Under the pieces are notes generated by a model that ran no database searches, had not been told where the DNA came from, and was given only the letters and a program-made list of their open reading frames with translations. Made by a program: the position numbers and the translations under genes. From Hypholoma sublateritium FD-334 SS-4 (lineage: Eukaryota; Basidiomycota; Agaricomycetes; Agaricales; Strophariaceae): a stretch of DNA of 64,000 nucleotides. Positions 1 to 64,000 of this stretch are shown here, in pieces (the stretch's first letter is position 1; each line of letters opens with the position of its first letter). The stretch is from contig KN817577.1 of assembly GCA_000827495.1 (NCBI GenBank), positions 1 to 64,000 of the forward strand. The letters run 5' to 3'.

Positions 1-2499
1 ATCTCTAGCTCGAAGAAGAATGTAATTATCACCAATATTTGTTGCACCACGGGGTAAATCACAGTTGTGTGGTTTGAGCACCGGGACCATAGCAGTGAGA
101 GCGTTGACCTGACAGCGGAGAAGGCCACGCTGANATAAATTTGCGAATGGATTTGAAGGCTGCCGTATTTCTTCGCCAAGATTACCAATGGTTCGCTCCA
201 TTGTCCATTGAGAAGAGCAAATAGGCGGCCCGATTCTTGTCACCTCCGACGCGAGATGGAGCAGGGCATGTATGCTCTGTCTACAAAAGTGAAGTCGGTC
301 CTCGCGGCGTTGGTAGTATAGGATTTCGAACTCATAAANGAATGAACGAAGCAATTTGTCGGCTAAGATTAGATCCGAAGATTTGATGGAGTACTGCTGG
401 ATGATGCGCATCNCATAAACAAACCTGCAAAAGTGTGAGTAATAAGGGTCCGGAAGAATGTCAAGAAGGAGTGCTGGGGCCAGGCCGTACAGATAGATTA
501 ACCATTCCCAGGCCTTGTATCCGCTATTAATCTTCTCCGCGATGTTTCGGGGTGGGCGGTCAAATGATCCTGGAAGATATGGAGTAGCTGCTGCTACGTT
601 CCTGCCGTGTGACTCCCAAACCTCTCCCCGCAGAACAGCCCACGGCCAATTTGACGGAGAGTCAAGGTGGTCATGATCAATAACACCACGCCATAAAGAT
701 AATAGGAGATCTGATAAGTTGAAGGTGCTCAGATGCATGATGTCGGAACCAAAGCATCGCGGGACTGGTAAAATAGAGTAAGAAGGGAGGCCAAGAAATA
801 TAGTTGGTTTGACTATTCCAGTGTCAAGGCGCCTTTTCCTATACTGCGCATCATTAGGTGATTCTAGTAGATGTTGGAGATTAGGGAGGTAGTGATTGAG
901 CGAGATGTTAGTCGAAAGATGGGAAATGTCTGGATGATCGCAACCTGGCATTTCGTAGTGCAGAGGTTTGAGGAGCGCAGGGTAGTAATGTGGACCATTG
1001 GTTTTATGACGGCCGGGTGTTGGGCAATAAAGACGACACCCNTACTTTCCGTGATGGCCGACAAGGCCAGTAAGATACGCCATCGCTGGGCCATCCGCAG
1101 TATTGAGTCCGAGAAAAAGTAGGCTCTTGAATAATCGATTATTAGCTGCGTCCCAGATACTTAGGCGCTCCTTTTGGAGTGCAGAAAGGTGATAGAGACC
1201 TGGAAACAAGAAAGAATCCAGGTTCTTCGGCTTCTTTGGTCCAGGTATGAAACCCCCAGGTATCACGAAATCCTTCTTGTAACGTTCCTCTGGATTTAAG
1301 TCCAGTATCACCCAGATATAGATCCAGCAGTCTGACGCTTTGTGTGCGTAGAGCTGGGCACCGTCTATAGAAAACATGAGAATAATATCATTATCAGTGA
1401 TACTGCCATTCCGAACGTGCTCGAGGTAATCGCTGCCATGGAAGAAATCGTCGTAAGCTGGCAGCTTCCCAGAGTTGCTATGCAGTGTTTCTATGATTTC
1501 TTGAGTTTTAGATCGACGGTAGTTAAATCGTCGAGCACTTTCTGGATCGCGCCAGAGGGCCTGCAGGATAGGGCCAATAGGCATTGTGTGGAACTCTTGT
1601 TGGAACTTCCCGGAGGTGGGACAACNTTTTGGCTCTTTGCATCTCGGGCAATGGTCCAAGTCCATTAGCGGTCCAGTAAAAGCAACACAACTGTTTCGAC
1701 ACATTGGATGGACGATAGATCCGACACCGGTAATTTCTGTAAGGACTTTCTTCATTTGCTCGTACGAGAGTATGTTGTCCTCGGGATGGCGCCTAAGAAT
1801 AGATTTACGAGACATATTGTAGACATCTACCGATGCCTTGAGACTGGCTAGAAAAAGTTCGAAGGACAATCGCAGGTCCGGCTGGTCGTCGAGTGTGAAG
1901 GGCACTGTGGGCGGATTTCTCAGACGCGAGAGAGACTCCGGATTGAGACCGCAATGCACTCCATTGAAAGTGGCGTTTTTCAATTCCCGAATGAAGTCTT
2001 GAGCAAGGCGGAGCTCTACCAATCGAGTATTCTCAAATAGATCTTCGAGACAGGGGCCGGCATCGCTGTTTCCAAGAATTTGCGAGTGACCACCCTGAGC
2101 GCTTGTTTCGTCAAGACATCCTGGATCCGCTAGGCTGTGTTCTTCAGTTGGATCCTCTTCTGGAGTAACGGGAGGTTCTGCGAGAGATCGGGGGGCGTCT
2201 GCTGGATTAAATGAATGGTGTGGCATCTGTTCAAGGTAATAGACGATTGATATCTAGCTAATATCTGAAGAAAAACTTACTGTATCATCTTCTAAGGGTT
2301 GAAATAACAAAACTGGGGGAGTGGAGGTAGCGGAGGCGTCATGTAGCACTGGTTGCGTTGTTGCGGCAAGTCTACTATGTCTTAGATATGTCGACTTAGA
2401 AACCTGTCGCGCGGTGCCCTTGCAGAATTTGAGGCACGAGCAAATGAAATGCTTTCCAGTTTCACGCGGATTCTTTGAGGCGCTGGGTTCCTTAGGCAT
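1..2499 (-). CDS. Tnp2-family (CACTA/EnSpm-type) transposase-like protein, 3' end outside the window
   Basis: Exon 1 is 2499-2281 (73 codons), intron 2280-2227, and exon 2 runs from 2226 past the left edge with no stop; 815 residues are visible. The N-terminus has a Cys-rich segment (CSCLKFC) followed by SKSTYLRH, typical of the N-terminal Zn-binding part of agaricomycete Tnp2 proteins. Further on come CRNSCVAFTG and LDHCPRC, then TMPIGPILQALWRDP with RRSKTQEI, the acidic-core stretch MFSIDGAQLY, GGFIPGPKKPKNLD, and near the edge WTMERTIGNLGEEI with NPFANL and QRGLLRCQVNAL. These are family landmarks in the expected order. Five ambiguous bases (134, 339, 413, 1042, 1626) all fall inside this gene. 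It may be a young or domesticated element copy; the family assignment is from memory of motifs, not from a search. Confidence 0.85.
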
Positions 2500-3088
2500 C
2501 GAAGAGTATATGGTTGATGTGCATCACGACAGTCAAGTAAGGCAGCGATGCTGCAAGTTAAAATTGAAATGTTCGAAGTCCATCGAATTTGACCGAGAAG
2601 TGTGAGTGAATTTACCGATTCAACCTGCTTGCGCGGCTTACGTCACCGTGTTTCGTGGTAAATTGTCTGCATGTCGCAGCGTATTTCATTGGTATGTAGT
2701 TCACAATTCGGCCGAAATCTGACTGACTATATGATAACTAGAATATGTTCAAAACAAGCCAATTAAATCAACTGGGGTCATCCCCATTCGACCTCATCAG
2801 GGCTGATTTTGACCGGGGATAATATATTGGGACGAAGGCTGTGAGAATATTTCGCTACAGGGATTTAAACTCAGAAAATCCGTTCTCTATATCGAGCATT
2901 GCTCATATAGAGAACGGCCACCGGTCTATCTCACGACTTTGAACTGGAACGACCACCGAACGACCACAGTTAGCGACTAAGATCTGAAAAATTGCTCACT
3001 GGTCCCACCGCCTTTTCGCTTCTACTCAGTCTACTGACCAGAAGAATAGCCCTCCGAACGCCCTGACAAGGCCCGCAGCCGAGCTAAG
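2500..3088. other. Intergenic, divergent promoter region of the transposase and WSS1-like genes
   Basis: No coding frame is supported. It contains a long near-perfect hairpin at 2880-2917 (listed separately) and a short direct repeat GAACGACCAC at 2947-2956 and 2958-2967. I found no convincing terminal inverted repeat marking the end of the transposon. Confidence 0.6.
2880..2917. repeat. Perfect 13-bp inverted repeat with extended hairpin
   Basis: CCGTTCTCTATAT (2880-2892) is exactly complementary to ATATAGAGAACGG (2905-2917). Inside the loop GAGC pairs with GCTC around ATT, so the stem extends to 17 pairs with one bulged C. Confidence 0.8.
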
Positions 3089-5127
3089 ATGGTACATCTC
3101 AGACTGAATGAAGTCGAAGCGAATCCAAACCCACATATCAACTTCATCACGCCCCTCAAATCGACTCCAGACGAGGAAGAGGAGACGCGCAAGCTTCTCA
3201 GGGCGCTTGCTGCGCAGGTACGACCAGTGATGAAAGCGCACGGTTTCTCCGTCAACAGCTTCGAGGAGGTATGTACCAGACAGCCTTCTTCTGCTGCTCG
3301 GCTTCGCATTGAATAGTTTACCTTGATAGTATGAATATAACCAAGTGTTTGCGGGTCGAAATTGGAACAGCGGCGAAACTGTAGGTAGGTCTGTTGTGTG
3401 CACGTCGAACAATTATAAACTGACGGTAACAACAGAACTAGTTGTAAGGCGACAAGACGGTACCATCTATCCATTGTACTGGCTTATGAGCACGCTATGC
3501 CACGAAGTATGATTATTTCATTCACCAGCTATTCCGCACTGTGACTGATATGCTCTTGTCTACAAAAGCTTGCTCATATCAAGGTCCGTCATTCCTCCAA
3601 TAGGGCCAGCACTTGTCTAACCCCGTGCCTTGCCCGTGCCACAAATAATTATAGCACATGAACCATGGCCCCGCCTTCCAAGCACTGTGGTCGCAGCTCA
3701 GGGCAGAAGTTCGGCAGCTGCAAGACAGAGGGTACTACGGCGATGGTCAGTCATCATCGTCTCCCTAACCGCAAACGCACATGCTCTGACCCCGGGATAG
3801 GCTACTGGTCGTCGGGGACCCGCCTGCGCGACTCCGCGCGCGTGGGCGGCGAAGGCATTGTAGAAGGCGACTTCCCAGAATACGTGGTCAGTTCCGTACT
3901 CCACATGGAAGACTACGAACCCGGGGCTCACCTGGTCTTCCTTTTCCTTATAGTGCGGCGGGGCGCAGTCACGGGCGCGGCCAACGGCGCGCCGCCGACG
4001 CCGAGGGGCTGCGGGGAAGCGCCGCGAAGTCGTGCCGTCTCTACATACCGGGGCACAGACGGCGAAGAAGCGCAAGGCTGGGGCACGGGTAACGTCTAAA
4101 TACGCCTTCGCTGGGGAAGGCACAGCGCTTGCTGAGGACGGAAAGGGGACTGGCTTCGGTAAGAAGGCCGCGAGGTCAGTCGGATTGCTACGTCCATTAC
4201 AATTGTCCTGATATTTTTCGATGCAGTAAACGAGCCCGCGAAGAACGGGCGCTAGCCGCGGAACGCAGACTACTGGCATTGCAAGGGAAAATACCAGGTT
4301 GGCCGTGCATTGCACCTCTGACTACGGTCAGCTCAATAATTATTTTTGGCAGACACCAAACCATCAACATCAGCCACGCAAAATCCATCCAGCGACGAAG
4401 ACGCCTCAGAAGATGAGGTTGAGTTCGTTGATGTCCCAGAGACGGACGCGGAGCGGCGGCAGGTGCTGCTCGCCTCCGAGCAAACGACGGACCTAGAGCA
4501 GAAGCTCGGGGCCCGGAACTCCTGGAAGCAGTTCCAGGACGACTTCAATTTCGACGGTGGCAGTAGCACCCCTAGCGGATCCAAGGAGGCGACGATTGAC
4601 ATCCGAGATATCATCGACATCTCGTCGGACGTCGACGACGACGCCTGCGACGTGCCCGTCACGTCCGGGTCGACCTTCACCACCAAACCCGCTGGAAATG
4701 CGCAGGCCGGTGGCACCGGGAAGGGCAAGTCCAGACTCTCATCACCGCCACCCATCGCGTCTCGCGCGAAGACGCTCCCGAAGGCGTCTAATGACCGCGC
4801 ACTTGGTCTCGGGAAGATGGTGCAGACGGAGGTAGATCTGCGCAAGAAAGAGGCGCTGGGGATGGCACCCGTGAAGGGCGGTGGGCGGACACTGGGATCG
4901 CGGCGTCCCGTAGCGCGAAGTCCCTCATGCAGCTCATCTGAAGAGGCACTCGTGAAAGAACCAGTGCCCGAGCGACCTTGGAGCTGTCCGGTGTGTACAC
5001 TGTAAGTTCGTTCGACTTTATTCGATGCTATTTATAGCTCATGCTATACTTTGCACTTCTTAGGGAGAATGAACCTCTTCATCTATCGTGTGCGGCTTGT
5101 GCGGCGCCTCGCCGTGAAGGTGCCTGA
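3089..5127 (+). CDS. WSS1: WSS1-like metalloprotease: WLM domain plus RanBP2-type zinc finger
   Basis: Ten exons (3089-3268, 3330-3384, 3436-3506, 3569-3583, 3655-3745, 3801-3886, 3954-4174, 4227-4297, 4353-5001, 5064-5127) give 1503 nt, 500 residues. The WLM peptidase motif reads HELAHIKHMNHGPAF with the zinc-binding HExxH and distal His. The middle is basic then acidic and Ser-rich, and the extreme C-terminus has a RanBP2/NZF finger, WSCPVC followed by LSCAAC (W-x-C-x2-C-x10-C-x2-C). Known WSS1/SPRTN-type proteins cleave DNA-protein crosslinks; that role is inferred by family. The catalytic motif is spread over three exons, with exon 4 only 15 nt (LAHIK). The start is the first ATG before the conserved N-terminus. 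Confidence 0.9.
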
Positions 5128-5825
5128 TCCGTGGCTTGTTATCATCTACATGAATTAGGGGTATGATCGTCGCGCGCGTAATACAGTACTTCGAACTCGA
5201 AGACTGCGTTATAGGGCGTTCAAACTTGGTTCAAACCATTTATTTAAGTAATCTGTTGCGGCGAAGAATAACATCAATAGCATGGCGCATGGTGCATGGC
5301 TTCTGCTGGCGACATTCTGGCAATGAACAGGACCTCTTACACTCTCGGACTTTTTATGGAAATAATTTACGGGCAAGCCCTTTGTAATAACTTGAATCAG
5401 AAGTTACATCAAGTATGTAGTGATTTGGTATCAAACCAAGGACAAAAATCGCCGCGATATTTCTGCCGATGCAATCATGCGGAAAGTGGCGGGATTTTAA
5501 GGAATAGATAATGGCAACAAGTGGGTATACACAGCTCGGTAAATACGCGAGAATAGGTTAGAAAATAAAGTGCCAGTTGGTGACATACCAATGGCCGTGT
5601 TGCAGGATAGGTGTGGAATATTGAAATGGAGGTATCCAGCTCGTGATCGAGAAAACCTCAACATGCCAAGGTCAACAGAACACCCTTGCAACATGGAAAA
5701 TCTCCAGAGATCATAGCCGAAAGGGTTGTGTATCTAGTTCCAACCCAGCATCACCGTCGTCAGAGTCTTGAGGGAAGGTGGCGCGCAATACCGAGCGATA
5801 GATAGGATGTTGGAGAGGGGTATCT
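5128..5825. other. Convergent intergenic region
   Basis: Lies between the stop of the WSS1-like gene (+) and the stop of the GPI-protein gene (-). The short open frames here overlap on both strands, have no recognisable protein and are AT-rich; they are probably 3' UTR and spacer. Confidence 0.5.
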
Positions 5826-6640
5826 TTACAGAGACAGCGCGAAGGCTCCGACCAAGCCGGAAATGGCAAGGAGGGGCGTGCTGACTTGGCGGACGGTGAA
5901 CGCCGCGCTGCCCAATGTGCCGGCGTTGGCGGCTCCGATAGGAACGACACTTGAATCAGCGCTGGCAGCACTTGAGGTACCAGCAACGAGCAGTGTTGTG
6001 CTGGCAGCCGTTGAGGCACTATTTAAAAATGAGCATCATTGCGACCCGACCTCCTGAGTATACGTACACGGTGGTGGAAGCAACAGACGCGCCGGAGGAA
6101 GAGGAGGCTTTCACGATAGCGTTGGAGAGGCAAGAGGCGTCAGAGCTGGCGCCAACGGTGATCTGAAATCGCCAAGTAAAAAACACGTTTAGACACGCGG
6201 CCACACGATAGGCCTCGACACGTACGTTCTTGCTCCAGGCCTCGTTGTCACTGGCGTCGAGGAGCGACAGTTGGACGGTAGTGCCCGCGGCGAGGGAAGC
6301 CTTCCAGCTGATAAGGGTCGTGCTGAAGTCGCCGACCTCCACGCTACAAGACATGCGGCTTGAATGACCCGGGCGAAAAATGGACACAAAGCAAACTTAC
6401 AGGGCGTCACCGCACGGGTTGGCCGCCGAGACGACAATCAGGTTGTATGGTCCCTTGGTGGGCTCCCAGGAGATGGTAGCATTTTGGCACTACAAAGAGG
6501 GCGACTGTGAGCTGTTTGTGTGGGCCGACCTTGCGTGCAATTACCTGGACGAGGGCGGGGGAGCTGATTGCGAAGTCAGCGAGTGCTCCCTGGATGGCAG
6601 GGGCGATGAAGAGAGCAGCAGTAAGGAATGTGGAGAACAT
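5826..6640 (-). CDS. Ser/Thr-rich GPI-anchored cell-surface protein
   Basis: Five exons (6640-6545, 6489-6401, 6343-6226, 6162-6068, 6018-5826) sum to 591 nt, 196 residues. An N-terminal signal peptide (MFSTFLTAALFIAPAIQG) precedes a small beta-type domain with CQNATISWEPTKGPYNL and NPCGDAL. A Ser/Thr/Ala-rich stalk follows, and the hydrophobic tail TPLLAISGLVGAFALSL ends at the stop, as expected for GPI attachment. The fold resembles the Kre9/KNH-like N-terminal domains common in agaricomycete surface proteins. A related gene sits at 61498-62470. Function is unknown; a cell-wall or plasma-membrane location is inferred. Confidence 0.85.
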
Positions 6641-6904
6641 TTCTGTTGAGGATGGTGGGGGAGGCGTCAAAAGAAGGACGGGACGACGGACGGGAGGTGG
6701 GTGGAGAGCGTTGAGGTGATGGAAGTTGCAACCCCGCTGCCATCGCCTCTTGCCCCCAGGTCCCGGCCGCCAAATACACCACAACAACACATTGTCCGTT
6801 GCAAAAATTTAAATTTTCACAGTCCCTGGTCAATACAAGCGCGCTCATTATCCATACACATTATACTACGATATATCCTGCTGATGATAAAAGCACAAAA
6901 AGCC

Positions 6905-9439
6905 TTATAGCTTCGGCACAACCTTGCCCTTGAACGACGCTAACATAGTCCTCTTTGTGATGCTAGATCCGATACACAAGTCAGTCGCCATGGACACCAC
7001 ATCCGGATGTAACACACTCACCCTGAATGTGCAATGGCGGACGGGGTCTTCTTGGGGCCGTCCACCAGCGGGCGCGCCTCGATGGGCACATAGTCGCGTT
7101 TACTAGCGCCCACAAATATCTAGATGCTTAATGAGCTTCTGTGACGGAACCCGTCGAACTATGAATAACTCACCTGCCGGGGACGCCAGATCTTGACACC
7201 TCCTTCCTGCAGCATCATCTAACGCACAGCCCTACCGTCAGTCTAACGTAACACAGCTAAGCTATGCGCGCACCTGTCGCCAGTGTGCAAGCCAGCCCAC
7301 CACGCGGGGGACGGCGAACAACACAGGGAAGAAGTCAAGGGGAAAGCCTGGGCACAGGTTACGTTACTACCTGGCCCAACAACAAACAATAAACAAGCTT
7401 CGTACCCATGGCGCGGTATATAAGGCCGCTGCGATTCATTCTGTCAGCCAGCCGAATAATGGAATAATTGTATATAGAGACGTTACCTCCTGCAAACGGG
7501 ATAATTCAATACGCTTCTCAAGGAGAAATAAGTCCATCGTACCAAAAGTCAACATTGGGCGCCAGTTTACGCTTCACGAAATATTCATCCTTCATTGCCG
7601 CCTCATGCAGAGCCATCGCGGTTTCCAGAAGCTCATCCTTCCCTGTACTGTCGCACACGCATGAGTTTCAGGGTTTCTGGGGCACAAAAAAGTCCTACAT
7701 TTTGAAAACTTCGTCGGCCGTTTTGCGAACAATGAAAGATCGGGGGTCCGACTGACGCAAACGTAAACAACGCGACGCAAAGACCACTTCCATTGAGGAC
7801 TTACCGTTTTGTACACCCTGTGTCCGAATCCAGAAAGGACCTTTTCGCGTTTTTTCACGGCCTCGATGAAAGCGGGGACGTTCTCTGGTCTTGACGAAGT
7901 TTAACAGGAATCAATTTAAAAAACAGAAAGAAAAACCCACTTTCCGATGGATATGAGCATCCGAATGACAGCTTCGTTAGCTCCTCCTGTTCGTGTTGAT
8001 TTGGGTCAGTATCTGAAGTATAATTGGTGTATATACAACATGCCATGCAGAGGTCCACTTGATTTTTAGAGCTCAGTCAGGTCTCTTGTTATAAGAATAA
8101 ATTTACTCACTACAGCGAAGCACAACCGGCACTATAAATAAGTTTAGTTACGTTAAAACCCTCGAAATAATGAAAAACTCACGCAATAGCGGAGTACGGA
8201 TCAACCAAAGAACTGCCGGTTTGCAGAACTGTTGTCGCCGAGGCGTTCAATTCGTGATCCGCGTGAAGTAGGAACAGGACATCCAACGCCTTCTCGAGCA
8301 CAGGATTGGGAGTATAATTTTCTTCCCCTAGATGATCCATTTGGTAGAGGAATCTGCAGAAGATAATTCATTCAGCCTTCAGTCTTACCAGAAAACCTGT
8401 GCACTCACGATCCGGTATAACTAAGTCCAGTAGGAGGGGTGACAAATTCCCGTCCTTGACGAACGCGATAAGCCATCCTAAAATATAGTGTGAGTTTTTA
8501 TCACGGAACAACTGAAGGACCGACTCACGCAGCTAGTGTTGTGGCCTTTCCAATAAGCCTGTAAATCTGCTTATCCATGATGGAGAGAGATGCAGCATCT
8601 CCTTTCGTATACAGGCTTTGACCTGCGAAAAACAAGCCCCAAATTTGATTGAACGGCATTAACGGGTGAAATTAACCAAATACATACCTTGTAACGAAGG
8701 GTTTGCCTCGCCGTAGTACGATCCAAGGTACGAAAAGGCACTTGTCAGAATTGCCATTGGATGCGCGTCATATCTAAGTACATTGCCAGTGTAAGCGCAG
8801 TCTAATATACGGAGCCCCTGCGTATGTGTAGACACCACTCACCTGAACGAACGGCAGAATTGCTCGGCATCAGCATGGATGACGCCGTGGTGCGAGACCT
8901 CAGCCTCGAAGACGCTAAGTTGTGGCTTAGTCGGCAGGGTACCGTAAATGAGGAGGTACGCCGTCTCGAGATGCGAGGAGTGAAGGGCAAGCTGTTCAAT
9001 AGGGTACCCCCTGCAGCGCAGTCAGTAAACCAGCTGGTGCTCCCGTGGCTATGCGGAAGTTATACCTATAACGAAGAACTTCGAGGGGTCAGGCAAAACA
9101 CATCCAACATGCTGTTCAAAACTCACCTCCCGCGTCCCCGTCGATGTACGTGATTTCACTCCGAATCACTGCAGTGTTCAAAAAACCCTTGTCTGCTACG
9201 CGGAGCCCTTTGTAGGTCTCGTTTTCCTCGCGTTCCCCAGGCGCAGCGGGCGCCGTCATTGCCTTGAACGCCGTCGCCTGTATGCTGTTGTCCACAATAC
9301 TAATGACGCAGCCAATAAGCGACTCTCCAAATGCCACAAGCTCCGCCAGGCCTTACGGGACATCGTACACCTTCCCTGTGCGATTGTCACGCACGGTAAG
9401 GCTATTCGTTAGCGTCGATGATTCTGTCGGGCGTCCCAT
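6905..9439 (-). CDS. Citrate synthase, 20 exons including 13-nt and 3-nt micro-exons
   Basis: Condenses acetyl-CoA with oxaloacetate. The spliced frame is 1482 nt, 493 residues. Landmarks in order: [42 protein letters not shown], the signature [13 protein letters not shown] (catalytic His), [24 protein letters not shown] (His/Arg), and [15 protein letters not shown] with the catalytic Asp. Exon 3 (9078-9066, 13 nt) supplies VLRYR and exon 15 (7489-7487, GAG) completes W-S of DFWSG. The intron 8043-7987 has a GC donor. The N-terminus shows no mitochondrial presequence and the protein ends VPKL, so it looks like the cytosolic/peroxisomal class, though PKL is not a canonical PTS1. A methylcitrate synthase role cannot be excluded by eye. 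Confidence 0.92.
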
Positions 9440-11794
9440 GTCGCTGATGAAGAGTATGAGGGTGTTTAGCTAGAAGGAGTGCGGTGTTTGCGAAGCGTAC
9501 ACAAGTTGTATTACATTGGGGCGGCCGCGGCTAACTTTACTCTTGCCGACCATTACCGCGACATCGGCTGAGGATCACGTGGTGTATGTCATTCAATCAC
9601 AAGCCTGATCAGTCCGGACTCCGGATGTATGCGCGCCGGAGAATGAAAACATCTTCCTTTCTCCTCCACCAATCCGTTGGCGGGGACGCGTCAACAAAAC
9701 CTTTTACGAAGCTTATTCATAAATATCGACAGTTGATTATACCCGAATCTACCGCAGCTCGCGTCTATCACCCTTTTGCACCTGATTTTACTGTTTTCCA
9801 ACAGCGAGCCCTCCAAGGCTCCGAAAGTTGCCTCCGGCCGCCAAACACATCAAGTAAAAGCTACCTTTATATGCTGAAACCTCCGTGATTACAGAAAACC
9901 CCAGATCGTGATATTTCCTGATATCTTTGCACAATGAATATCTCAGTACTTATTCACCAATTTCAGGAACGCTGGACGAGAGTTTTAAGCAGTTTCACGG
10001 GCACTGGCAAAAGCTCCCAAATTCTCAGGTCCATACGAGTTGCCATATATGCAGCCGCATGGATGATGGGCGCTATCATCTCCTCCAGAATGCTTCAACT
10101 TGATCCACATTCTCCTCTCCGACTTCGGGTCCCTTGGACAACCTTGGGCACAACTTGGGCACTAACTACGTACACTTTATCTGTCAACGCCAGCCTTACG
10201 CGACAAAGTTGAGTCGCCTCAAGCCTGGTCAAGCATCGGTGAAGAACTGTTCCGTGCACCAATACTTCATTTTGCCGAGGATTCCCACAGACTGTCGATA
10301 TGCGCTGGTCCGGCTTTGTCCCTTTGCCCGCTAACCCTTCAAAAAAGAATTCTCCTGAACACCTCTGATCTCTTGGGATCGTCTGTTCCTCGACGATCAA
10401 TGCAGGTCTCTAGCAGCGTGTCTGCCTATAGCTGCCTATGCGCTACTCTATTTACCTTCGGAACCAGATTCCTGTATAGTTCATCCCCTTTGAAACTTTC
10501 ATTGAAGAATGAATACAAACTCTCTGAAGACCTCCATCGCGGTTAATTTCTTTCTCACCCCGGTCCTCGTGGCACCCTCTTATGGGAACCTACCGCCAGA
10601 TGGGCAAAACGCAGTCAAATTTCAAGCGCCTATTATAGTGATCTTCCGTCCTGAACGTCGCTGACGAAGGTGCGTCGGTGGTCACATATGGCATGCTCCT
10701 CTACTGAGAGGTGTTGCATCATTGTTCCAATGCATGATTTGATATACAGTGAACGTGCACTCGTCGTATTCAAATAGATTTCGGTGTATGTATGTATGCC
10801 TCACCAAGTATCGTGATTTTGCCTCGTTCGCGCTCGCAGCCTCGCCTATATATAGACACGGTCAGGTGGGTCAAAACAGGTCAAAACCTGTCAAGATTTT
10901 ACGGTTCTATTTATGTGCCTTTTCTTGAAGATAGCGTCGCCCAATCGTGGCGCCGAAATTCAACCACATGAACGCAAATATCTCGTTATCCCCGTCCACC
11001 ATACTGAGCTCGCGAGGGGGCGGCCTGGGGCTGTCTGAGCGTAATTGGCACTCGGGAAATGTGTGGTAAATGTGTCAACTTGTGCGGTGAGAGGGCGCTT
11101 GTTCGTATCTTTGTGAGCGGAGTAAAGCGGTCGCTAAAAAGTATCAGTTAATTGGTGGGTATCTGATGGTCGTATGAATCGAAGTATTGCTATGGAGATA
11201 CTAGCCGGAAAATATTCACATCTGCGCGGTGGGAGAGGGAGACTCGGGAGGTCATGTACACAAGCTATTTGAGTGGCATGAATGGTCTTGGTCAAGGAAT
11301 ATTTGGGCTAAAAATATGTGTGTTATTTAAATTGTGCCGGTCGCCTGCTCGTGAGCTTCGATTTTTTTTCTGAATCCCAAGAAATTGCTTGGCTGATTTC
11401 TGGTTCTGTCGGCGGAAGTAAGGGTTGAATTTGATTTCTGAACTTCAGGTTCGCCACAAATATTTCGATGTAAATGAAGTTGAAATGAAGTCTATGAACT
11501 ACATAGGAGTGTGGCCGCGGTTTGTAGAGCTATGTGGACTAGTTTGAACTTCTGGGTATACGAACGTGCGTCGTACGAGCGGAACATGGGAGATTGAGAG
11601 CACCGTATGGACGCGCCGGACTGATGTATCGATGATGCTGGTACCGGCCCTCGGGCTTCCCCTTCGGGAACCGACCATCCACTGCGACCCTGGCAGGGAC
11701 CAACATTCCGTGCGGCCCACACTGGAGCATAAAACCAAACCTCTAAAAATGGCCACGATAAGAAGTCCTCTCCTTCCCTTCCTCATTCTTCGAA
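9440..11794. other. 2.35-kb gene-poor divergent region between citrate synthase and GIT1-like transporter
   Basis: Open frames are short and unrecognised. A stretch near 10080-10160 can be read with an isolated HILLSDFGS-like string resembling a kinase DFG motif, but no flanking kinase subdomains follow, so no gene is called. A small palindrome ACAGGT-CAAA-ACCTGT lies near 10876-10892. The rest appears to be promoter and spacer, or decayed sequence. Confidence 0.5.
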
Positions 11795-14377
11795 ATGGCG
11801 ACCAGGCTCCCTCTCAAAGAGCGTATTAAGAGCGTCTCTCTCATCTTTGCGTATGAACACATATCAACTACATGTTATCTTGAACTAATTGATTCATCCT
11901 TTCCTAGGTGTGGAACGGCCTTGCTCTCGGATGGTAGACATCTATTAGTTATGCGGGGTACATCGAGCTGAAATTTTGAATCAGGATACGCCAATGGTGT
12001 TATTGGGAGCGGTGAGCACCATGCATGTCCAAGCGTTGATAATTAACTGACTTCCCCATAGTCAACACCCGTGAGTTCGACGCATAGAAAACCTATCAAA
12101 CACAACTTGACTCTGCATAATATCAACAGTTCTCACCAGAGTCTATGGATCGGCCAAGCTCAGCCAACACAATTATAGTAGGACTCTGAGCAGTCTCGGT
12201 TTCGCAGGAACTGTAGTGGGAATGCTTGTATTCGGTGCGTCCTAAAAACCCTCCCAATGATCGCGCCGCTGTGGCATATTGAATTGGAGCTGCTCACCAA
12301 TAGGATACTTGTCTGATAAAATTGGGCGCAAGTTCGGCATGGTATGCCATCCTTACTTAATTATTCGTATCGTCCGGATACTCACCCTCGACCGTAGATG
12401 GCTGCGGCTGGAATAGTAACTTTGTTCTCTGGACTGTCTGCTGCTTCATCCGGAGCACACGGAAGTGTTGGAGGCCTGTTGAGCATGCTCAGTGCAATGC
12501 GGTACGTCATAGTGTCCTCATCTATTTTATCTCCAACTCACATGCGTGATAGCTTCCTGCTCGGCATTGGCGTCGGTGCAGAATATCCTTGCGGTTCCGT
12601 CTCTGCCTCTGAGCAATCTGAAGAGCCTGGTATCAGCAAGGGCTCGCAACATCGTTGGTTCGCGCTTGCAACGAGTAAGGAGACCTTTCCCAAGTCGTGT
12701 CCTATAAATATCTGACTCCATCCGCAGACTCCATGATTGATTTTGGTTTCGTCATTTCCGCTTTTGTCCCTCTGGTACTCTTTTGGATGTGAGGGAATTC
12801 TGCCTGCGTTATTGTGTCTGGTTTCTGACTTGTCGCGTCGAAATTCCCTCTATAGCTTTGGCGATAACCACCTCAACGCGGTTTGGCGTCTTTCTCTGGG
12901 CCTCGGTGTCATTCCCGCAGCCGCCGTATTCATATGGCGTTTGAGCATGGAGGAGCCCGCGCGCTTCCGCAAAGACTCTATGAAGCACGCTCGCATCCCT
13001 TACTGGCTCGTACTTCGTCGTTATGGCGGATCTCTGGCCGCGATTTCGGCAACCTGGTATGTTCGATCTATCTCTTGTCCAGATTTGAGAGATATTGAAC
13101 AAACTGCTCTGCTAGGTTCCTTTACGACATTATTGTGTATGTTGTGCCCATTCTACGTTTGCTGAGTTATTGACGTTTCTGTTTAATTCGCGCTACTAGT
13201 TATCCTGTGAGTATATGGTTTCCATATGCACCTTTTCCTCAACTTATTATTGAATTTAGTTTGGCATCTACTCCTCAATTATCGTCGACCGGTCGGTATT
13301 TAAGTGAGCTTGACCTGAGCGACTTGGCTGATAGTTCATTAGAGTCACCGGTGGATCCAGCGATCTGGTAACTGTCTTCGGCTGGAATGTTGTCATCAAG
13401 TAAGCTCATTGAATTATTCCCTGTGTATATGGGTTGCTGAGCACTCGAAAAAAAGCTTGTTCTACATGCCGGGTACATTGATTGGAGCGTTTGTCGTTGA
13501 TAAGTTGGGGGCCAAGTACACGATGGTGAGCGACTTCTCGTCGAAAAATACGAAGTGCGAAGTTAAACACGTTTTTGAAATAGATCACTGGACTGCTCCT
13601 GCAAGCTATCATTGGTTTCGCGATGAGCGGCGCCTACTCACAGTACGCCCTAAGCTACATTTTAATTGAATCAACACTTACCTTCTTCAGTCTCACTCGC
13701 CACATCGCCGGATTCGCAGTAAGTCATCACCCAGCATTGCATCGCCTATCAACGAGCGACCTGATGCCTTTCGTTGTAGGTGGTGTATGGTATCTTCCTG
13801 AGCTTCGGAGAATTCGGACCTGGAAACTGTCTTGGATTGCTTGCAAGCAAGAGCTGCCCGACAGCCGTGCGCGGCCAATTCTACGGAACCGCCGCTGCCA
13901 TTGGCAAAGTCGGCGCCTTCATCGGAACCTGGATATTCCCCCCCATCATCGACGGTAAATCGAACACTTCCTGCACGAAACGTTAGAGCTGATCGTTGCT
14001 TTCAGCATTCGGCGGATCATCCAGCGACAGAGGAAACACGGGCCCCTTCTGGATTGGCAGTGGTGTGTAACTGCTGTTCACCAGTTTCCTTCAAAGCTGA
14101 CCTTCCGCTATCAATCACAGGCTTGGCCGTTTTGAGCGCGCTGATTACTTTCGTGTTCATCAGGCCGTTGACCACTGACGGAATGCTTGAGGAAGATCGC
14201 AAGGTAAATGCTTCGTGCCCTTGCCATATCTATTTCTGACTCGCCAAACAGTTCCGGGAGTATCTCGAGGCTAACGGGTACGATACCAGCGCAATGGGCC
14301 TGCCGGGAAGCGAAGTTGAATCCCAAACCGAAACCGCTTCCATCGACGAGAAAAAGGCCGGTGGCCCAGATGTTTAA
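11795..14377 (+). CDS. GIT1-like glycerophosphodiester/phosphate MFS permease
   Basis: About 21 short exons starting at ATG 11795 ([14 protein letters not shown]). The spliced protein shows [16 protein letters not shown] at TM1, [11 protein letters not shown] (MFS loop 2-3 motif), [20 protein letters not shown] (phosphate:H+ symporter family signature) and [20 protein letters not shown] in the central loop. Later come [22 protein letters not shown] and [16 protein letters not shown], then a hydrophilic tail after FVFIRP. About 12 membrane segments are expected. A 7-nt exon (13200-13206) encodes the Y-P of VYP. GIT1 relatives import glycerophosphoinositol, glycerophosphocholine or phosphate with protons; the substrate here is unknown. 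Confidence 0.88.
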
Positions 14378-14664
14378 GCCAGCTACGACCTGGCAGTATT
14401 TTTGGCTGTAATGAGTAGTTCCACGAGTAACTTCACGAACCATGATGTAGACTTGTATTCCTTTATATGACTTGGCACGATGTCTGCAGTAATTTTAATT
14501 GATACCCTGTTTACATACCGTTGCCGTGATTTTGGCTACCTCGAAGGCGCATTCTGGCGTATTCCAGTGCGTATATATCTTGAACTTTTTTTACGGCGGA
14601 CGTGAAAGATGATCCAAGTGATTGTGAAAAGAAAGCTTCATGATATACAGACACTGAGAATGTA

Positions 14665-15092
14665 TTACGACTCCATGGCTGATTCAGCTGCTGCCTTCGT
14701 CTTATCTAATTCATTTCTGTGTAATTGCATGAGCTACACGCTCCAGATAGAAGGAACGGCGACACGTACCTCAACTGCACGCTGAACTCGTCTTCAATGT
14801 CATCATCGTCCCAGTTATCCTCCCAAAGCTTGTCGCCGCCTGATTTAGCCGCCCCTGGTGCTGCACCTCCGAGATGTGCCAGATCTGTCTCCGAGTCTTT
14901 CCAGTCTATAGGTTCAACGCACTGATCAGCAGTGACAGTAGATAATAGGGTGAAGCCATAGGCACCTGCGACAGGGAACTCTTCGAACTCGTCGTCTTCC
15001 TCAAGAACGCCGACGTGCGGTGTGACTCCTTGTTGCGGTTGTTCCGTCGCCTTAGTTTCGGCGATCTTGGAGTTGGAGGCAGAGGCCGACAT
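14665..15092 (-). CDS. SEM1: SEM1/DSS1 family acidic subunit of proteasome lid and TREX-2
   Basis: Three exons (15092-14966, 14905-14770, 14716-14665) total 315 nt, 104 residues. The diagnostic acidic, tryptophan-containing core is present: EEDDEFEEFP, then DWKDSETD, and LWEDNWDDDDIEDEFSVQLR. The C-terminal helix is RNELDKTKAAAESAMES. The last intron must use the acceptor at 14717; the next AG would create an immediate stop. In other fungi SEM1 stabilises the 19S lid and joins mRNA-export and homologous-repair complexes. It converges with the transporter gene, with 287 bp between stops. Confidence 0.93.
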
Positions 15093-15613
15093 ATTGATAT
15101 GAGTTTAGTGGTCGTGGATGAGTGGTAGGAAATGCAATGTGACGCGTCTCCTCGAGATGATCGCGACGCGTGGGAACTAATTACTGCTTTACTTAAGAGG
15201 CACTGAACGTTGACTGAACGTGTTCTTAGGAACTTTGGCCTCAGTGTTCAAAACAAAGTTAAGAGTTGATTATCTGAACGATAGTATATTGAATTGGACG
15301 ATTAAATAGGATGCAAAGCTTTGTGAACTAGAACCAAGTATTGGCGCGAACAATGAATAGCAATATTGAACCAGTGGCACTGTCCAAGCACTGTCAGGCT
15401 TAAAGCAGCTTGCGACAGCGCACACAAAGACACGGTGCACATATTGGGCGGTGAACTGACTTCATCACCGCCATAGATATAAGAGACTCACGAAACATGA
15501 CCGTATGATAAATGAAATGGAATGTGAACGTGAATGTGGTTATTATGTGGGTATTTCCTGCTTCCTTCTAACGGCCGCGCCGCATCACGCATAGCGCTCG
15601 AGCTGAACTTCGT
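15093..15613. other. Intergenic region
   Basis: Region upstream of SEM1 (-) and downstream of the next minus-strand gene. I see no coding frame or structured RNA that I can support. Confidence 0.4.
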
Positions 15614-17292
15614 CTACTTCTCCTCTTCATCAGGTATTTCCAAAATATCGTCGGGTATATCAGCAGGAGTATCGACTAGTGGCTTAGTGATATTGACTGA
15701 TTGCAGAAGGTTCACGATGTCCTCCAGATCGTCCTTGCTGTCGTGCTCAGCGGGCGTGTCCGCTGTGCCTTCGGGGTCCGTAGCTTCTGGCTCGAGAGCT
15801 GCTTCTGGTTCTGGGGACATGGGCTCCAATCCCTGTTCCTCTACACTGTGTTGACCTTCCTCTACCTCCGCCTGATCAGCGTCCTTCACATCAGCCTCAA
15901 CTTCTTCTAGGTCACTGCTGGCGACTGCAACTTCTGTGTCCAACACTTCGATAGGCTGTGTGTTTTCGATCCTCTCGACATTCCCTTCGACCTCAGCCTG
16001 TGCGGACACTTGTTCCTCTACCACCGCGGTCGCAAGACCTGTAGCTGCTGCGGCTACTGCTACAGAAGTAGCTGCCGCAGCACGGGGAGCAGTCACGTCC
16101 TTCCGAGGCTTAGAAGCGGTGGGCGCGGTCTTAGACTTCGAAGCTGCCACACGCGGAGCCGCGACAGAAGGCCGAGGGGTGTTAGCAGCAGCCGCGGCCA
16201 TTCTCGCCTGAGAAGCTGCAGTAGGCTTGCTCAGACGATCAAGAGAGTTGCTGCTCAGGTGCGCCTTCTTGACTGGCGTCGGCACTGGCGGCACGGCATT
16301 GCGCGATTTGGCAAGTGACGCGGCAGTCGGCGCAAACAGTCCAGTCGACGGAGTTTTGGGACGGCTGGAGGTCGGCGTCTTGGATCTGGCGGCAGGGTCC
16401 GAGCGGCCTGGGGTCTTTGGGACGCTGGGCATAGGAGGGGGTTTCGCGACCGATCTTTTGGTGGTCGCGTTGGAGGCGACTGATTGGCCGGTGTGCTGGG
16501 GCTTCAGCGGCTGAGGCGCCGGAGACGCCAGTGACTGCCTGGACGACGGTGACTTGAGGACGGATTTAACAGGTGTTCGTGGTGCCAGAGATGTGGTGGA
16601 CTTAGAGAGCGCAAGGGCACGTGTAGCAGTTGCTTTAGAGGTAACACTCGAAGTACGCGGAGTGGATGGCGGCGCTAGTTTCTTTGTCGTGGCAAGAGTA
16701 GGGGTCGGGGCAGTTGACTCGGCGGCTAGATCTGGCTTTGCTGTTTCAGGCACCGATGGTTCGACGACATCTGGGGCAGAGGGTGGTAAATCCTTTCTCC
16801 AGTTCTCCAAGAACGTATTTGGCCCGGCCTTTGCCTGTCTCTGAGAAGCATTGAGAGCTTTCGCGGTGAGAGGGATCTCCACTTCACCTACCTCCGCTGC
16901 GGATGCGTCTACCTTCATATTATCTCCAGCTGCAGCGGGCGGATTGGACATAGAGGATGTATTTAGAGGAGGAGGAGGATTGCGTGAATACAACGATGGT
17001 ACGATCGGAAATTGCTTCTGCGCCGATTCGGTGGTCGACCTCGGGGGCCATTCGCGGCGTTCCTTGACTTCTTCCTTGGCCGAATCTCCTGTTACGTGTG
17101 ATACGACGCTAGAACTACGCGACGGCGAGCTGGCAGAGAGGGAGAGGCGCTTGGTCTGCGTCTCGAACCTGCCTATGAGGTTGGCTACGCTCTGGCGCGG
17201 ACGCTCATCTGGAAGTGGCCTGCACAACGGACGGGCAAACGGTTAAATATCGACTCATGACGCGCCATGACACAGCCTGCAGGCACTTACAT
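15614..17292 (-). CDS. Low-complexity basic/proline-rich protein with acidic C-terminus, start codon possibly split by an intron
   Basis: The main exon is 17219-15614, open throughout. Its 5' end follows a good acceptor (GTTGTGCAG) and an upstream strong donor GAGAT|GTAAGT lies at 17291/17290. Joining them makes AT|G CCA CTT, so the ATG may be split across the intron (535 residues); an internal ATG cannot be excluded. The protein starts PLPDERPRQSVANLIGRFE, followed by a Ser/Thr/Pro/Ala/Lys-rich middle with many TP and SP sites (STPRTSS, APRTPVKSVLKSP, RSKTPTSSRPKTPSTG). A strongly acidic tail ends DDILEIPDEEEK. The composition is like microtubule- or chromatin-associated scaffold proteins, but I do not recognise the family. 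Confidence 0.75.
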
Positions 17293-17698
17293 CTCCGCCC
17301 CTGAGATGCGTTGGTCCTGGGCGGGACTCGAGATGGCGAGGGTGGACACTACCAGTCGGCCGAGAAAGTGGCTGGAAAAGCGCGATGAGAGTAAGATCAG
17401 TGGACGGGAAGCCCAGGGAGATGAGGAAACCACTTCAACTTGTTCAAAGAGCTACATTAGGTAATGCGTCGTGAGGTTATTACGAGTTGCCAAGGCTCCC
17501 AACTCGCCGAGATCAAGCCTCGACGTGGACTTTCAAACAACTTTTATCTCTACATTGACTAATCTATGTAAGTCAGTACATGACGCATATATACGTGTAC
17601 AATCGTTCTGTTCTGGCCGCAGTATTACTTATTAGTACTTCGTAAGGGGGGCGCCTGCGCATTCATAAATTACACTACGGATATCCAAAGTCACCGCA
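17293..17698. other. Intergenic region / 5' UTR of the low-complexity gene
   Basis: Between the start of the low-complexity gene and the stop of the small MGCTQS gene. No supported coding frame. Confidence 0.4.
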
Positions 17699-17965
17699 CT
17701 ATGCGCGGTTCCACGCGCCGTCCATCACGAATCTGGACCGACGAAAATCAGCCCGTCCACCGTGACCATACGATGACTCCCGCCCCGTTATGGTATTAAG
17801 TAAAGGCCCGCCGTACGCTTCAGCCAGCTTCTTCGACCTCTTTTTCTTTTTGGGCTCGGGAGGAGAGATTTGATATTTTCTAATTGGATCGTATGTCATC
17901 GGCTCGAGCCTTCCACCGTAGAATGGCGTTATGATGTCTTCAGGACGGCTTTGTGTACATCCCAT
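17699..17965 (-). CDS. Small MGCTQS protein, predicted N-myristoylated and palmitoylated
   Basis: Single exon, 88 residues. It begins MGCTQS, a Gly-2/Cys-3/Ser-6 pattern matching N-myristoylation with adjacent palmitoylation, so it is probably tethered to membranes. A basic patch PKKKKRSKK lies in the middle and the C-terminus is RSRFVMDGAWNRA. No catalytic domain is visible and I do not recognise the family. The N-terminal signal and a clean single frame with flanking spacers argue that it is real. Confidence 0.7.
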   Translation of the reverse strand: MGCTQSRPEDIITPFYGGRLEPMTYDPIRKYQISPPEPKKKKRSKKLAEAYGGPLLNTITGRESSYGHGGRADFRRSRFVMDGAWNRA

Positions 17966-18346
17966 GTTTATTTAGAGCGAAAAAGAGTGTTGGCCGGATA
18001 TAGTAGAGTGATTAGTAGGGACTGAAATAATATGAGCTGGAGAAGACGGTTTATGGGGGGAAAACACACTTTTGAACGTTTCTTATATGCATTCGTGCCA
18101 CATATGTTCGGCCCAGGAGTCAGGACGTGGCCATGGAAATGCAAAGGCCATTTGCCAAAACAACGGTGCAGGCCAAAACCAGGCCAATTTGCCTAATCAT
18201 GACAGCGACAATAAGCCGGAATGTAATGGTAACGTTCTATGTTGAACAATGCCGGGGCGATAATGCGAGCCCGCAGAAGTTGCCCTGGAGGATTGAACTG
18301 TTGAGAAGGCTGTAAATAAAACCGGCACAAAAGCAAAGCATCACCT
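17966..18346. other. Intergenic region
   Basis: Upstream of the MGCTQS gene and downstream of the hydrolase gene, both on the minus strand. No supported feature. Confidence 0.4.
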
Positions 18347-19149
18347 CTACGGCAGCCATCTGCTGACAATACCCTGAAGTTCACGACCACTTCGTCCGTG
18401 CCAAAAATGTGAAGCGTTTGGTATCTCACGTATCTCCAAATTAGACCCGCCGAGTTCCGATGCCCATGTCCTATATTTTGCGATGGACGTAAATTCGTCC
18501 TGATCGCCAAAGATGACCAAAACATTAGAATCCGGGTGTTGAACCAGATTTCGCAATGCCGAATTGTAAGATGATGAATTGAACATGGTCAGCCAGGCCC
18601 GTGGGCCAAGTGGGTAAGAAAGCAGAATGTGCGACGTTCTAATGGCCGGGAGGACAGGATGCAACGAGGCGATGAGTGAGCCATGTGAATACCCCTGCAA
18701 AGGATGATAATTGAGCTCGGAATAGATGAACAAAAGAGGCTTGAAAGAGCTTACCAGAAAGACTACTGAGCGGACATCTCCAACTTGATTTATGAGCCAA
18801 CTTACAACAGCTTTCAGATCCTCGACTTCACTGAACCCGGTGAAAGAACTCCATCCTGTGGAATTGCCATTTCCCCGTGAATTGTAACAGAGTACATGGT
18901 ATTTCTGGTGGACTAGAGGCTCAATAAGAGACATGAGAACTCTGGTGTTGTGTCATTTACGATGTACAATTTTTGAAGCTAAGACAATACGCACGGATCT
19001 CCTTTACGTCCTCCGAGCCACGACCAGGGATGCAAACATATTGCGATTTTGTTCCCTTCTTCTGCAGCTTGGGGTTTCCAAAGATCAGCTTCAACAGTGA
19101 CTCCCGTTGAAAGCTCGATCAGAAATTCCTCGGAGTGTAGTTCATTCAT
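18347..19149 (-). CDS. Alpha/beta-hydrolase fold protein
   Basis: Three exons (19149-18995, 18941-18755, 18694-18347) give 690 nt, 229 residues. The order fits the fold: an early strand ICLHPWSWLGG, then YNSRGNGNSTGW, the nucleophile elbow G-Y-S-H-G formed across the second splice junction, the acid region VIFGDQDEF, and the catalytic His in NASHFWHGR. Short KANL/abhydrolase proteins of this length act on small esters or lipids; the substrate is unknown. The C-terminus SRWLP is intact. Confidence 0.85.
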
Positions 19150-20264
19150 CCAGATTCAGAGATAATCGAATGAATGTTCACAGATATTAAACTTGCGTTG
19201 AAACTTGACGTTGAAACTTGGTTGGAACGATGTGTCGTGTTGTCGTGACGTTTGTGCGGAGATCGCGAGAGCGTGGGAACATAATGAGCAACAAGCACAA
19301 TCACGGCCAAGCAGGATCGTCGCGGTTACTCCAGTCAGTCTAAGCACTTACTGGGGCACCATTGACAGCTTCGCATCACCTCCTCCAGTGACCTTATCCT
19401 GTTCTAAAGCTAGCTGAGATTCCATTCTAAACTCGCCTTCTATTGACCGGTGGGAACATGGTGACATTGCACTCCTTACATGTCGGCTCGTCTGCCGTTT
19501 TCTGCAAGTTTTCTGTGAATTCGCTGCAGCTGCGATTTTTCCAAGATCTCTTGCGAATCTCTTGCTGGAGCTACTTTTCTCTCCGCCCCACCTCCGCATC
19601 GGACGCGTACATCATTCTGAACTTGTCATATTTCGCCAACTCGTCATCAGCAATGGGTCATTATCCCACGAGAACTTCTGCCTACTGGTAACTTGTGGGA
19701 TACGAGGCTTCTACCGACTTGTTCACCGCTCCCAGCCTCCTAGATTTAGATTGACAATCAGGAACACCGACTTACTGTGGGTGCTTTATTGCCGCAGTGC
19801 CGCAGCGCAAGACCCAATGCTCTTTTTCGAGAAAGGGTTCCAGCGACGGCCGGCTTGCACATCTGCGTCTATATGAAATCTAATCTCTTTTAGACCTCAC
19901 AAACAGTGCTATGTACATGCCGGAGCATCGAACTCCCTAAAGAGCGCGAATTTTGCTTCTTGTTCGTCATGTGCTACAGATGTGAAGGCAAAAATACCAT
20001 CACGGTGTCCTATACAGCACAAAAGGCCGACGTCAATCTTCGTGGACCCTTCTGGATCTTACCGGCGCAACGTGAACTGAGCTCCAACGGTCCGGCGCAA
20101 CGTGTGCAGTTACTTGTCATATATCCGGTTTAGCGAAGGCAAGACCTATAAAACCCACTTGTTTCCACACCTTGCACAATTAGACAACCTTATCTCCCTA
20201 CCAGAGCAAGCTTCTTCGTCTATATCTGTGAGGTCGCCCACATATCGCGAGATTCTCACTGCCA
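19150..20264. other. 1.1-kb divergent promoter region (hydrolase / P450)
   Basis: No convincing gene. Toward the P450 side there is a 13-bp direct repeat (listed separately) and a TATA-like CTATAAAAC near 20146. Near the hydrolase side GTTGAAACTTG occurs twice at about 19197-19220. Confidence 0.5.
20062..20104 (+). promoter_or_regulatory. Direct repeat CCGGCGCAACGTG x2 upstream of the P450
   Basis: Identical 13-mers at 20062-20074 and 20092-20104, start to start exactly 30 bp, about 40 bp upstream of a TATA-like CTATAAAAC and about 160-200 bp upstream of the P450 ATG. A transcription-factor site pair is inferred. Confidence 0.45.
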
Positions 20265-22878
20265 ATGGCAAACATCATGCTCGCCTCCCTTCTAAACGTG
20301 CTCATTTTGTATGGGATATCTTGGACGCTTTGGAAGCTGTACCGGCGGTTCCTTGCCAGATCAGCACTTGATAATATCCCAGGCCCTAAAGCGAAGTCAT
20401 TTTTCAAAGGTCAGTAACGTCACGCACTTGAAATATTGAAGGCTGAATTCAGTGCAAAAGGTGTTTTTTCCGAGGTATTCAACTTCAATGGCTGGGACTT
20501 CCACGCCGAAATGGCAGCAAAATGTAGGTTATAGTTTGCATGCACTTTTGCACACCCGCGAAGCGTGATGTTGACTGGCTTCGCTGCCAGATGGCGGTGT
20601 CATCAAGATCAAAGCACTATTCGGAGTACGTAACAAGCTCAGGCACTTGAAAGTCTACCTAACTTGCACTAGGAAAACCAACTATATGTCTTTGATCCAA
20701 AGGCTTTACATCATATCATTGTCAAGGTAAGTTCTTATGTGTATGATAAGACATGGCTCAATTATTTCCATCGTTCAGGATCAATACATCTATGAGGAGA
20801 CTTCGGCGTTCATCGAGTGAGTCCTGTATTCCCTTTGACCAAGGTCCATCTCGAATTTGCCGACCACAGTGGAAATAATATGATATTTGGCCGGGGCCTT
20901 CTTGCAACACTCGGTGCGTCCTTGATCCAAGATCTACTTTTGTTTTTCTCCTGAAACGTCTCCATGCGTTTCTCAGGTAATGAGCATCGCAAGCAGCGCA
21001 AAATGCTGAACCCTGTATTCTCAATTGCACATATGCGTGAAGCTAGTAAGTTTTATGATTTGTTGAAAAAACAGAAACTAAAGCATATTGCCCGACTTTA
21101 GCTCCGATATTCTATGACATTGTCCATAAGGTGCGTTTACACGAATCGCGTACGACCAAGAATTAACCAACGTCGACCTCGTTGCCAACTAGATGGAGGC
21201 TGCATTTGTAACACAAGTCGAAAAGGGTCCGAAGGAGGTGAGCTATTGCGCAGCGCTCTGGACAGGTTGTTGGTGTGCTCAATTCAAATTGTTTTCCAAG
21301 ATCGAGGTTTTATCCTGGATGTCCCGTACTGCTCTGGAACTGATTGGCCAAAGCGGGCTGGGATATTCGTTCGACCCGTTGACAATCGATGCTGTTCCTC
21401 ACCGATTCAGTACCTCAGTCAAACAACTCACGTAAGTTTTGCGACTCTGTTTCTTTAACTACTTTCAAGATACTAATCTCTTTAAAGTGTCTCACTTATG
21501 AAAATAAATACTCCTAGGAGGTATCTGCTGCCAACGTTTGTCAAATACACTACACCAAGTATCCGGCGCGCACTAGCCAATTTAGTAAACTGGAAGGATC
21601 TGCAGGATATCCGCCGCATCGTGGACGTGATCCATGAGACATCGGTCGAAATATTCGAAAGCAAAAAGAAGGCGCTCGCTGAAGGAGACGAAGCAGTCCA
21701 GAGGCAGATTGGTCACGGCAAAGATATTCTCAGTATACTCAGTAAGTGTGTCGTTTAAGACCCATACAAGATTATCTGAGCCTTTTCCCAGTGAGGGCAA
21801 ATATGGAAGCATCCGAAAGTGACAGGTTGAGTGACACCGAACTGCTGGGTCAAGTGTCGTACGTTATCCCTTTCTGTTTTCAGGAGCTTGTTCAAATGGA
21901 CCTTAGGACGTTGATCTTCGCGGCCATGGATACCACATCTTCTGCGCTTTCTCGCATTCTATGGCTCCTTGCAAACCATCAAGACGTACAGGACAAATTA
22001 CGCCAAGAAATACGGGAAGCAAAACGTCAACACGAACGCGACCCAGTTTATGATGACCTTGTAGTTCTGCCATATATGGACGCTGTCTGTCGCGAGACAT
22101 TACGGCTGTGGGTTGTATTTCTTTCCGTTTGGGAGACTGGAATTGACAACAAATTTATTTCTTTCCGATTGATAGGTATTCACCAGTGTCTACTGTGACG
22201 AGAACGTATGTTATACCGGCTAATGGAACACAGTTGACAACACTAACCAGCAATTGATATCATCTGTGAATGCTAGTACTCGACAGGATATTGTTCTCCC
22301 GTTATCCACGCCTATCAATGGATTGGATGGCAAGGAAATACATGAAATCCTCGTTCCCAGCAACACGGATATAATAGTAGGACTCATGGCTGCCAACCGC
22401 AATTTTGAGATATGGGGGCCAGACGCGCTCGAATGGAAACCCGAGCGTTGGCTCTCACCTCTCCCGGAGACTGTCGCGTCCGCCCATATTCCTGGGGTCT
22501 ATTCGCACCTGTATGTCCCGTGTCATCTTCTCCTATGGTATATAACTTGACCTCAATCATAGGATGACCTTCCTGGGAGGCAGCAGAGCATGCATGTAAG
22601 CCGTCCAGTCTACATGATTAATCGATATCTAATATCCATTTCTCAGCGGATTCAAATTCTCTCAGTTGGAAATGAGTAAGTGCCGTTTCAGCTGTGCTTA
22701 GGCAGGTCGTATTAACTTTCTATCAGAGGTTGTACTCTTCACAATGGTCGATTCGTTCCGATTCTCTCCGACCAAACACGATGTAGTTTGGCAGATGGGG
22801 GGAATTGCTACGCCGACGTTGGCTTCAAGCAAGACGCGATACCCACAACTTCCTCTCGTCGTCGAACGCGCGAATTAA
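20265..22878 (+). CDS. Cytochrome P450 monooxygenase
   Basis: About 18 exons from ATG 20265. An N-terminal membrane anchor (MANIMLASLLNVLILYGISW) is followed by the proline hinge DNIPGPKAK. Landmarks: HRKQRKMLNPVFS (C-helix WxxxR region), I-helix FAAMDTTSSALSRIL (A-x-D-T-T), K-helix ETLR, PERW (22439-22451 region), and the heme loop FLGGSRACIGFKF with the Cys ligand. The protein ends LVVERAN. Architecture and length fit a microsomal class II fungal P450 needing CPR. The substrate and CYP family cannot be told by eye; basidiomycete P450s of this style oxidise xenobiotics or secondary metabolites. No other biosynthetic core gene is adjacent. Confidence 0.92.
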
Positions 22879-23174
22879 GGAGGGAATATAGTAGTGCACT
22901 CCGTAGTTACCATTCAGATATCTATTACAAACGTGGACTTATTTCGCCTTGTCACCATGTCCTCTTGCCAGTACTTATTATTTAGCTGAAATAAATGAAG
23001 TCCCTCCTGTGGTCCTTCAGAACAACTCAAATTCCACCGTGGTTAAGCTAATCGAGCTTTTTGAATTTATGACGCCTAAGAGCCGCCAATTTTTCTAATA
23101 TACCCTTTTTATATTGCCTACTACTGATTACAACTAGAACCTTTTCCAATGCTTTTCGGTCCACACCATGCAGA

Positions 23175-25283
23175 TTAAAGGAAAGGCATAAGGGCCTGGG
23201 GAAGGACCTGTGCAACTGCGGGACCACTGGGAGGCTCGATGGATTGGAAATACTGCAAGGCAAAATGTCAGTTGGAGCAAAGTGATTTGATGCTTTGCGC
23301 AAAGACTTACATCGCCCCACCATGGGCCAGCAGCCCACCACAATGCACCGAGCCAGGCACCACTAGCTTGTTGCATGGAACACAGAGCACCCTGGATAGC
23401 CTGGATGCAGACGGTGTTGTTTCCGGCACCGATTTCACCGAGGAATCCCTTGATGTTGTTGGCCTGCAGCCACGTAGTCGCATCCGCCAAGCGCGACGAT
23501 CCAATGCTGGAGCTGACGCAGGTTGCGGAGGTACCTGAGCCATCGGAGTCTAGGTACTGGTGCATTTCTGCAGACGCGCATTCATAAATAAATTAGAAAG
23601 GTGGACATAGTTTCAGTACTTACCAATGGCGAAGTTGTTGTTGGGGTCTGTGAGCCCCGTGAATGCAGCAGCGTTACCGGAAGACGTCCATGCTACGTAT
23701 AGGAAGGTTATAAGTATTAACGTTAGGAGCTATGTAAGTTGCACACTCACTCCAAGCACCGGTCCAGGCTAATGAAATTAGGGTCAATATTTGAACACGT
23801 TGGACAGAAGAGACTGCGAGCTAAAATTGGGCACTTACAAGTTCCTAGAAAGGTAAACGGCCTGAGCCGAATGATCTGGGGTCAAGAGGAGACAAAAATC
23901 CATACCTTCGACAAGGATCATCTGTGTGGTAGCGCCAGCGGAACGGACACCGTTGATACCAGATTGCATCTATATGGGGGCGATCAGCCAAACATTAACC
24001 TTCTCAGAAGTGCAGTATGCATACGAGAGCGGCGACGGTGGTAGCAGGAATGCCGTTGGGTTCGTTCATGAGATCTTTAGAATAGTGAGAGCAATTCCGG
24101 AGCGAAAGCGTTGGTCAACTCACCGAAGATGACGTTGTTGTTGCTTTTCTAATGATGCAACCAAAGGGGTAAGGAACATACCTAAAGGAGATGGAAGATA
24201 GGAACTGACGAAGACAGTGGCCAAGTTCTTCCAGACTGTTCATTTGATGAATGTGAATATACTGTGTATTCTTTGAAGTGGAGTAAAACGTACATGTCTG
24301 GAAGCTGAAAAACCCCAGTCAGGTTTCATGAAAAAGAAAAGCGAAAAGACCATGGCCACTTACTCAGAGTTACTGGTGATGACAGCATTGTTGTAACTCA
24401 TGTAGTTGTGGGCTACCAGATAGTCGTATCAGACAGTCAAGCCAAGGTAAGAAACAACTACACGCACGCTCAATAAGGACGAAGGCACCCTTGCCGGTAA
24501 TGTAGCTGACGATTGTCTGCAGCCCACTGAGGTATGTCTGGTTGAATGGGCCAGTTATGCCAGTAGCAGGGGGGGTCATGCGCTCCAACAAGAAAGGAAC
24601 GCGGAAGGTGTTGAATCCCTTTCCGACGAAGAAGTCGATCGAACTGGAGAAGACGGATTGGTATAAACATTGACGCTATAGATGCAGACAGCGTGTACCT
24701 TGGTGAAGGCCATGTGTAATCGGTTCCGAGAGCTCCCTTTTCGTATATAAATTCTAGATGAGCAAGGGGAAAACTGCAAACGCTTGAAAAAAACACCTAC
24801 CGGCCATGCGGTGTTGCCGAACTCAGCACCAGACTCGTTGACACCGAAGAATTTGAACTTGGTGCGTGTGCCGGGGCAAACACTGTTTCCAGGGGAAGAA
24901 GCCGTCGTCGTGGTAGTGCCAGTAGTCGTGGTCTTCACAGTGGTGGTAGTGGGAGATGCGGTAACTGTGGTAGAACTAGAAGGTGCTTGTCCTGGGAGGC
25001 ACTGAGAGTAGTCTAATTCAAACAATAAGAACCTTAGTCCATATTGTCCGCATGCTTGCACACTTACAAGGGTTCGAGTAGACACATGTAGACCCAGAAG
25101 CACAGGTCGTGGCGCCGCTGTAGTTAACACCCTGGTGTTGTAAAAAACGAGAATCAGTAATCAGTTAGTTAGTTCGCAGCCCAACAAGATACATACACCG
25201 CACTGGCCGTAAATGGCGACCTGAGCGAATGCTGGCTTGATGAACAAAATTGCCAAAGAAGAGAACGCCAATAACGACTTCAT
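23175..25283 (-). CDS. GH5 endo-beta-1,4-glucanase with N-terminal CBM1
   Basis: About 16 exons. The signal peptide MKSLLAFSSLAILFIKPAFA is followed by a fungal cellulose-binding module (YGQCGGVNYSGATTC, then YSQCLPG), a Thr/Ser-rich linker and the catalytic domain: GVNESGAEFGNTAWPGALG, FNTFRVPFLLERM, PHNYMSYNNAVI, DLMNEPNGIP (acid/base Glu), WTGAWTWTSSGN, MHQYLDSDGSGTSATC and GEIGAG (nucleophile Glu). It ends QALMPFL. This matches secreted Cel5A/EGII-type endoglucanases (subfamily GH5_5) that open internal cellulose bonds. A 6-nt exon supplies part of EGTSW. It converges with the P450, 296 bp apart. A plant-cell-wall-degrading lifestyle is suggested. Confidence 0.94.
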
Positions 25284-26098
25284 TTTGGGGAATTGGTGAG
25301 GAACTCTCGGTCGTCGCTTCCCTGGTCATTAAATACCACAAGCATGTCGTAGACAGCACCGCGCAGTGGATCCGTCAAATGGCCGATGTACATCCCGCAA
25401 GGTAGTCATGTCGCCATCACATGGAGATCGAAATGCCTTGTTTCTTCGGAAACACTGGGGTATCATGAAGCTGTACTTTGCCCGAGTCTCGTGCCCTCGC
25501 TCTTGCCGCGGAATATTACTGGGAGTGCTGCCGTCGTATCTCGTGGCAGACACAGATTATTTGAGTTTAAACGATCCGGATTTAAGGGCGATTGCTTCCT
25601 TCGTAATTTTAAATTTAGGCTCACCCGAATGTTCCCGTGACGTGGTTTTGTGCAGCTGGCTCCCGGCGTTTTGTTGACCGAGGTTTAGCCAAAATATGGT
25701 AGCAGGGACGAGCGCGCTGGTCTGTTGCGCCTTGCCGAGTATCGAAAAACAAAACAAAAACATAAGGTACACTTAGACAGCGAATTGCAACCCGCCTGTG
25801 ATAATTCTCCTCCAGACGATTCAGATAAGATAAGTTGACATTTGACAAGACATTTTCAGATGCTGCCGACGAATTGGTTTGAATGGACGACGATGGCAGA
25901 AATGAGGCTTCCTGTATTGCAAATCTTTAACTTCCATCTTTCAAGTTGATAATATACAAGGTATTTTCTTAAATATAACTGGAAAGTGTTTGAATATCAG
26001 TATGAATTCTGAGAGCTCGTTTGTGACCCTGCAGACCCACCTGTATTAAATAAAGAGACAAGAGGACTCTCAAACACCTATGCCTTAACGTTCAGATC
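25284..26098. other. Intergenic region upstream of the endoglucanase
   Basis: About 815 bp between the endoglucanase start and the SARAF stop. Short overlapping frames only; no recognised gene. Confidence 0.45.
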
Positions 26099-27482
26099 CT
26101 AGCGAACCTTTGATCCACCTAGCCCAGTGCTCTGTCGCATGGCACCCAAATTCGAGCTTCCTTCACCTCTATCCTCCGACGAGGATTGAGGCCGCCTGTA
26201 CGAATTAGAGCGACCGGAAAATAGTCCCAAAGAGGAAGGCCGCAACGGTGCTTGAGGGCGAACCTCCCAGTCGTACGCCCGAGGGGCGGTGGCTTGAGCG
26301 CGGGTCCGGTTCAAAACATGGTTCGCTAAGCCACCCACAGCGGCACCGGTCCAGAAGCCCGGGCGCCAGCTCTGCCAACCCTGCCTTTGTGGGGGTGCCT
26401 GGGATGGCTTTGCGTAGTAGGGAGGAGGGGCGTCCGTTGTATCGTCGCGGTAGTCACCGGGGAACGATCCACTGGAACCGGGAGTGTAGCCAGGGGGGCG
26501 CGGGGGACGAGGGTTGCCTGAGTTGGTGGCATTGCCGCCTCGGAGCCATGATTGGACGAACGAGTAAACAATGAACAGAAGCACTCCGATCCATGCGATG
26601 GAAAAGGCAATGCTCGCCCAATCGTAACCTGAACGTAGCAAAAGACCATAAGACCCTGGACAAAAATGCCAAGTGACTTGACCTACTTTTGGTATTGAAA
26701 AGCGGAGAATCAGAGTCACGGAGTGCCCCCGGAATCTGTACCAGGCGATATTCCAACGAACAAGTATCTGCGACGTACTCAATCAGTGTTCCAAGTCCTA
26801 ACACGGCGCTAATGTCGACATACTCTTGGCTACGTAGGGATCGCCCGGTCGCGACCAACCTTCACAGCCTACTTCGACTTTACCGAACCTCAAAGAGCTC
26901 GGCAGGTCTGCTTCGCACTGAAAGCAGAGATCATCAGCCTTTATGTCGAAGATAAGTCGAAGATGCCATATTTTTCCGACTCACCTTCCAATCTACATCC
27001 ACCCCATTCCCTCCAACGTTCACGCATCGGACCACTTCAGGCTGGTATAGTTTGCAAGGCTTTCCGATGCACACGAGCTGAGGAAGGGCCGGTGTTCGTC
27101 TTGCTACTGTTGGCTCGTCTTTGTAGAAGGTCAAAGCGGGAATCTTGGCCAGTTGAACTCTAGTCTCGTTTTCGTCCCAAATGCCTCGAGTCATGGTGAC
27201 GGTTTGGGTTGATCGGCCAAAAGGATGGTTGAGTCCTGGGCACCCCCACAGGCCGTGTATAGTTGACGCTAGTTGTGGCCATGGAACGAGTATGACCAAC
27301 GTGGAAGCTGACGTGGAAACAACGTGGTCACTGGTGTGCAAGTGCTCCGATGCGACGGAATCAATTTCACCTGAGCGGCACGGCCGAGGCAACAGTGACG
27401 CGGACGACACAAATAAAATAAAACTGTTTCCATTCGCATGGTGAAAATTAAAATGACCAAGGTAGCGAGCGACCGCTATCAT
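26099..27482 (-). CDS. SARAF: SARAF/TMEM66-like ER membrane protein
   Basis: The lumenal domain reads IPALTFYKDEPTVARRTP, PQLVCIGKPC, EVVRCVNVGGNGVDVDWK, CEADLPSSLRFGKVEVGCEGW and TCSLEYRLVQIPG, the conserved Cys pattern of this family. It is followed by one transmembrane helix (AFSIAWIGVLLFIVYSFV) and a cytosolic Pro/Ser/Arg-rich tail ending GGSKVR. In animals SARAF damps store-operated calcium entry; the fungal role is not established. The 5' end is not firm: a signal-like FYFICVVRVTVASAVPLR precedes the core but lacks an in-frame ATG. A tiny first exon MIA at 27482-27474 would supply one through a weak GTCGCT donor. Confidence 0.8.
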
Positions 27483-27739
27483 GACATCCGCTATTTTTTT
27501 CACTGTAGGCGTCGAGATATTCACTCGCACATTGTGCGAGTCAGTTTTATGCATGAATAAACGGTTAGAGACGGTACTACTTATAATCATAGTCATTGCC
27601 TTTGCAATGTCAAGATCGGCTGTCTTCGTATTGTAGAGGCTTTAAAGCCTAGTGAAGTCGGGGGTGCCCATAGTAGCAACTGTTGTTGCCACCTGCCATC
27701 TCGAAAGCTATTCGGCATTCCACCATGAGGCTACGGTGT

Positions 27740-30360
27740 CTAGAATGAAGCAGTGGCACATCCACCACAAAGTCCATGGCCACACCCAAAACAGCTAATG
27801 ACACCAACACCCAGAATACGCAAAATTAACGACACGATGCTGACGACACCCTCGCCTAGCACAAAGCCACTCGCGATAACGACGAGCCGGATGTCGCCCC
27901 CGTCCTTCGCGTACCGCGTGCGGTAAACGTACTCCATCACTCCGCCTATAAGACGGGCAATTGAGAAGGATGGCGTGTTCAGAAACCCGATAGCAAAAGC
28001 TACGCCCGAGGGTATCCACTTGGCGATCCAATGGTTTCTTCTCCCCGTGTATGATTTCAGCGCTGATAAGCACCCAAATAAGAGGGAGAAAACGGCCATA
28101 AAGCTGGCACTGTTTTCCGGCAATTGGCCGTCTCCTATATATAAGTGACAATTTTAGCCTCCCCGACTCAAATATGGACAATACATACGTAGAAGCCTAG
28201 CAAGACTAAGCCATACGTAGGCTGTAGGCGCTGGAAATGATGGTCCGGGAATCACGTATGCTCGATTATAGAGCGTGTACGCAGTCGTAGTGACTATGAT
28301 GGACACAGACGATCCGATGAGCTGGCCGAAGAACTGCGCTCGGGGTGAAGCATGACACAGATGTCCCGTCTTCAGATCTTGCATGAGATCCCCGGCTCTA
28401 AATTCATTCAGCGGGGACTGCGTGTAGGGCATGACGACGACCTACTGTTGGGCACCGGCTTCTGCTACTCCTCCCGCGATGATATTTGCAACGATATTTC
28501 CGGGCTGGATCCACGCAAAGAAGAGTTGGGACACCTTACCCAAGCCAGATACAGGATTGAGATCTGTTTCGCCTAAAGCACGAACCCTAAATGCGACTAA
28601 ATATTTCAAGCGGCGGAGAAGAAGTTTCGGTCACATACCCGATGATACTCAGCATCCCGCCGAGGATGAAACCTAGGAAAGTCGCCCATGGCTTGATGCC
28701 TTCGTTCCCGAAGACGATCCAGACCAAGAATGTACCGATGCTGATACTGAGCACAAGCCCAACAAGGACCCATTTAGTGGGTACAAGTCTGTCCTCGGTT
28801 TCGGTTTCTCCACGCTTCCTTGAAGCAAAGTCTTCTCCATTCTGAGAATTTCCTCCCGAGAATTGTTTCAACGCGTCTTGCAGATAATCAAATGCCACTG
28901 GGAGGAGCGACACTAGACTATCCGCGCACATGATGCCCAGAGAAACCCATAGAATCCAACCGCGGGCGCCAGTAGTCATATCTCCTACAGCGCCAGGAGC
29001 CCATCCGGACCACTTGGACAATGGCGATAGGATAGCCCAGCCCACAAACATACCCTTGAAGATGTCCGTCAGTCGATCGGGACGTCAGATGAGCGGAATG
29101 CATACGAAGTTCATACTCAGTGTTGTTGGGAAACCCATAATTATGCCTGAATATGACATTGTCGGATGCGCTGAACAGGTGAATTGCGTACGAACCTTGG
29201 CCAACGTAAGACAGACTTGGGGTGAAGTACCATAGCCATTCTTTAGCTAGATAATTGCCAAATAACGGAATTGCGAATACAATTGGATAGAAATATGCTG
29301 CCAGCTGAATGGGATACATTAACGCAGCGGAAAATAGCCACGTCGATGGACGTACTGTTAACAGTCCAGAAGCTGTAAAACTCCAAATAAGGTCTTGCCA
29401 CCCTTCATGTTCCACGATTTCTCGTTCTGTTTCCTCGCCTGTGCCCGCGTTATCGTCGTGTGCGACATTGTCGACAACTTGCTCTGAAATTGCGGTTTCT
29501 TCTTCATCATCAATATGCTGATACCCAGTCCGGTGTCGTGGGCCACTTTCGGGAGGCGGTAATTGATGAAGAACCGAGATCAGGTGAGCAGTCGCAGTTC
29601 CCGATGGGAATGGGAGCTCTTCCTCGATAATCTGATAAAGATGATTAATGACAGCTTGCCCAGTAGGATATGGCGCTGGGAACATACCACTTGTTTGCGA
29701 ATAGGAGGTGAGAGGAAAACCCTTTGAGCAGGCTTAGTGTATGTCATGGGACGCATATAGACAATTCTTACCCAAAAAAGGCGACTGAGCATGACCAGCC
29801 TACAGCAGCGAGCCATGTCATATGAATAGGTGGCGACCCGTCACGGTCTTCGTCCAGGAGGGTGAGAGCTGGGAGAATCCCAACAAATCCCGCCGCAAGT
29901 GGCATGGTCCCAGTGGCCACAGCTGTTGTTTGCACTACGATGATTTCTTGCGGTGTGAGCGGAAAGGGGAGTGTCCGTGATATGAGAAATCCAATAAGAG
30001 CAGACTGGATGGACATCCTACGGCGTCCAAGTCAGTATTATCCTTTCGGAAGGTCGAAACACGCAACATACATCGATATCCATCCTGACTGCAGACCCAA
30101 GCTCAGGTTTGTGAAGCATATTAAACACCCAATTGCAAGACCCAGCAAGACCGCCCTGAGAGTGAACTCTGGCTGAGAATTTAGCGCAGGGTTGAATGAG
30201 CTGGGTAGATATTTCTGTTAATAGTTGGATAGCTAGGGACCGCGGACAATTAGACTTGCCTGAACCAGTTCCTCATGATGGTTAGACGGTCATTAGTCAC
30301 GGTGGGGCGCCGAGGACTTGTGGCAGTGTTGTCAGCAGCCGTTCGCGTTATTTGGTCCAT
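27740..30360 (-). CDS. OPT-superfamily oligopeptide/metal-chelate transporter
   Basis: Starts MDQITRTAADN at 30360; roughly eight exons. Landmarks: PEFTLRAVLLGLAIGCLICFTN, LQSGWIS, SIQSALIGFLISRTLP, TAVATGTMPLAAGFVG, EEELPFPSGTATAHLISVLHQ (OPT signature), GNYLAKEWLWYFTPSLSYVG, GMFVGWAILSPLSKW, HASPRAQFFGQLIGS and WIPSGVAFAIGFLNTPSFS. It ends GHGLCGGCATASF. A long acidic cytosolic loop follows LPPPESG. The sequence is like the YGL114W/PT clade of fungal OPTs. It is plasma-membrane or vacuolar; the substrate is unknown. It diverges from MetRS with 127 bp between ATGs. Confidence 0.9.
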
Positions 30361-30487
30361 CTAGCCGTTGTTTGGTCCTTCGAGTCAGTAAATTAAGTGC
30401 CTCGCCTTTCCGACCCTTCCTCGTTCTTCATCGATTCCCATTATAAGATCGCACGATACCACCAACCTCGGATATCCAGTGCCAATT
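30361..30487. promoter_or_regulatory. 127-bp bidirectional promoter (OPT transporter / MetRS)
   Basis: Only 127 bp separate two divergent start codons (30360 minus, 30488 plus), so both 5' UTRs and core promoters must share this interval. No TATA box is obvious. Confidence 0.6.
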
Positions 30488-33195
30488 ATGTCGCAAAATA
30501 TCAGGCCCGATGACGGATTTTTGCGTGTTATACCACCCCCAGGACATGCCGCCCCGTAAGTACTGCACCGATACTCTAATCGTCTGCACTCACAAGGAAT
30601 AAGTCTACCCAAGGCAGGCGAGAAAAATGTCCTGATCACATCTGCGTTGCCCTATTGCAACAATGTTCCCCATCTTGGTGTGTATTGTGGAGTTTCTGCC
30701 ATCTGGTCGTTGCTCACGGTACACAGGAAACATTATTGGAAGCACTCTGAGTGCTGATGTTTTTTCTCGGTACGTCGTGATATCGCATGGCTTGTCTATC
30801 GTACACTAACACCTTCCGTAGATATAGTCGTGAGTGATCTACACAACGTGCACCGGTATGCAGCCTCTCATCGCCTGGAAGGCTCGCGAAATCAGCGCAC
30901 GCTATACATCTGTGGCACGGACGAGTATGGCACCGCGACGGAAACTCAAGCACTCAAGGAAGGAATAACACCTCAGGAACTGTGTGATAAATACTATGTA
31001 TTGCACAAGGAAACATACAAGTGGTTCGACATCGGGTATGTTATTTTGATTTGTGCAGGTGGTCATCGTTGACTGGCATATCAGATTTGACCATTTCGGC
31101 CGCACTTCTACTCCTCTTCACTCGGAGTATGTATATCTAGAACGTTGCTGTGGTTACCCGATGCTGACCGTCTTAGAATCGCACAGGAGATCTATACGAA
31201 TCTAGGCAAACACGGACTCTTGGAGAGACAGGAAAAAGAACAGACATACTGTGAAGGTTGCCCGAAGTAAGCTCATTTAAATTTCCCTTTGATGTACTAT
31301 TTTAAAGTACATAGATTCCTCGCGGATCGTTTTGTAGAAGGAATTTGCCCCCATTGCGGATTTGATGATGCCCGTGGCGACCAATGCGATGGTTGCAGCC
31401 GCACTCTCGATGCAATCGAACTGATCAAGCCGCGATGCTTGGTAGATAAGACACATGTTGTTACCACCCGCACATCAGCACACATGTATCTAAAACTCAA
31501 TGATATCCAACCACGCACTGAAGAGTGGATCAAGGCATCAGCTAAGGCAGGGAAATGGTCGCCCAACGCCGTGATCAACGGGGACGGAGAACTGATCGAT
31601 GCCCGCTTGAAGAAAGGCCTCATGCCGACACCGCTGACCCGCGACTTGAAGTGGGGTGTCCCGGTGCCCGTTGAAGGCGAAGACGCCTTTGGGATGAAGG
31701 GAAAAGTCCTATGTGCGTATTCCTACTGTTTGTGCGACTGTAAGGATCCAGCTAACTGTTACTGGATAATTAATAGACGTCTGGGTAAGTAATATAATCA
31801 TATCGTCCCAGGATAGCTGTTCATCGTGGGGTTCTAGTTCGATGCGCCTATCGGATATCCTAGTATCACTGCCAACTACACCCCCGACTGGAAACAGTGG
31901 TGGTTCAATCCCAAGGATGTCAACCTATACCAATTCATGGGTAAAGACAATGTTTACTTCCACACCGTCTATTGGCCATCCGTTCAACTCGGGGACGGCC
32001 GTGACTGGACGAAATTACACCATTTGTCAACGACAGGTTTGTGGCCCTCTAAGCCTTGATTCGACGCCTGCTGACCCTGGATCATGAATGCAGAATACCT
32101 GAACTATGAAGGTGGCAAATTCTCCAAAAGCAAAAACCGTGGTGTCTTTGGCCCAGCTGCGAAAGACACTGGCATCCCAGCATCGGTTTGGAGATATTAC
32201 CTTCTTTCATCAAGACCAGAAACCGCTGATGCTATGTTCTCCTGGCCGGAATGCGTGAGTCGAGCAGTCTCTTGTTTTGAGGAAAGATCTCATCAAATTG
32301 GGTGACAGATCGCTGCAAACAACAATGTGTTGCTGAACAAGTGCGTAATTTTATAATCATCATAAAAATAACGTGGTCACGAACTTTTATGCTCAATAGT
32401 TTTGGAAACTTTGTTAATCGTGTTCTCAAATTCGTCTCTTCACAATACGGCGGCATCATTCCTGACTCCAAAGATGCCCCAGGCCCATACTCGCCGAACG
32501 ATCCCGTCGACGGCGAATTTATCTCTTCCGTTAACGGTCTGCTCAAAGATTTTATCGACGCCATGGACGCGGTCAAAATCCGACTCGGCCTGCAGATTGT
32601 CATGCTTATTTCGAGTCAAGGAAACAACTACCTGCAGGCGGCGGGGTTGAACAAAGCGCTCATTGCATCCAATCCTCTCCGCTGCGCTCAAGTCATCTCC
32701 CGCGCGGTCAACCTGATCTACGCGCTCTCTGCGCTGATCTCCCCCTTTATGCCATCGACATCCGACGCCATCCTCTCGCAGCTCAACGCGCCAGCTCGCA
32801 CTGTCTCCGAGGTGCTCAGCAACGACATCCTCGCAGGCCACAAGCTCGGCGAGCCTGAGCATCTATTCAAGAAAATCGAGGAGAAAATGGCGGAGGAGTG
32901 GCGCATCAAGTTCGGGGGAACCGAGGTCGCTAAAGACGCCATCCCGGAGCCCGCCAAACAGTCCAAGCGGAAGGCCGCGAAAAAGGCCGCTGATACCCCG
33001 GCGCTTGCGTCAGACGGGCCTAAGTCCGCAGAGGCCATCGCGCTCGAGGCCAAGGTCGCGGAGCAGGGTCTAACGATCCGCCAGCTGAAAGGGCTCACGC
33101 CGAAGACACCGGAGATAGACGCCGAAATCAAGGCTGCCGTGGAAGTACTGAAATCGCTGAAGGGGAAGTTGGAAGCTGCACTGAAGCAATCATAA
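30488..33195 (+). CDS. MES1: Cytosolic methionyl-tRNA synthetase
   Basis: Charges tRNA-Met. After [11 protein letters not shown] comes the catalytic domain: [16 protein letters not shown] (HIGH-type PHLG), [17 protein letters not shown], zinc-knuckle cysteines (CEGCPK, CPHCGF, CDGCSR), [28 protein letters not shown] and [12 protein letters not shown] (KMSKS loop). The anticodon-binding helical domain follows, then a Lys/Ala-rich linker. The C-terminal [20 protein letters not shown] stretch resembles a WHEP-type tRNA-binding appendage. About ten exons; one small exon lies in the RYS-HRLEG region, where the precise junction is inferred. There is no mitochondrial leader, so the cytosolic form is favoured. 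Confidence 0.94.
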
Positions 33196-33463
33196 TCGAT
33201 CTGGGAAGGTAGGAAGGGCAGAAGATTCCACAATTGTACATCTACCTACGTGACAAAAACTTCAGCAAACACTCCGCATCAAAATTGTACTCATGATAAT
33301 CAGCATCTTTTTCACCTTGAAATTGAAAGGCGTTCTGACTTCCAGAAGGACGAGCTCCTGGACCGTCGAAGCTAACTCTGTATAATTATAGCGGTCCCAT
33401 AGCTCCACAAGAAAAAGAAAAACAGGACGAGCGCTATTATAACCATCATATCAGAAATCTAAT

Positions 33464-33594
33464 AAGTTGCTTATAAGTAATTCTACAATATAAGTGAACA
33501 TATGTATACTTAAATTTTACCTACAGAACAGATGTTATACGTAAAATAAGAACCCTTGAACAGGAAGTAAATTAGGAGAAATCGTTGCTAGTCG
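33464..33594 (+). repeat. Left copy of direct repeat flanking the first membrane-protein paralogue
   Basis: Aligns by eye, with small gaps, to 35548-35670. Shared blocks include TACAGAACAGAT, GAAGTAAAT and AGTCG in the same order and spacing, roughly 70 percent identity. Confidence 0.6.
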
Positions 33595-33631
33595 CGTACT
33601 AACTTCTAAGTACGTTTGCAGATCTCATCCA

Positions 33632-33662
33632 CCTAAATTGGGTCGAAGATAGCCAAATGGGG
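33632..33662 (+). promoter_or_regulatory. 31-bp element, copy 1 (upstream of the 34009 gene)
   Basis: Begins CCTAAATTGGGTCGAAGATA and ends GCCAAATGGGG. It lies 347 bp upstream of the ATG, in the sense orientation of the gene. Four more copies occur on the other strand near the paralogues. Confidence 0.75.
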
Positions 33663-34008
33663 AAAGAGATTTGAGGGGCATGTATTCCTGCACTGAACAT
33701 AGGTCGGTGACCGACACGTCTTAAAGAGGATGCGGTATTCGCAAGAATCAACCAGGCCTCTCTAAAACCAGGCCTTTCTAAAGAGGATGCAGCAGACGTG
33801 AGAATCCTCATAGGGGACGGTCACCAGCCTACACTGAGCAGCGAGATATCAGAAGATCGTTAGAAGATGATCATTCACTTGATTATCAGAGTGTAAGGAT
33901 CTAAGTAACTCGGGGCTCTTTCTAACGTATTTATAGTCTGCTTCTAATAGTTCTATAGCAAGTGGACTCGTTAGCCATCCATCTTTACCCTCTAGTCTAA
34001 GGGCATAC

Positions 34009-35267
34009 ATGGCACCCTCATCATTCGTGAACGCTTCGCCATCGTTGTTCGATAATGTCTCGGCTCTAATATTCTACGAGAACCTTTCACCGGCTTCGTT
34101 TCCTTACGATCCTACGCTTGTTGGATATGTGCTATCCGGAATACTCGGAGTGCGTTCCTTGCCCATGAGCTGCTGTGGAAGTTAGTTTGACTATACGAAC
34201 ACAGGCTCTTTTGTGGGATTTATTCAGCAACATTGGATACGATTATGAGCTGCTTTGGAGATGGCCGAACGAAATTCCTGCTGCCACCTATGTCATTTCC
34301 CGGTGAGCAATTCTTCCGTGAGAGTGCTGATAAAACGTCGTCGGATATACTGACTGATTATCGTACTCGATATTTGCAGACTATCTACTTTGATCTTCAG
34401 CATTGTGTCCTTGAGCTCTACTAGTAAGTGATATGCCACCAGCTTGTCCACTCAACAGCCTGAGTAAATTGCGCATAGCAACCTCGGACACCACACGTTG
34501 TGCAACCTTGGTAGCCGCCATGAAGTGGAGCATTGCAGTCGTGATTCCAACGACGTCTTTGCTTCTTTTTTTTCGGATCCGCGCGCTGTATAGACAGAGT
34601 CGCATCGTGTGCAGTTTCTTCTTCTTCACCTGGCTGGCAGTTTTATGCACATGTTTGCTGCACACTCAAATAGGCATCCTAATAGATATCAAAGCAACTC
34701 GGCAGGCAAGGCGGTGCTTTGTGACAGGAAATGATTCGCTCTTTGTCAATGCATCAACCTTTCTACCAATGGTCAACGATTTCCTGATATTTTGCGCCAC
34801 AACATATAAGTTAACGAGCACGGCTTCAGTGGGCAACCCGACTCCCAAGACAAGAGTAATGATTGCCGTTTTCGGTACCTACCTGCCCGCATTCTCGCGG
34901 ACGTTACTCCAAGACGGCCAAGCCTACCTTTTGTGAGCAATTTGCCTGCCATTTTTGATTTAAATATGGCTGTGTAAGAGCTGATTCTGTTTGCAGAACC
35001 CTGTTCCCGATATACACCTTCACAATAGTGTGTTTCGCTCTTTACCCTCATCAGATCTCGCATTATGCCGTCGTCGTCGCCTTTCCGGGAATCGCGTTAG
35101 CAAACCTGATGGCGTGCAAGATATACCGAAAGACAAGGCTCGGGATACATACCACGTCGGAGACAGATTTTTCAAAACCCTCTCAGCCGATGGTGTTCAA
35201 TGGACGTCCCTCAAACTTTGCCTCACAAATTGACAGAGAACAAAACTCCATAGTAAGCCCGGCGTAG
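34009..35267 (+). CDS. Multi-pass integral membrane protein (DUF6533-like agaricomycete family), paralogue 1
   Basis: Five exons of 141, 98, 44, 454 and 271 nt (34009-34149, 34205-34302, 34380-34423, 34479-34932, 34997-35267) give 335 residues. The N-terminus PYDPTLVGYVLSGILG is joined to ALLWDLFSNIGYDYELLWRW, then SLLLFFRIRALYRQSRIV, FFFFTWLAVLCTCLL, the hallmark LPAFSRTLLQDGQAYLL, and FANLMACKIYRKTRLGI-type ending (here ALANLMACKIYRKTRLGI). About seven membrane segments. The middle-exon lengths 98 and 44 are identical in paralogues 2 and 3. Without the first intron the frame would appear broken by TGA, so the splice is needed. Function is unknown; a receptor-like role is only speculation. 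Confidence 0.85.
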
Positions 35268-35547
35268 TCACATTACTAGAAACAAATCGGAGACAGTGCG
35301 CAGTACCTTTTACCTGTGTAGTTGACATATAGTTTACACTGCACCATATGGTCCGCTGATACACTCACAAGCCTCATGCGTGCGGACAACGGCGACGAGA
35401 AAATCAAAACGAAAACGAACACGCGGAGGCTGGACAATGGTGCACGAAGGTCCGAGTATTTTTTTACGCGATCACGGCATATTCCAGAGCAAGAGGTTAT
35501 TCAGAAAAAAAAGTGTGCCTTTCTCACCATTACATCGTAAAGCAAAG

Positions 35548-35670
35548 GAGTTGCATATAATTCTACATAAGCGAAGATTCGTATACATTCATTATACATA
35601 CAGAACAGATATTACACATACAATAAATCCCCTTGGGTAGAAGTAAATGAGAAGAAACCGTCGCCAGTCG
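35548..35670 (+). repeat. Right copy of direct repeat flanking the first membrane-protein paralogue
   Basis: Partner of 33464-33594, lying in the 3' flank of the IMD-domain gene. Together the copies bracket the paralogue-1 gene and its 31-bp element. Confidence 0.6.
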
Positions 35671-35689
35671 TAAAATGTCCATGAGGGTA

Positions 35690-38600
35690 TCAATGCTTCC
35701 CCGTAATACCGAGGTTAGTCATACTGCGGTTGCTGATCCCACCCATCTCGTAGCTCTTCCTACCCGGAATCAGCCCCCCTCGTGTCTGTGCTACGGCCTT
35801 GCCATCCTCTCGCACACCTAAGCCGTTGTCCGGCGAGCGCGAGCTCAGCGCCGTGGTGCTCGCATTCTTCTTCCCGTCCATCGAGAACAGACCCCGCCCA
35901 CCCGCAGGTGTGTTGCCGACGCCGCTCCCCAGGCTGAAGTTCGTCGTGCCGCCACCGCCGGGGAGGCCCGCGCCCGCGCCCGCCTGGCTGCGCTTCGCCG
36001 AGTCCAGCCCGAGCGCGTTCCCCACGGGCATGCTCAGGCGGCGCATCCAGCTGCGTGGCTTGTCGGGCTTCGAGTCGACGCGCTGGTGCACGCCCTGCGG
36101 CGGCGCGCCGTACTTGCTCACCGAGCACGCCTCGCAGCCGCAGTTCGCCGCGTGCCCCGCGCCCGCCGCGCTGCTCGTGCTCGTGCCGGGGCTCGCGGGC
36201 CGCCGCTCGCGCGCACGGGGCGACGGCAGCGGCGAGTGCGCGCCGCGCGTTGGCGACGCGAGCGGCTTGACGGGCGACAGCGGCGGCGCGAGCTGCTGCG
36301 CGCTGGTGTACGCCTTCTGGCGCGCGACGGCGCCGTCGGGCGCGTCGCCGAGCTCCATCTGCGAGAGCGGCCGCTGGAGCTGGTGGCGCAGCGACGTGCG
36401 GCGCTCGCGGGGCCGCATCACGAGCGGCGCGGGCGTGTCGTCCTCGCGTAGGCTCTGCAGGCGCGCGCGCTCGCGGTCGAGCTCGCGGCTGCGGGCCTCG
36501 AGCTCCTGCTCGCGCGCGTGCAGTTCTTGCTCCTTTACTTTGCGCTCGAGCACCGCGACGTCCTCGCTGCGCTGTTGTTGCTGTTGCTGTTGGCGCTGGC
36601 GGCGTTCTTCATCCGAGCCGAGCATGCGCCGGTTTGTCGTGGGCGATGTGCGTTCTTGATATGCGTCCTTCGGCGCCCGTGCAGTGTCGAGAGGCGGGAG
36701 TGACTGGCCGGCCCTGAGTCGTGGTGAAAGAGGTGTGTCGGCGGGCTCATACCGCGAGGCTAGGTCAGTGACGCTTAGAGGTATCCGTGGGAGCTCTCTG
36801 GGTGGCGGAGAGATGGAACCGGACTACATAAAAAAGGTTACAATCTTATTTGGCTGAGAATGGCAGATGCACGCACATTATACGAGTACCGATTCCGCAT
36901 GGCGGCGACAAGACTGCCCGTGCTTGTGCCTGTGTCCGTCCGCTCCATCGCCCTCGGGTACTTCGCGCCATCCACGGTCCTCGACTTCCCAGGCGAGTCC
37001 ATGACGCCAAACTCCCTGCTTTCGTCGTCATACTGCGGTCTCTGATAACGCAGCGCAGCCAGGTCGGCAGACGACGATGCCCTATGTGACATCTGCGGCA
37101 CCGCCCGCTCATACTCGCGCCGCGGGTCCCGCTCCGCAGGCAGGGAGGTGTGCGACTTCACAGGGATCGGCCGGCGGATCTCATTCGTTGACGACACCGC
37201 CGCCGCAGGCGATATGCGTTCTATATCATCGTCGTCGCCGCGGCTGTGCCCGCGGGGCCTGCTGCGCTGCTCCCGCTCTGCGCGCGGCGGCGACTGCGAG
37301 CCATTCGAGCCGCGGAAGTTCTGGTTCGCCGTCCGGAACGAGTCGTCCAGCTCGCTGTGCGCCGAGACGGGCGAGTCGGCGAGCGCGCCGCCGGCCGACG
37401 GGAATTGGAGGTTGGACGAGGACGACGAGAGCGCCTGCGACAGCCCCGACGGCTGGGGCGCCGCGCGCACGGGCGGGATAGGGAAGTGCGTCGGGGGACT
37501 GGGGAACGCGGACAGCGAGCGCACGGAGCCCGTGTTCGGGTCGACGAACGGGGGCCGGGGCGGCTCCATGTCGCCGTGCGCTGCGGGCTCCGGCGGCGCG
37601 GCGGGGGCCTGTGTGTGTCGGGCCACTGTTGGCGAGGGTGCGCTCAGGTTGTCGCGATGGAGGTCCTGGGAGCTCGCCGAGGCAGACGGCGGGCCCGTCG
37701 AGTATCCGGGGGGCGCATGCGCGCGGGGCAGCTCCAGCTCGCGGCTCTCCGGGGTGCGCTGTGCGTTGCCTGCGGACTGAGGTCGGGCGGCCGCCTCTTC
37801 CTGGATCGGCTTCAGCCCTCCGCCCGCTGCATTGTCGTCGCTCGGCTGGATATCCTCAACGTTGTGCAGGTCAGATGGGAGAATGCCTGTCCAGCCCCCT
37901 TCGCACAGCGCCTTCCACTGGCCGAGGGGCCCGATGGTAGGTGAGAACCGCCGGACACATTCACAGGACTTCTGCCACTCCGAGTCCGCGAGCCGCGAGA
38001 GACTGGCGGCGACGCCGTATATCGTAGAGGAGTGCCTCTGCGTCACATTTAGAGCGTGGTTGCTGGGCTGGGGATGAGTACGTCTTGTGCGATAGGGGTT
38101 TTGATCGTACTCACTATTTCTCCAGCGCCATTTCAGGGCCGAGCGTGCTGATCAAGGTGATGTATCGCGCATGCTCCTCGCTCACATCCGTTGCCTTTTT
38201 CTTAGTTTTCTTTTCGTAATTCTGGCCTGAAAGGGCATTAAAAGCAGAAGCAAAGAGATAGGGATAGACCGATTTACCTGCCTGCTTAATCTTAGCATTT
38301 GCACCAGCCATCTTCTCGTCGTGATTTCGTTCCTCTTTCTAAACAGCCTACATTCGATATAATGGTTCCCGAAACAAAATGATAGTCACTCACTGCCAGT
38401 CTCTTGAACCACTTCTTCACCTCCGTGCTGACCGAATCATACTCCTTATCGGCCACCTTCCCAAACTTGGTATCAACCTCCGCCAGCGCCTCGAACAGCG
38501 TCGCGCTCGTGTTCATCGCGTTCACTGCGCGCACCCAGATATCCCGTCAGCAACGCATGGCACGGCAAGACACAGGGCGGAAGCAGCGCACCAGCAATCT

Positions 38601-38808
38601 CCCCGGTCCCCTTTACACCCGCCGCCTCGCGCAGAGCCTTCGCCAGGCGCTTCTGCAGCGCGCCAACCGCGCCAACCGCTTCGCAGTACTCGTTGAATAT
38701 GCCCAGCAGGCCCTCAACCGCCTTGCATGATTTGTGCACGTCCGCGCGCTCGACGAGGGCGGCCAGCGGAGCGGGAGCGGGCGCGTTCTGACTCGCGGGT
38801 GCCGCCAT
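35690..38808 (-). CDS. IMD/BAR-type membrane-bending protein (IVY1-like) with long disordered tail
   Basis: Starts MAAPASQNAPAPAPLAALVE at 38808. The N-terminal helical domain reads DVHKSCKAVEGLLGIFNEYC, NTSATLFEALAEVDTKFG, YDSVSTEVKKWFKRLAKEER, QNYEKKTKKKATDVSEEHAR and SEWQKSCECVRRFSP, typical of IMD (IRSp53/MIM) coiled-coil domains that bind acidic phospholipids. A very GC-rich Ser/Pro/Arg-rich disordered region follows. The last exon (from about 36770 to 35690) carries a Gln-rich coiled coil after MLGSDEERRQRQQ, a CGCEACS motif, and the end MTNLGITGKH. Fungal IVY1 acts at vacuole or endosome membranes; that is inferred here. Confidence 0.82.
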
Positions 38809-40091
38809 CGCGACGTCGGGGAGTGGGGGATGGCAAGAGGGATGAAGGGGCGGGTAGACGGCAGGGGCGGCAGCCGGTGCCTTCAAGGGTGACCTTGAGT
38901 CCCTTGAATGATGGGCGCGCACTGGACAAGAGGCGCGCGACAGTGCGCTGGGAAAGGTAATCGCATGTTCCCACGCACAGTGGCGCAGGCGCAGCAGCTA
39001 TTTTGATTCGGGACAAAAGGTCGTTCTGAGGAGCACATAAACTCTATCTACATATACGCAAATCAAGACGGTTAAAATGTGCTTTAGGGTTTGTTTTCAG
39101 TTTAGTTCATACGCTTTAATATGGAAGGCTATCGATAGGTTTTGGCAAGGTTTTGGCGTGGCCGAATGTCAATTACGCCGACAGCTCTAAATACACACAG
39201 ATAAATGGGAATTGCGCGTCATTTAGATTGCCTGAAGAGTTCACGTCGGCCAATAGCCAATACGGAGCGCCCCGAGCGCTAATTATATCTGAGCGCGATT
39301 ATACTTGGCTGATAGGCCGGACGATCGTGATAGAAAGTTCAAAGCACTATCTTTAGTTACGTTCAGGGAACCCGCATCGTCTTCATAAAATCGCTGGTAT
39401 AAGTCTACGCTTGTAGCCCAGCCCTTGGTAGTCTCGGGCGCTTATTTCAGCTTACAACTGCGCCAAATCGCGGTCTGTCGCGTATTGCATCTCCAGAAAT
39501 TCACAGGCATCAGAAGCAGAGTTGATGCCTGTTTCATGGTGGCATTAAGCCCTGTTTAGGCTTATGCCTATGAATATACGGCGCCCAAATTGATGACTTG
39601 CTGAAGGTGATAATTTAGGGTAAACCTGTGTATAACGCAGGAACTCAGGCTTGCAAAGCGTAGTCAGCTGGGTAAGACGCTATCCGGAAGAGTATCCGGC
39701 ATGGATGGAGGAAAGGATATTTATGTCCGGTGAGAACCGATGGCGATCTGGCCTTTTTCGTTGCTTCCCAACGGGCTTGGGCGCGTTTTTACGCAGTGGC
39801 GCATGGGGAGATGAGGCTGGTTGGGGTTGTGGCCGCATGGAGGCCTGATTATCTGATAAAGATTCAGGCACGTGGATCAGCAATTATTATCTGATAAAGT
39901 GAACCCCTGCCCGCTCCGCTTCCCCGTCAGATCTAGGCTGACAGCTCTGTCGCGTTTCGTTGTCTGCTGCGCCCCCGTATATAAGCCCACCCATCTCCTC
40001 CCATCTCCTCTTCCCTTCGCCGTTTTGACCCTCCCCCAGCGCCTTTCACTCCAAGCAGCGCCATTTTACCACGTCCCTGGCCTGCGCTGAT
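38809..40091. other. 1.28-kb divergent promoter region (IMD protein / MFS transporter)
   Basis: No supported gene. A TATA-like GTATATAAGC occurs near 39977-39986, about 110 bp before the MFS ATG. The minus-strand side starts within GC-rich sequence. Confidence 0.45.
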
Positions 40092-42394
40092 ATGGCGGCT
40101 GCCGCGCGGACTGCTGCATCAGACTCCTCCGAAGAAGATTCCCTCTTGCCAGGGCCCCGTCACTCGAGCAGCGCAAAGACTTCTTCGATGCGGGCACGCA
40201 TCTTCCACAAGCGCGCGGCATGGCGCCCGCACCCGTTCTGGTTAGCCAGCCCAGCTGGCATCGCTAGCTGCCCACGTAATGACGCTTTCTGTCCAGGCTT
40301 ATCCCAGTCGTTCTCGTAATGTCCATGTCGGTGTGTAATCCTCTCTCATTAGCCTTACCGAGCTGCTGACGTCGGTGTTCGCGCAGCGAGGAGTGACGAT
40401 GTCTCCGCGCATACAGGTCTACAAGGCCATTGCCTGTCGATCTCTGGACGGAGCTACACCTGGAATCGGCGACCTCACGAATTTCACGCTGGCAGGGTGC
40501 GGAGACACCGAGGTTCAAGCGCGGGCCGCGAAAATCCAGGCGTGTATGTGCTTCTTCCCCATCAAAGCTGCATCTATTCAAGTGATCTGCCTCCTCAGCC
40601 GTGGTGACTACAATGAGCGTTCTCAGCGCCATCTCGACGGGTTTCTGGAGTCGGCTGGGTGACACTCACGGCCGGAAATTGATCCTATCGACGTTCCTCT
40701 CTGGCGCTCTCCTAATGTCCGTCATATTTTGTCAGAGATTATGCTCTCATTTGACACGGTCACTAGGGAAGCCGTCTTTGTCTTGGTTATGAAGCCCGAC
40801 TCGATGTTTGGGCGACACGCAGAACGCTTTATCCTCGTTGGCCCCATCATTGAAGGCTTTGTTGGCGGCCTGTCTACTTTCAACGGAGTGACACATGCGT
40901 AATTAACCTGTCTTGAATGCCGGGTCTCTATCCTTATTTTTCGCCAGCTATATTTCAGATTGCACCCGCCATGGTTCACGGTCGACGATATTTTCCACTG
41001 TACAGGGCATGGTATTTGTCGGGCTGGCTATTGGACCATGGGTACGTGTCGCGAAACCTAACGCCCACAAAGCTAACTCATGGACTCTAGATTGGGGGCC
41101 TCTTCTTCCCTCCGAAAGGCTACAGCGACGGCTATTTTTACGCCAGCATCAGTCTCATCTCTCTCACTCTGCTCTATGTGATCTTCGTCTGTCCCGAATC
41201 AAAAGTGCCTGCTGCACCAGTAGAAGATGTACGGGAGCGCACCAGCCCCGCATATAAAGAATCCCCGATCCTCGTTGTCCGCCGACTAGCTCTCAAGTTC
41301 ATCTCCGCACTACTGCTTCCTATCTCTATGTTTGCTCCACGCCGGATTCCCGGCTCGTCACGATATAATTACAACATGACTTTTTGCGGGCTAGCTCTAT
41401 TCCTCTATATCGTATCGACAGTAAGTCTTGATTTGCACTGTTCAATCCAATTTTCTCACCAATACCTAGGGTGTCTATTCAGCCAAATACCTCTATGCAC
41501 AACACGTTTATACGTGGACGACTGCCCAAGTACGTTCTTAATTATACAATCAATATATCCTATTTATGACGTTTATCACAGTTGGGGTACTACATGTCCA
41601 CTCTATGGATATCCCGCGCATTCAACCTCCTCGTCTTCCTTCCCTGTAAGTTCTACCTGATACCGATCGCAAAGAAGGCTACTGATAGCCTTAACCAGTC
41701 CTCCTCTCCTACCTCAAACCCAAGCCCACCAGCCCACCAGGAACTAATCCCAACGCGTACGATATCGGGCGAGAGCTCAACTTCGACCGATACCTCGCGG
41801 GGATCTCCCTTGCGGTCGACGGCCTCGCGGACGCCCTCGTCGCCGTCGTGTCGAACAAGTCGCAGCCCATCTTCGTCGCGCTCTCCTGCCTCTCGTCGTT
41901 CACCTCGGGCGGGAACCCCGCGCTGCACTCGCTCGGCGCAGTGTGTCTGCACGCGTGCGGCTTCGGGCAGGACGTCGGCGCGCTCTTCGGCGCGCTGGGC
42001 GTCCTCTCAGCCATCGGGCACATCGTCTCGGTGCGTCCCCTTCTTAACAGCTTAATGGGTGCCCGCTCCGTGTACACGGCATGCTGACAGCCCGCTTTGC
42101 GCGCAGCCCTCGATCTACGCGCTCACGTACGGCTCGTCGGTGGGGAACTTCCGCGAGGCGATCTTCGTGCTCGGCGCGTGCCTGCTCTTCGCTGCGGTCG
42201 GCTGCCTCGCGATGATCTCGCCCGACGAGAAGAACATCGCGCTCGGGGACGATGGTGGGTCGAGCGGCGGTGCGGGTGCAGAGGCGCCGGAGGTGCGCGT
42301 GCGGGACTATGCGTACCAGGCTATCGGTGCGCCGGAGGAGGACGCGGAGCTCGAGGACGCGGCGCGGCGGGCCGTAGTTGGGGACCGGGTGTGA
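40092..42394 (+). CDS. MFS transporter, about 12 TM segments
   Basis: Begins MAAAARTAASDSSEEDSLLP with a Ser/Glu-rich cytosolic N-terminus. Spliced frame: HPFWLIPVVLVMSMSRGVTMS, SPRIQVYKAIACRSLDG, AVVTTMSVLSAISTGFWSRL then GDTHGRKLILSTF (MFS G-x-x-x-D-R/K-x-G-R-K loop), FGRHAERFILVGP, ISDCTRHGSRSTIFSTVQG, a central hydrophilic loop with RERTSPAYKE, and the C-terminal half ending RRAVVGDRV. The exon ending CTA AT joins G GAA GCC through a weak GTCCGT donor at about 40715. It resembles uncharacterised basidiomycete MFS proteins near the tetracycline/SLC46 type; the substrate is unknown. Confidence 0.85.
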
Positions 42395-42609
42395 TTGGTG
42401 TGGTTAGTCCGACGCTGATAATGATTCATGACACGGACTGAGGACTGGGATGCCTGCATCCTGGTTTATATTTTACGAGCCAAGGTGTGCTTTTAGTGTA
42501 TGTATGTTTTAGAAGCTGTATGTTCGAGTTGTAGTTGTTAGATTTTGATAAAATGATTTGTATGAGACGAATAACTTCCTTTTGTGGAACTCGCGCCTTG
42601 AGGAAAGCC

Positions 42610-44163
42610 ATGACGGACGCGCCGCCTGCGCCGACGCCGCTGCACCTGCTGCGCTCGCACTCGGCGCCCATCAGCACCCTCGCATTGTCGCCCGACAACG
42701 AGCGCATCTACTCCGCCGACGCCACCGGCCTCGTCGTCGTCACCAACACCCGCACCCTCCGCGCCCTCGCCGCCTGGAATGCGCATACCGACTCGATCCT
42801 CGGCATCGAGGAGTGGCACACATTCGTCATCACGTCTGTACCTTCCTCCCCACGGGAACGATCGCACGGCTGATTCGTCTGGTCGCCAGGCACGGGCGCG
42901 ACAACAAGCTGCATGTGTGGCGGCGCATCGAGGAGCTCCCCGCCGCCGCCCGCATCGGCGGCTCCGCGGCGCTCCCGAGTCTCCCCGTCCCCGCGCTGTG
43001 CTATTCAATGGACGTGAACGCGCTCAACTTCTGCCGCTTTGGCCTTCTCCCTCTCTCCCCACCGAACGACGGCGAGGCGGAGGCAGCGCCCACGGCGCTG
43101 TTCGCGCTCCCGAACCTCGTCGACTCGTCCACGGTGCGCGGGCCCCTTCGCGCACATCGGCACATTTGACACGAGCACGAGCACCCCGCAGGCGGACGTG
43201 TGGACCCTCCCCGCGCGCACGCGGCTGCACGCGGCGATCGGGCAGGACGACAAGGCGCCGCGGGCAGCCGCCAACCCCGGCGCGCGGAACACCACCGGTG
43301 CGCCTGCCTCTGTCCCACCTCTCGCGGCGGTCTGATTCCTAAGTATACAGGCATAATCATGGCGCTTCACCTCTTCCAGCGCCCCGGCGGGGCGCTGCGC
43401 CTGCTCACCGCGTACGAGGACGGCAGCGTCGCGCTGCGCGAGTATACCCGTGGCGACGCGCCGTCCGTGGAGGGCGCTGGCTGGGCGGCGCTCTGGGCGG
43501 TGCGCCTGCATGGCGAGTCTGGTGCGTGCGCCGTGCTAATGTGTGTGTTTTTCTTGGAGGGCGCTGGCTGACGACGACGGCGGGGCGGGCAGTGATGGCG
43601 ATGCGCGTCGCGCGTGCAGGCGACTTTGCGCTCACCGTCTCAGCGGACCACATCGTCGGGCGCTACAATCTTGCAGTACGTGCTCTCCTTGCACTATGGT
43701 TGTATGTAAATTTACATTTCTGTGTGCGCAGGACGACGCGCCGGCCGACGGGCAGCACGGCGTGATCATGCGCACGAAGCACGCGGGGAACGGCGCCGTC
43801 GCGCTGCGCGACGACGGACGCGTATGCGCGGTCGGCGGGTGGGACGGACGGTGCGCATATACCCTCTTTTTTCCGCGACGAGCCTGACCTGTTGGGGCAC
43901 GCAGCGCCCGCCTGTACTCGACTAAGACTCTCAAGCCGCTTGGGACACTCAAGTACCACAAGACGGCGTGCCAGTGTCTTGAATTCGCGCGGCAGGCCCC
44001 CGGTGCGAGTGCCCCGGAAGAGGGGTCTGGTCGCGCGGAGGTGGACGAGGACGACGATGAGGAGATGAGCGCGGCGGAGGTGGAGGAGCGGACGCGGTGG
44101 CTCGTCACTGGGTCGAAAGATAGCAGGGTTGCGATCTGGTCGTTGTTGAGTTTTGACAAATAA
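42610..44163 (+). CDS. ASA1: ASA1-like WD40 protein of the ASTRA complex
   Basis: Seven or so exons, starting MTDAPPAPTPLHLLRSHSAP at 42610. WD-type blades: ISTLALSPDNERIYSADATG, AWNAHTDSILGIEEW, THGRDNKLHVWR, LTAYEDGSVALREY, VSADHIVGRYNLA, VCAVGGWDGRARLYSTKTL and WLVTGSKDSRVAIWSLL at the very end. An acidic insertion (EVDEDDDEEMS) precedes the last blade. Length and the GRDNKLHVW motif match ASA1/GNB1L, which works with Tel2-Tti1-Tti2 in PIKK maturation. Coding GC is high. The start is the only ATG before the first blade. Confidence 0.88.
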
Positions 44164-44310
44164 AACTTGGGATTTCGCGCGTCTGTTTCTAATTGTATTC
44201 TCTAATTTGAAGGCCATACATTCAAAGTAAGCAATTTTGGACTAAAAAATGCATCTGCAAGTTTTTAACGATTGATATTCTATTCAGAAAAACAATCACT
44301 TTTTGCAAGA

Positions 44311-45642
44311 CTATGCGTCATTGGCTAGGGACCTTCCATCCGCGTCAACTTGTCGGATGAAACTTGGGAAACTACGATTAAACGCCATCGCCTCAAAAGG
44401 CCTTAATGAGATATCTGTGTCCGACGCGGTATGTATCCCCAGTCTTGTCTTCCGGTATATTTTGCACGCCATCAAGTTCGAAAAAGCGGTTGATGGTAAG
44501 GCGATGACAATGCTATAACGTGAGATCTTGCTTGGGTACGAAGCGGAACAGACTATTGCGAAGGTGTATATGGGTACGAGGGGCCTGTCAACGGGGGCAA
44601 CGCGTGTAAGTGTAAGTTCTATCAATAATGAGAGGGATGTCACTGACAGAAAATAAGCTTGGCCGTCCTGGAGCAATGTCCGCGAGAATGCAGGTAGGTG
44701 GCGTCCGAAAACAGCAACCATTGCCCTTTTCTGGGGAGTCGGGTCGGCAACTTCAGCCATGATCGTCAGCCTGTACGTTATGGCGCAGAATATCAGGAGA
44801 TCGTTGGTCATCGACACGAGTCTCGACACGGTGACGTAGGCCGAAGAATTTCGTATAGTGAAGCACCGTCCTGCTTGCTCAATTTTCTTGACATCCAGTG
44901 TGAAAACATTAACCTGGGTGTGGAGCAGACATGCGCATGACACCGCTAGCCATGTAAGGAAAAAGAAACCGCACACAATGCGATTGTCTTGATACACTGC
45001 GCGGACCCTCCAGAAGAAGAGCAGAGAGGTCGACGACACCGCTATGACGATGCTCCACTTCTCGACCGTCGCCAATTTCGTGCAATGCGCGGTGTCCGTG
45101 GTCACTATGTACGGTTTACTTGACGAACAGCATGTAGGGTGAACGGCACTTACCAGAAAATAGCAGGATCGCAATGCTGAAGATCAAATTTGATATCCTT
45201 CAAATTTTACATGTTTACACGCGATTAGAACAAGATTGGAAGGCACGATGATCAGTAGGTATGTATAGTATCTAATCAGCGTTCGTTGGGACACAATCTC
45301 ACAAACATCGCTTACCGGGAGATAAAATAAGTGGCAGCAGGTAGCTCGATCGGCCATTTACAAAGCAGCTCATAGTCGTATCCGGTATTGCTGAACAAAT
45401 CCCACACAAATGCCTGTGCTCACAAGGAAAGTCAGATCGATGCAGAGTACTAGCTAGTAGCGGCTGAAGGAACACACTCCGAGGATCCCGGCAAGAACGT
45501 GACTAACAACCGTTGGATTGTAAGGTATGAAAGCCAATGAAGCGCTTTCACTGGATATTGAGGCTGATGGACCATACAACAGCGACGGGGAGGCAGCCAT
45601 GAGGGTACCAGCGTGTGGTTCAGGTAAACTCGGGGGCGGCAA
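44311..45642 (-). CDS. Multi-pass integral membrane protein, paralogue 3 of the family
   Basis: Five exons (45642-45478, 45413-45316, 45197-45154, 45104-44648, 44584-44311) of 165, 98, 44, 457 and 274 nt give 345 residues. It starts MPPPSLPEPHAG; an internal Met (MAASPSL) is an alternative start. Landmarks: YNPTVVSHVLAGILG, AFVWDLFSNTGYDYELLCKW, TDTAHCTKLATVEKWSI, LLFFWRVRAVYQDNRIVCGF, LPAFSRTLLQDGQAYFL and SNLMACKIYRKTRLGIHTAS. The frame is intact once spliced. It is tandem with paralogue 2 on the same strand, and a 31-bp element lies about 205 bp upstream. Confidence 0.85.
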
Positions 45643-45846
45643 AGACAGATGATTATAACAAGATTATAAGCAGATTCCCACATGTTGCCCTCAAGTCCGT
45701 CCAAGACGCAGATCTCACATATGTCTAAATATATGGAAAGAGGCCCGAGATCACAGGTGCGGTCTCCAAGGAATAGCCTGTGAATAGTAGTGAATAAACA
45801 TCTAATGCAGGAGTAAGTATCTACCCCAATCTCTGAAGTTCGCCTT

Positions 45847-45877
45847 CCCTATTTGGCTTGCGTCGATCCAATTTAGG
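45847..45877 (-). promoter_or_regulatory. 31-bp element, copy 2 (upstream of paralogue 3)
   Basis: In the gene's orientation it begins CCTAAATTGGATCGACG and ends GCCAAATAGGG. It lies 205 bp upstream of the 45642 ATG. Confidence 0.75.
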
Positions 45878-46157
45878 CTGAAGAAAGTTACGCGGCAATA
45901 AAACATCGCAGAAGACGGAATTTTCTCTCACCTCATATCGCGCCTGGGATTAAAAGACGTGACACAGCCGTATGTAGCTGTTCGCGAAGTTTAAAGACAG
46001 CAAGGTTGTGATCCGGTCTCTGTCAGATTTCTTGATATACTAACATCTAATTGTGTCATACCGGAAGTTAGGGTGTTGATGTGATTTTTTGGGCTATTTA
46101 CTCTACAGACTACGGAAGCCAACATGACTACGCATGACTTTGTTCTGCATCAATCTG

Positions 46158-47407
46158 TCAAGTGAAACTTGTGGCACTACGAACAAACGCCATTGCCCGA
46201 GATGGCTTCACTAAGGAATCTGTCTCCGAAGCGGTATGTATCCCAAGCCTTGTTTTTCGGTATATTTTGCATGCCATCAAATTCGCGAAAGCGATTGCGG
46301 GGAAGGCAACGACGACGGTATAACGTGAGATTGTATGCGGATACAGAGCGTAACACACCATTGAGAAGGTGTATATCGGGACGAGGGTTCTACAAATAGC
46401 GTCACCTCCAGCCCACAAGAGAGGCAGTTTACTCACAAAAAATAAGCTTGTCCATCCTGCAGTAAAGTCCTCGAGAACGCGGGGAGATATTTTCCAAAAA
46501 GAGCAACCATTAATCTTTTCTTGGGAGTCGGGTTATCGACCTCAGCCATGGCCATAAGCCTATACGTTATGGCGCAGAATATCAAGAGGTCGTTGACCAT
46601 TGGTACGAGTGTTGACGCGATGATGAAGGTCGAATAGCTGCCCGTTGTGAAGCACCGCCCTGCTTGCTGAATTTGCTCGAGGTCCAATACAAAAACGCTA
46701 AACTGGGTGTGGAGGACAGATGCACACGCAACCGCCAACCAGGCCAAAAAAAAGAAACCGCAAACAATGCGATTGTCTTTATACACCGCGCGGACCCTCC
46801 AAAAGAAGAGCAGAGACGTCGTCGAGATTGCGACTGCGACGCTCCACTTCTCGGTTGTCACCAACCTTGCGCAAGACGCAGTGTCCGTGGTCACTATGCA
46901 CAGTTTACTTGACGAGAGTGCAGGTTGACTGAACGGCTCTCACCAACGAATACTAGGGTCACGATGCTGAAGATCAGAGTCGATATTCTTTAGCGTTTAT
47001 ATGTAGTTGGCAAGCGGGGTGATCGGTAAAGTATGATGTCTGATCAGCGCTTTTGGAGAAACACTCTGAGAAGCAGGTCGCTTACCGGGAAATAAGGTAA
47101 GTGGCAGCAGGTACTTCGACCGGCCATCTCCAAAGCAGCTCGTAGTCGTAACCAATATTGCTGAATACATCCCACACAAATGCCTGTGTTCATAGGCATA
47201 GTCAAATTGATCCAGATGCCTGTAGTAGCTGAAGGGACGTACTCCCAGAATACCGGACAGTACGTATCCGACAATTGTAGGATCGTAATGCAGGGAAGAC
47301 AATGACGAACTATTCAAAGGGGAGGGGGAAGCTGTCATAGGTGTGCAAGAGCTTGTTGGTTGGAGTGGTAAAGATGGATGACTTGCCGAAGTTCCACATG
47401 CCGCCAT
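46158..47407 (-). CDS. Multi-pass integral membrane protein, paralogue 2 of the family
   Basis: Five exons (47407-47243, 47183-47086, 46987-46944, 46893-46437, 46389-46158) of 165, 98, 44, 457 and 232 nt give 331 residues. Landmarks: YDPTIVGYVLSGILG, AFVWDVFSNIGYDYELLWRW, STLIFSIVTLVFV, RVRAVYKDNRIVCGFFFLAW, KYLPAFSRTLLQDGQAYFL, and FANLMACKIYRKTRLGIHTA. It ends RSATSFT. The three intact members share intron positions and phases, showing recent duplication. A 31-bp element is 210 bp upstream. Function unknown. Confidence 0.87.
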
Positions 47408-47616
47408 AGAAGCAGACTAAATATATGTTCAAATCTATAGAAAGAGCCCCGAGTTAGATCACAGCTGATCGCAGGCACTGGCCGTCTGCGACCATTAAGG
47501 ATTAAATTTACGCACCTTGATAACCAAGTGATTCAGTGAACGTCCATCTTTTGATATCTCAATGCAGAAGTATATAAAGCAACTACCCCAATTTACGCTC
47601 TCAATCAGTCGGCCTT

Positions 47617-47647
47617 CCCCATTTGGCTTCCTTCGACCCAATTCAGG
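47617..47647 (-). promoter_or_regulatory. 31-bp element, copy 3 (upstream of paralogue 2)
   Basis: In gene orientation begins CCTGAATTGGGTCGAAGGAA and ends GCCAAATGGGG; 210 bp upstream of the 47407 ATG. Confidence 0.75.
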
Positions 47648-48313
47648 CTAGACTCCGGCAAAGGAAGCCGAAAGTTACTAGGCAGATGAAGCAGCCCAGA
47701 AAATGGATTCAAAGGTCGAAAGCTCTCGCCCATATATTACTCTCGCCTCATTCTACATAATTACGCAAGCATAGTGGATGAAAATTAATCTCGTTCTTGT
47801 AGAGACTGTAGCACGTTATTGTGACACTGGTGTACCATGCTACAGTCATATGGCGGAGGATAAAGCTTATATTTGTGCATAGAAAAAGCACGCACTTCCG
47901 AGCGGAAATGATTCTCACCTGTATGCGAAAACGGTAGAAATTCCTCAGAAGTGGACGGGAATGATCTCGGACGATCTACAGTGGCCCTTTCCACGGGCCA
48001 ACTCCGAGACTTAGTACCAGTGCCATATCATACGGGTGGAGGTGAAGGTCCTCCGATCATTTTGGCTGGAGCTCGAGCACCGAATGCTGAATACCAGAAC
48101 CGACCTCCTGATACACCAATTTGTGGATGGCTTTCCGTTGAATTTGCCAAGCCCGCCCAGGGGTCAATCAGATGTCGCCTCCGGCGCTATTTATAGTACA
48201 TAATTTATAGTATAACTATAGTTTTATCACTTTAGTTGCTGATCACATCTTTTGGACCTGTGGATTCTAAGGCAGGCGCGAAGAGTAGCTGGTGGTTTAG
48301 CTCAGGTTTCTGT

Positions 48314-48344
48314 CCCAATTTGGCCTCCTCTGACCCAATTTAGG
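48314..48344 (-). repeat. 31-bp element, copy 4 (orphan)
   Basis: In minus orientation begins CCTAAATTGGGTCAGAGGAG and ends CCAAATTGGG. No intact paralogue lies immediately downstream on the minus strand. Confidence 0.65.
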
Positions 48345-48611
48345 GCAGAAAATTTGATTGTGATTTGTGAACTCCGCGCACAGTGGCAGGCATAATTATC
48401 AATAATACTGTTAGTACTAGTACAAGGCCCTTATAAAAATTCACAATCAGAATAGGTGTCCCTTAATGGTGTAGATAAGTGCGTACAACCTCAGACTCCA
48501 GTACACGGTAGCTTCTCGTCCGCGGACCCATTAACATCGTTCCTACTATTTGGGCTTCGATTACGGCGATACAGCAGAGGCTTTAATTAGCCGTTTATAA
48601 ACAGGCATAAA

Positions 48612-48800
48612 GAGAGCGATTATTGCTGAGCAAGTCTCCCAAACCAATGCCTACGGCGATATCATGTAAATTACAACGGAAGAATCCAGTAAGCTCATTC
48701 ATGTTTAGGATTCCAGGGAGCGCATATCCGACTGGTGTAGAATTGCATGGCAGGCAGTCCCAGGAAGAGCCTGGCTGCCCGCGGAGCAATGTTTGAGATG
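48612..48800 (-). pseudogene. Relic of a fourth membrane-protein paralogue (5' part only)
   Basis: On the minus strand TCGGATATGCGCTCCCTGGA (48734-48715 region) matches the VGYVLSGIL exon-1 end of the intact copies. About 70 nt further, TAG|GCATTGGTTTGGGAG and CTTGCTCAGCAATA match the start of exon 2 (AFVWD-FSN). The intron-1 position is preserved, but the donor is lost (TAAACATG instead of GGAGTRYGT) and everything downstream is absent. A 31-bp element lies upstream at 49066-49096. Confidence 0.7.
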
Positions 48801-49065
48801 TCTGCCAATAAACAATCAACAATTCGTTGGCGGGTAGAATGGTTCTCCACTTGGCGGTTGGAGTGGTGTAGGCCTTATTTATTCTATGCATTTCACAGGA
48901 GTTTGTCAGAACTCAAAAAAAAGTTATTTATATGTTGTCGCTGTCAGAGGCGTGGGCGGCTCAAGGGTGGCTAAGGGTGGCCACCACGTTGGCTAGGTGT
49001 TGCCTCTTGCGAATATTCGATATTTTCCGTAAATTTCATCCTGCCATTCCGAGTCGGGGGTCGAT

Positions 49066-49096
49066 CCCAATTTGGTTTCCGCGAACCCAATTTGGG
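49066..49096 (-). repeat. 31-bp element, copy 5 (upstream of the relic paralogue)
   Basis: In minus orientation begins CCCAAATTGGGTTCGCGGAA and ends CCAAATTGGG. Upstream of the decayed copy at 48.6-48.8 kb. Confidence 0.65.
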
Positions 49097-49756
49097 ATGG
49101 GGAAGTAGACGTAAGTATAGAAATGGCCTTTGTACTTTAAAGCTGAAATCGAGTTATATCAAGTACAATATGTAGTAGTCATAATGGAAAGATAAGGATG
49201 TATAGGTGCCGGTCTAGATGCTGCATACAAGGACTCACTAAATGTCTGATCCAACCAATTTTTCGGTATTCTTTGGTATATTGTTGAACCCGGGGAACCC
49301 ACGCGTCTAGCCTAATACCCCGTCCGAAGCAAAGACTCCTAAGCTGATTGGTTGGCGAAGCAATTCGGGGGAAATACAGGTGTAATCGACCTATCTCGAA
49401 TCTTGATCTCTCGAATAATAATAAGTACTTGCTACTGAGTATTGTTCCAGACTCTCATGACTGGTGATGTAGATGATAGGCTACACTCCTATTATCCGTG
49501 GGTGTCTTCTAATTTCTTCCCCAACACAGTAAATTGCGCCGGCTGACCAGAACATATGTATCAGCGATGGTTTACTGCTGTAATCGCTGGGGCCCAGATG
49601 GTCCATGATAATCGCAATGCATCTCTGCACCGTGTGACATTCAACGGAGCCTGACTCATTCATATATTCCACGTCCGGTGAGCTTTATCTGGCATCCCAA
49701 TCCCATTCCAATCCCACCATCCCAATCCTCCGCGCCAGCTTCCTAGCCTCCCAGCC
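49097..49756. other. Intergenic region
   Basis: AT-rich spacer between the last 31-bp element and the small Cys/His gene. A pyrimidine/ATCCCA repeat (ATCCCAATCCCATTCC) lies near 49693-49730. Confidence 0.4.
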
Positions 49757-50181
49757 ATGTGCAGAGAAGAAGTGTAACTCGCCCTTCTTTTCATTTTGTG
49801 ACCCCTGGCGCTTATCCGGTTCTGCTGCTAGGTTCGGGAACTACTTTCGTCCTTGCGGTGTGAGCACCCGCCTAGCTTGAGGCTCCGATTTTCCAATTGA
49901 TGCAGCCTCTAGCACTTCGTGAAAGCCTACTATTCAGGCGAAACCGTCGACTGCAAAAGTAAATACTGCGCCCTGAGCACCTCACATATACATACGGCCC
50001 CTAATTGCGGGTGTCCGAAGGTACACATGAAATACAAATACCTGTGTTATTATGGTGATTCTCACTACCTCGATCATAGAACCTGTCGGATGAACGTCGC
50101 ATTCAAAGCATGTTCCACACCAAGTGCGACGAGTGCAAGGCTGCAGATCCCCCTGTCGTTCGCCGCACTGGAAGAACTTAG
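49757..50181 (+). CDS. Small Cys/His-rich (zinc-finger-like) protein, four exons
   Basis: Exons 49757-49773, 49832-49859, 49913-50020 and 50080-50181 (17, 28, 108, 102 nt) give 255 nt, 84 residues. The first exon ends MCREE-GT at a GTAACT donor. The product reads MCREEVFGNYFRPCGHFVK, then YYSGETVDCKSKYCALSTSH, IHTAPNCGCPK and MFHTKCDECK, i.e. a CGH followed by C-x4-C, C-x-C and C-x2-C. I recall similar short Cys-rich agaricomycete proteins ending in C-x2-C, but there is no named function. Every junction is GT-AG and the exons sum to whole codons. No long single frame reveals it, so it is easily missed. Confidence 0.72.
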
Positions 50182-50572
50182 ATAAACATCATCAGCCATC
50201 TACGCAGAGCTTGAACGTCTCCAGCAGTTAGGGAGATTTAATATTATAAATATACTACGTAGTTATGTATGCCCATCAATGCGTACTTCTGAAAGTTTAA
50301 GACTGTTCAATATTCGAACTTGCAATGTCAGATACATACCTCCAAGGGATCAACAGTAATATGTAAGTGTCCGGTTGCAAATTATTAAAAGGAATGTGGG
50401 TGAAGTAGGGAGATACATGTGGCTCTTGGACACAGAGAAAGAATAATAATAATAAAGCATTTTACAAACCTCTCCGAAGGAATTCCGCAGAAGGGACGGG
50501 GTCAGCCGCAGCGTGTCATATGTGGGAATGTAAGTATAACGAAGCAACGAAGCAAAACGACAAGCGGAAGGA
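50182..50572. other. Convergent intergenic region
   Basis: Between the small Cys/His gene (+) and BSD2-like gene (-) stops. No supported feature. Confidence 0.4.
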
Positions 50573-52023
50573 TCAGATGATCCCCGCCGCTCTCAGGTTC
50601 CGCGTCAGTGCGAGTTCAGACGGGCTCACGGTAACGAGGTTGCCGGACGAGTCGCGCCGGGTCAGGGTTTCGTCGTGTTCCTCGGTCGCGTGATTCTGTT
50701 CAAAGTGGAAGCCGAAAACCTCTTCCAGATTGCGGCGCACACTGCGGTCATGCTGCACTTGAGCAGTTGAGGGAGCTGCAGGGGCTGCAGCTGCCCGCAC
50801 CGACGTTTCCCAGCGCTTGACCCTCCAATATCCGATGATGGAAGAGAGCAGGAGGAACCAGCCTACGAAAAAAGTCAGCAACAAGAAAACATGAATAGCG
50901 GAGAGATGCCGGGGAATTGTGCATGAAGCATGCAACAGATATATGTAGGCATCGGTGGAAAGGCTGGAGAGCATACCTAATGTCATGAACAGGAACGACA
51001 GCCAATCCCTCGATGACGCACTCAGCGGCTCGTTCTGCGTGGGCGTAGCCCCTGCAGGATTCGGTGTGGTTCCAGATCCTCCCCAGCTGGCATCCGAAGG
51101 TATGGCCGATGCATCTTCGTTCGTATTCTCGTCAGTCACAAGTGTACGAGAGTAGAAGCCGTATTGAATGAGTGTCAGTCCGAGCCCGGCGCGGGAGCCG
51201 AATTTAGCGGCATGAGAAGTGTGCAGGAGATAGGTGAGGAGAAAGCCAGCGAACTGGAAGAAGAACGATATGAAGATGTTCAGGCAGAAGATCAAGAAAG
51301 ACCCCGTTGGGAGGTCGTCGATGATTAAGTCGCTGCCATCCAAACCTGCAGGAGCGTGAATTGTCGTTTCCCAGTAGGGTGGGACGGCATCTGCCTGTGC
51401 TTCTAGATAAGTCTAGATGAAATTAGTCACAAATCTGTGTATCGGACGAGCGCTGGACGCACTGGTGGGGTCTCCTTCTGGTTGTCCTCGGGGACTATGT
51501 GCACATCGCCATTTGCCGATAAAATCGTTCTGGGTGCTTGAGGTTTAGCCGTGACATTTGCAAACACGCCATCATTTTCGATGCCGCCGCCTGTTGGCCT
51601 TGCGGAGTGATTTTCCGTGGGGACAGGCTGGTAGTGCGTCGGTAGAATTGCTCCCGCAACTCGCTGGAAAAATGAGCGCCGTGGCTTGGGGATGGCAATA
51701 GGGGCGGTGGGTAAAAAGCCGTTGGAGTTACCCCAGTCGTTCGGCAGTGCGTGTGATGTCGGCGGTGGGGGGGAGCCTGGCGGCGGGAAATCGTACTCGC
51801 GCTCAAAGTCGTATCCTCCCGTAAGAGCCGTTGTCTCTGGCCTTGAGGACGACTCAAGGGGTGCATTAGCAGGCGAGGTAACGTTGTGGGTGAGTGGGGT
51901 AGACTCGTGGTCGCTGTGAACATCGTGCTCGTCGTCATTGTCTAGGTCAAATGCATCCTTCATCTCGCGGCCTGCGTCCGGCGCGGAGCGCGGATTGGAG
52001 AGGGGGAGGTAGCGGGCTGGCAT
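50573..52023 (-). CDS. BSD2: BSD2/NDFIP-like Rsp5 adaptor, three TM segments
   Basis: Three exons (52023-51463, 51412-50977, 50862-50573) total 1287 nt, 428 residues. The cytosolic N-terminus is Pro/Ser-rich. The first splice junction creates PPTY, a PPxY motif for WW domains of the Rsp5/NEDD4 ubiquitin ligase, in the stretch KETPPTYLEAQADAVPPYWE typical of the family. Membrane segments: FLIFCLNIFISFFFQFAGFL, a second around AGLGLTLIQYGFY, and WLSFLFMTLGWFLLLSSIIG, then YWRVKRWE. It ends TRNLRAAGII. Yeast BSD2 sends metal transporters to the vacuole; a Golgi/endosome location is inferred. Confidence 0.87.
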
Positions 52024-52598
52024 GGGAGATGGTCGTCAAAGACCAAGAGTTGAAGACGCCCACTGACAGACGCCATCACTTATATAAGCTCAGATCTTCC
52101 CGTGACTGACACTGCCTGAAGGCACAATCTCCAGGCGATTCCAGGAATTGTCAAGGAGTTATAACCTCCAATATTTCGTCATGCATATGGCACGAGAAAC
52201 CTGCTACAAACCATCATTTTACAAGTACCAGAGATGACTGCCAATATTGTGGATAACGTTAAACTTCTCCTATTGAGGTGTCCAGACTAGGAGTTAACCC
52301 CAAGTTTACCCGCTGTCGACACCATTGCACTGCCATCGCGGCAGTTTGCAACCTCGGGCTTGACAGCAGCGCCGTCAGCTTTTAATAGGGGCGCCTCTCC
52401 TGTTCCGTAGGAAGTAGAACCATGGAACGAGGACCACCGTCTAGCTCGCAATGTCCTTGAGGGAGAATCATAAACAACCCACAGGCAGCGTAACTTGAAG
52501 GCACGAGTGAATATGTATAGAAAACTTGAATGTGATGCTTTCTGACTTACAGTTGTCACGGAAAAAATAAATAGAAAGAATGGAAGATATGGGCCTCA
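52024..52598. other. Intergenic region
   Basis: Between the BSD2-like start and the BUD13 stop, both minus-strand. A 90-codon frame at 52287-52559 has no recognisable content and is probably chance. Confidence 0.4.
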
Positions 52599-53658
52599 TC
52601 ACATATCGTCCACACTCCACTGGTAACTTTCTGTAACCAGCCGTTTCTTCGCATTTTTGCTTTCGAAGAATTTCTTTTCAAAGCCTGTGCCCCTGTCTGT
52701 GGAACGATGAGAAAAGGTCGCGCACTGGTGATACTCAAAAAAGGCGACTCACCCACTCCATCCCATCGGTACCCAGGCTTGATTCCAAACCGATTCGGGG
52801 GTGGTGGAGGCCCTGAGTATTCAGGTTTCCGCGGTCCTTTCGCTCTCTTTTTCTGTGTGGTATGATATAAATGGGTTAATTAAAATTTAACAACCCAGAG
52901 CTTGTATCACTCACGCTTAAGAACGCAGCCGCAGGATCATTCCAGAGCTCTTTCGCCTTGAGGTCCTCGTTCAAATCTTTATCATCGGCATGTCGTGCAA
53001 ACGCAGTCGTCCTGTTCTTCTCCAGCTCCTTTCTCCGCTTCTCGGCCTCCTCCTTCTGCACGAGGCCCTTGCCCCACTCCATCTTCTGTGCCTCCTTCTC
53101 CTCCTGCAGCCGCTTCAGCCGCGCCGCATTTGCGCGCGCCGCCTTCGTATCGATCTTCTTCCCCGACGCGTCGCGGTACACGGTCTCCTGTGCGCGCGCT
53201 ATCTCCTCCGCGGTCAGGTCGTCCGTCGACGTCACATTGTTCTGCGGCATGATCTTCTTCAGCTGGTCCGGGCGCACAAGTCCACCCACGAACGGCGCCG
53301 GAGCGTCGACGACCAACGGCTTCTCGTCCGGTGCGGGACTCTCCTCCTTCACTTTCTGTTCGCCCTCCTGCACGGTGATCCAGCTCGGCTCGGCAGCGGC
53401 GTCGGCGACCTTGCGCTTCTTGAAGCCACGGTCCTTCTCGACGACCGCCTGCGAGAACTCGTCGTCCTCGTCTTCCACCATTGGCGCCTCCCCCCAACCG
53501 CCGTCTTCGTCGCGTATCATCGAGCCGCCCGCCAGTGGTTGCGCGGTCTCCTTCGCTTTTCGCTTCTTCTTCTTCAGCGGCGCCGCTTTTGAGAGAATGG
53601 CTTCGGCCTTCGCGCCTGACATGTACTTCTCTGCAAGGTAAGTCTTGAGATTTGACAT
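52599..53658 (-). CDS. BUD13: BUD13/CWC26, RES-complex pre-mRNA splicing factor
   Basis: Exons 53658-52915, 52852-52753 and 52696-52599 total 942 nt, 313 residues. It starts [20 protein letters not shown]. The middle is Lys/Glu-rich with [13 protein letters not shown], the Bud13 domain start. The C-terminus has the conserved [20 protein letters not shown], joined to [12 protein letters not shown] and SYQWSVDDM. The RES complex (Bud13, Snu17, Pml1) helps splicing and nuclear retention of pre-mRNA. It is divergent from SPC3 across 249 bp. Confidence 0.94.
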
Positions 53659-53907
53659 CTTCGAAATTAGTGTGGTACAAGAAGAAAAGTGGGTATAAGA
53701 TGAGCGACAAGTGCCAGTCAAAGTCACAGTCAGTGATCCAATATGCTCAAACGGGCCTTCGGAAGCATTCAAGGCTGCTGCCAAGCACGACCACACACAT
53801 ACCCCAGCGTGTCCTCGATCGTGTCCAAACCTACAACGTGTCGCGCCCATCCAAGCTCCCTGCAAACAATACCCCTCCCCAGTTCTCGCCTATATCCACC
53901 CTCCACC
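53659..53907. promoter_or_regulatory. 249-bp bidirectional promoter (BUD13 / SPC3)
   Basis: Two housekeeping genes start divergently at 53658 and 53908. No canonical TATA box is seen. Confidence 0.55.
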
Positions 53908-54673
53908 ATGCACAGTATCGTTTCAAGGATAAACAACACCTCGGCGTTTCTGTCGTCATGTCTGATGGCCCTCCTCGCGGCGATCGCCTTGTCATCGTTC
54001 GCATTCACCGCACAACCGCAAGGCGACCTTGCCATCTCGTCGATCAAAGTGTGAGTCGGGAATGAACGGCTGCACGAGAACCCCTTGATTAACCAAAGGG
54101 ATATGCAGTGTGTCTTCCAATGCTCGCCGATACCCTAATAAGAAGCAGGACATGGCATTTGTGCACTTCAATATCACAGCGGGTACGGTGGGCACATCTC
54201 CATTGAGAATTGTTACTAACCTTCTGCAATGGGGAAGACCTGACACCTTTATTCCATTGGAATACTAAACAACTCTTCCTATACCTCGAAGCAGAATACG
54301 CAAATGCGCAAGGGGTACGTTGTACATGGATACAACTTCGCTTTGAACGGTGCAATTAACCTAGTACATCTAGGTGAAGAACGAAGTGGTCATTTGGGAT
54401 CGAATCGTCCGTAGAAAAGAGGACGCATTTATCAAATTTGCGGGCAAGAACAAATATATGTTCCGTGACATTTCTTCCTCCTTCAAGTGCGTTATTTCCA
54501 TACGTTTCGCAAGCCATCATACTTACTTATGCTCTGCAACCTATAGGAACGTGCCACCAGCAAACTATTCATTGAAATACAATGTCATGCCCTACGTCGG
54601 CATGCTAACCACCGGCGAAGCAGCGAGGACGTCAGAGCCTGTCGCATTCCCCCCAACACAATCACGGTTATAG
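53908..54673 (+). CDS. SPC3: Signal peptidase complex subunit 3 (SPC22/23)
   Basis: Five exons (53908-54050, 54109-54182, 54238-54314, 54374-54486, 54547-54673) total 534 nt, 177 residues. It starts MHSIVSRINNTSAFLSSCLM with one N-terminal membrane anchor, followed by NKKQDMAFVHFNITADLTPL, FHWNTKQLFLYLEAEY, NEVVIWDRIVRRKEDA and NYSLKYNVMPYVGML. These are landmarks of SPC22/23, the lumenal subunit of the ER signal peptidase. It converges with an NmrA-like gene, with 125 bp between stops. Confidence 0.94.
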
Positions 54674-54798
54674 ACTCCAATGATATTTATTGATACAGTG
54701 TATTCATTCTAGGTGTCAAAGCTAAGGCTACATTTTTAGTCATACATGGCAATTTGCACGATGACGCGCAGCCATATTCTTCAAAGTTCAAGCCTTCT

Positions 54799-56226
54799 TT
54801 AGGCCTTCCTCGCCTTCGCCAGAGCCTCTACCTCTGGCCTAATACTGGCAAGGAAATCGGCTTTGGTCTTGATAGGTTTCCAACCAATAGCCCTAGAACG
54901 GTTTGCACGCGCGCGTGAATTTGTCCCGAGGTAAGTGCCCTGCGCAGAAAGTCAATTAGATGCTCGCTCTGGTGATTAAAGCGCGAAAACACTCACCCCA
55001 AAGTATTTGTCGGTTTCCTCTTTCGTGAAAGGGGTTGGGTCGGGCGTCGCCGACTGGCCAAGAGCCACCAACGCGTCTCCGATCGCTTTTCCGACCTCGT
55101 ACATATTATGCTCGCCGTTTTCGCCGAAATAGTATCCTTCGCGACCATGTCCTGGCACGGATGGATCCTTTCGGATAGCATCAAAGAGCACGAGGTACAA
55201 ATCGGCAACTGTGAAAATGTCAGAGAGGTTTCGCTACAAAGAAGGGCAGATGTGCACACCGTCGTCAATGTCTACATCAGGCCAGAGGTTTTTGCCTGCG
55301 CCGACCGTTCCTGCTTGGCCACGGTCCAACGCTGCTCGGATAAGCGCTGGGACTTGAATGGAGTGAGGGTTCTGGATTCCCTGGTCAACCAGTACATTTG
55401 AAGCAATGCCGTAAATGGTGCTCGGAAGGATGATATAGCTCTTGAGGTAACCTTGAAGACTTGTTCGGTAAGAATTCTTTTACTCAGGGTGCGTATATTA
55501 CCTTCCTTGTCCGCACGAACGATTTCAAGATCGACGTTGCGGTGCAGTTGTGTGTCTGCAAGAGTCTCAATTTGGTCGGGGTTAGAGTCATCGTAGATAG
55601 TCTCTGTGGCGTAATCTCCTGCAGCATGGTCGGTGAGAACACCTAAGAACATAAATGAGAAATTCAGTCATTTGGTTGGATCTTCCGGTATCATTTCAAC
55701 GTACCAGTTCCGGACTAAATAAATAAACACGAATTAGTTTTGCTTCTTCAATGCAAGTTGATATAACCGTACAGTGTGAATGAGAATAGGAGCTTTCCCA
55801 GTAGCTGCATGACGCTTCTTCAAGCCCTGCAAAGTCGCGATGGCGGCTTCGTAGTTATCAGCGTCTGCCTAGATAAATTTCGGGTTATTAGATCACCTTG
55901 TGCTGTTCTGCAGGCAACAATCGGTACGCACCGTGGCAATGACGACGTCACTGTCTGCTGCCAAAGACTCCATGAGAGGTACGTCTGAGTGAGATCCGAC
56001 CACCGCGTGCACATTGTGCGCCTCCAATTTCTTCGCCTTCTCGGGTGAGCGTACCAAAACAGTGATTTTGAACGTGGAGAAGTCGGGACGCTTCAGGAAT
56101 CGGTCTAAGACTGAGCCTCCGATGTAGCCTAGCGGAATGCACATAGTGAGCTCAGCACCCCGGCTGCCTAGCCGCATTGCACCCACCGGTAACGCCAGTG
56201 ATGAGGATATTGGTCTTCGTAGACAT
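54799..56226 (-). CDS. NmrA-like NAD(P)-binding protein, paralogue A
   Basis: About eight exons from MSTKTNILITGVTG; the Rossmann motif GVTGYIGG is completed across intron 1. Then KITVLVRSPEKAKKLEAHNV, LAADSDVVIATADADNYEAA, ILIHTSGTGVLTDHAAG, YIILPSTIYGIASNVLVDQG, LWPDVDIDDVADLYLVLFD and GREGYYFGENGEHNMYEVGK. It ends GWKPIKTKADFLASIRPE. A 10-nt exon (TCCGGAACTG, near 55712) encodes SGTG. The short-chain-dehydrogenase-like fold lacks a clear Tyr-x3-Lys catalytic pair at the usual site, so it may be a redox sensor or atypical reductase. Roughly 340 residues. Confidence 0.85.
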
Positions 56227-57322
56227 TTTATTTTTCTTCGCTAAGGATCTTGTGGTTACTTTGAGGTGAATTGTCGGCAATGTGGGAATGGAATTGGCTT
56301 TTATGTGTTCCACACATAGTGCAAATTATGACGCAATGTTCGATTCTCGTGGCTAGGTTGTTCAAGGCGAGCGCTTCATAAGCGGGAGATCCTGAATAAT
56401 GAGCTGGGAAACGATTTCAAATCGTAACGAGCCTCCAGACCCTTACTCAGCTGGAGTAAGGACTGAGAAAAGAAGCTAGACATGGCATTGAAAGGCAAGG
56501 CGGCTTGATCACCAAGAAAACGTTACAAAGACGAATAGGGGTGTTGCCGGCCCGGCTTAGTAGTCACCTCTGTCCGTTTGCTCAGGTTTGCTCTCAACGA
56601 CATGCACCCCAACTTCCACCGTGCGCATGAGCCGTCTCGCATTCGACGTACATGCACTCAAAATCTCCGAAAACCCTTTCCACCCGTAGCTTGGCCTTGG
56701 GAAGGGGCACCACACCCAACTGGGACTCCAGGACCGTGAACTCACCTCGAACGAGTCGAATCTCTATCCCTCTCTTCTTTCTCACCCAGGCTACGACGGC
56801 GGTCATGGTGTCAGTGACCACACAACAGCCGTTCTTCGGCCTTCAAGACGCCTTGATCATTCTGAAAATGGAAGATTATGGCAGAGACTCTGTTCTATCG
56901 TCAAGCTCGTCCTCAATTCCATCACCTGGTCGTGTCCTTCTATCGCTGAAACTTTGACTATTATGAATAACGCTATCTACCATTCAATTCTATGTCGGAA
57001 TCAGGTCTCTTTCTCTCTCTCTTTCAAGGTCTCCGATCTGGTCGCGACAGCTGTCTTTCAATGCGCTTCTTGGATAGAGGCAACTGCCTTAGTCATCCTA
57101 TCTATAGACTCAAACCTTCGAGTCAACTGCAACTTTGCCTATAGTATCGCAACCAAATGTCAACTGATATCTTACCAATCGCAAGCCACACTATTCTGAG
57201 GTCTTCTTGCTCCGCCCAAGCTCAACACTTGGTAGTATAAAAGCCGCCTTGAAGCACCCCCGACTGACAACCTCATCCTACTCGACCCATCTAGATATTT
57301 ACTTCTACAGCAACACGCAGCA
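56227..57322. other. 1.1-kb divergent region between NmrA-like paralogues A and B
   Basis: Short frames near 56560-56820 (minus) contain a reading with RLVRGEFTVLESQLG but no recognised protein. A TATA-like AGTATAAAAGC lies near 57233-57243, about 85 bp before paralogue B. Confidence 0.45.
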
Positions 57323-58684
57323 ATGTCCAAAACCACCAACATATTTTTGACTGGCGTTACTGGTAAGAAACCTCCGTTATTCAGAAGGCTATACTAGAGA
57401 TAGTGACGTCATACCCCCATATACGTAGGATACATAGGCGGTTCCGTCCTTCTTCGTTTGCTCGAGCACCCAGATGTTGCCACGTTCAAGTTCACTGCTC
57501 TTGTACGCTCAGAAGAAAAGGTTAAAAAACTGCAAGCCCTCGGCGTAAACGCTGTTCGTGGATCGCTTCAAGACCTAGCCCTGCTAGAAAGTTTGGCCTC
57601 CGAAGCAGATATCGTTATCTCCTTGGTACATATGGGTTTATATCAGGGCGTCACATTTTAAGCGCTAACAATTTTCCTTATTCTTCTAGGCGGACTCGGA
57701 CGATGTCCCAGCTATCAAGGCCATTCTTGCAGGATCACGAAACTATCATGCCAAAAAGGGCTCCGTGCCCGTTCTGATTCAGACTGTAAGAATTACACTG
57801 ATGTGTTACGGATTTTGTCGCTTACTTCAGATTAGTCTGGTACAGGTGTACTCGCAGATGATGCAGCCGGATTTGATCTCCCAGAAACTCAAACATACGA
57901 CGACCTCAATGCTGATCAGATAGAGACTCTTCCTGCCACCCAACAACATAGGCCAGTTGACCTCGAACTAGTTAGCGCAGACAAGCAAGGTAAATCTCAT
58001 TTAAGATCTCCGCTCAATTTCCAGCTCAATTTGATAACAGGATATGTTAAGACTTACATCGTCTTACCCTCTATGATATACGGGGTTCCTCGGGGTATCC
58101 TGGTCGAACAGGGCATCCAAAACCCATACGCGATTCTTATCCCATCACTCGTGCGCGGCTCCGTGGCCCGTGGAAGGGCCGGCATGGTCGGCCCAGGGCT
58201 GAATTTTTGGCCCAATGTCCATGTCGACGATGGTATGTCGCCACTCGGTCCACTGTGGGTAACATGCTGATACTCCTCGAACAGTGGCTGACCTGTACCT
58301 CATACTGTTCAATAAAATTCGGCAGTCTCCAGAGAGCGTAGCACATGGACGGGAAGGCTATTATTTCGTCGAGAATGGAAAACACAACTTCATACAGGTT
58401 GGAAAGGCTATCGGAGAAGCGATGGTCCTCCTTGGAAAGTCCACAGACTCCGAGCCTTCTACTTTCACGGACGAGGAAATAAATAAATATTTTGATGTAG
58501 GTGACTCCCCTTTTCCACATGAAAACAACAATTCTCATGCTTTTTACAGGGATCCAGACTCTGGGGTAGCAATTCCCGTTGCATTGCAAATCGCTCGCGT
58601 TCAATTGGCTGGAAGCCCACTCATACCTCTCTCGATATGTTGGCAAGCGTTCTTCCTGATGTGCAGAGATTGTCTTCGGAGTGA
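57323..58684 (+). CDS. NmrA-like NAD(P)-binding protein, paralogue B
   Basis: Starts MSKTTNIFLTGVTG; GVTGYIGG is again split by intron 1. Continues VATFKFTALVRSEEKVKKLQ, LASEADIVISLADSDDV, VLIQTSGTGVLADDAAG, YIVLPSMIYGVPRGILVEQG, FWPNVHVDDVADLYLILFNK, GREGYYFVENGKHNFIQVGK and RSIGWKPTHTSLDMLASV, ending LSSE. Intron positions match paralogue A. Complete and apparently functional; enzymatic role unknown. Head-to-head with A and tandem with C. Confidence 0.86.
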
Positions 58685-59555
58685 ACTGCCCTGAAAAACG
58701 ACGGATTCTTCTTGGTCAATGACCATAGGTTTATTCCCTTCCGTGCGAGAAATCTCCGGTTTTCTTCAATATGCTGTGTACATTACTTACTAGATCAAAC
58801 CACGTTTTGGTATATCCATGTTCCTCGGCGATAGAAATTCATCCAGCAAAAGCATATTGTCAAGATTCTGTTAAATCTTTCGTAATCCTTCCTGTGTCAA
58901 CTTTTGCTGACAAGTTATTGCAGTACGCAACAGTCTCGGCAACTCCGAGTACGTTGAGTCAACGTTGAGTATCCGCCGAGTGACCCAGCCTAGTGATGAA
59001 AGTATTGTCTTCGTGATTTTTTGTGCTATCTGGCCAAATGATATTGTGCTAATCACTTATCGTGGCCGTCAATACCCGCTTCTTGAACAACCCAGATACT
59101 TCCACCTGTAAATTTGCCATGAATATCGGGCCAATATCGGGCTCAACACTTTCTGCCGCCCTTTGATAAATTGTGGTGCGTTGTGCTCAAGTCACTGCAA
59201 TTATGTGACCCTTCTGCGTAAAATTTAGCAAGACATCATTTACATGGCGAGAATCACTGAATCAGATAGGACAAGTTGAGGAAACCCGAGGCTATCCCCG
59301 AGGCACGCAAGAATCAGGCAGGCCAAAGCGGCAGCAATATCAAAATCGTCTTACGTCACGAGCGTCGGAAGCACGCCCTTGCTGACTCGAGTCACTGTTT
59401 CCCGCCGTGTACGTAGGTGTTTCGGTTAACGTTAATTCACTGCGCACAGAAAGGTATAAAACTGTCAACGCCTTCAATGCCCTCTTCTGAAGATATAACA
59501 TCTTGGCTTCCTTATGTTCAGTTCCACAGGCTCTTGGTCCATTAAAGACTTGACG
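58685..59555. other. Intergenic region between NmrA-like paralogues B and C
   Basis: No supported gene. A TATA-like GTATAAAACTG lies near 59453-59463, about 95 bp before paralogue C. Confidence 0.45.
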
Positions 59556-60967
59556 ATGACCGGGAAGATAAACATCCTCTTACTTGGTGCAACTGGTCGG
59601 TATTTAACCTGGTCTTACACAATATGGGATTCTAATTTACTGTTTTTAGGTTACATCGGTGGGTCTATAGCGCTCCGACTACTGGATCATCCACACGCTT
59701 CCAAGTTCAACATCACTGCGCTTGCACGAACCCCAGAGAAGTGGGAGAGCCTGCGATGCATGGGCTTAAACTCAGTCCTGGGCTCGTTCGCGGATTTACT
59801 GCTGCTAGAAGGTCTAGCGCTGGAGGCTGATGTCGTGATCCAAGTGGTATGTTCTTTTGACGTGTTCGCGCCTATGCCATATTCAACGCCGACGACTCGA
59901 AAAGGCGGACGCGGATAATTTAGCTGCCATGCAGGCCATCCTGAAGGGAATGCGGCGGCACCACACCATCCGCGGATCCGTGCCTATTCTCATCCATACT
60001 GTATGAGCCCGTTACCCCGCCGCGTTATGGAGCCCCGCCTCATTGCGATGCTAGTCAGGTGCAGCTGTGTTTGCTGATCTCGGCGCGGGCGGGAATTTCA
60101 CAGAAGTTCATATTTACGACGACCTTCGGCCGGACCTGATTGCGGAGATACCAGCCACACAGCCGCACAGACGAGTCGACATGGAGCTGGTAGAGGCCGA
60201 TTCGGAAGGTGCAATATATCTAACACTTCGCTGAGAAATGTTGACCTTACAAAATACAGGGTTTGTTAAGACGTACATTGTGCTTCCGGGAGTCGCGTAT
60301 GGTCTACCCAGCGGTAGACTGGTTGAGAAGGGCATTCAAAATTCGCATTCAATAGCGATACCATCCCTTGTGCGGGCCTCCCTGGTTCGAAAAAGAGGCG
60401 GAATGGTAGGCATGGGCAATAATGTATGGCCCAACGTCAACGTTGATGACTGTAAGTCCTGCCGCATCCCATTTACCATTTGGCTATCTGCTCATTGGTG
60501 ACTCTGAAACAGTGGCAGATCTATATATCCTTTTACTCAATACCATCATAGTGCGCCCCGAGTACGCAGCCCACGGCCGCGACGGCTTCTACTTTGCGGA
60601 GAACGGCGAACACACAATGTACCAAGTGGGGAAAGCAATTTGCGAGGGGATGAACGTTATGGGTGTGCACAGCGAGCTGGAACCATCTGCTTTTACCCAG
60701 GAGGATCTTGAGAACTATTTTGGAGTAAGTGTTCTACCACGAAAATCATTCAGGCTGAGTATTTTGAACTATGTACTGATTTTGATTTTTTATCAGGGAT
60801 CTGATTTCTTGGGCAGCAATTGTCGGTGCCGTGGTAGCAGATCTAGGCTTCTTGGATGGAAACCAGTCAAAACTACGCGTGATATGTTGGCCAGTGTGAT
60901 GCCAGAGGTAGAAGAGACATTTCTGATACAGCATATGTTTTTATCACATAGCCATCCTGATACTTGA
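59556..60967 (+). CDS. NmrA-like NAD(P)-binding protein, paralogue C
   Basis: Start chosen at MTGKINILLLGATG (59556), which aligns with the other paralogues; an in-frame upstream ATG at 59514 would add 14 residues. Continues GYIGGSIALRLLDHPHASKF, LEADVVIQVADADNLAAM, ILIHTSGAAVFADLGAG, YIVLPGVAYGLPSGRLVEKG, WPNVNVDDLADLYILLLNT, GRDGFYFAENGEHTMYQVGK and GWKPVKTTRDMLASVMPE, with a divergent C-terminal tail ending FLSHSHPDT. It is the most divergent of the three; the SGTG loop is SGAA here. Confidence 0.85.
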
Positions 60968-61497
60968 TAATAATATAAACCCTTGCCGATGTAAAAGATG
61001 CTGCTTTAATACTAAATGTCTTTTACCTTACTTGTAGCTCCTTCTGTTAGTGTCTGTGAGTTTTTCTGCAGTACAGCTTTGTTCAATGATTGTTCAATGT
61101 TGGTCACCATCTCATTTTGACAAGGATACTTGGTTTGTGATGGAGGGAAACCTACTTCGGTTTTAGCTTCTCAAAATAACGTGAACGATCTGCATGTTCC
61201 TAGTGTACATACTACACACTGCGATAAGTGAGAGCTGTAGGTGTAAGCTCGCTTTTCAAATAATCCCCGAGAGGTGGGGATGTAGGCCACATAAAATTTC
61301 GGGGTGCAGTATCACTTCCGGTGGAGTGAAATGACGGAAGGTGAAGATACGGAATGTTGATGGGCACATGTGAGACTGCAAGAAGCCGTCAACCGATTTG
61401 ATGACTCCAAAAAAGAAGCGGCGCTATAGAGACCACCGTGTGCCAGCGGAGTGCAAATTCCATCTTTCTCTCCTCCTCCCCCATCCCCTGCCTTACA
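60968..61497. other. Intergenic region
   Basis: Promoter side of the GPI-protein gene; nothing else recognisable. Confidence 0.4.
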
Positions 61498-62470
61498 ATG
61501 AAGTCCTTCTTTGCTCCTCTCGCCGTCGTCGCCTTCGTGGCCTCCACAGTCTCTGCTCAGACCTTCACTATTAATTCCCTGTACGCGTGCCAGTTTTTGC
61601 GGGGCAGGACGTCGCTAATCGTACCACATGCAGTACTAATGTTGTCGTTTGTCTGCCAACTCTGATTACATGGACTGGAGGAACTCGTACGTGTTGTCGA
61701 CCTCCGACTAGATGGCTATACTGACCTCGCGATCATCGCATAGCCCCTTATTTCTTGGTGCGTTTTTACATGCGCAAACATGCTATTGACGTTCAACCTA
61801 TGCGGCTTATTTTCAGAGGTACATATAAACTATTCGTTTCGGTATGGAATGGTTTCGCTGACGAATTTGACAGTATCTTGCCTGCTGGTCAACCCTCAGC
61901 TGCTGCTCTCGTTGATTTGGGCGAGCAACAAGGCAATTCCGTGACATGGTTGACCAACCTCGGCGTCGGTAGGTGCACTTCGCTTGGCGCATAATTCGTG
62001 TGGTTAACACCAGTTTAGGTGTATCTGCCTTCCTTAACTTGCGTGACAACACTGGTGCTCTTGCGCAATCTGCTTCCTTCACCGTCCTCGCTGGCGGTAC
62101 GTAACTCGTGCTTCTCAGGCAAAACACCAATTGACATGGTTTATATAGGTAACAGCAACACCACTTGTACCACCGAGACCGTTTCTCAGAGCCAGGGAAC
62201 TGCTGTAGCCACCTCCGCATCTTCCAGCCCTGCAACCACCACCGGGTATGATTTCTATTATACTTTGTCGTCGTCTGTGATCTGACCCTCCCGTTCAGCA
62301 GCACTTCCGGTAGCTCGGCTGTGCTGACTACGTCAGGAACGGTTAAGAGCACTGGTACCACCACTGGTACCGCCTCGACATCTACCACAACCTCTGCTGC
62401 TATTTCTAAATACGCTGGCGCTGGCGTCGTCGCCGTAGTTGGTAGTGCTCTCCTTGCTCTTGCTCTCTGA
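61498..62470 (+). CDS. Ser/Thr-rich GPI-anchored surface protein with a 2-nt exon
   Basis: Eight exons (61498-61580, 61634-61686, 61744-61757, 61817-61818, 61874-61968, 62019-62096, 62149-62245, 62299-62470) total 594 nt, 197 residues, only if the 2-nt exon AG at 61817-61818 is included. Product: signal peptide MKSFFAPLAVVAFVASTVSA, then QTFTINSLTNVVVCLPTLIT, WTGGTPPYFLSILPAGQPSA, SVTWLTNLGVGVSAFLNLRD, a Ser/Thr-rich stalk, and the hydrophobic tail AVVGSALLALAL. Same family and almost the same length as the gene at 5826-6640 (196 residues). Confidence 0.83.
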
Positions 62471-63036
62471 ATGATTCGTCGTTGGCCTCGCCGTAGAACA
62501 TGCATCATGGACTATATGCGGACTATTAATGGACTTAGAAGGCTTCTAGTAATGTCCCAAGATGAGATACCTCCATCATATATATTATCTATAGCATTAT
62601 TGACCATGTGGCCTTCGTACATCCGTTTATAAATACAATACGCTCGTTTAGACCGTTGTGGACCGGGAGTCGATCTCTGTTAATGTTTATCTGTCATCTG
62701 TAGGACATAAACCATCCGGAAGAATCATCTGACTTGATTGGCCAGCAATGAATACGTGAATAGACGGTGGTGCCTCAGCGTCGGCCAAAGATACTAAGAA
62801 GTGGAAGGTGGTAGACACGTCACGGAACGATCAAATTCACCTTCTATAGAATAGCTATCCAGCGGACCGCGGCCCCCCTCATTTGTTAATTCGTCCAACC
62901 TCTTGGAGCTGGGGAAGTCTGGAGCATGACAGTTGCCGCCGAGAATACTACGAGATCCGTAATTGGGATGTTATAAAAGTTCAAACCGTTGGTCTCGGAC
63001 ATCTTCCAATCCTATCCTTGTTTCTTCCCTAAAAAA
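62471..63036. other. Intergenic region
   Basis: Spacer and promoter of the sugar transporter; no supported gene. Confidence 0.4.
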
Positions 63037-64000
63037 ATGGGCGGAGCACCTGCTGGTGGTATTTCTCTTTCTGCGACTCGTCGCAAGGCCCTGGTCGGTG
63101 AATCGGGATGGGTACGTTCTTGGTGTATGATGTGGATGCGCAATTTCTAATTATTCTACCACTAGGCTGGCTTAGTTCACAATCGCAAGATATTTGCCAT
63201 TGCGGTCTTCGCTTCTCTAGGTGGCTTGTGAGTGACCACTTGCCTGTAAATCTAACCTTTTTGAACGCCATTTTCTTCAAGGTTGTATGGTATGCATTTC
63301 TATTAACTAGTACTTGCATACTCCTTTGCCAAAACGTGTTGTCGCTGTTCAGGATACAATCAGGTGGGTCTCAATTTTCTGCGATGTATCAAATTTTCCA
63401 ATTCAATTCATTTTTTCTCCAATCTCAAGGGTGTTTTCTCTGGAGTACTTGCGTACGTCGCTTAACCTCCCTTTGACACCCTCTCGGCTGGATCTTAGCC
63501 AAAAATATTTATACGGATAACAGGATGTATACTTTCGACCAACGGATGGGAGACGCAGTCTCTGACACTGGGAAAAAGGGATGGTTAGTCTCTATTCTGG
63601 AATTAGGAGCCTGGTTTGGCGTACTTGTGACCGGTGCGCTTAAATCTTTTCATCATTCTACAATACAACGCTGATATGGTCTCATGACGCAGGCTATCTC
63701 GCTGACAAATTATCGCGCAAGTACACCATTGTCTTGGGTAAATTGTTCAGGCCATAACCTACCATGGGTACCAAAAACTGATTGGTTCTTTTTCTCGCGA
63801 TCTACTGCAGCGGTGGTCATTTTCTGCGTTGGCGTCATTGTCCAGAGCACGGCGTTTGGCCCCTCTTCGATCTATGGCGGTCGTTTTGTCACCGGTCTTG
63901 GAGTTGGGTCTTTGAGCATGGCAGTACCTTTGTACAACGCGGAAATTGCGCCCCCAGAAGTGCGAGGCAGTCTCGTAGCCCTCCAGCAGTTGGCCATCAC
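63037..64000 (+). CDS. Hexose-type MFS sugar transporter, 3' end outside the window
   Basis: Starts MGGAPAGGISLSATRRKALV at 63037. Spliced frame: GLVHNRKIFAIAVFASLGGL, LYGYNQGVFSGVLAM (sugar-transporter TM1 motif), FDQRMGDAVSDTGKKGWLVS, GYLADKLSRKYTIVL (D-R/K-x-x-R-K loop), IYGGRFVTGLGVGSLSM and VPLYNAEIAPPEVRGSLVAL (PESPR-like family signature), open to the edge. It includes 8-nt (GTTGTATG) and 11-nt (GATACAATCAG) exons around LYGYNQ. A proton-coupled sugar importer of the plasma membrane is inferred; the substrate is unknown. Confidence 0.9.

What the first reader, a model, noticed from the sequence alone, without database searches (positions are those of the whole stretch)
33632..49096. 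A 31-bp conserved element in five copies tracks the membrane-protein paralogue family
Near-identical 31-mers occur at 33632-33662 (+) and, on the minus strand, at 45847-45877, 47617-47647, 48314-48344 and 49066-49096. In gene orientation the start is CCTAAATTGGGTCGAAG and the end GCCAAATNGGG. Copies 1, 2 and 3 lie 347, 205 and 210 bp upstream of the three intact paralogues, always in the sense orientation; copy 5 precedes the relic gene. The strand flips with the gene at 33.6 kb. Spacer sequence around them is much less conserved, so the element looks functional (a factor site or replication/transposition signal) and not only duplicated background. Two AAATTGG-like half-sites about 17 bp apart suggest a dimer site.
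Basis: partly seen in the sequence, partly recalled or inferred. Interest (0 to 1): 0.75.

Follow-up and report, generated by a model that had tools for sequence, protein, structure and literature searches.

The report
Shared promoter element of mushroom gene cluster
In a wood-rotting mushroom, a small cluster of related membrane-protein genes carries the same 31-letter DNA signal in front of each gene, most likely a binding site through which the genes are controlled together; this is an ordinary kind of feature in a new place.

Summary
Five copies of a 31-bp element lie at the stated places, and pattern searches of the 46.1-Mb genome find only these five. The window matches Hypholoma sublateritium FD-334 SS-4. 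The three intact genes encode DUF6533-related, probably seven-helix membrane proteins.

Between the intact genes the element is 26-28 of 31 identical. Adjoining 31-bp flanks are near chance, 4-fold sites 53-64%, aligned intron columns 69-72%. The other 27 paralogues examined lack it. Other sets of paralogues show different conserved upstream blocks of their own.

The element has two CC(A/T-rich)GG boxes in direct repeat, 20-21 bp apart (two helix turns), with a varying spacer. Best reading: an upstream control site bound twice on one face of the DNA. A MADS-box (Mcm1/SRF-type) factor is the leading, unproven candidate; a CCAAT box is the rival.

Copy 5 precedes a weak gene relic, copy 4 nothing recognisable. 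Distances to the start codons are 346, 246 and 278 bp, not 347, 205 and 210. No related species' DNA was reached, so the evidence for constraint comes from paralogues alone.

The parts
33632..33662 (+). Element copy A, upstream of gene A
   Evidence: 346 bp before the ATG
45847..45877 (-). Element copy B, upstream of gene B
   Evidence: 246 bp before the ATG
47617..47647 (-). Element copy C, upstream of gene C
   Evidence: 278 bp before the ATG
48314..48344 (-). Element copy D, no recognisable gene after it; TATAAAT sequences 105 and 119 bp downstream
49066..49096 (-). Element copy E, upstream of a weak gene relic; both boxes CCAAATTGGG; TATAAATA 134 bp downstream
33906..33946 (+). Second conserved 5' block, gene A, with TATA-like sequence at 33928
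   Evidence: 76% to 47407-47456 over 50 columns
47407..47456 (-). Second conserved 5' block, gene C, with TATA-like sequence at 47425 (another TATA-like sequence lies at 47576)
45722..45733 (-). TATA-like sequence of gene B
   Evidence: in register with A and C in the alignment
34009..35267 (+). Gene A (public partial model HYPSUDRAFT_143659, P0003, lacks the exon 1 that I read from 34009)
44311..45600 (-). Gene B (HYPSUDRAFT_44208, P0001)
46158..47338 (-). Gene C (HYPSUDRAFT_44210, P0002)
48590..48754 (-). Weak relic with similarity to exons 1-2 of the family, after copy E
   Evidence: local alignments reached by 1 (A), 0 (B) and 0 (C) of 200 shuffles

Best explanation
The 31-mer is an upstream promoter element (activating or repressing site) of a small cluster of DUF6533-related membrane-protein genes in Hypholoma sublateritium. 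It holds two boxes in direct repeat, consensus [CGA]C[TC]AAATNGG[GA], two helix turns apart. A sequence-specific factor probably binds both boxes side by side on one face of the DNA, 114-266 bp upstream of a TATA-like sequence, so that the cluster genes share one control. A MADS-box factor of the Mcm1/SRF type is the best single candidate (about one in three). Shown: copies, positions, orientation, restriction to the cluster, identity above flanks and 4-fold sites, two-box structure. Inferred: binding, the factor, the effect, and that the TATA-like sequences are the core promoters.
For: Five copies in 46.1 Mb, all in this cluster; those of the three intact genes lie upstream of them in sense orientation on either strand. 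Element 26-28 of 31 between intact genes against 3-11 of 31 in the flanks, exon identity 0.69-0.77 and 4-fold sites 23/41, 24/45, 34/53; best ungapped 31-mer in intron 2 only 19-22; shuffled 5' regions reach at most 21. 17 of 22 box positions but 2 of 9 spacer positions are invariant (P 0.012). Boxes agree at 7-10 of 11 positions at offset 20. All five left boxes and three of five right boxes fit the Mcm1 consensus on one strand or the other. Three MADS-domain matches above cut-off in the genome.
Against: All evidence of constraint is between paralogues; no orthologous promoter was available. The excess over 4-fold sites is small for B-C (P 0.014) and uncorrected for the choice of position; aligned intron-2 columns are 69-72% identical, so B-C alone would not be remarkable. 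B-C similarity runs about 50 bp past the element. Only copies B, D and E have both boxes fitting Mcm1. The single box is not over-represented in the genome. CCAAT is in all five left boxes. No expression or binding data.
Confidence: 0.72

Rival explanations
1. Same promoter site, but the core of the left box is a CCAAT box (HAP/NF-Y complex) on the reverse strand, and the right box is bound by another factor.
For: CCAAT on the reverse strand in 5 of 5 left boxes. That CCAAT boxes are common in fungal promoters is recalled.
Against: CCAAT is in only 2 of 5 right boxes although the right box is as well kept; conservation covers the whole CC..GG box and the left-right likeness is unexplained.
Confidence: 0.2
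2. Duplication remnant: the element looks conserved because the units were copied recently, or gene conversion re-copied this stretch.
For: The genes are duplicates; the element lies at the left edge of visible homology; aligned intron columns are still 69-72% identical; B-C similarity runs on past the element.
Against: Sequence between element and TATA has diverged far more than the element; a 31-bp conversion patch in five copies on two strands with diverged flanks is unlikely; box positions kept over spacer positions.
Confidence: 0.15
3. End or remnant of a mobile element.
For: Copies D and E stand without an intact gene.
Against: Pattern searches find no copies outside this cluster; the copies at the intact genes are all in the gene's sense. 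Target duplications and inverted ends were not specifically searched for.
Confidence: 0.03

Closest known systems
CArG boxes / Mcm1-type sites of MADS-domain factors (CC(A/T)6GG in the abstract of PMC10178880, search listing; CCYWWWNNRG in a passage of PMC11449735)
   Same: Near-palindromic CC(A/T-rich)GG boxes; left boxes strict CC(A/T)6GG in 3 of 5 and Mcm1 consensus in 5 of 5; paired in helical phase
   Different: Right boxes fit Mcm1 in 3 of 5 and strict CArG in 0 of 5; binding by any MADS protein not shown
CCAAT box (HAP/NF-Y; recalled)
   Same: CCAAT on the reverse strand in 5 of 5 left boxes
   Different: Present in 2 of 5 right boxes; does not explain the two-box repeat
SNB1 / DUF6533 seven-helix membrane proteins of mushrooms, for the controlled genes (abstract and passages of PMC10949477)
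   Same: Homologues P0010, P0011 and P0012 give DUF6533 matches, P0011 above the cut-off; the P0001 model has seven long helices at low confidence
   Different: P0001-P0003 give no DUF6533 match; function not known

Membership tests
Conserved promoter element | Consistent position and orientation upstream of the genes | tested here: met
   3 of 3 intact genes in sense orientation, 246-346 bp before the ATG
Conserved promoter element | More conserved than surrounding and synonymous sequence | tested here: met
   Flanks and 4-fold sites, paralogues only; weak for the pair B-C alone
Conserved promoter element | Changes transcription | not testable with these tools
   No expression data
MADS (Mcm1/SRF) site | Boxes fit the published consensus | tested here: inconclusive
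   Left 5 of 5, right 3 of 5 for Mcm1; strict CArG 3 of 5 and 0 of 5
MADS (Mcm1/SRF) site | A MADS-domain factor is encoded in the genome | tested here: met
   Three PF00319 matches above cut-off
MADS (Mcm1/SRF) site | Bound by that factor | not testable with these tools
   Needs a binding assay
CCAAT box (HAP/NF-Y) | CCAAT pentamer in every box | tested here: not met
   Left 5 of 5, right 2 of 5
Mobile-element end | Copies dispersed in the genome | tested here: not met
   5 of 5 matches in one cluster
DUF6533 (PF20151), for the genes | Pfam match above the curated cut-off | tested here: not met
   None in P0001-P0003; homologue P0011 above it, P0010 and P0012 below it

The most novel reading that the evidence does not exclude
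The membrane-protein family carries a private regulatory code: each subgroup of paralogues has its own upstream element, and in this cluster the orphan copies D and E, left after gene loss, still act as enhancers, so that a two-site factor coordinates, or chooses among, receptor-like paralogues, somewhat as locus control does in receptor gene families of animals.
Probability: 0.07. Interest if true: 0.65.

Novelty: new member of a known kind. Interest (0 to 1): 0.3.

Why it matters
It is a clear case of footprinting between paralogues in a mushroom genome: an element found only at one gene cluster, with a two-box layout that can be tested in a reporter. A relative of these proteins, SNB1, is needed for fruiting-body patterning (abstract and passages of PMC10949477), so a handle on the control of this family would be of some use to developmental mycology.

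Tried and rejected
Other occurrences. The two boxes at fixed spacing with up to 2 mismatches gave 13 rows: the five cluster copies at 0-1 mismatch and 8 others, all at 2 mismatches, of which two rows are one palindromic site; about 7 expected by uniform-base arithmetic, reversed control 1. The left 17-mer with up to 2 mismatches gave 8 matches, 4 of them elsewhere, none with the right box. Boxes at variable spacing gave 8 matches, 5 of them elsewhere against about 3 expected by the same arithmetic, reversed control 0; the one on contig 266 overlaps a 30-bp tandem repeat. So loosely similar pairs at other spacings do exist.

The single box looked enriched against the reversed control (144 against 47); Markov models built on 189 kb of this genome expect 171-203 and 55-134, so it is not.

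DNA search with 121 bp around copy C found only itself, but that tool also missed a 73% repeat and copy B, so I give it no weight.

A family member beside an inverted box pair on contig 17 (L046) was suggested by a weak tblastn match and rejected: one short 36-column match. That copy E outlived its relic gene is not secure (P 0.03-0.09). GPCR-like fold matches (best E 0.012, none at or under 0.001, model pLDDT 59) are too weak to use.

I first took blocks shared by other paralogue pairs for exons; tblastn did not match any of the 11 checked, so I report them as possible promoter blocks. The first scan of paralogue loci took minus-strand loci in the wrong orientation; one search repeated it gene-oriented over whole 3.4-kb loci with the same outcome. 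One search stopped with a script error and was redone. Paper searches for the motif letters, organism and factor gave listings in which I saw nothing on this element; the hits were not opened, and one of the three concerns the Aspergillus CCAAT-binding complex.

Full report
What is there. Exons in the window match three public proteins of Hypholoma sublateritium FD-334 SS-4: HYPSUDRAFT_44208 (gene B), 44210 (gene C) and the partial 143659 (gene A).

The element.

Relation to genes. The element ends 346 (A), 246 (B) and 278 (C) bp before the ATG, and a TATA-like sequence starts 266, 114 and 192 bp after it; gene C has another at 41 bp, and copies D and E have TATAAAT-type sequences at 105, 119 and 134 bp. 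The starts of B and C are those of the public proteins; that of A is my reading of exon 1, which the public partial model lacks. Copy E precedes a weak relic: its best local alignment to gene C starts 311 bp after the element, against 322 bp in gene C, and 1 (A), 0 (B) and 0 (C) of 200 shuffles reach the observed scores. After copy D no relic was found: 17 (A), 159 (B) and 163 (C) of 200 shuffles do as well.

Constraint. In the alignment of the three 5' regions nothing is similar before the element; the element stands at 83-90%; similarity then falls, and returns around the TATA-like sequence. BLAST at E 1e-3 finds two 5' noncoding blocks for A-C, the element (33 bp, 91%) and the TATA block (76%); for B-C one block of 94 columns, 73%, that holds the element and about 50 bp after it; for A-B none. 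Ungapped 31-bp flanks over all ten copy pairs score 3-14 of 31. Exon identity is 0.69-0.77; 4-fold sites are identical at 23/41 (A-B), 24/45 (A-C) and 34/53 (B-C); the element has 26, 28 and 26 of 31 (P 1.1e-3, 1.2e-5, 1.4e-2, not corrected for the choice of position). Intron 2 is a stricter yardstick: 51/71, 46/67 and 67/93 aligned columns identical, with gaps, and best ungapped 31-mers of 19, 19 and 22 (a laxer alignment gave 56/70, 54/72 and 70/91). In 100 shuffles of the 5' regions no 31-mer pair exceeds 21. Inside the element 17 of 22 box positions but 2 of 9 spacer positions are invariant (P 0.012).

Restriction to the cluster. One exon of gene C gives 38 matches in the genome: three are the cluster genes at 62-99% identity, 35 others are at 28-42%. 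I had loci of 30: the 3 cluster genes and 27 others. The weight matrix scores 45-48 in the cluster and at most 9.1 in the 27, against a maximum of 10.9 in shuffled 1.5-kb stretches. The 8 matches without loci were not scanned with the matrix; the genome-wide patterns cover them at up to 3 mismatches.

Other subgroups. Among all 435 pairs of those 30 upstream regions the best shared 31-mer is 29 of 31 (L012-L015, contigs 206 and 77); the three cluster pairs score 28, 27 and 26; a few other pairs score 24-27. I had taken these others for exons, but tblastn with the family proteins matches none of the 11 blocks checked. Some look like recent duplicates with long upstream similarity (L031-L033, L012-L015); one block, around GACACTTYARAT, is shared by four paralogues on two contigs (L013, L023, L024, L025). 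So clade-private upstream blocks may be general in this family, each with its own sequence; none resembles the 31-mer. Their gene starts are unknown, so promoter position is inferred.

Architecture and likely factor. The boxes agree at 7-10 of 11 positions at offset 20; each box matches its own reverse complement at 6-10 of 10 possible positions. In CC..GG register they start 21 bp apart. All five left boxes fit the Mcm1 consensus on one strand or the other (copy C only on the reverse strand, shifted by one base); three of five right boxes fit; strict CArG is met by three left boxes and no right box. Of 51 Mcm1-consensus sites in the window, the only pairs at 19-23 bp are those of copies B, D and E; copies A and C do not form a strict pair. 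The genome has three MADS-domain matches above cut-off. CCAAT is in five of five left and two of five right boxes on the reverse strand. The single box is not over-represented. I put MADS at about one in three.

The genes. P0001-P0003 give no DUF6533 match; the Pholiota homologue P0011 does above the cut-off, the Flammula P0010 and Crassisporium P0012 below it, and the Flammula P0009 does not. A low-confidence model of P0001 (mean pLDDT 59) has seven helices of 20 residues or more. The abstract and passages of PMC10949477 describe SNB1, a DUF6533 protein with seven predicted helices, in fruiting-body development.

Verdict. A real, mostly well-delimited, cluster-specific promoter element; a normal kind of feature. 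I saw nothing on it in the paper listings searched. Its factor and effect remain to be shown.

Noticed in passing
33442-33594 and 35526-35670: A direct repeat of about 150 bp, 73% identical, flanks gene A; the first copy ends 38 bp before the element. It may be the 3' end of a lost neighbouring copy. A genome search with the second copy found only itself, but that search also missed the first copy.
   Followed up: partly
L013, L023, L024 (contig 30) and L025 (contig 59), about 600-640 bp before the exon-4 match: Four other paralogues share a block around GACACTTYARAT that is not matched by the family proteins: a possible second subgroup-specific promoter element.
   Followed up: partly
L012 and L015, about 630 bp before the exon-4 match: 29 of 31 identical block TAAATATAGATCAAGAAAGGG..., TATA-like, in two paralogues on different contigs.
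   Followed up: partly
L046 1501-1530 (contig 17, 506762-506791): An inverted pair of the same boxes, 20 bp apart start to start; no family gene found in the 3-kb locus.
   Followed up: partly
L066 1490-1548 (contig 266): A 30-bp tandem repeat, two copies, holding AAATTGGG words; unrelated to the family as far as seen.
   Followed up: partly
34009-34149: The public model of gene A (P0003, partial) starts at exon 2; an open exon 1 matching that of B and C lies here.
   Followed up: yes
28590-29051 (-), 31289-33192 (+), 50576-51343 (-), 52879-53865 (-): Neighbouring genes by Pfam: OPT oligopeptide transporter, methionyl-tRNA synthetase, NEDD4/Bsd2 family, Bud13.
   Followed up: no
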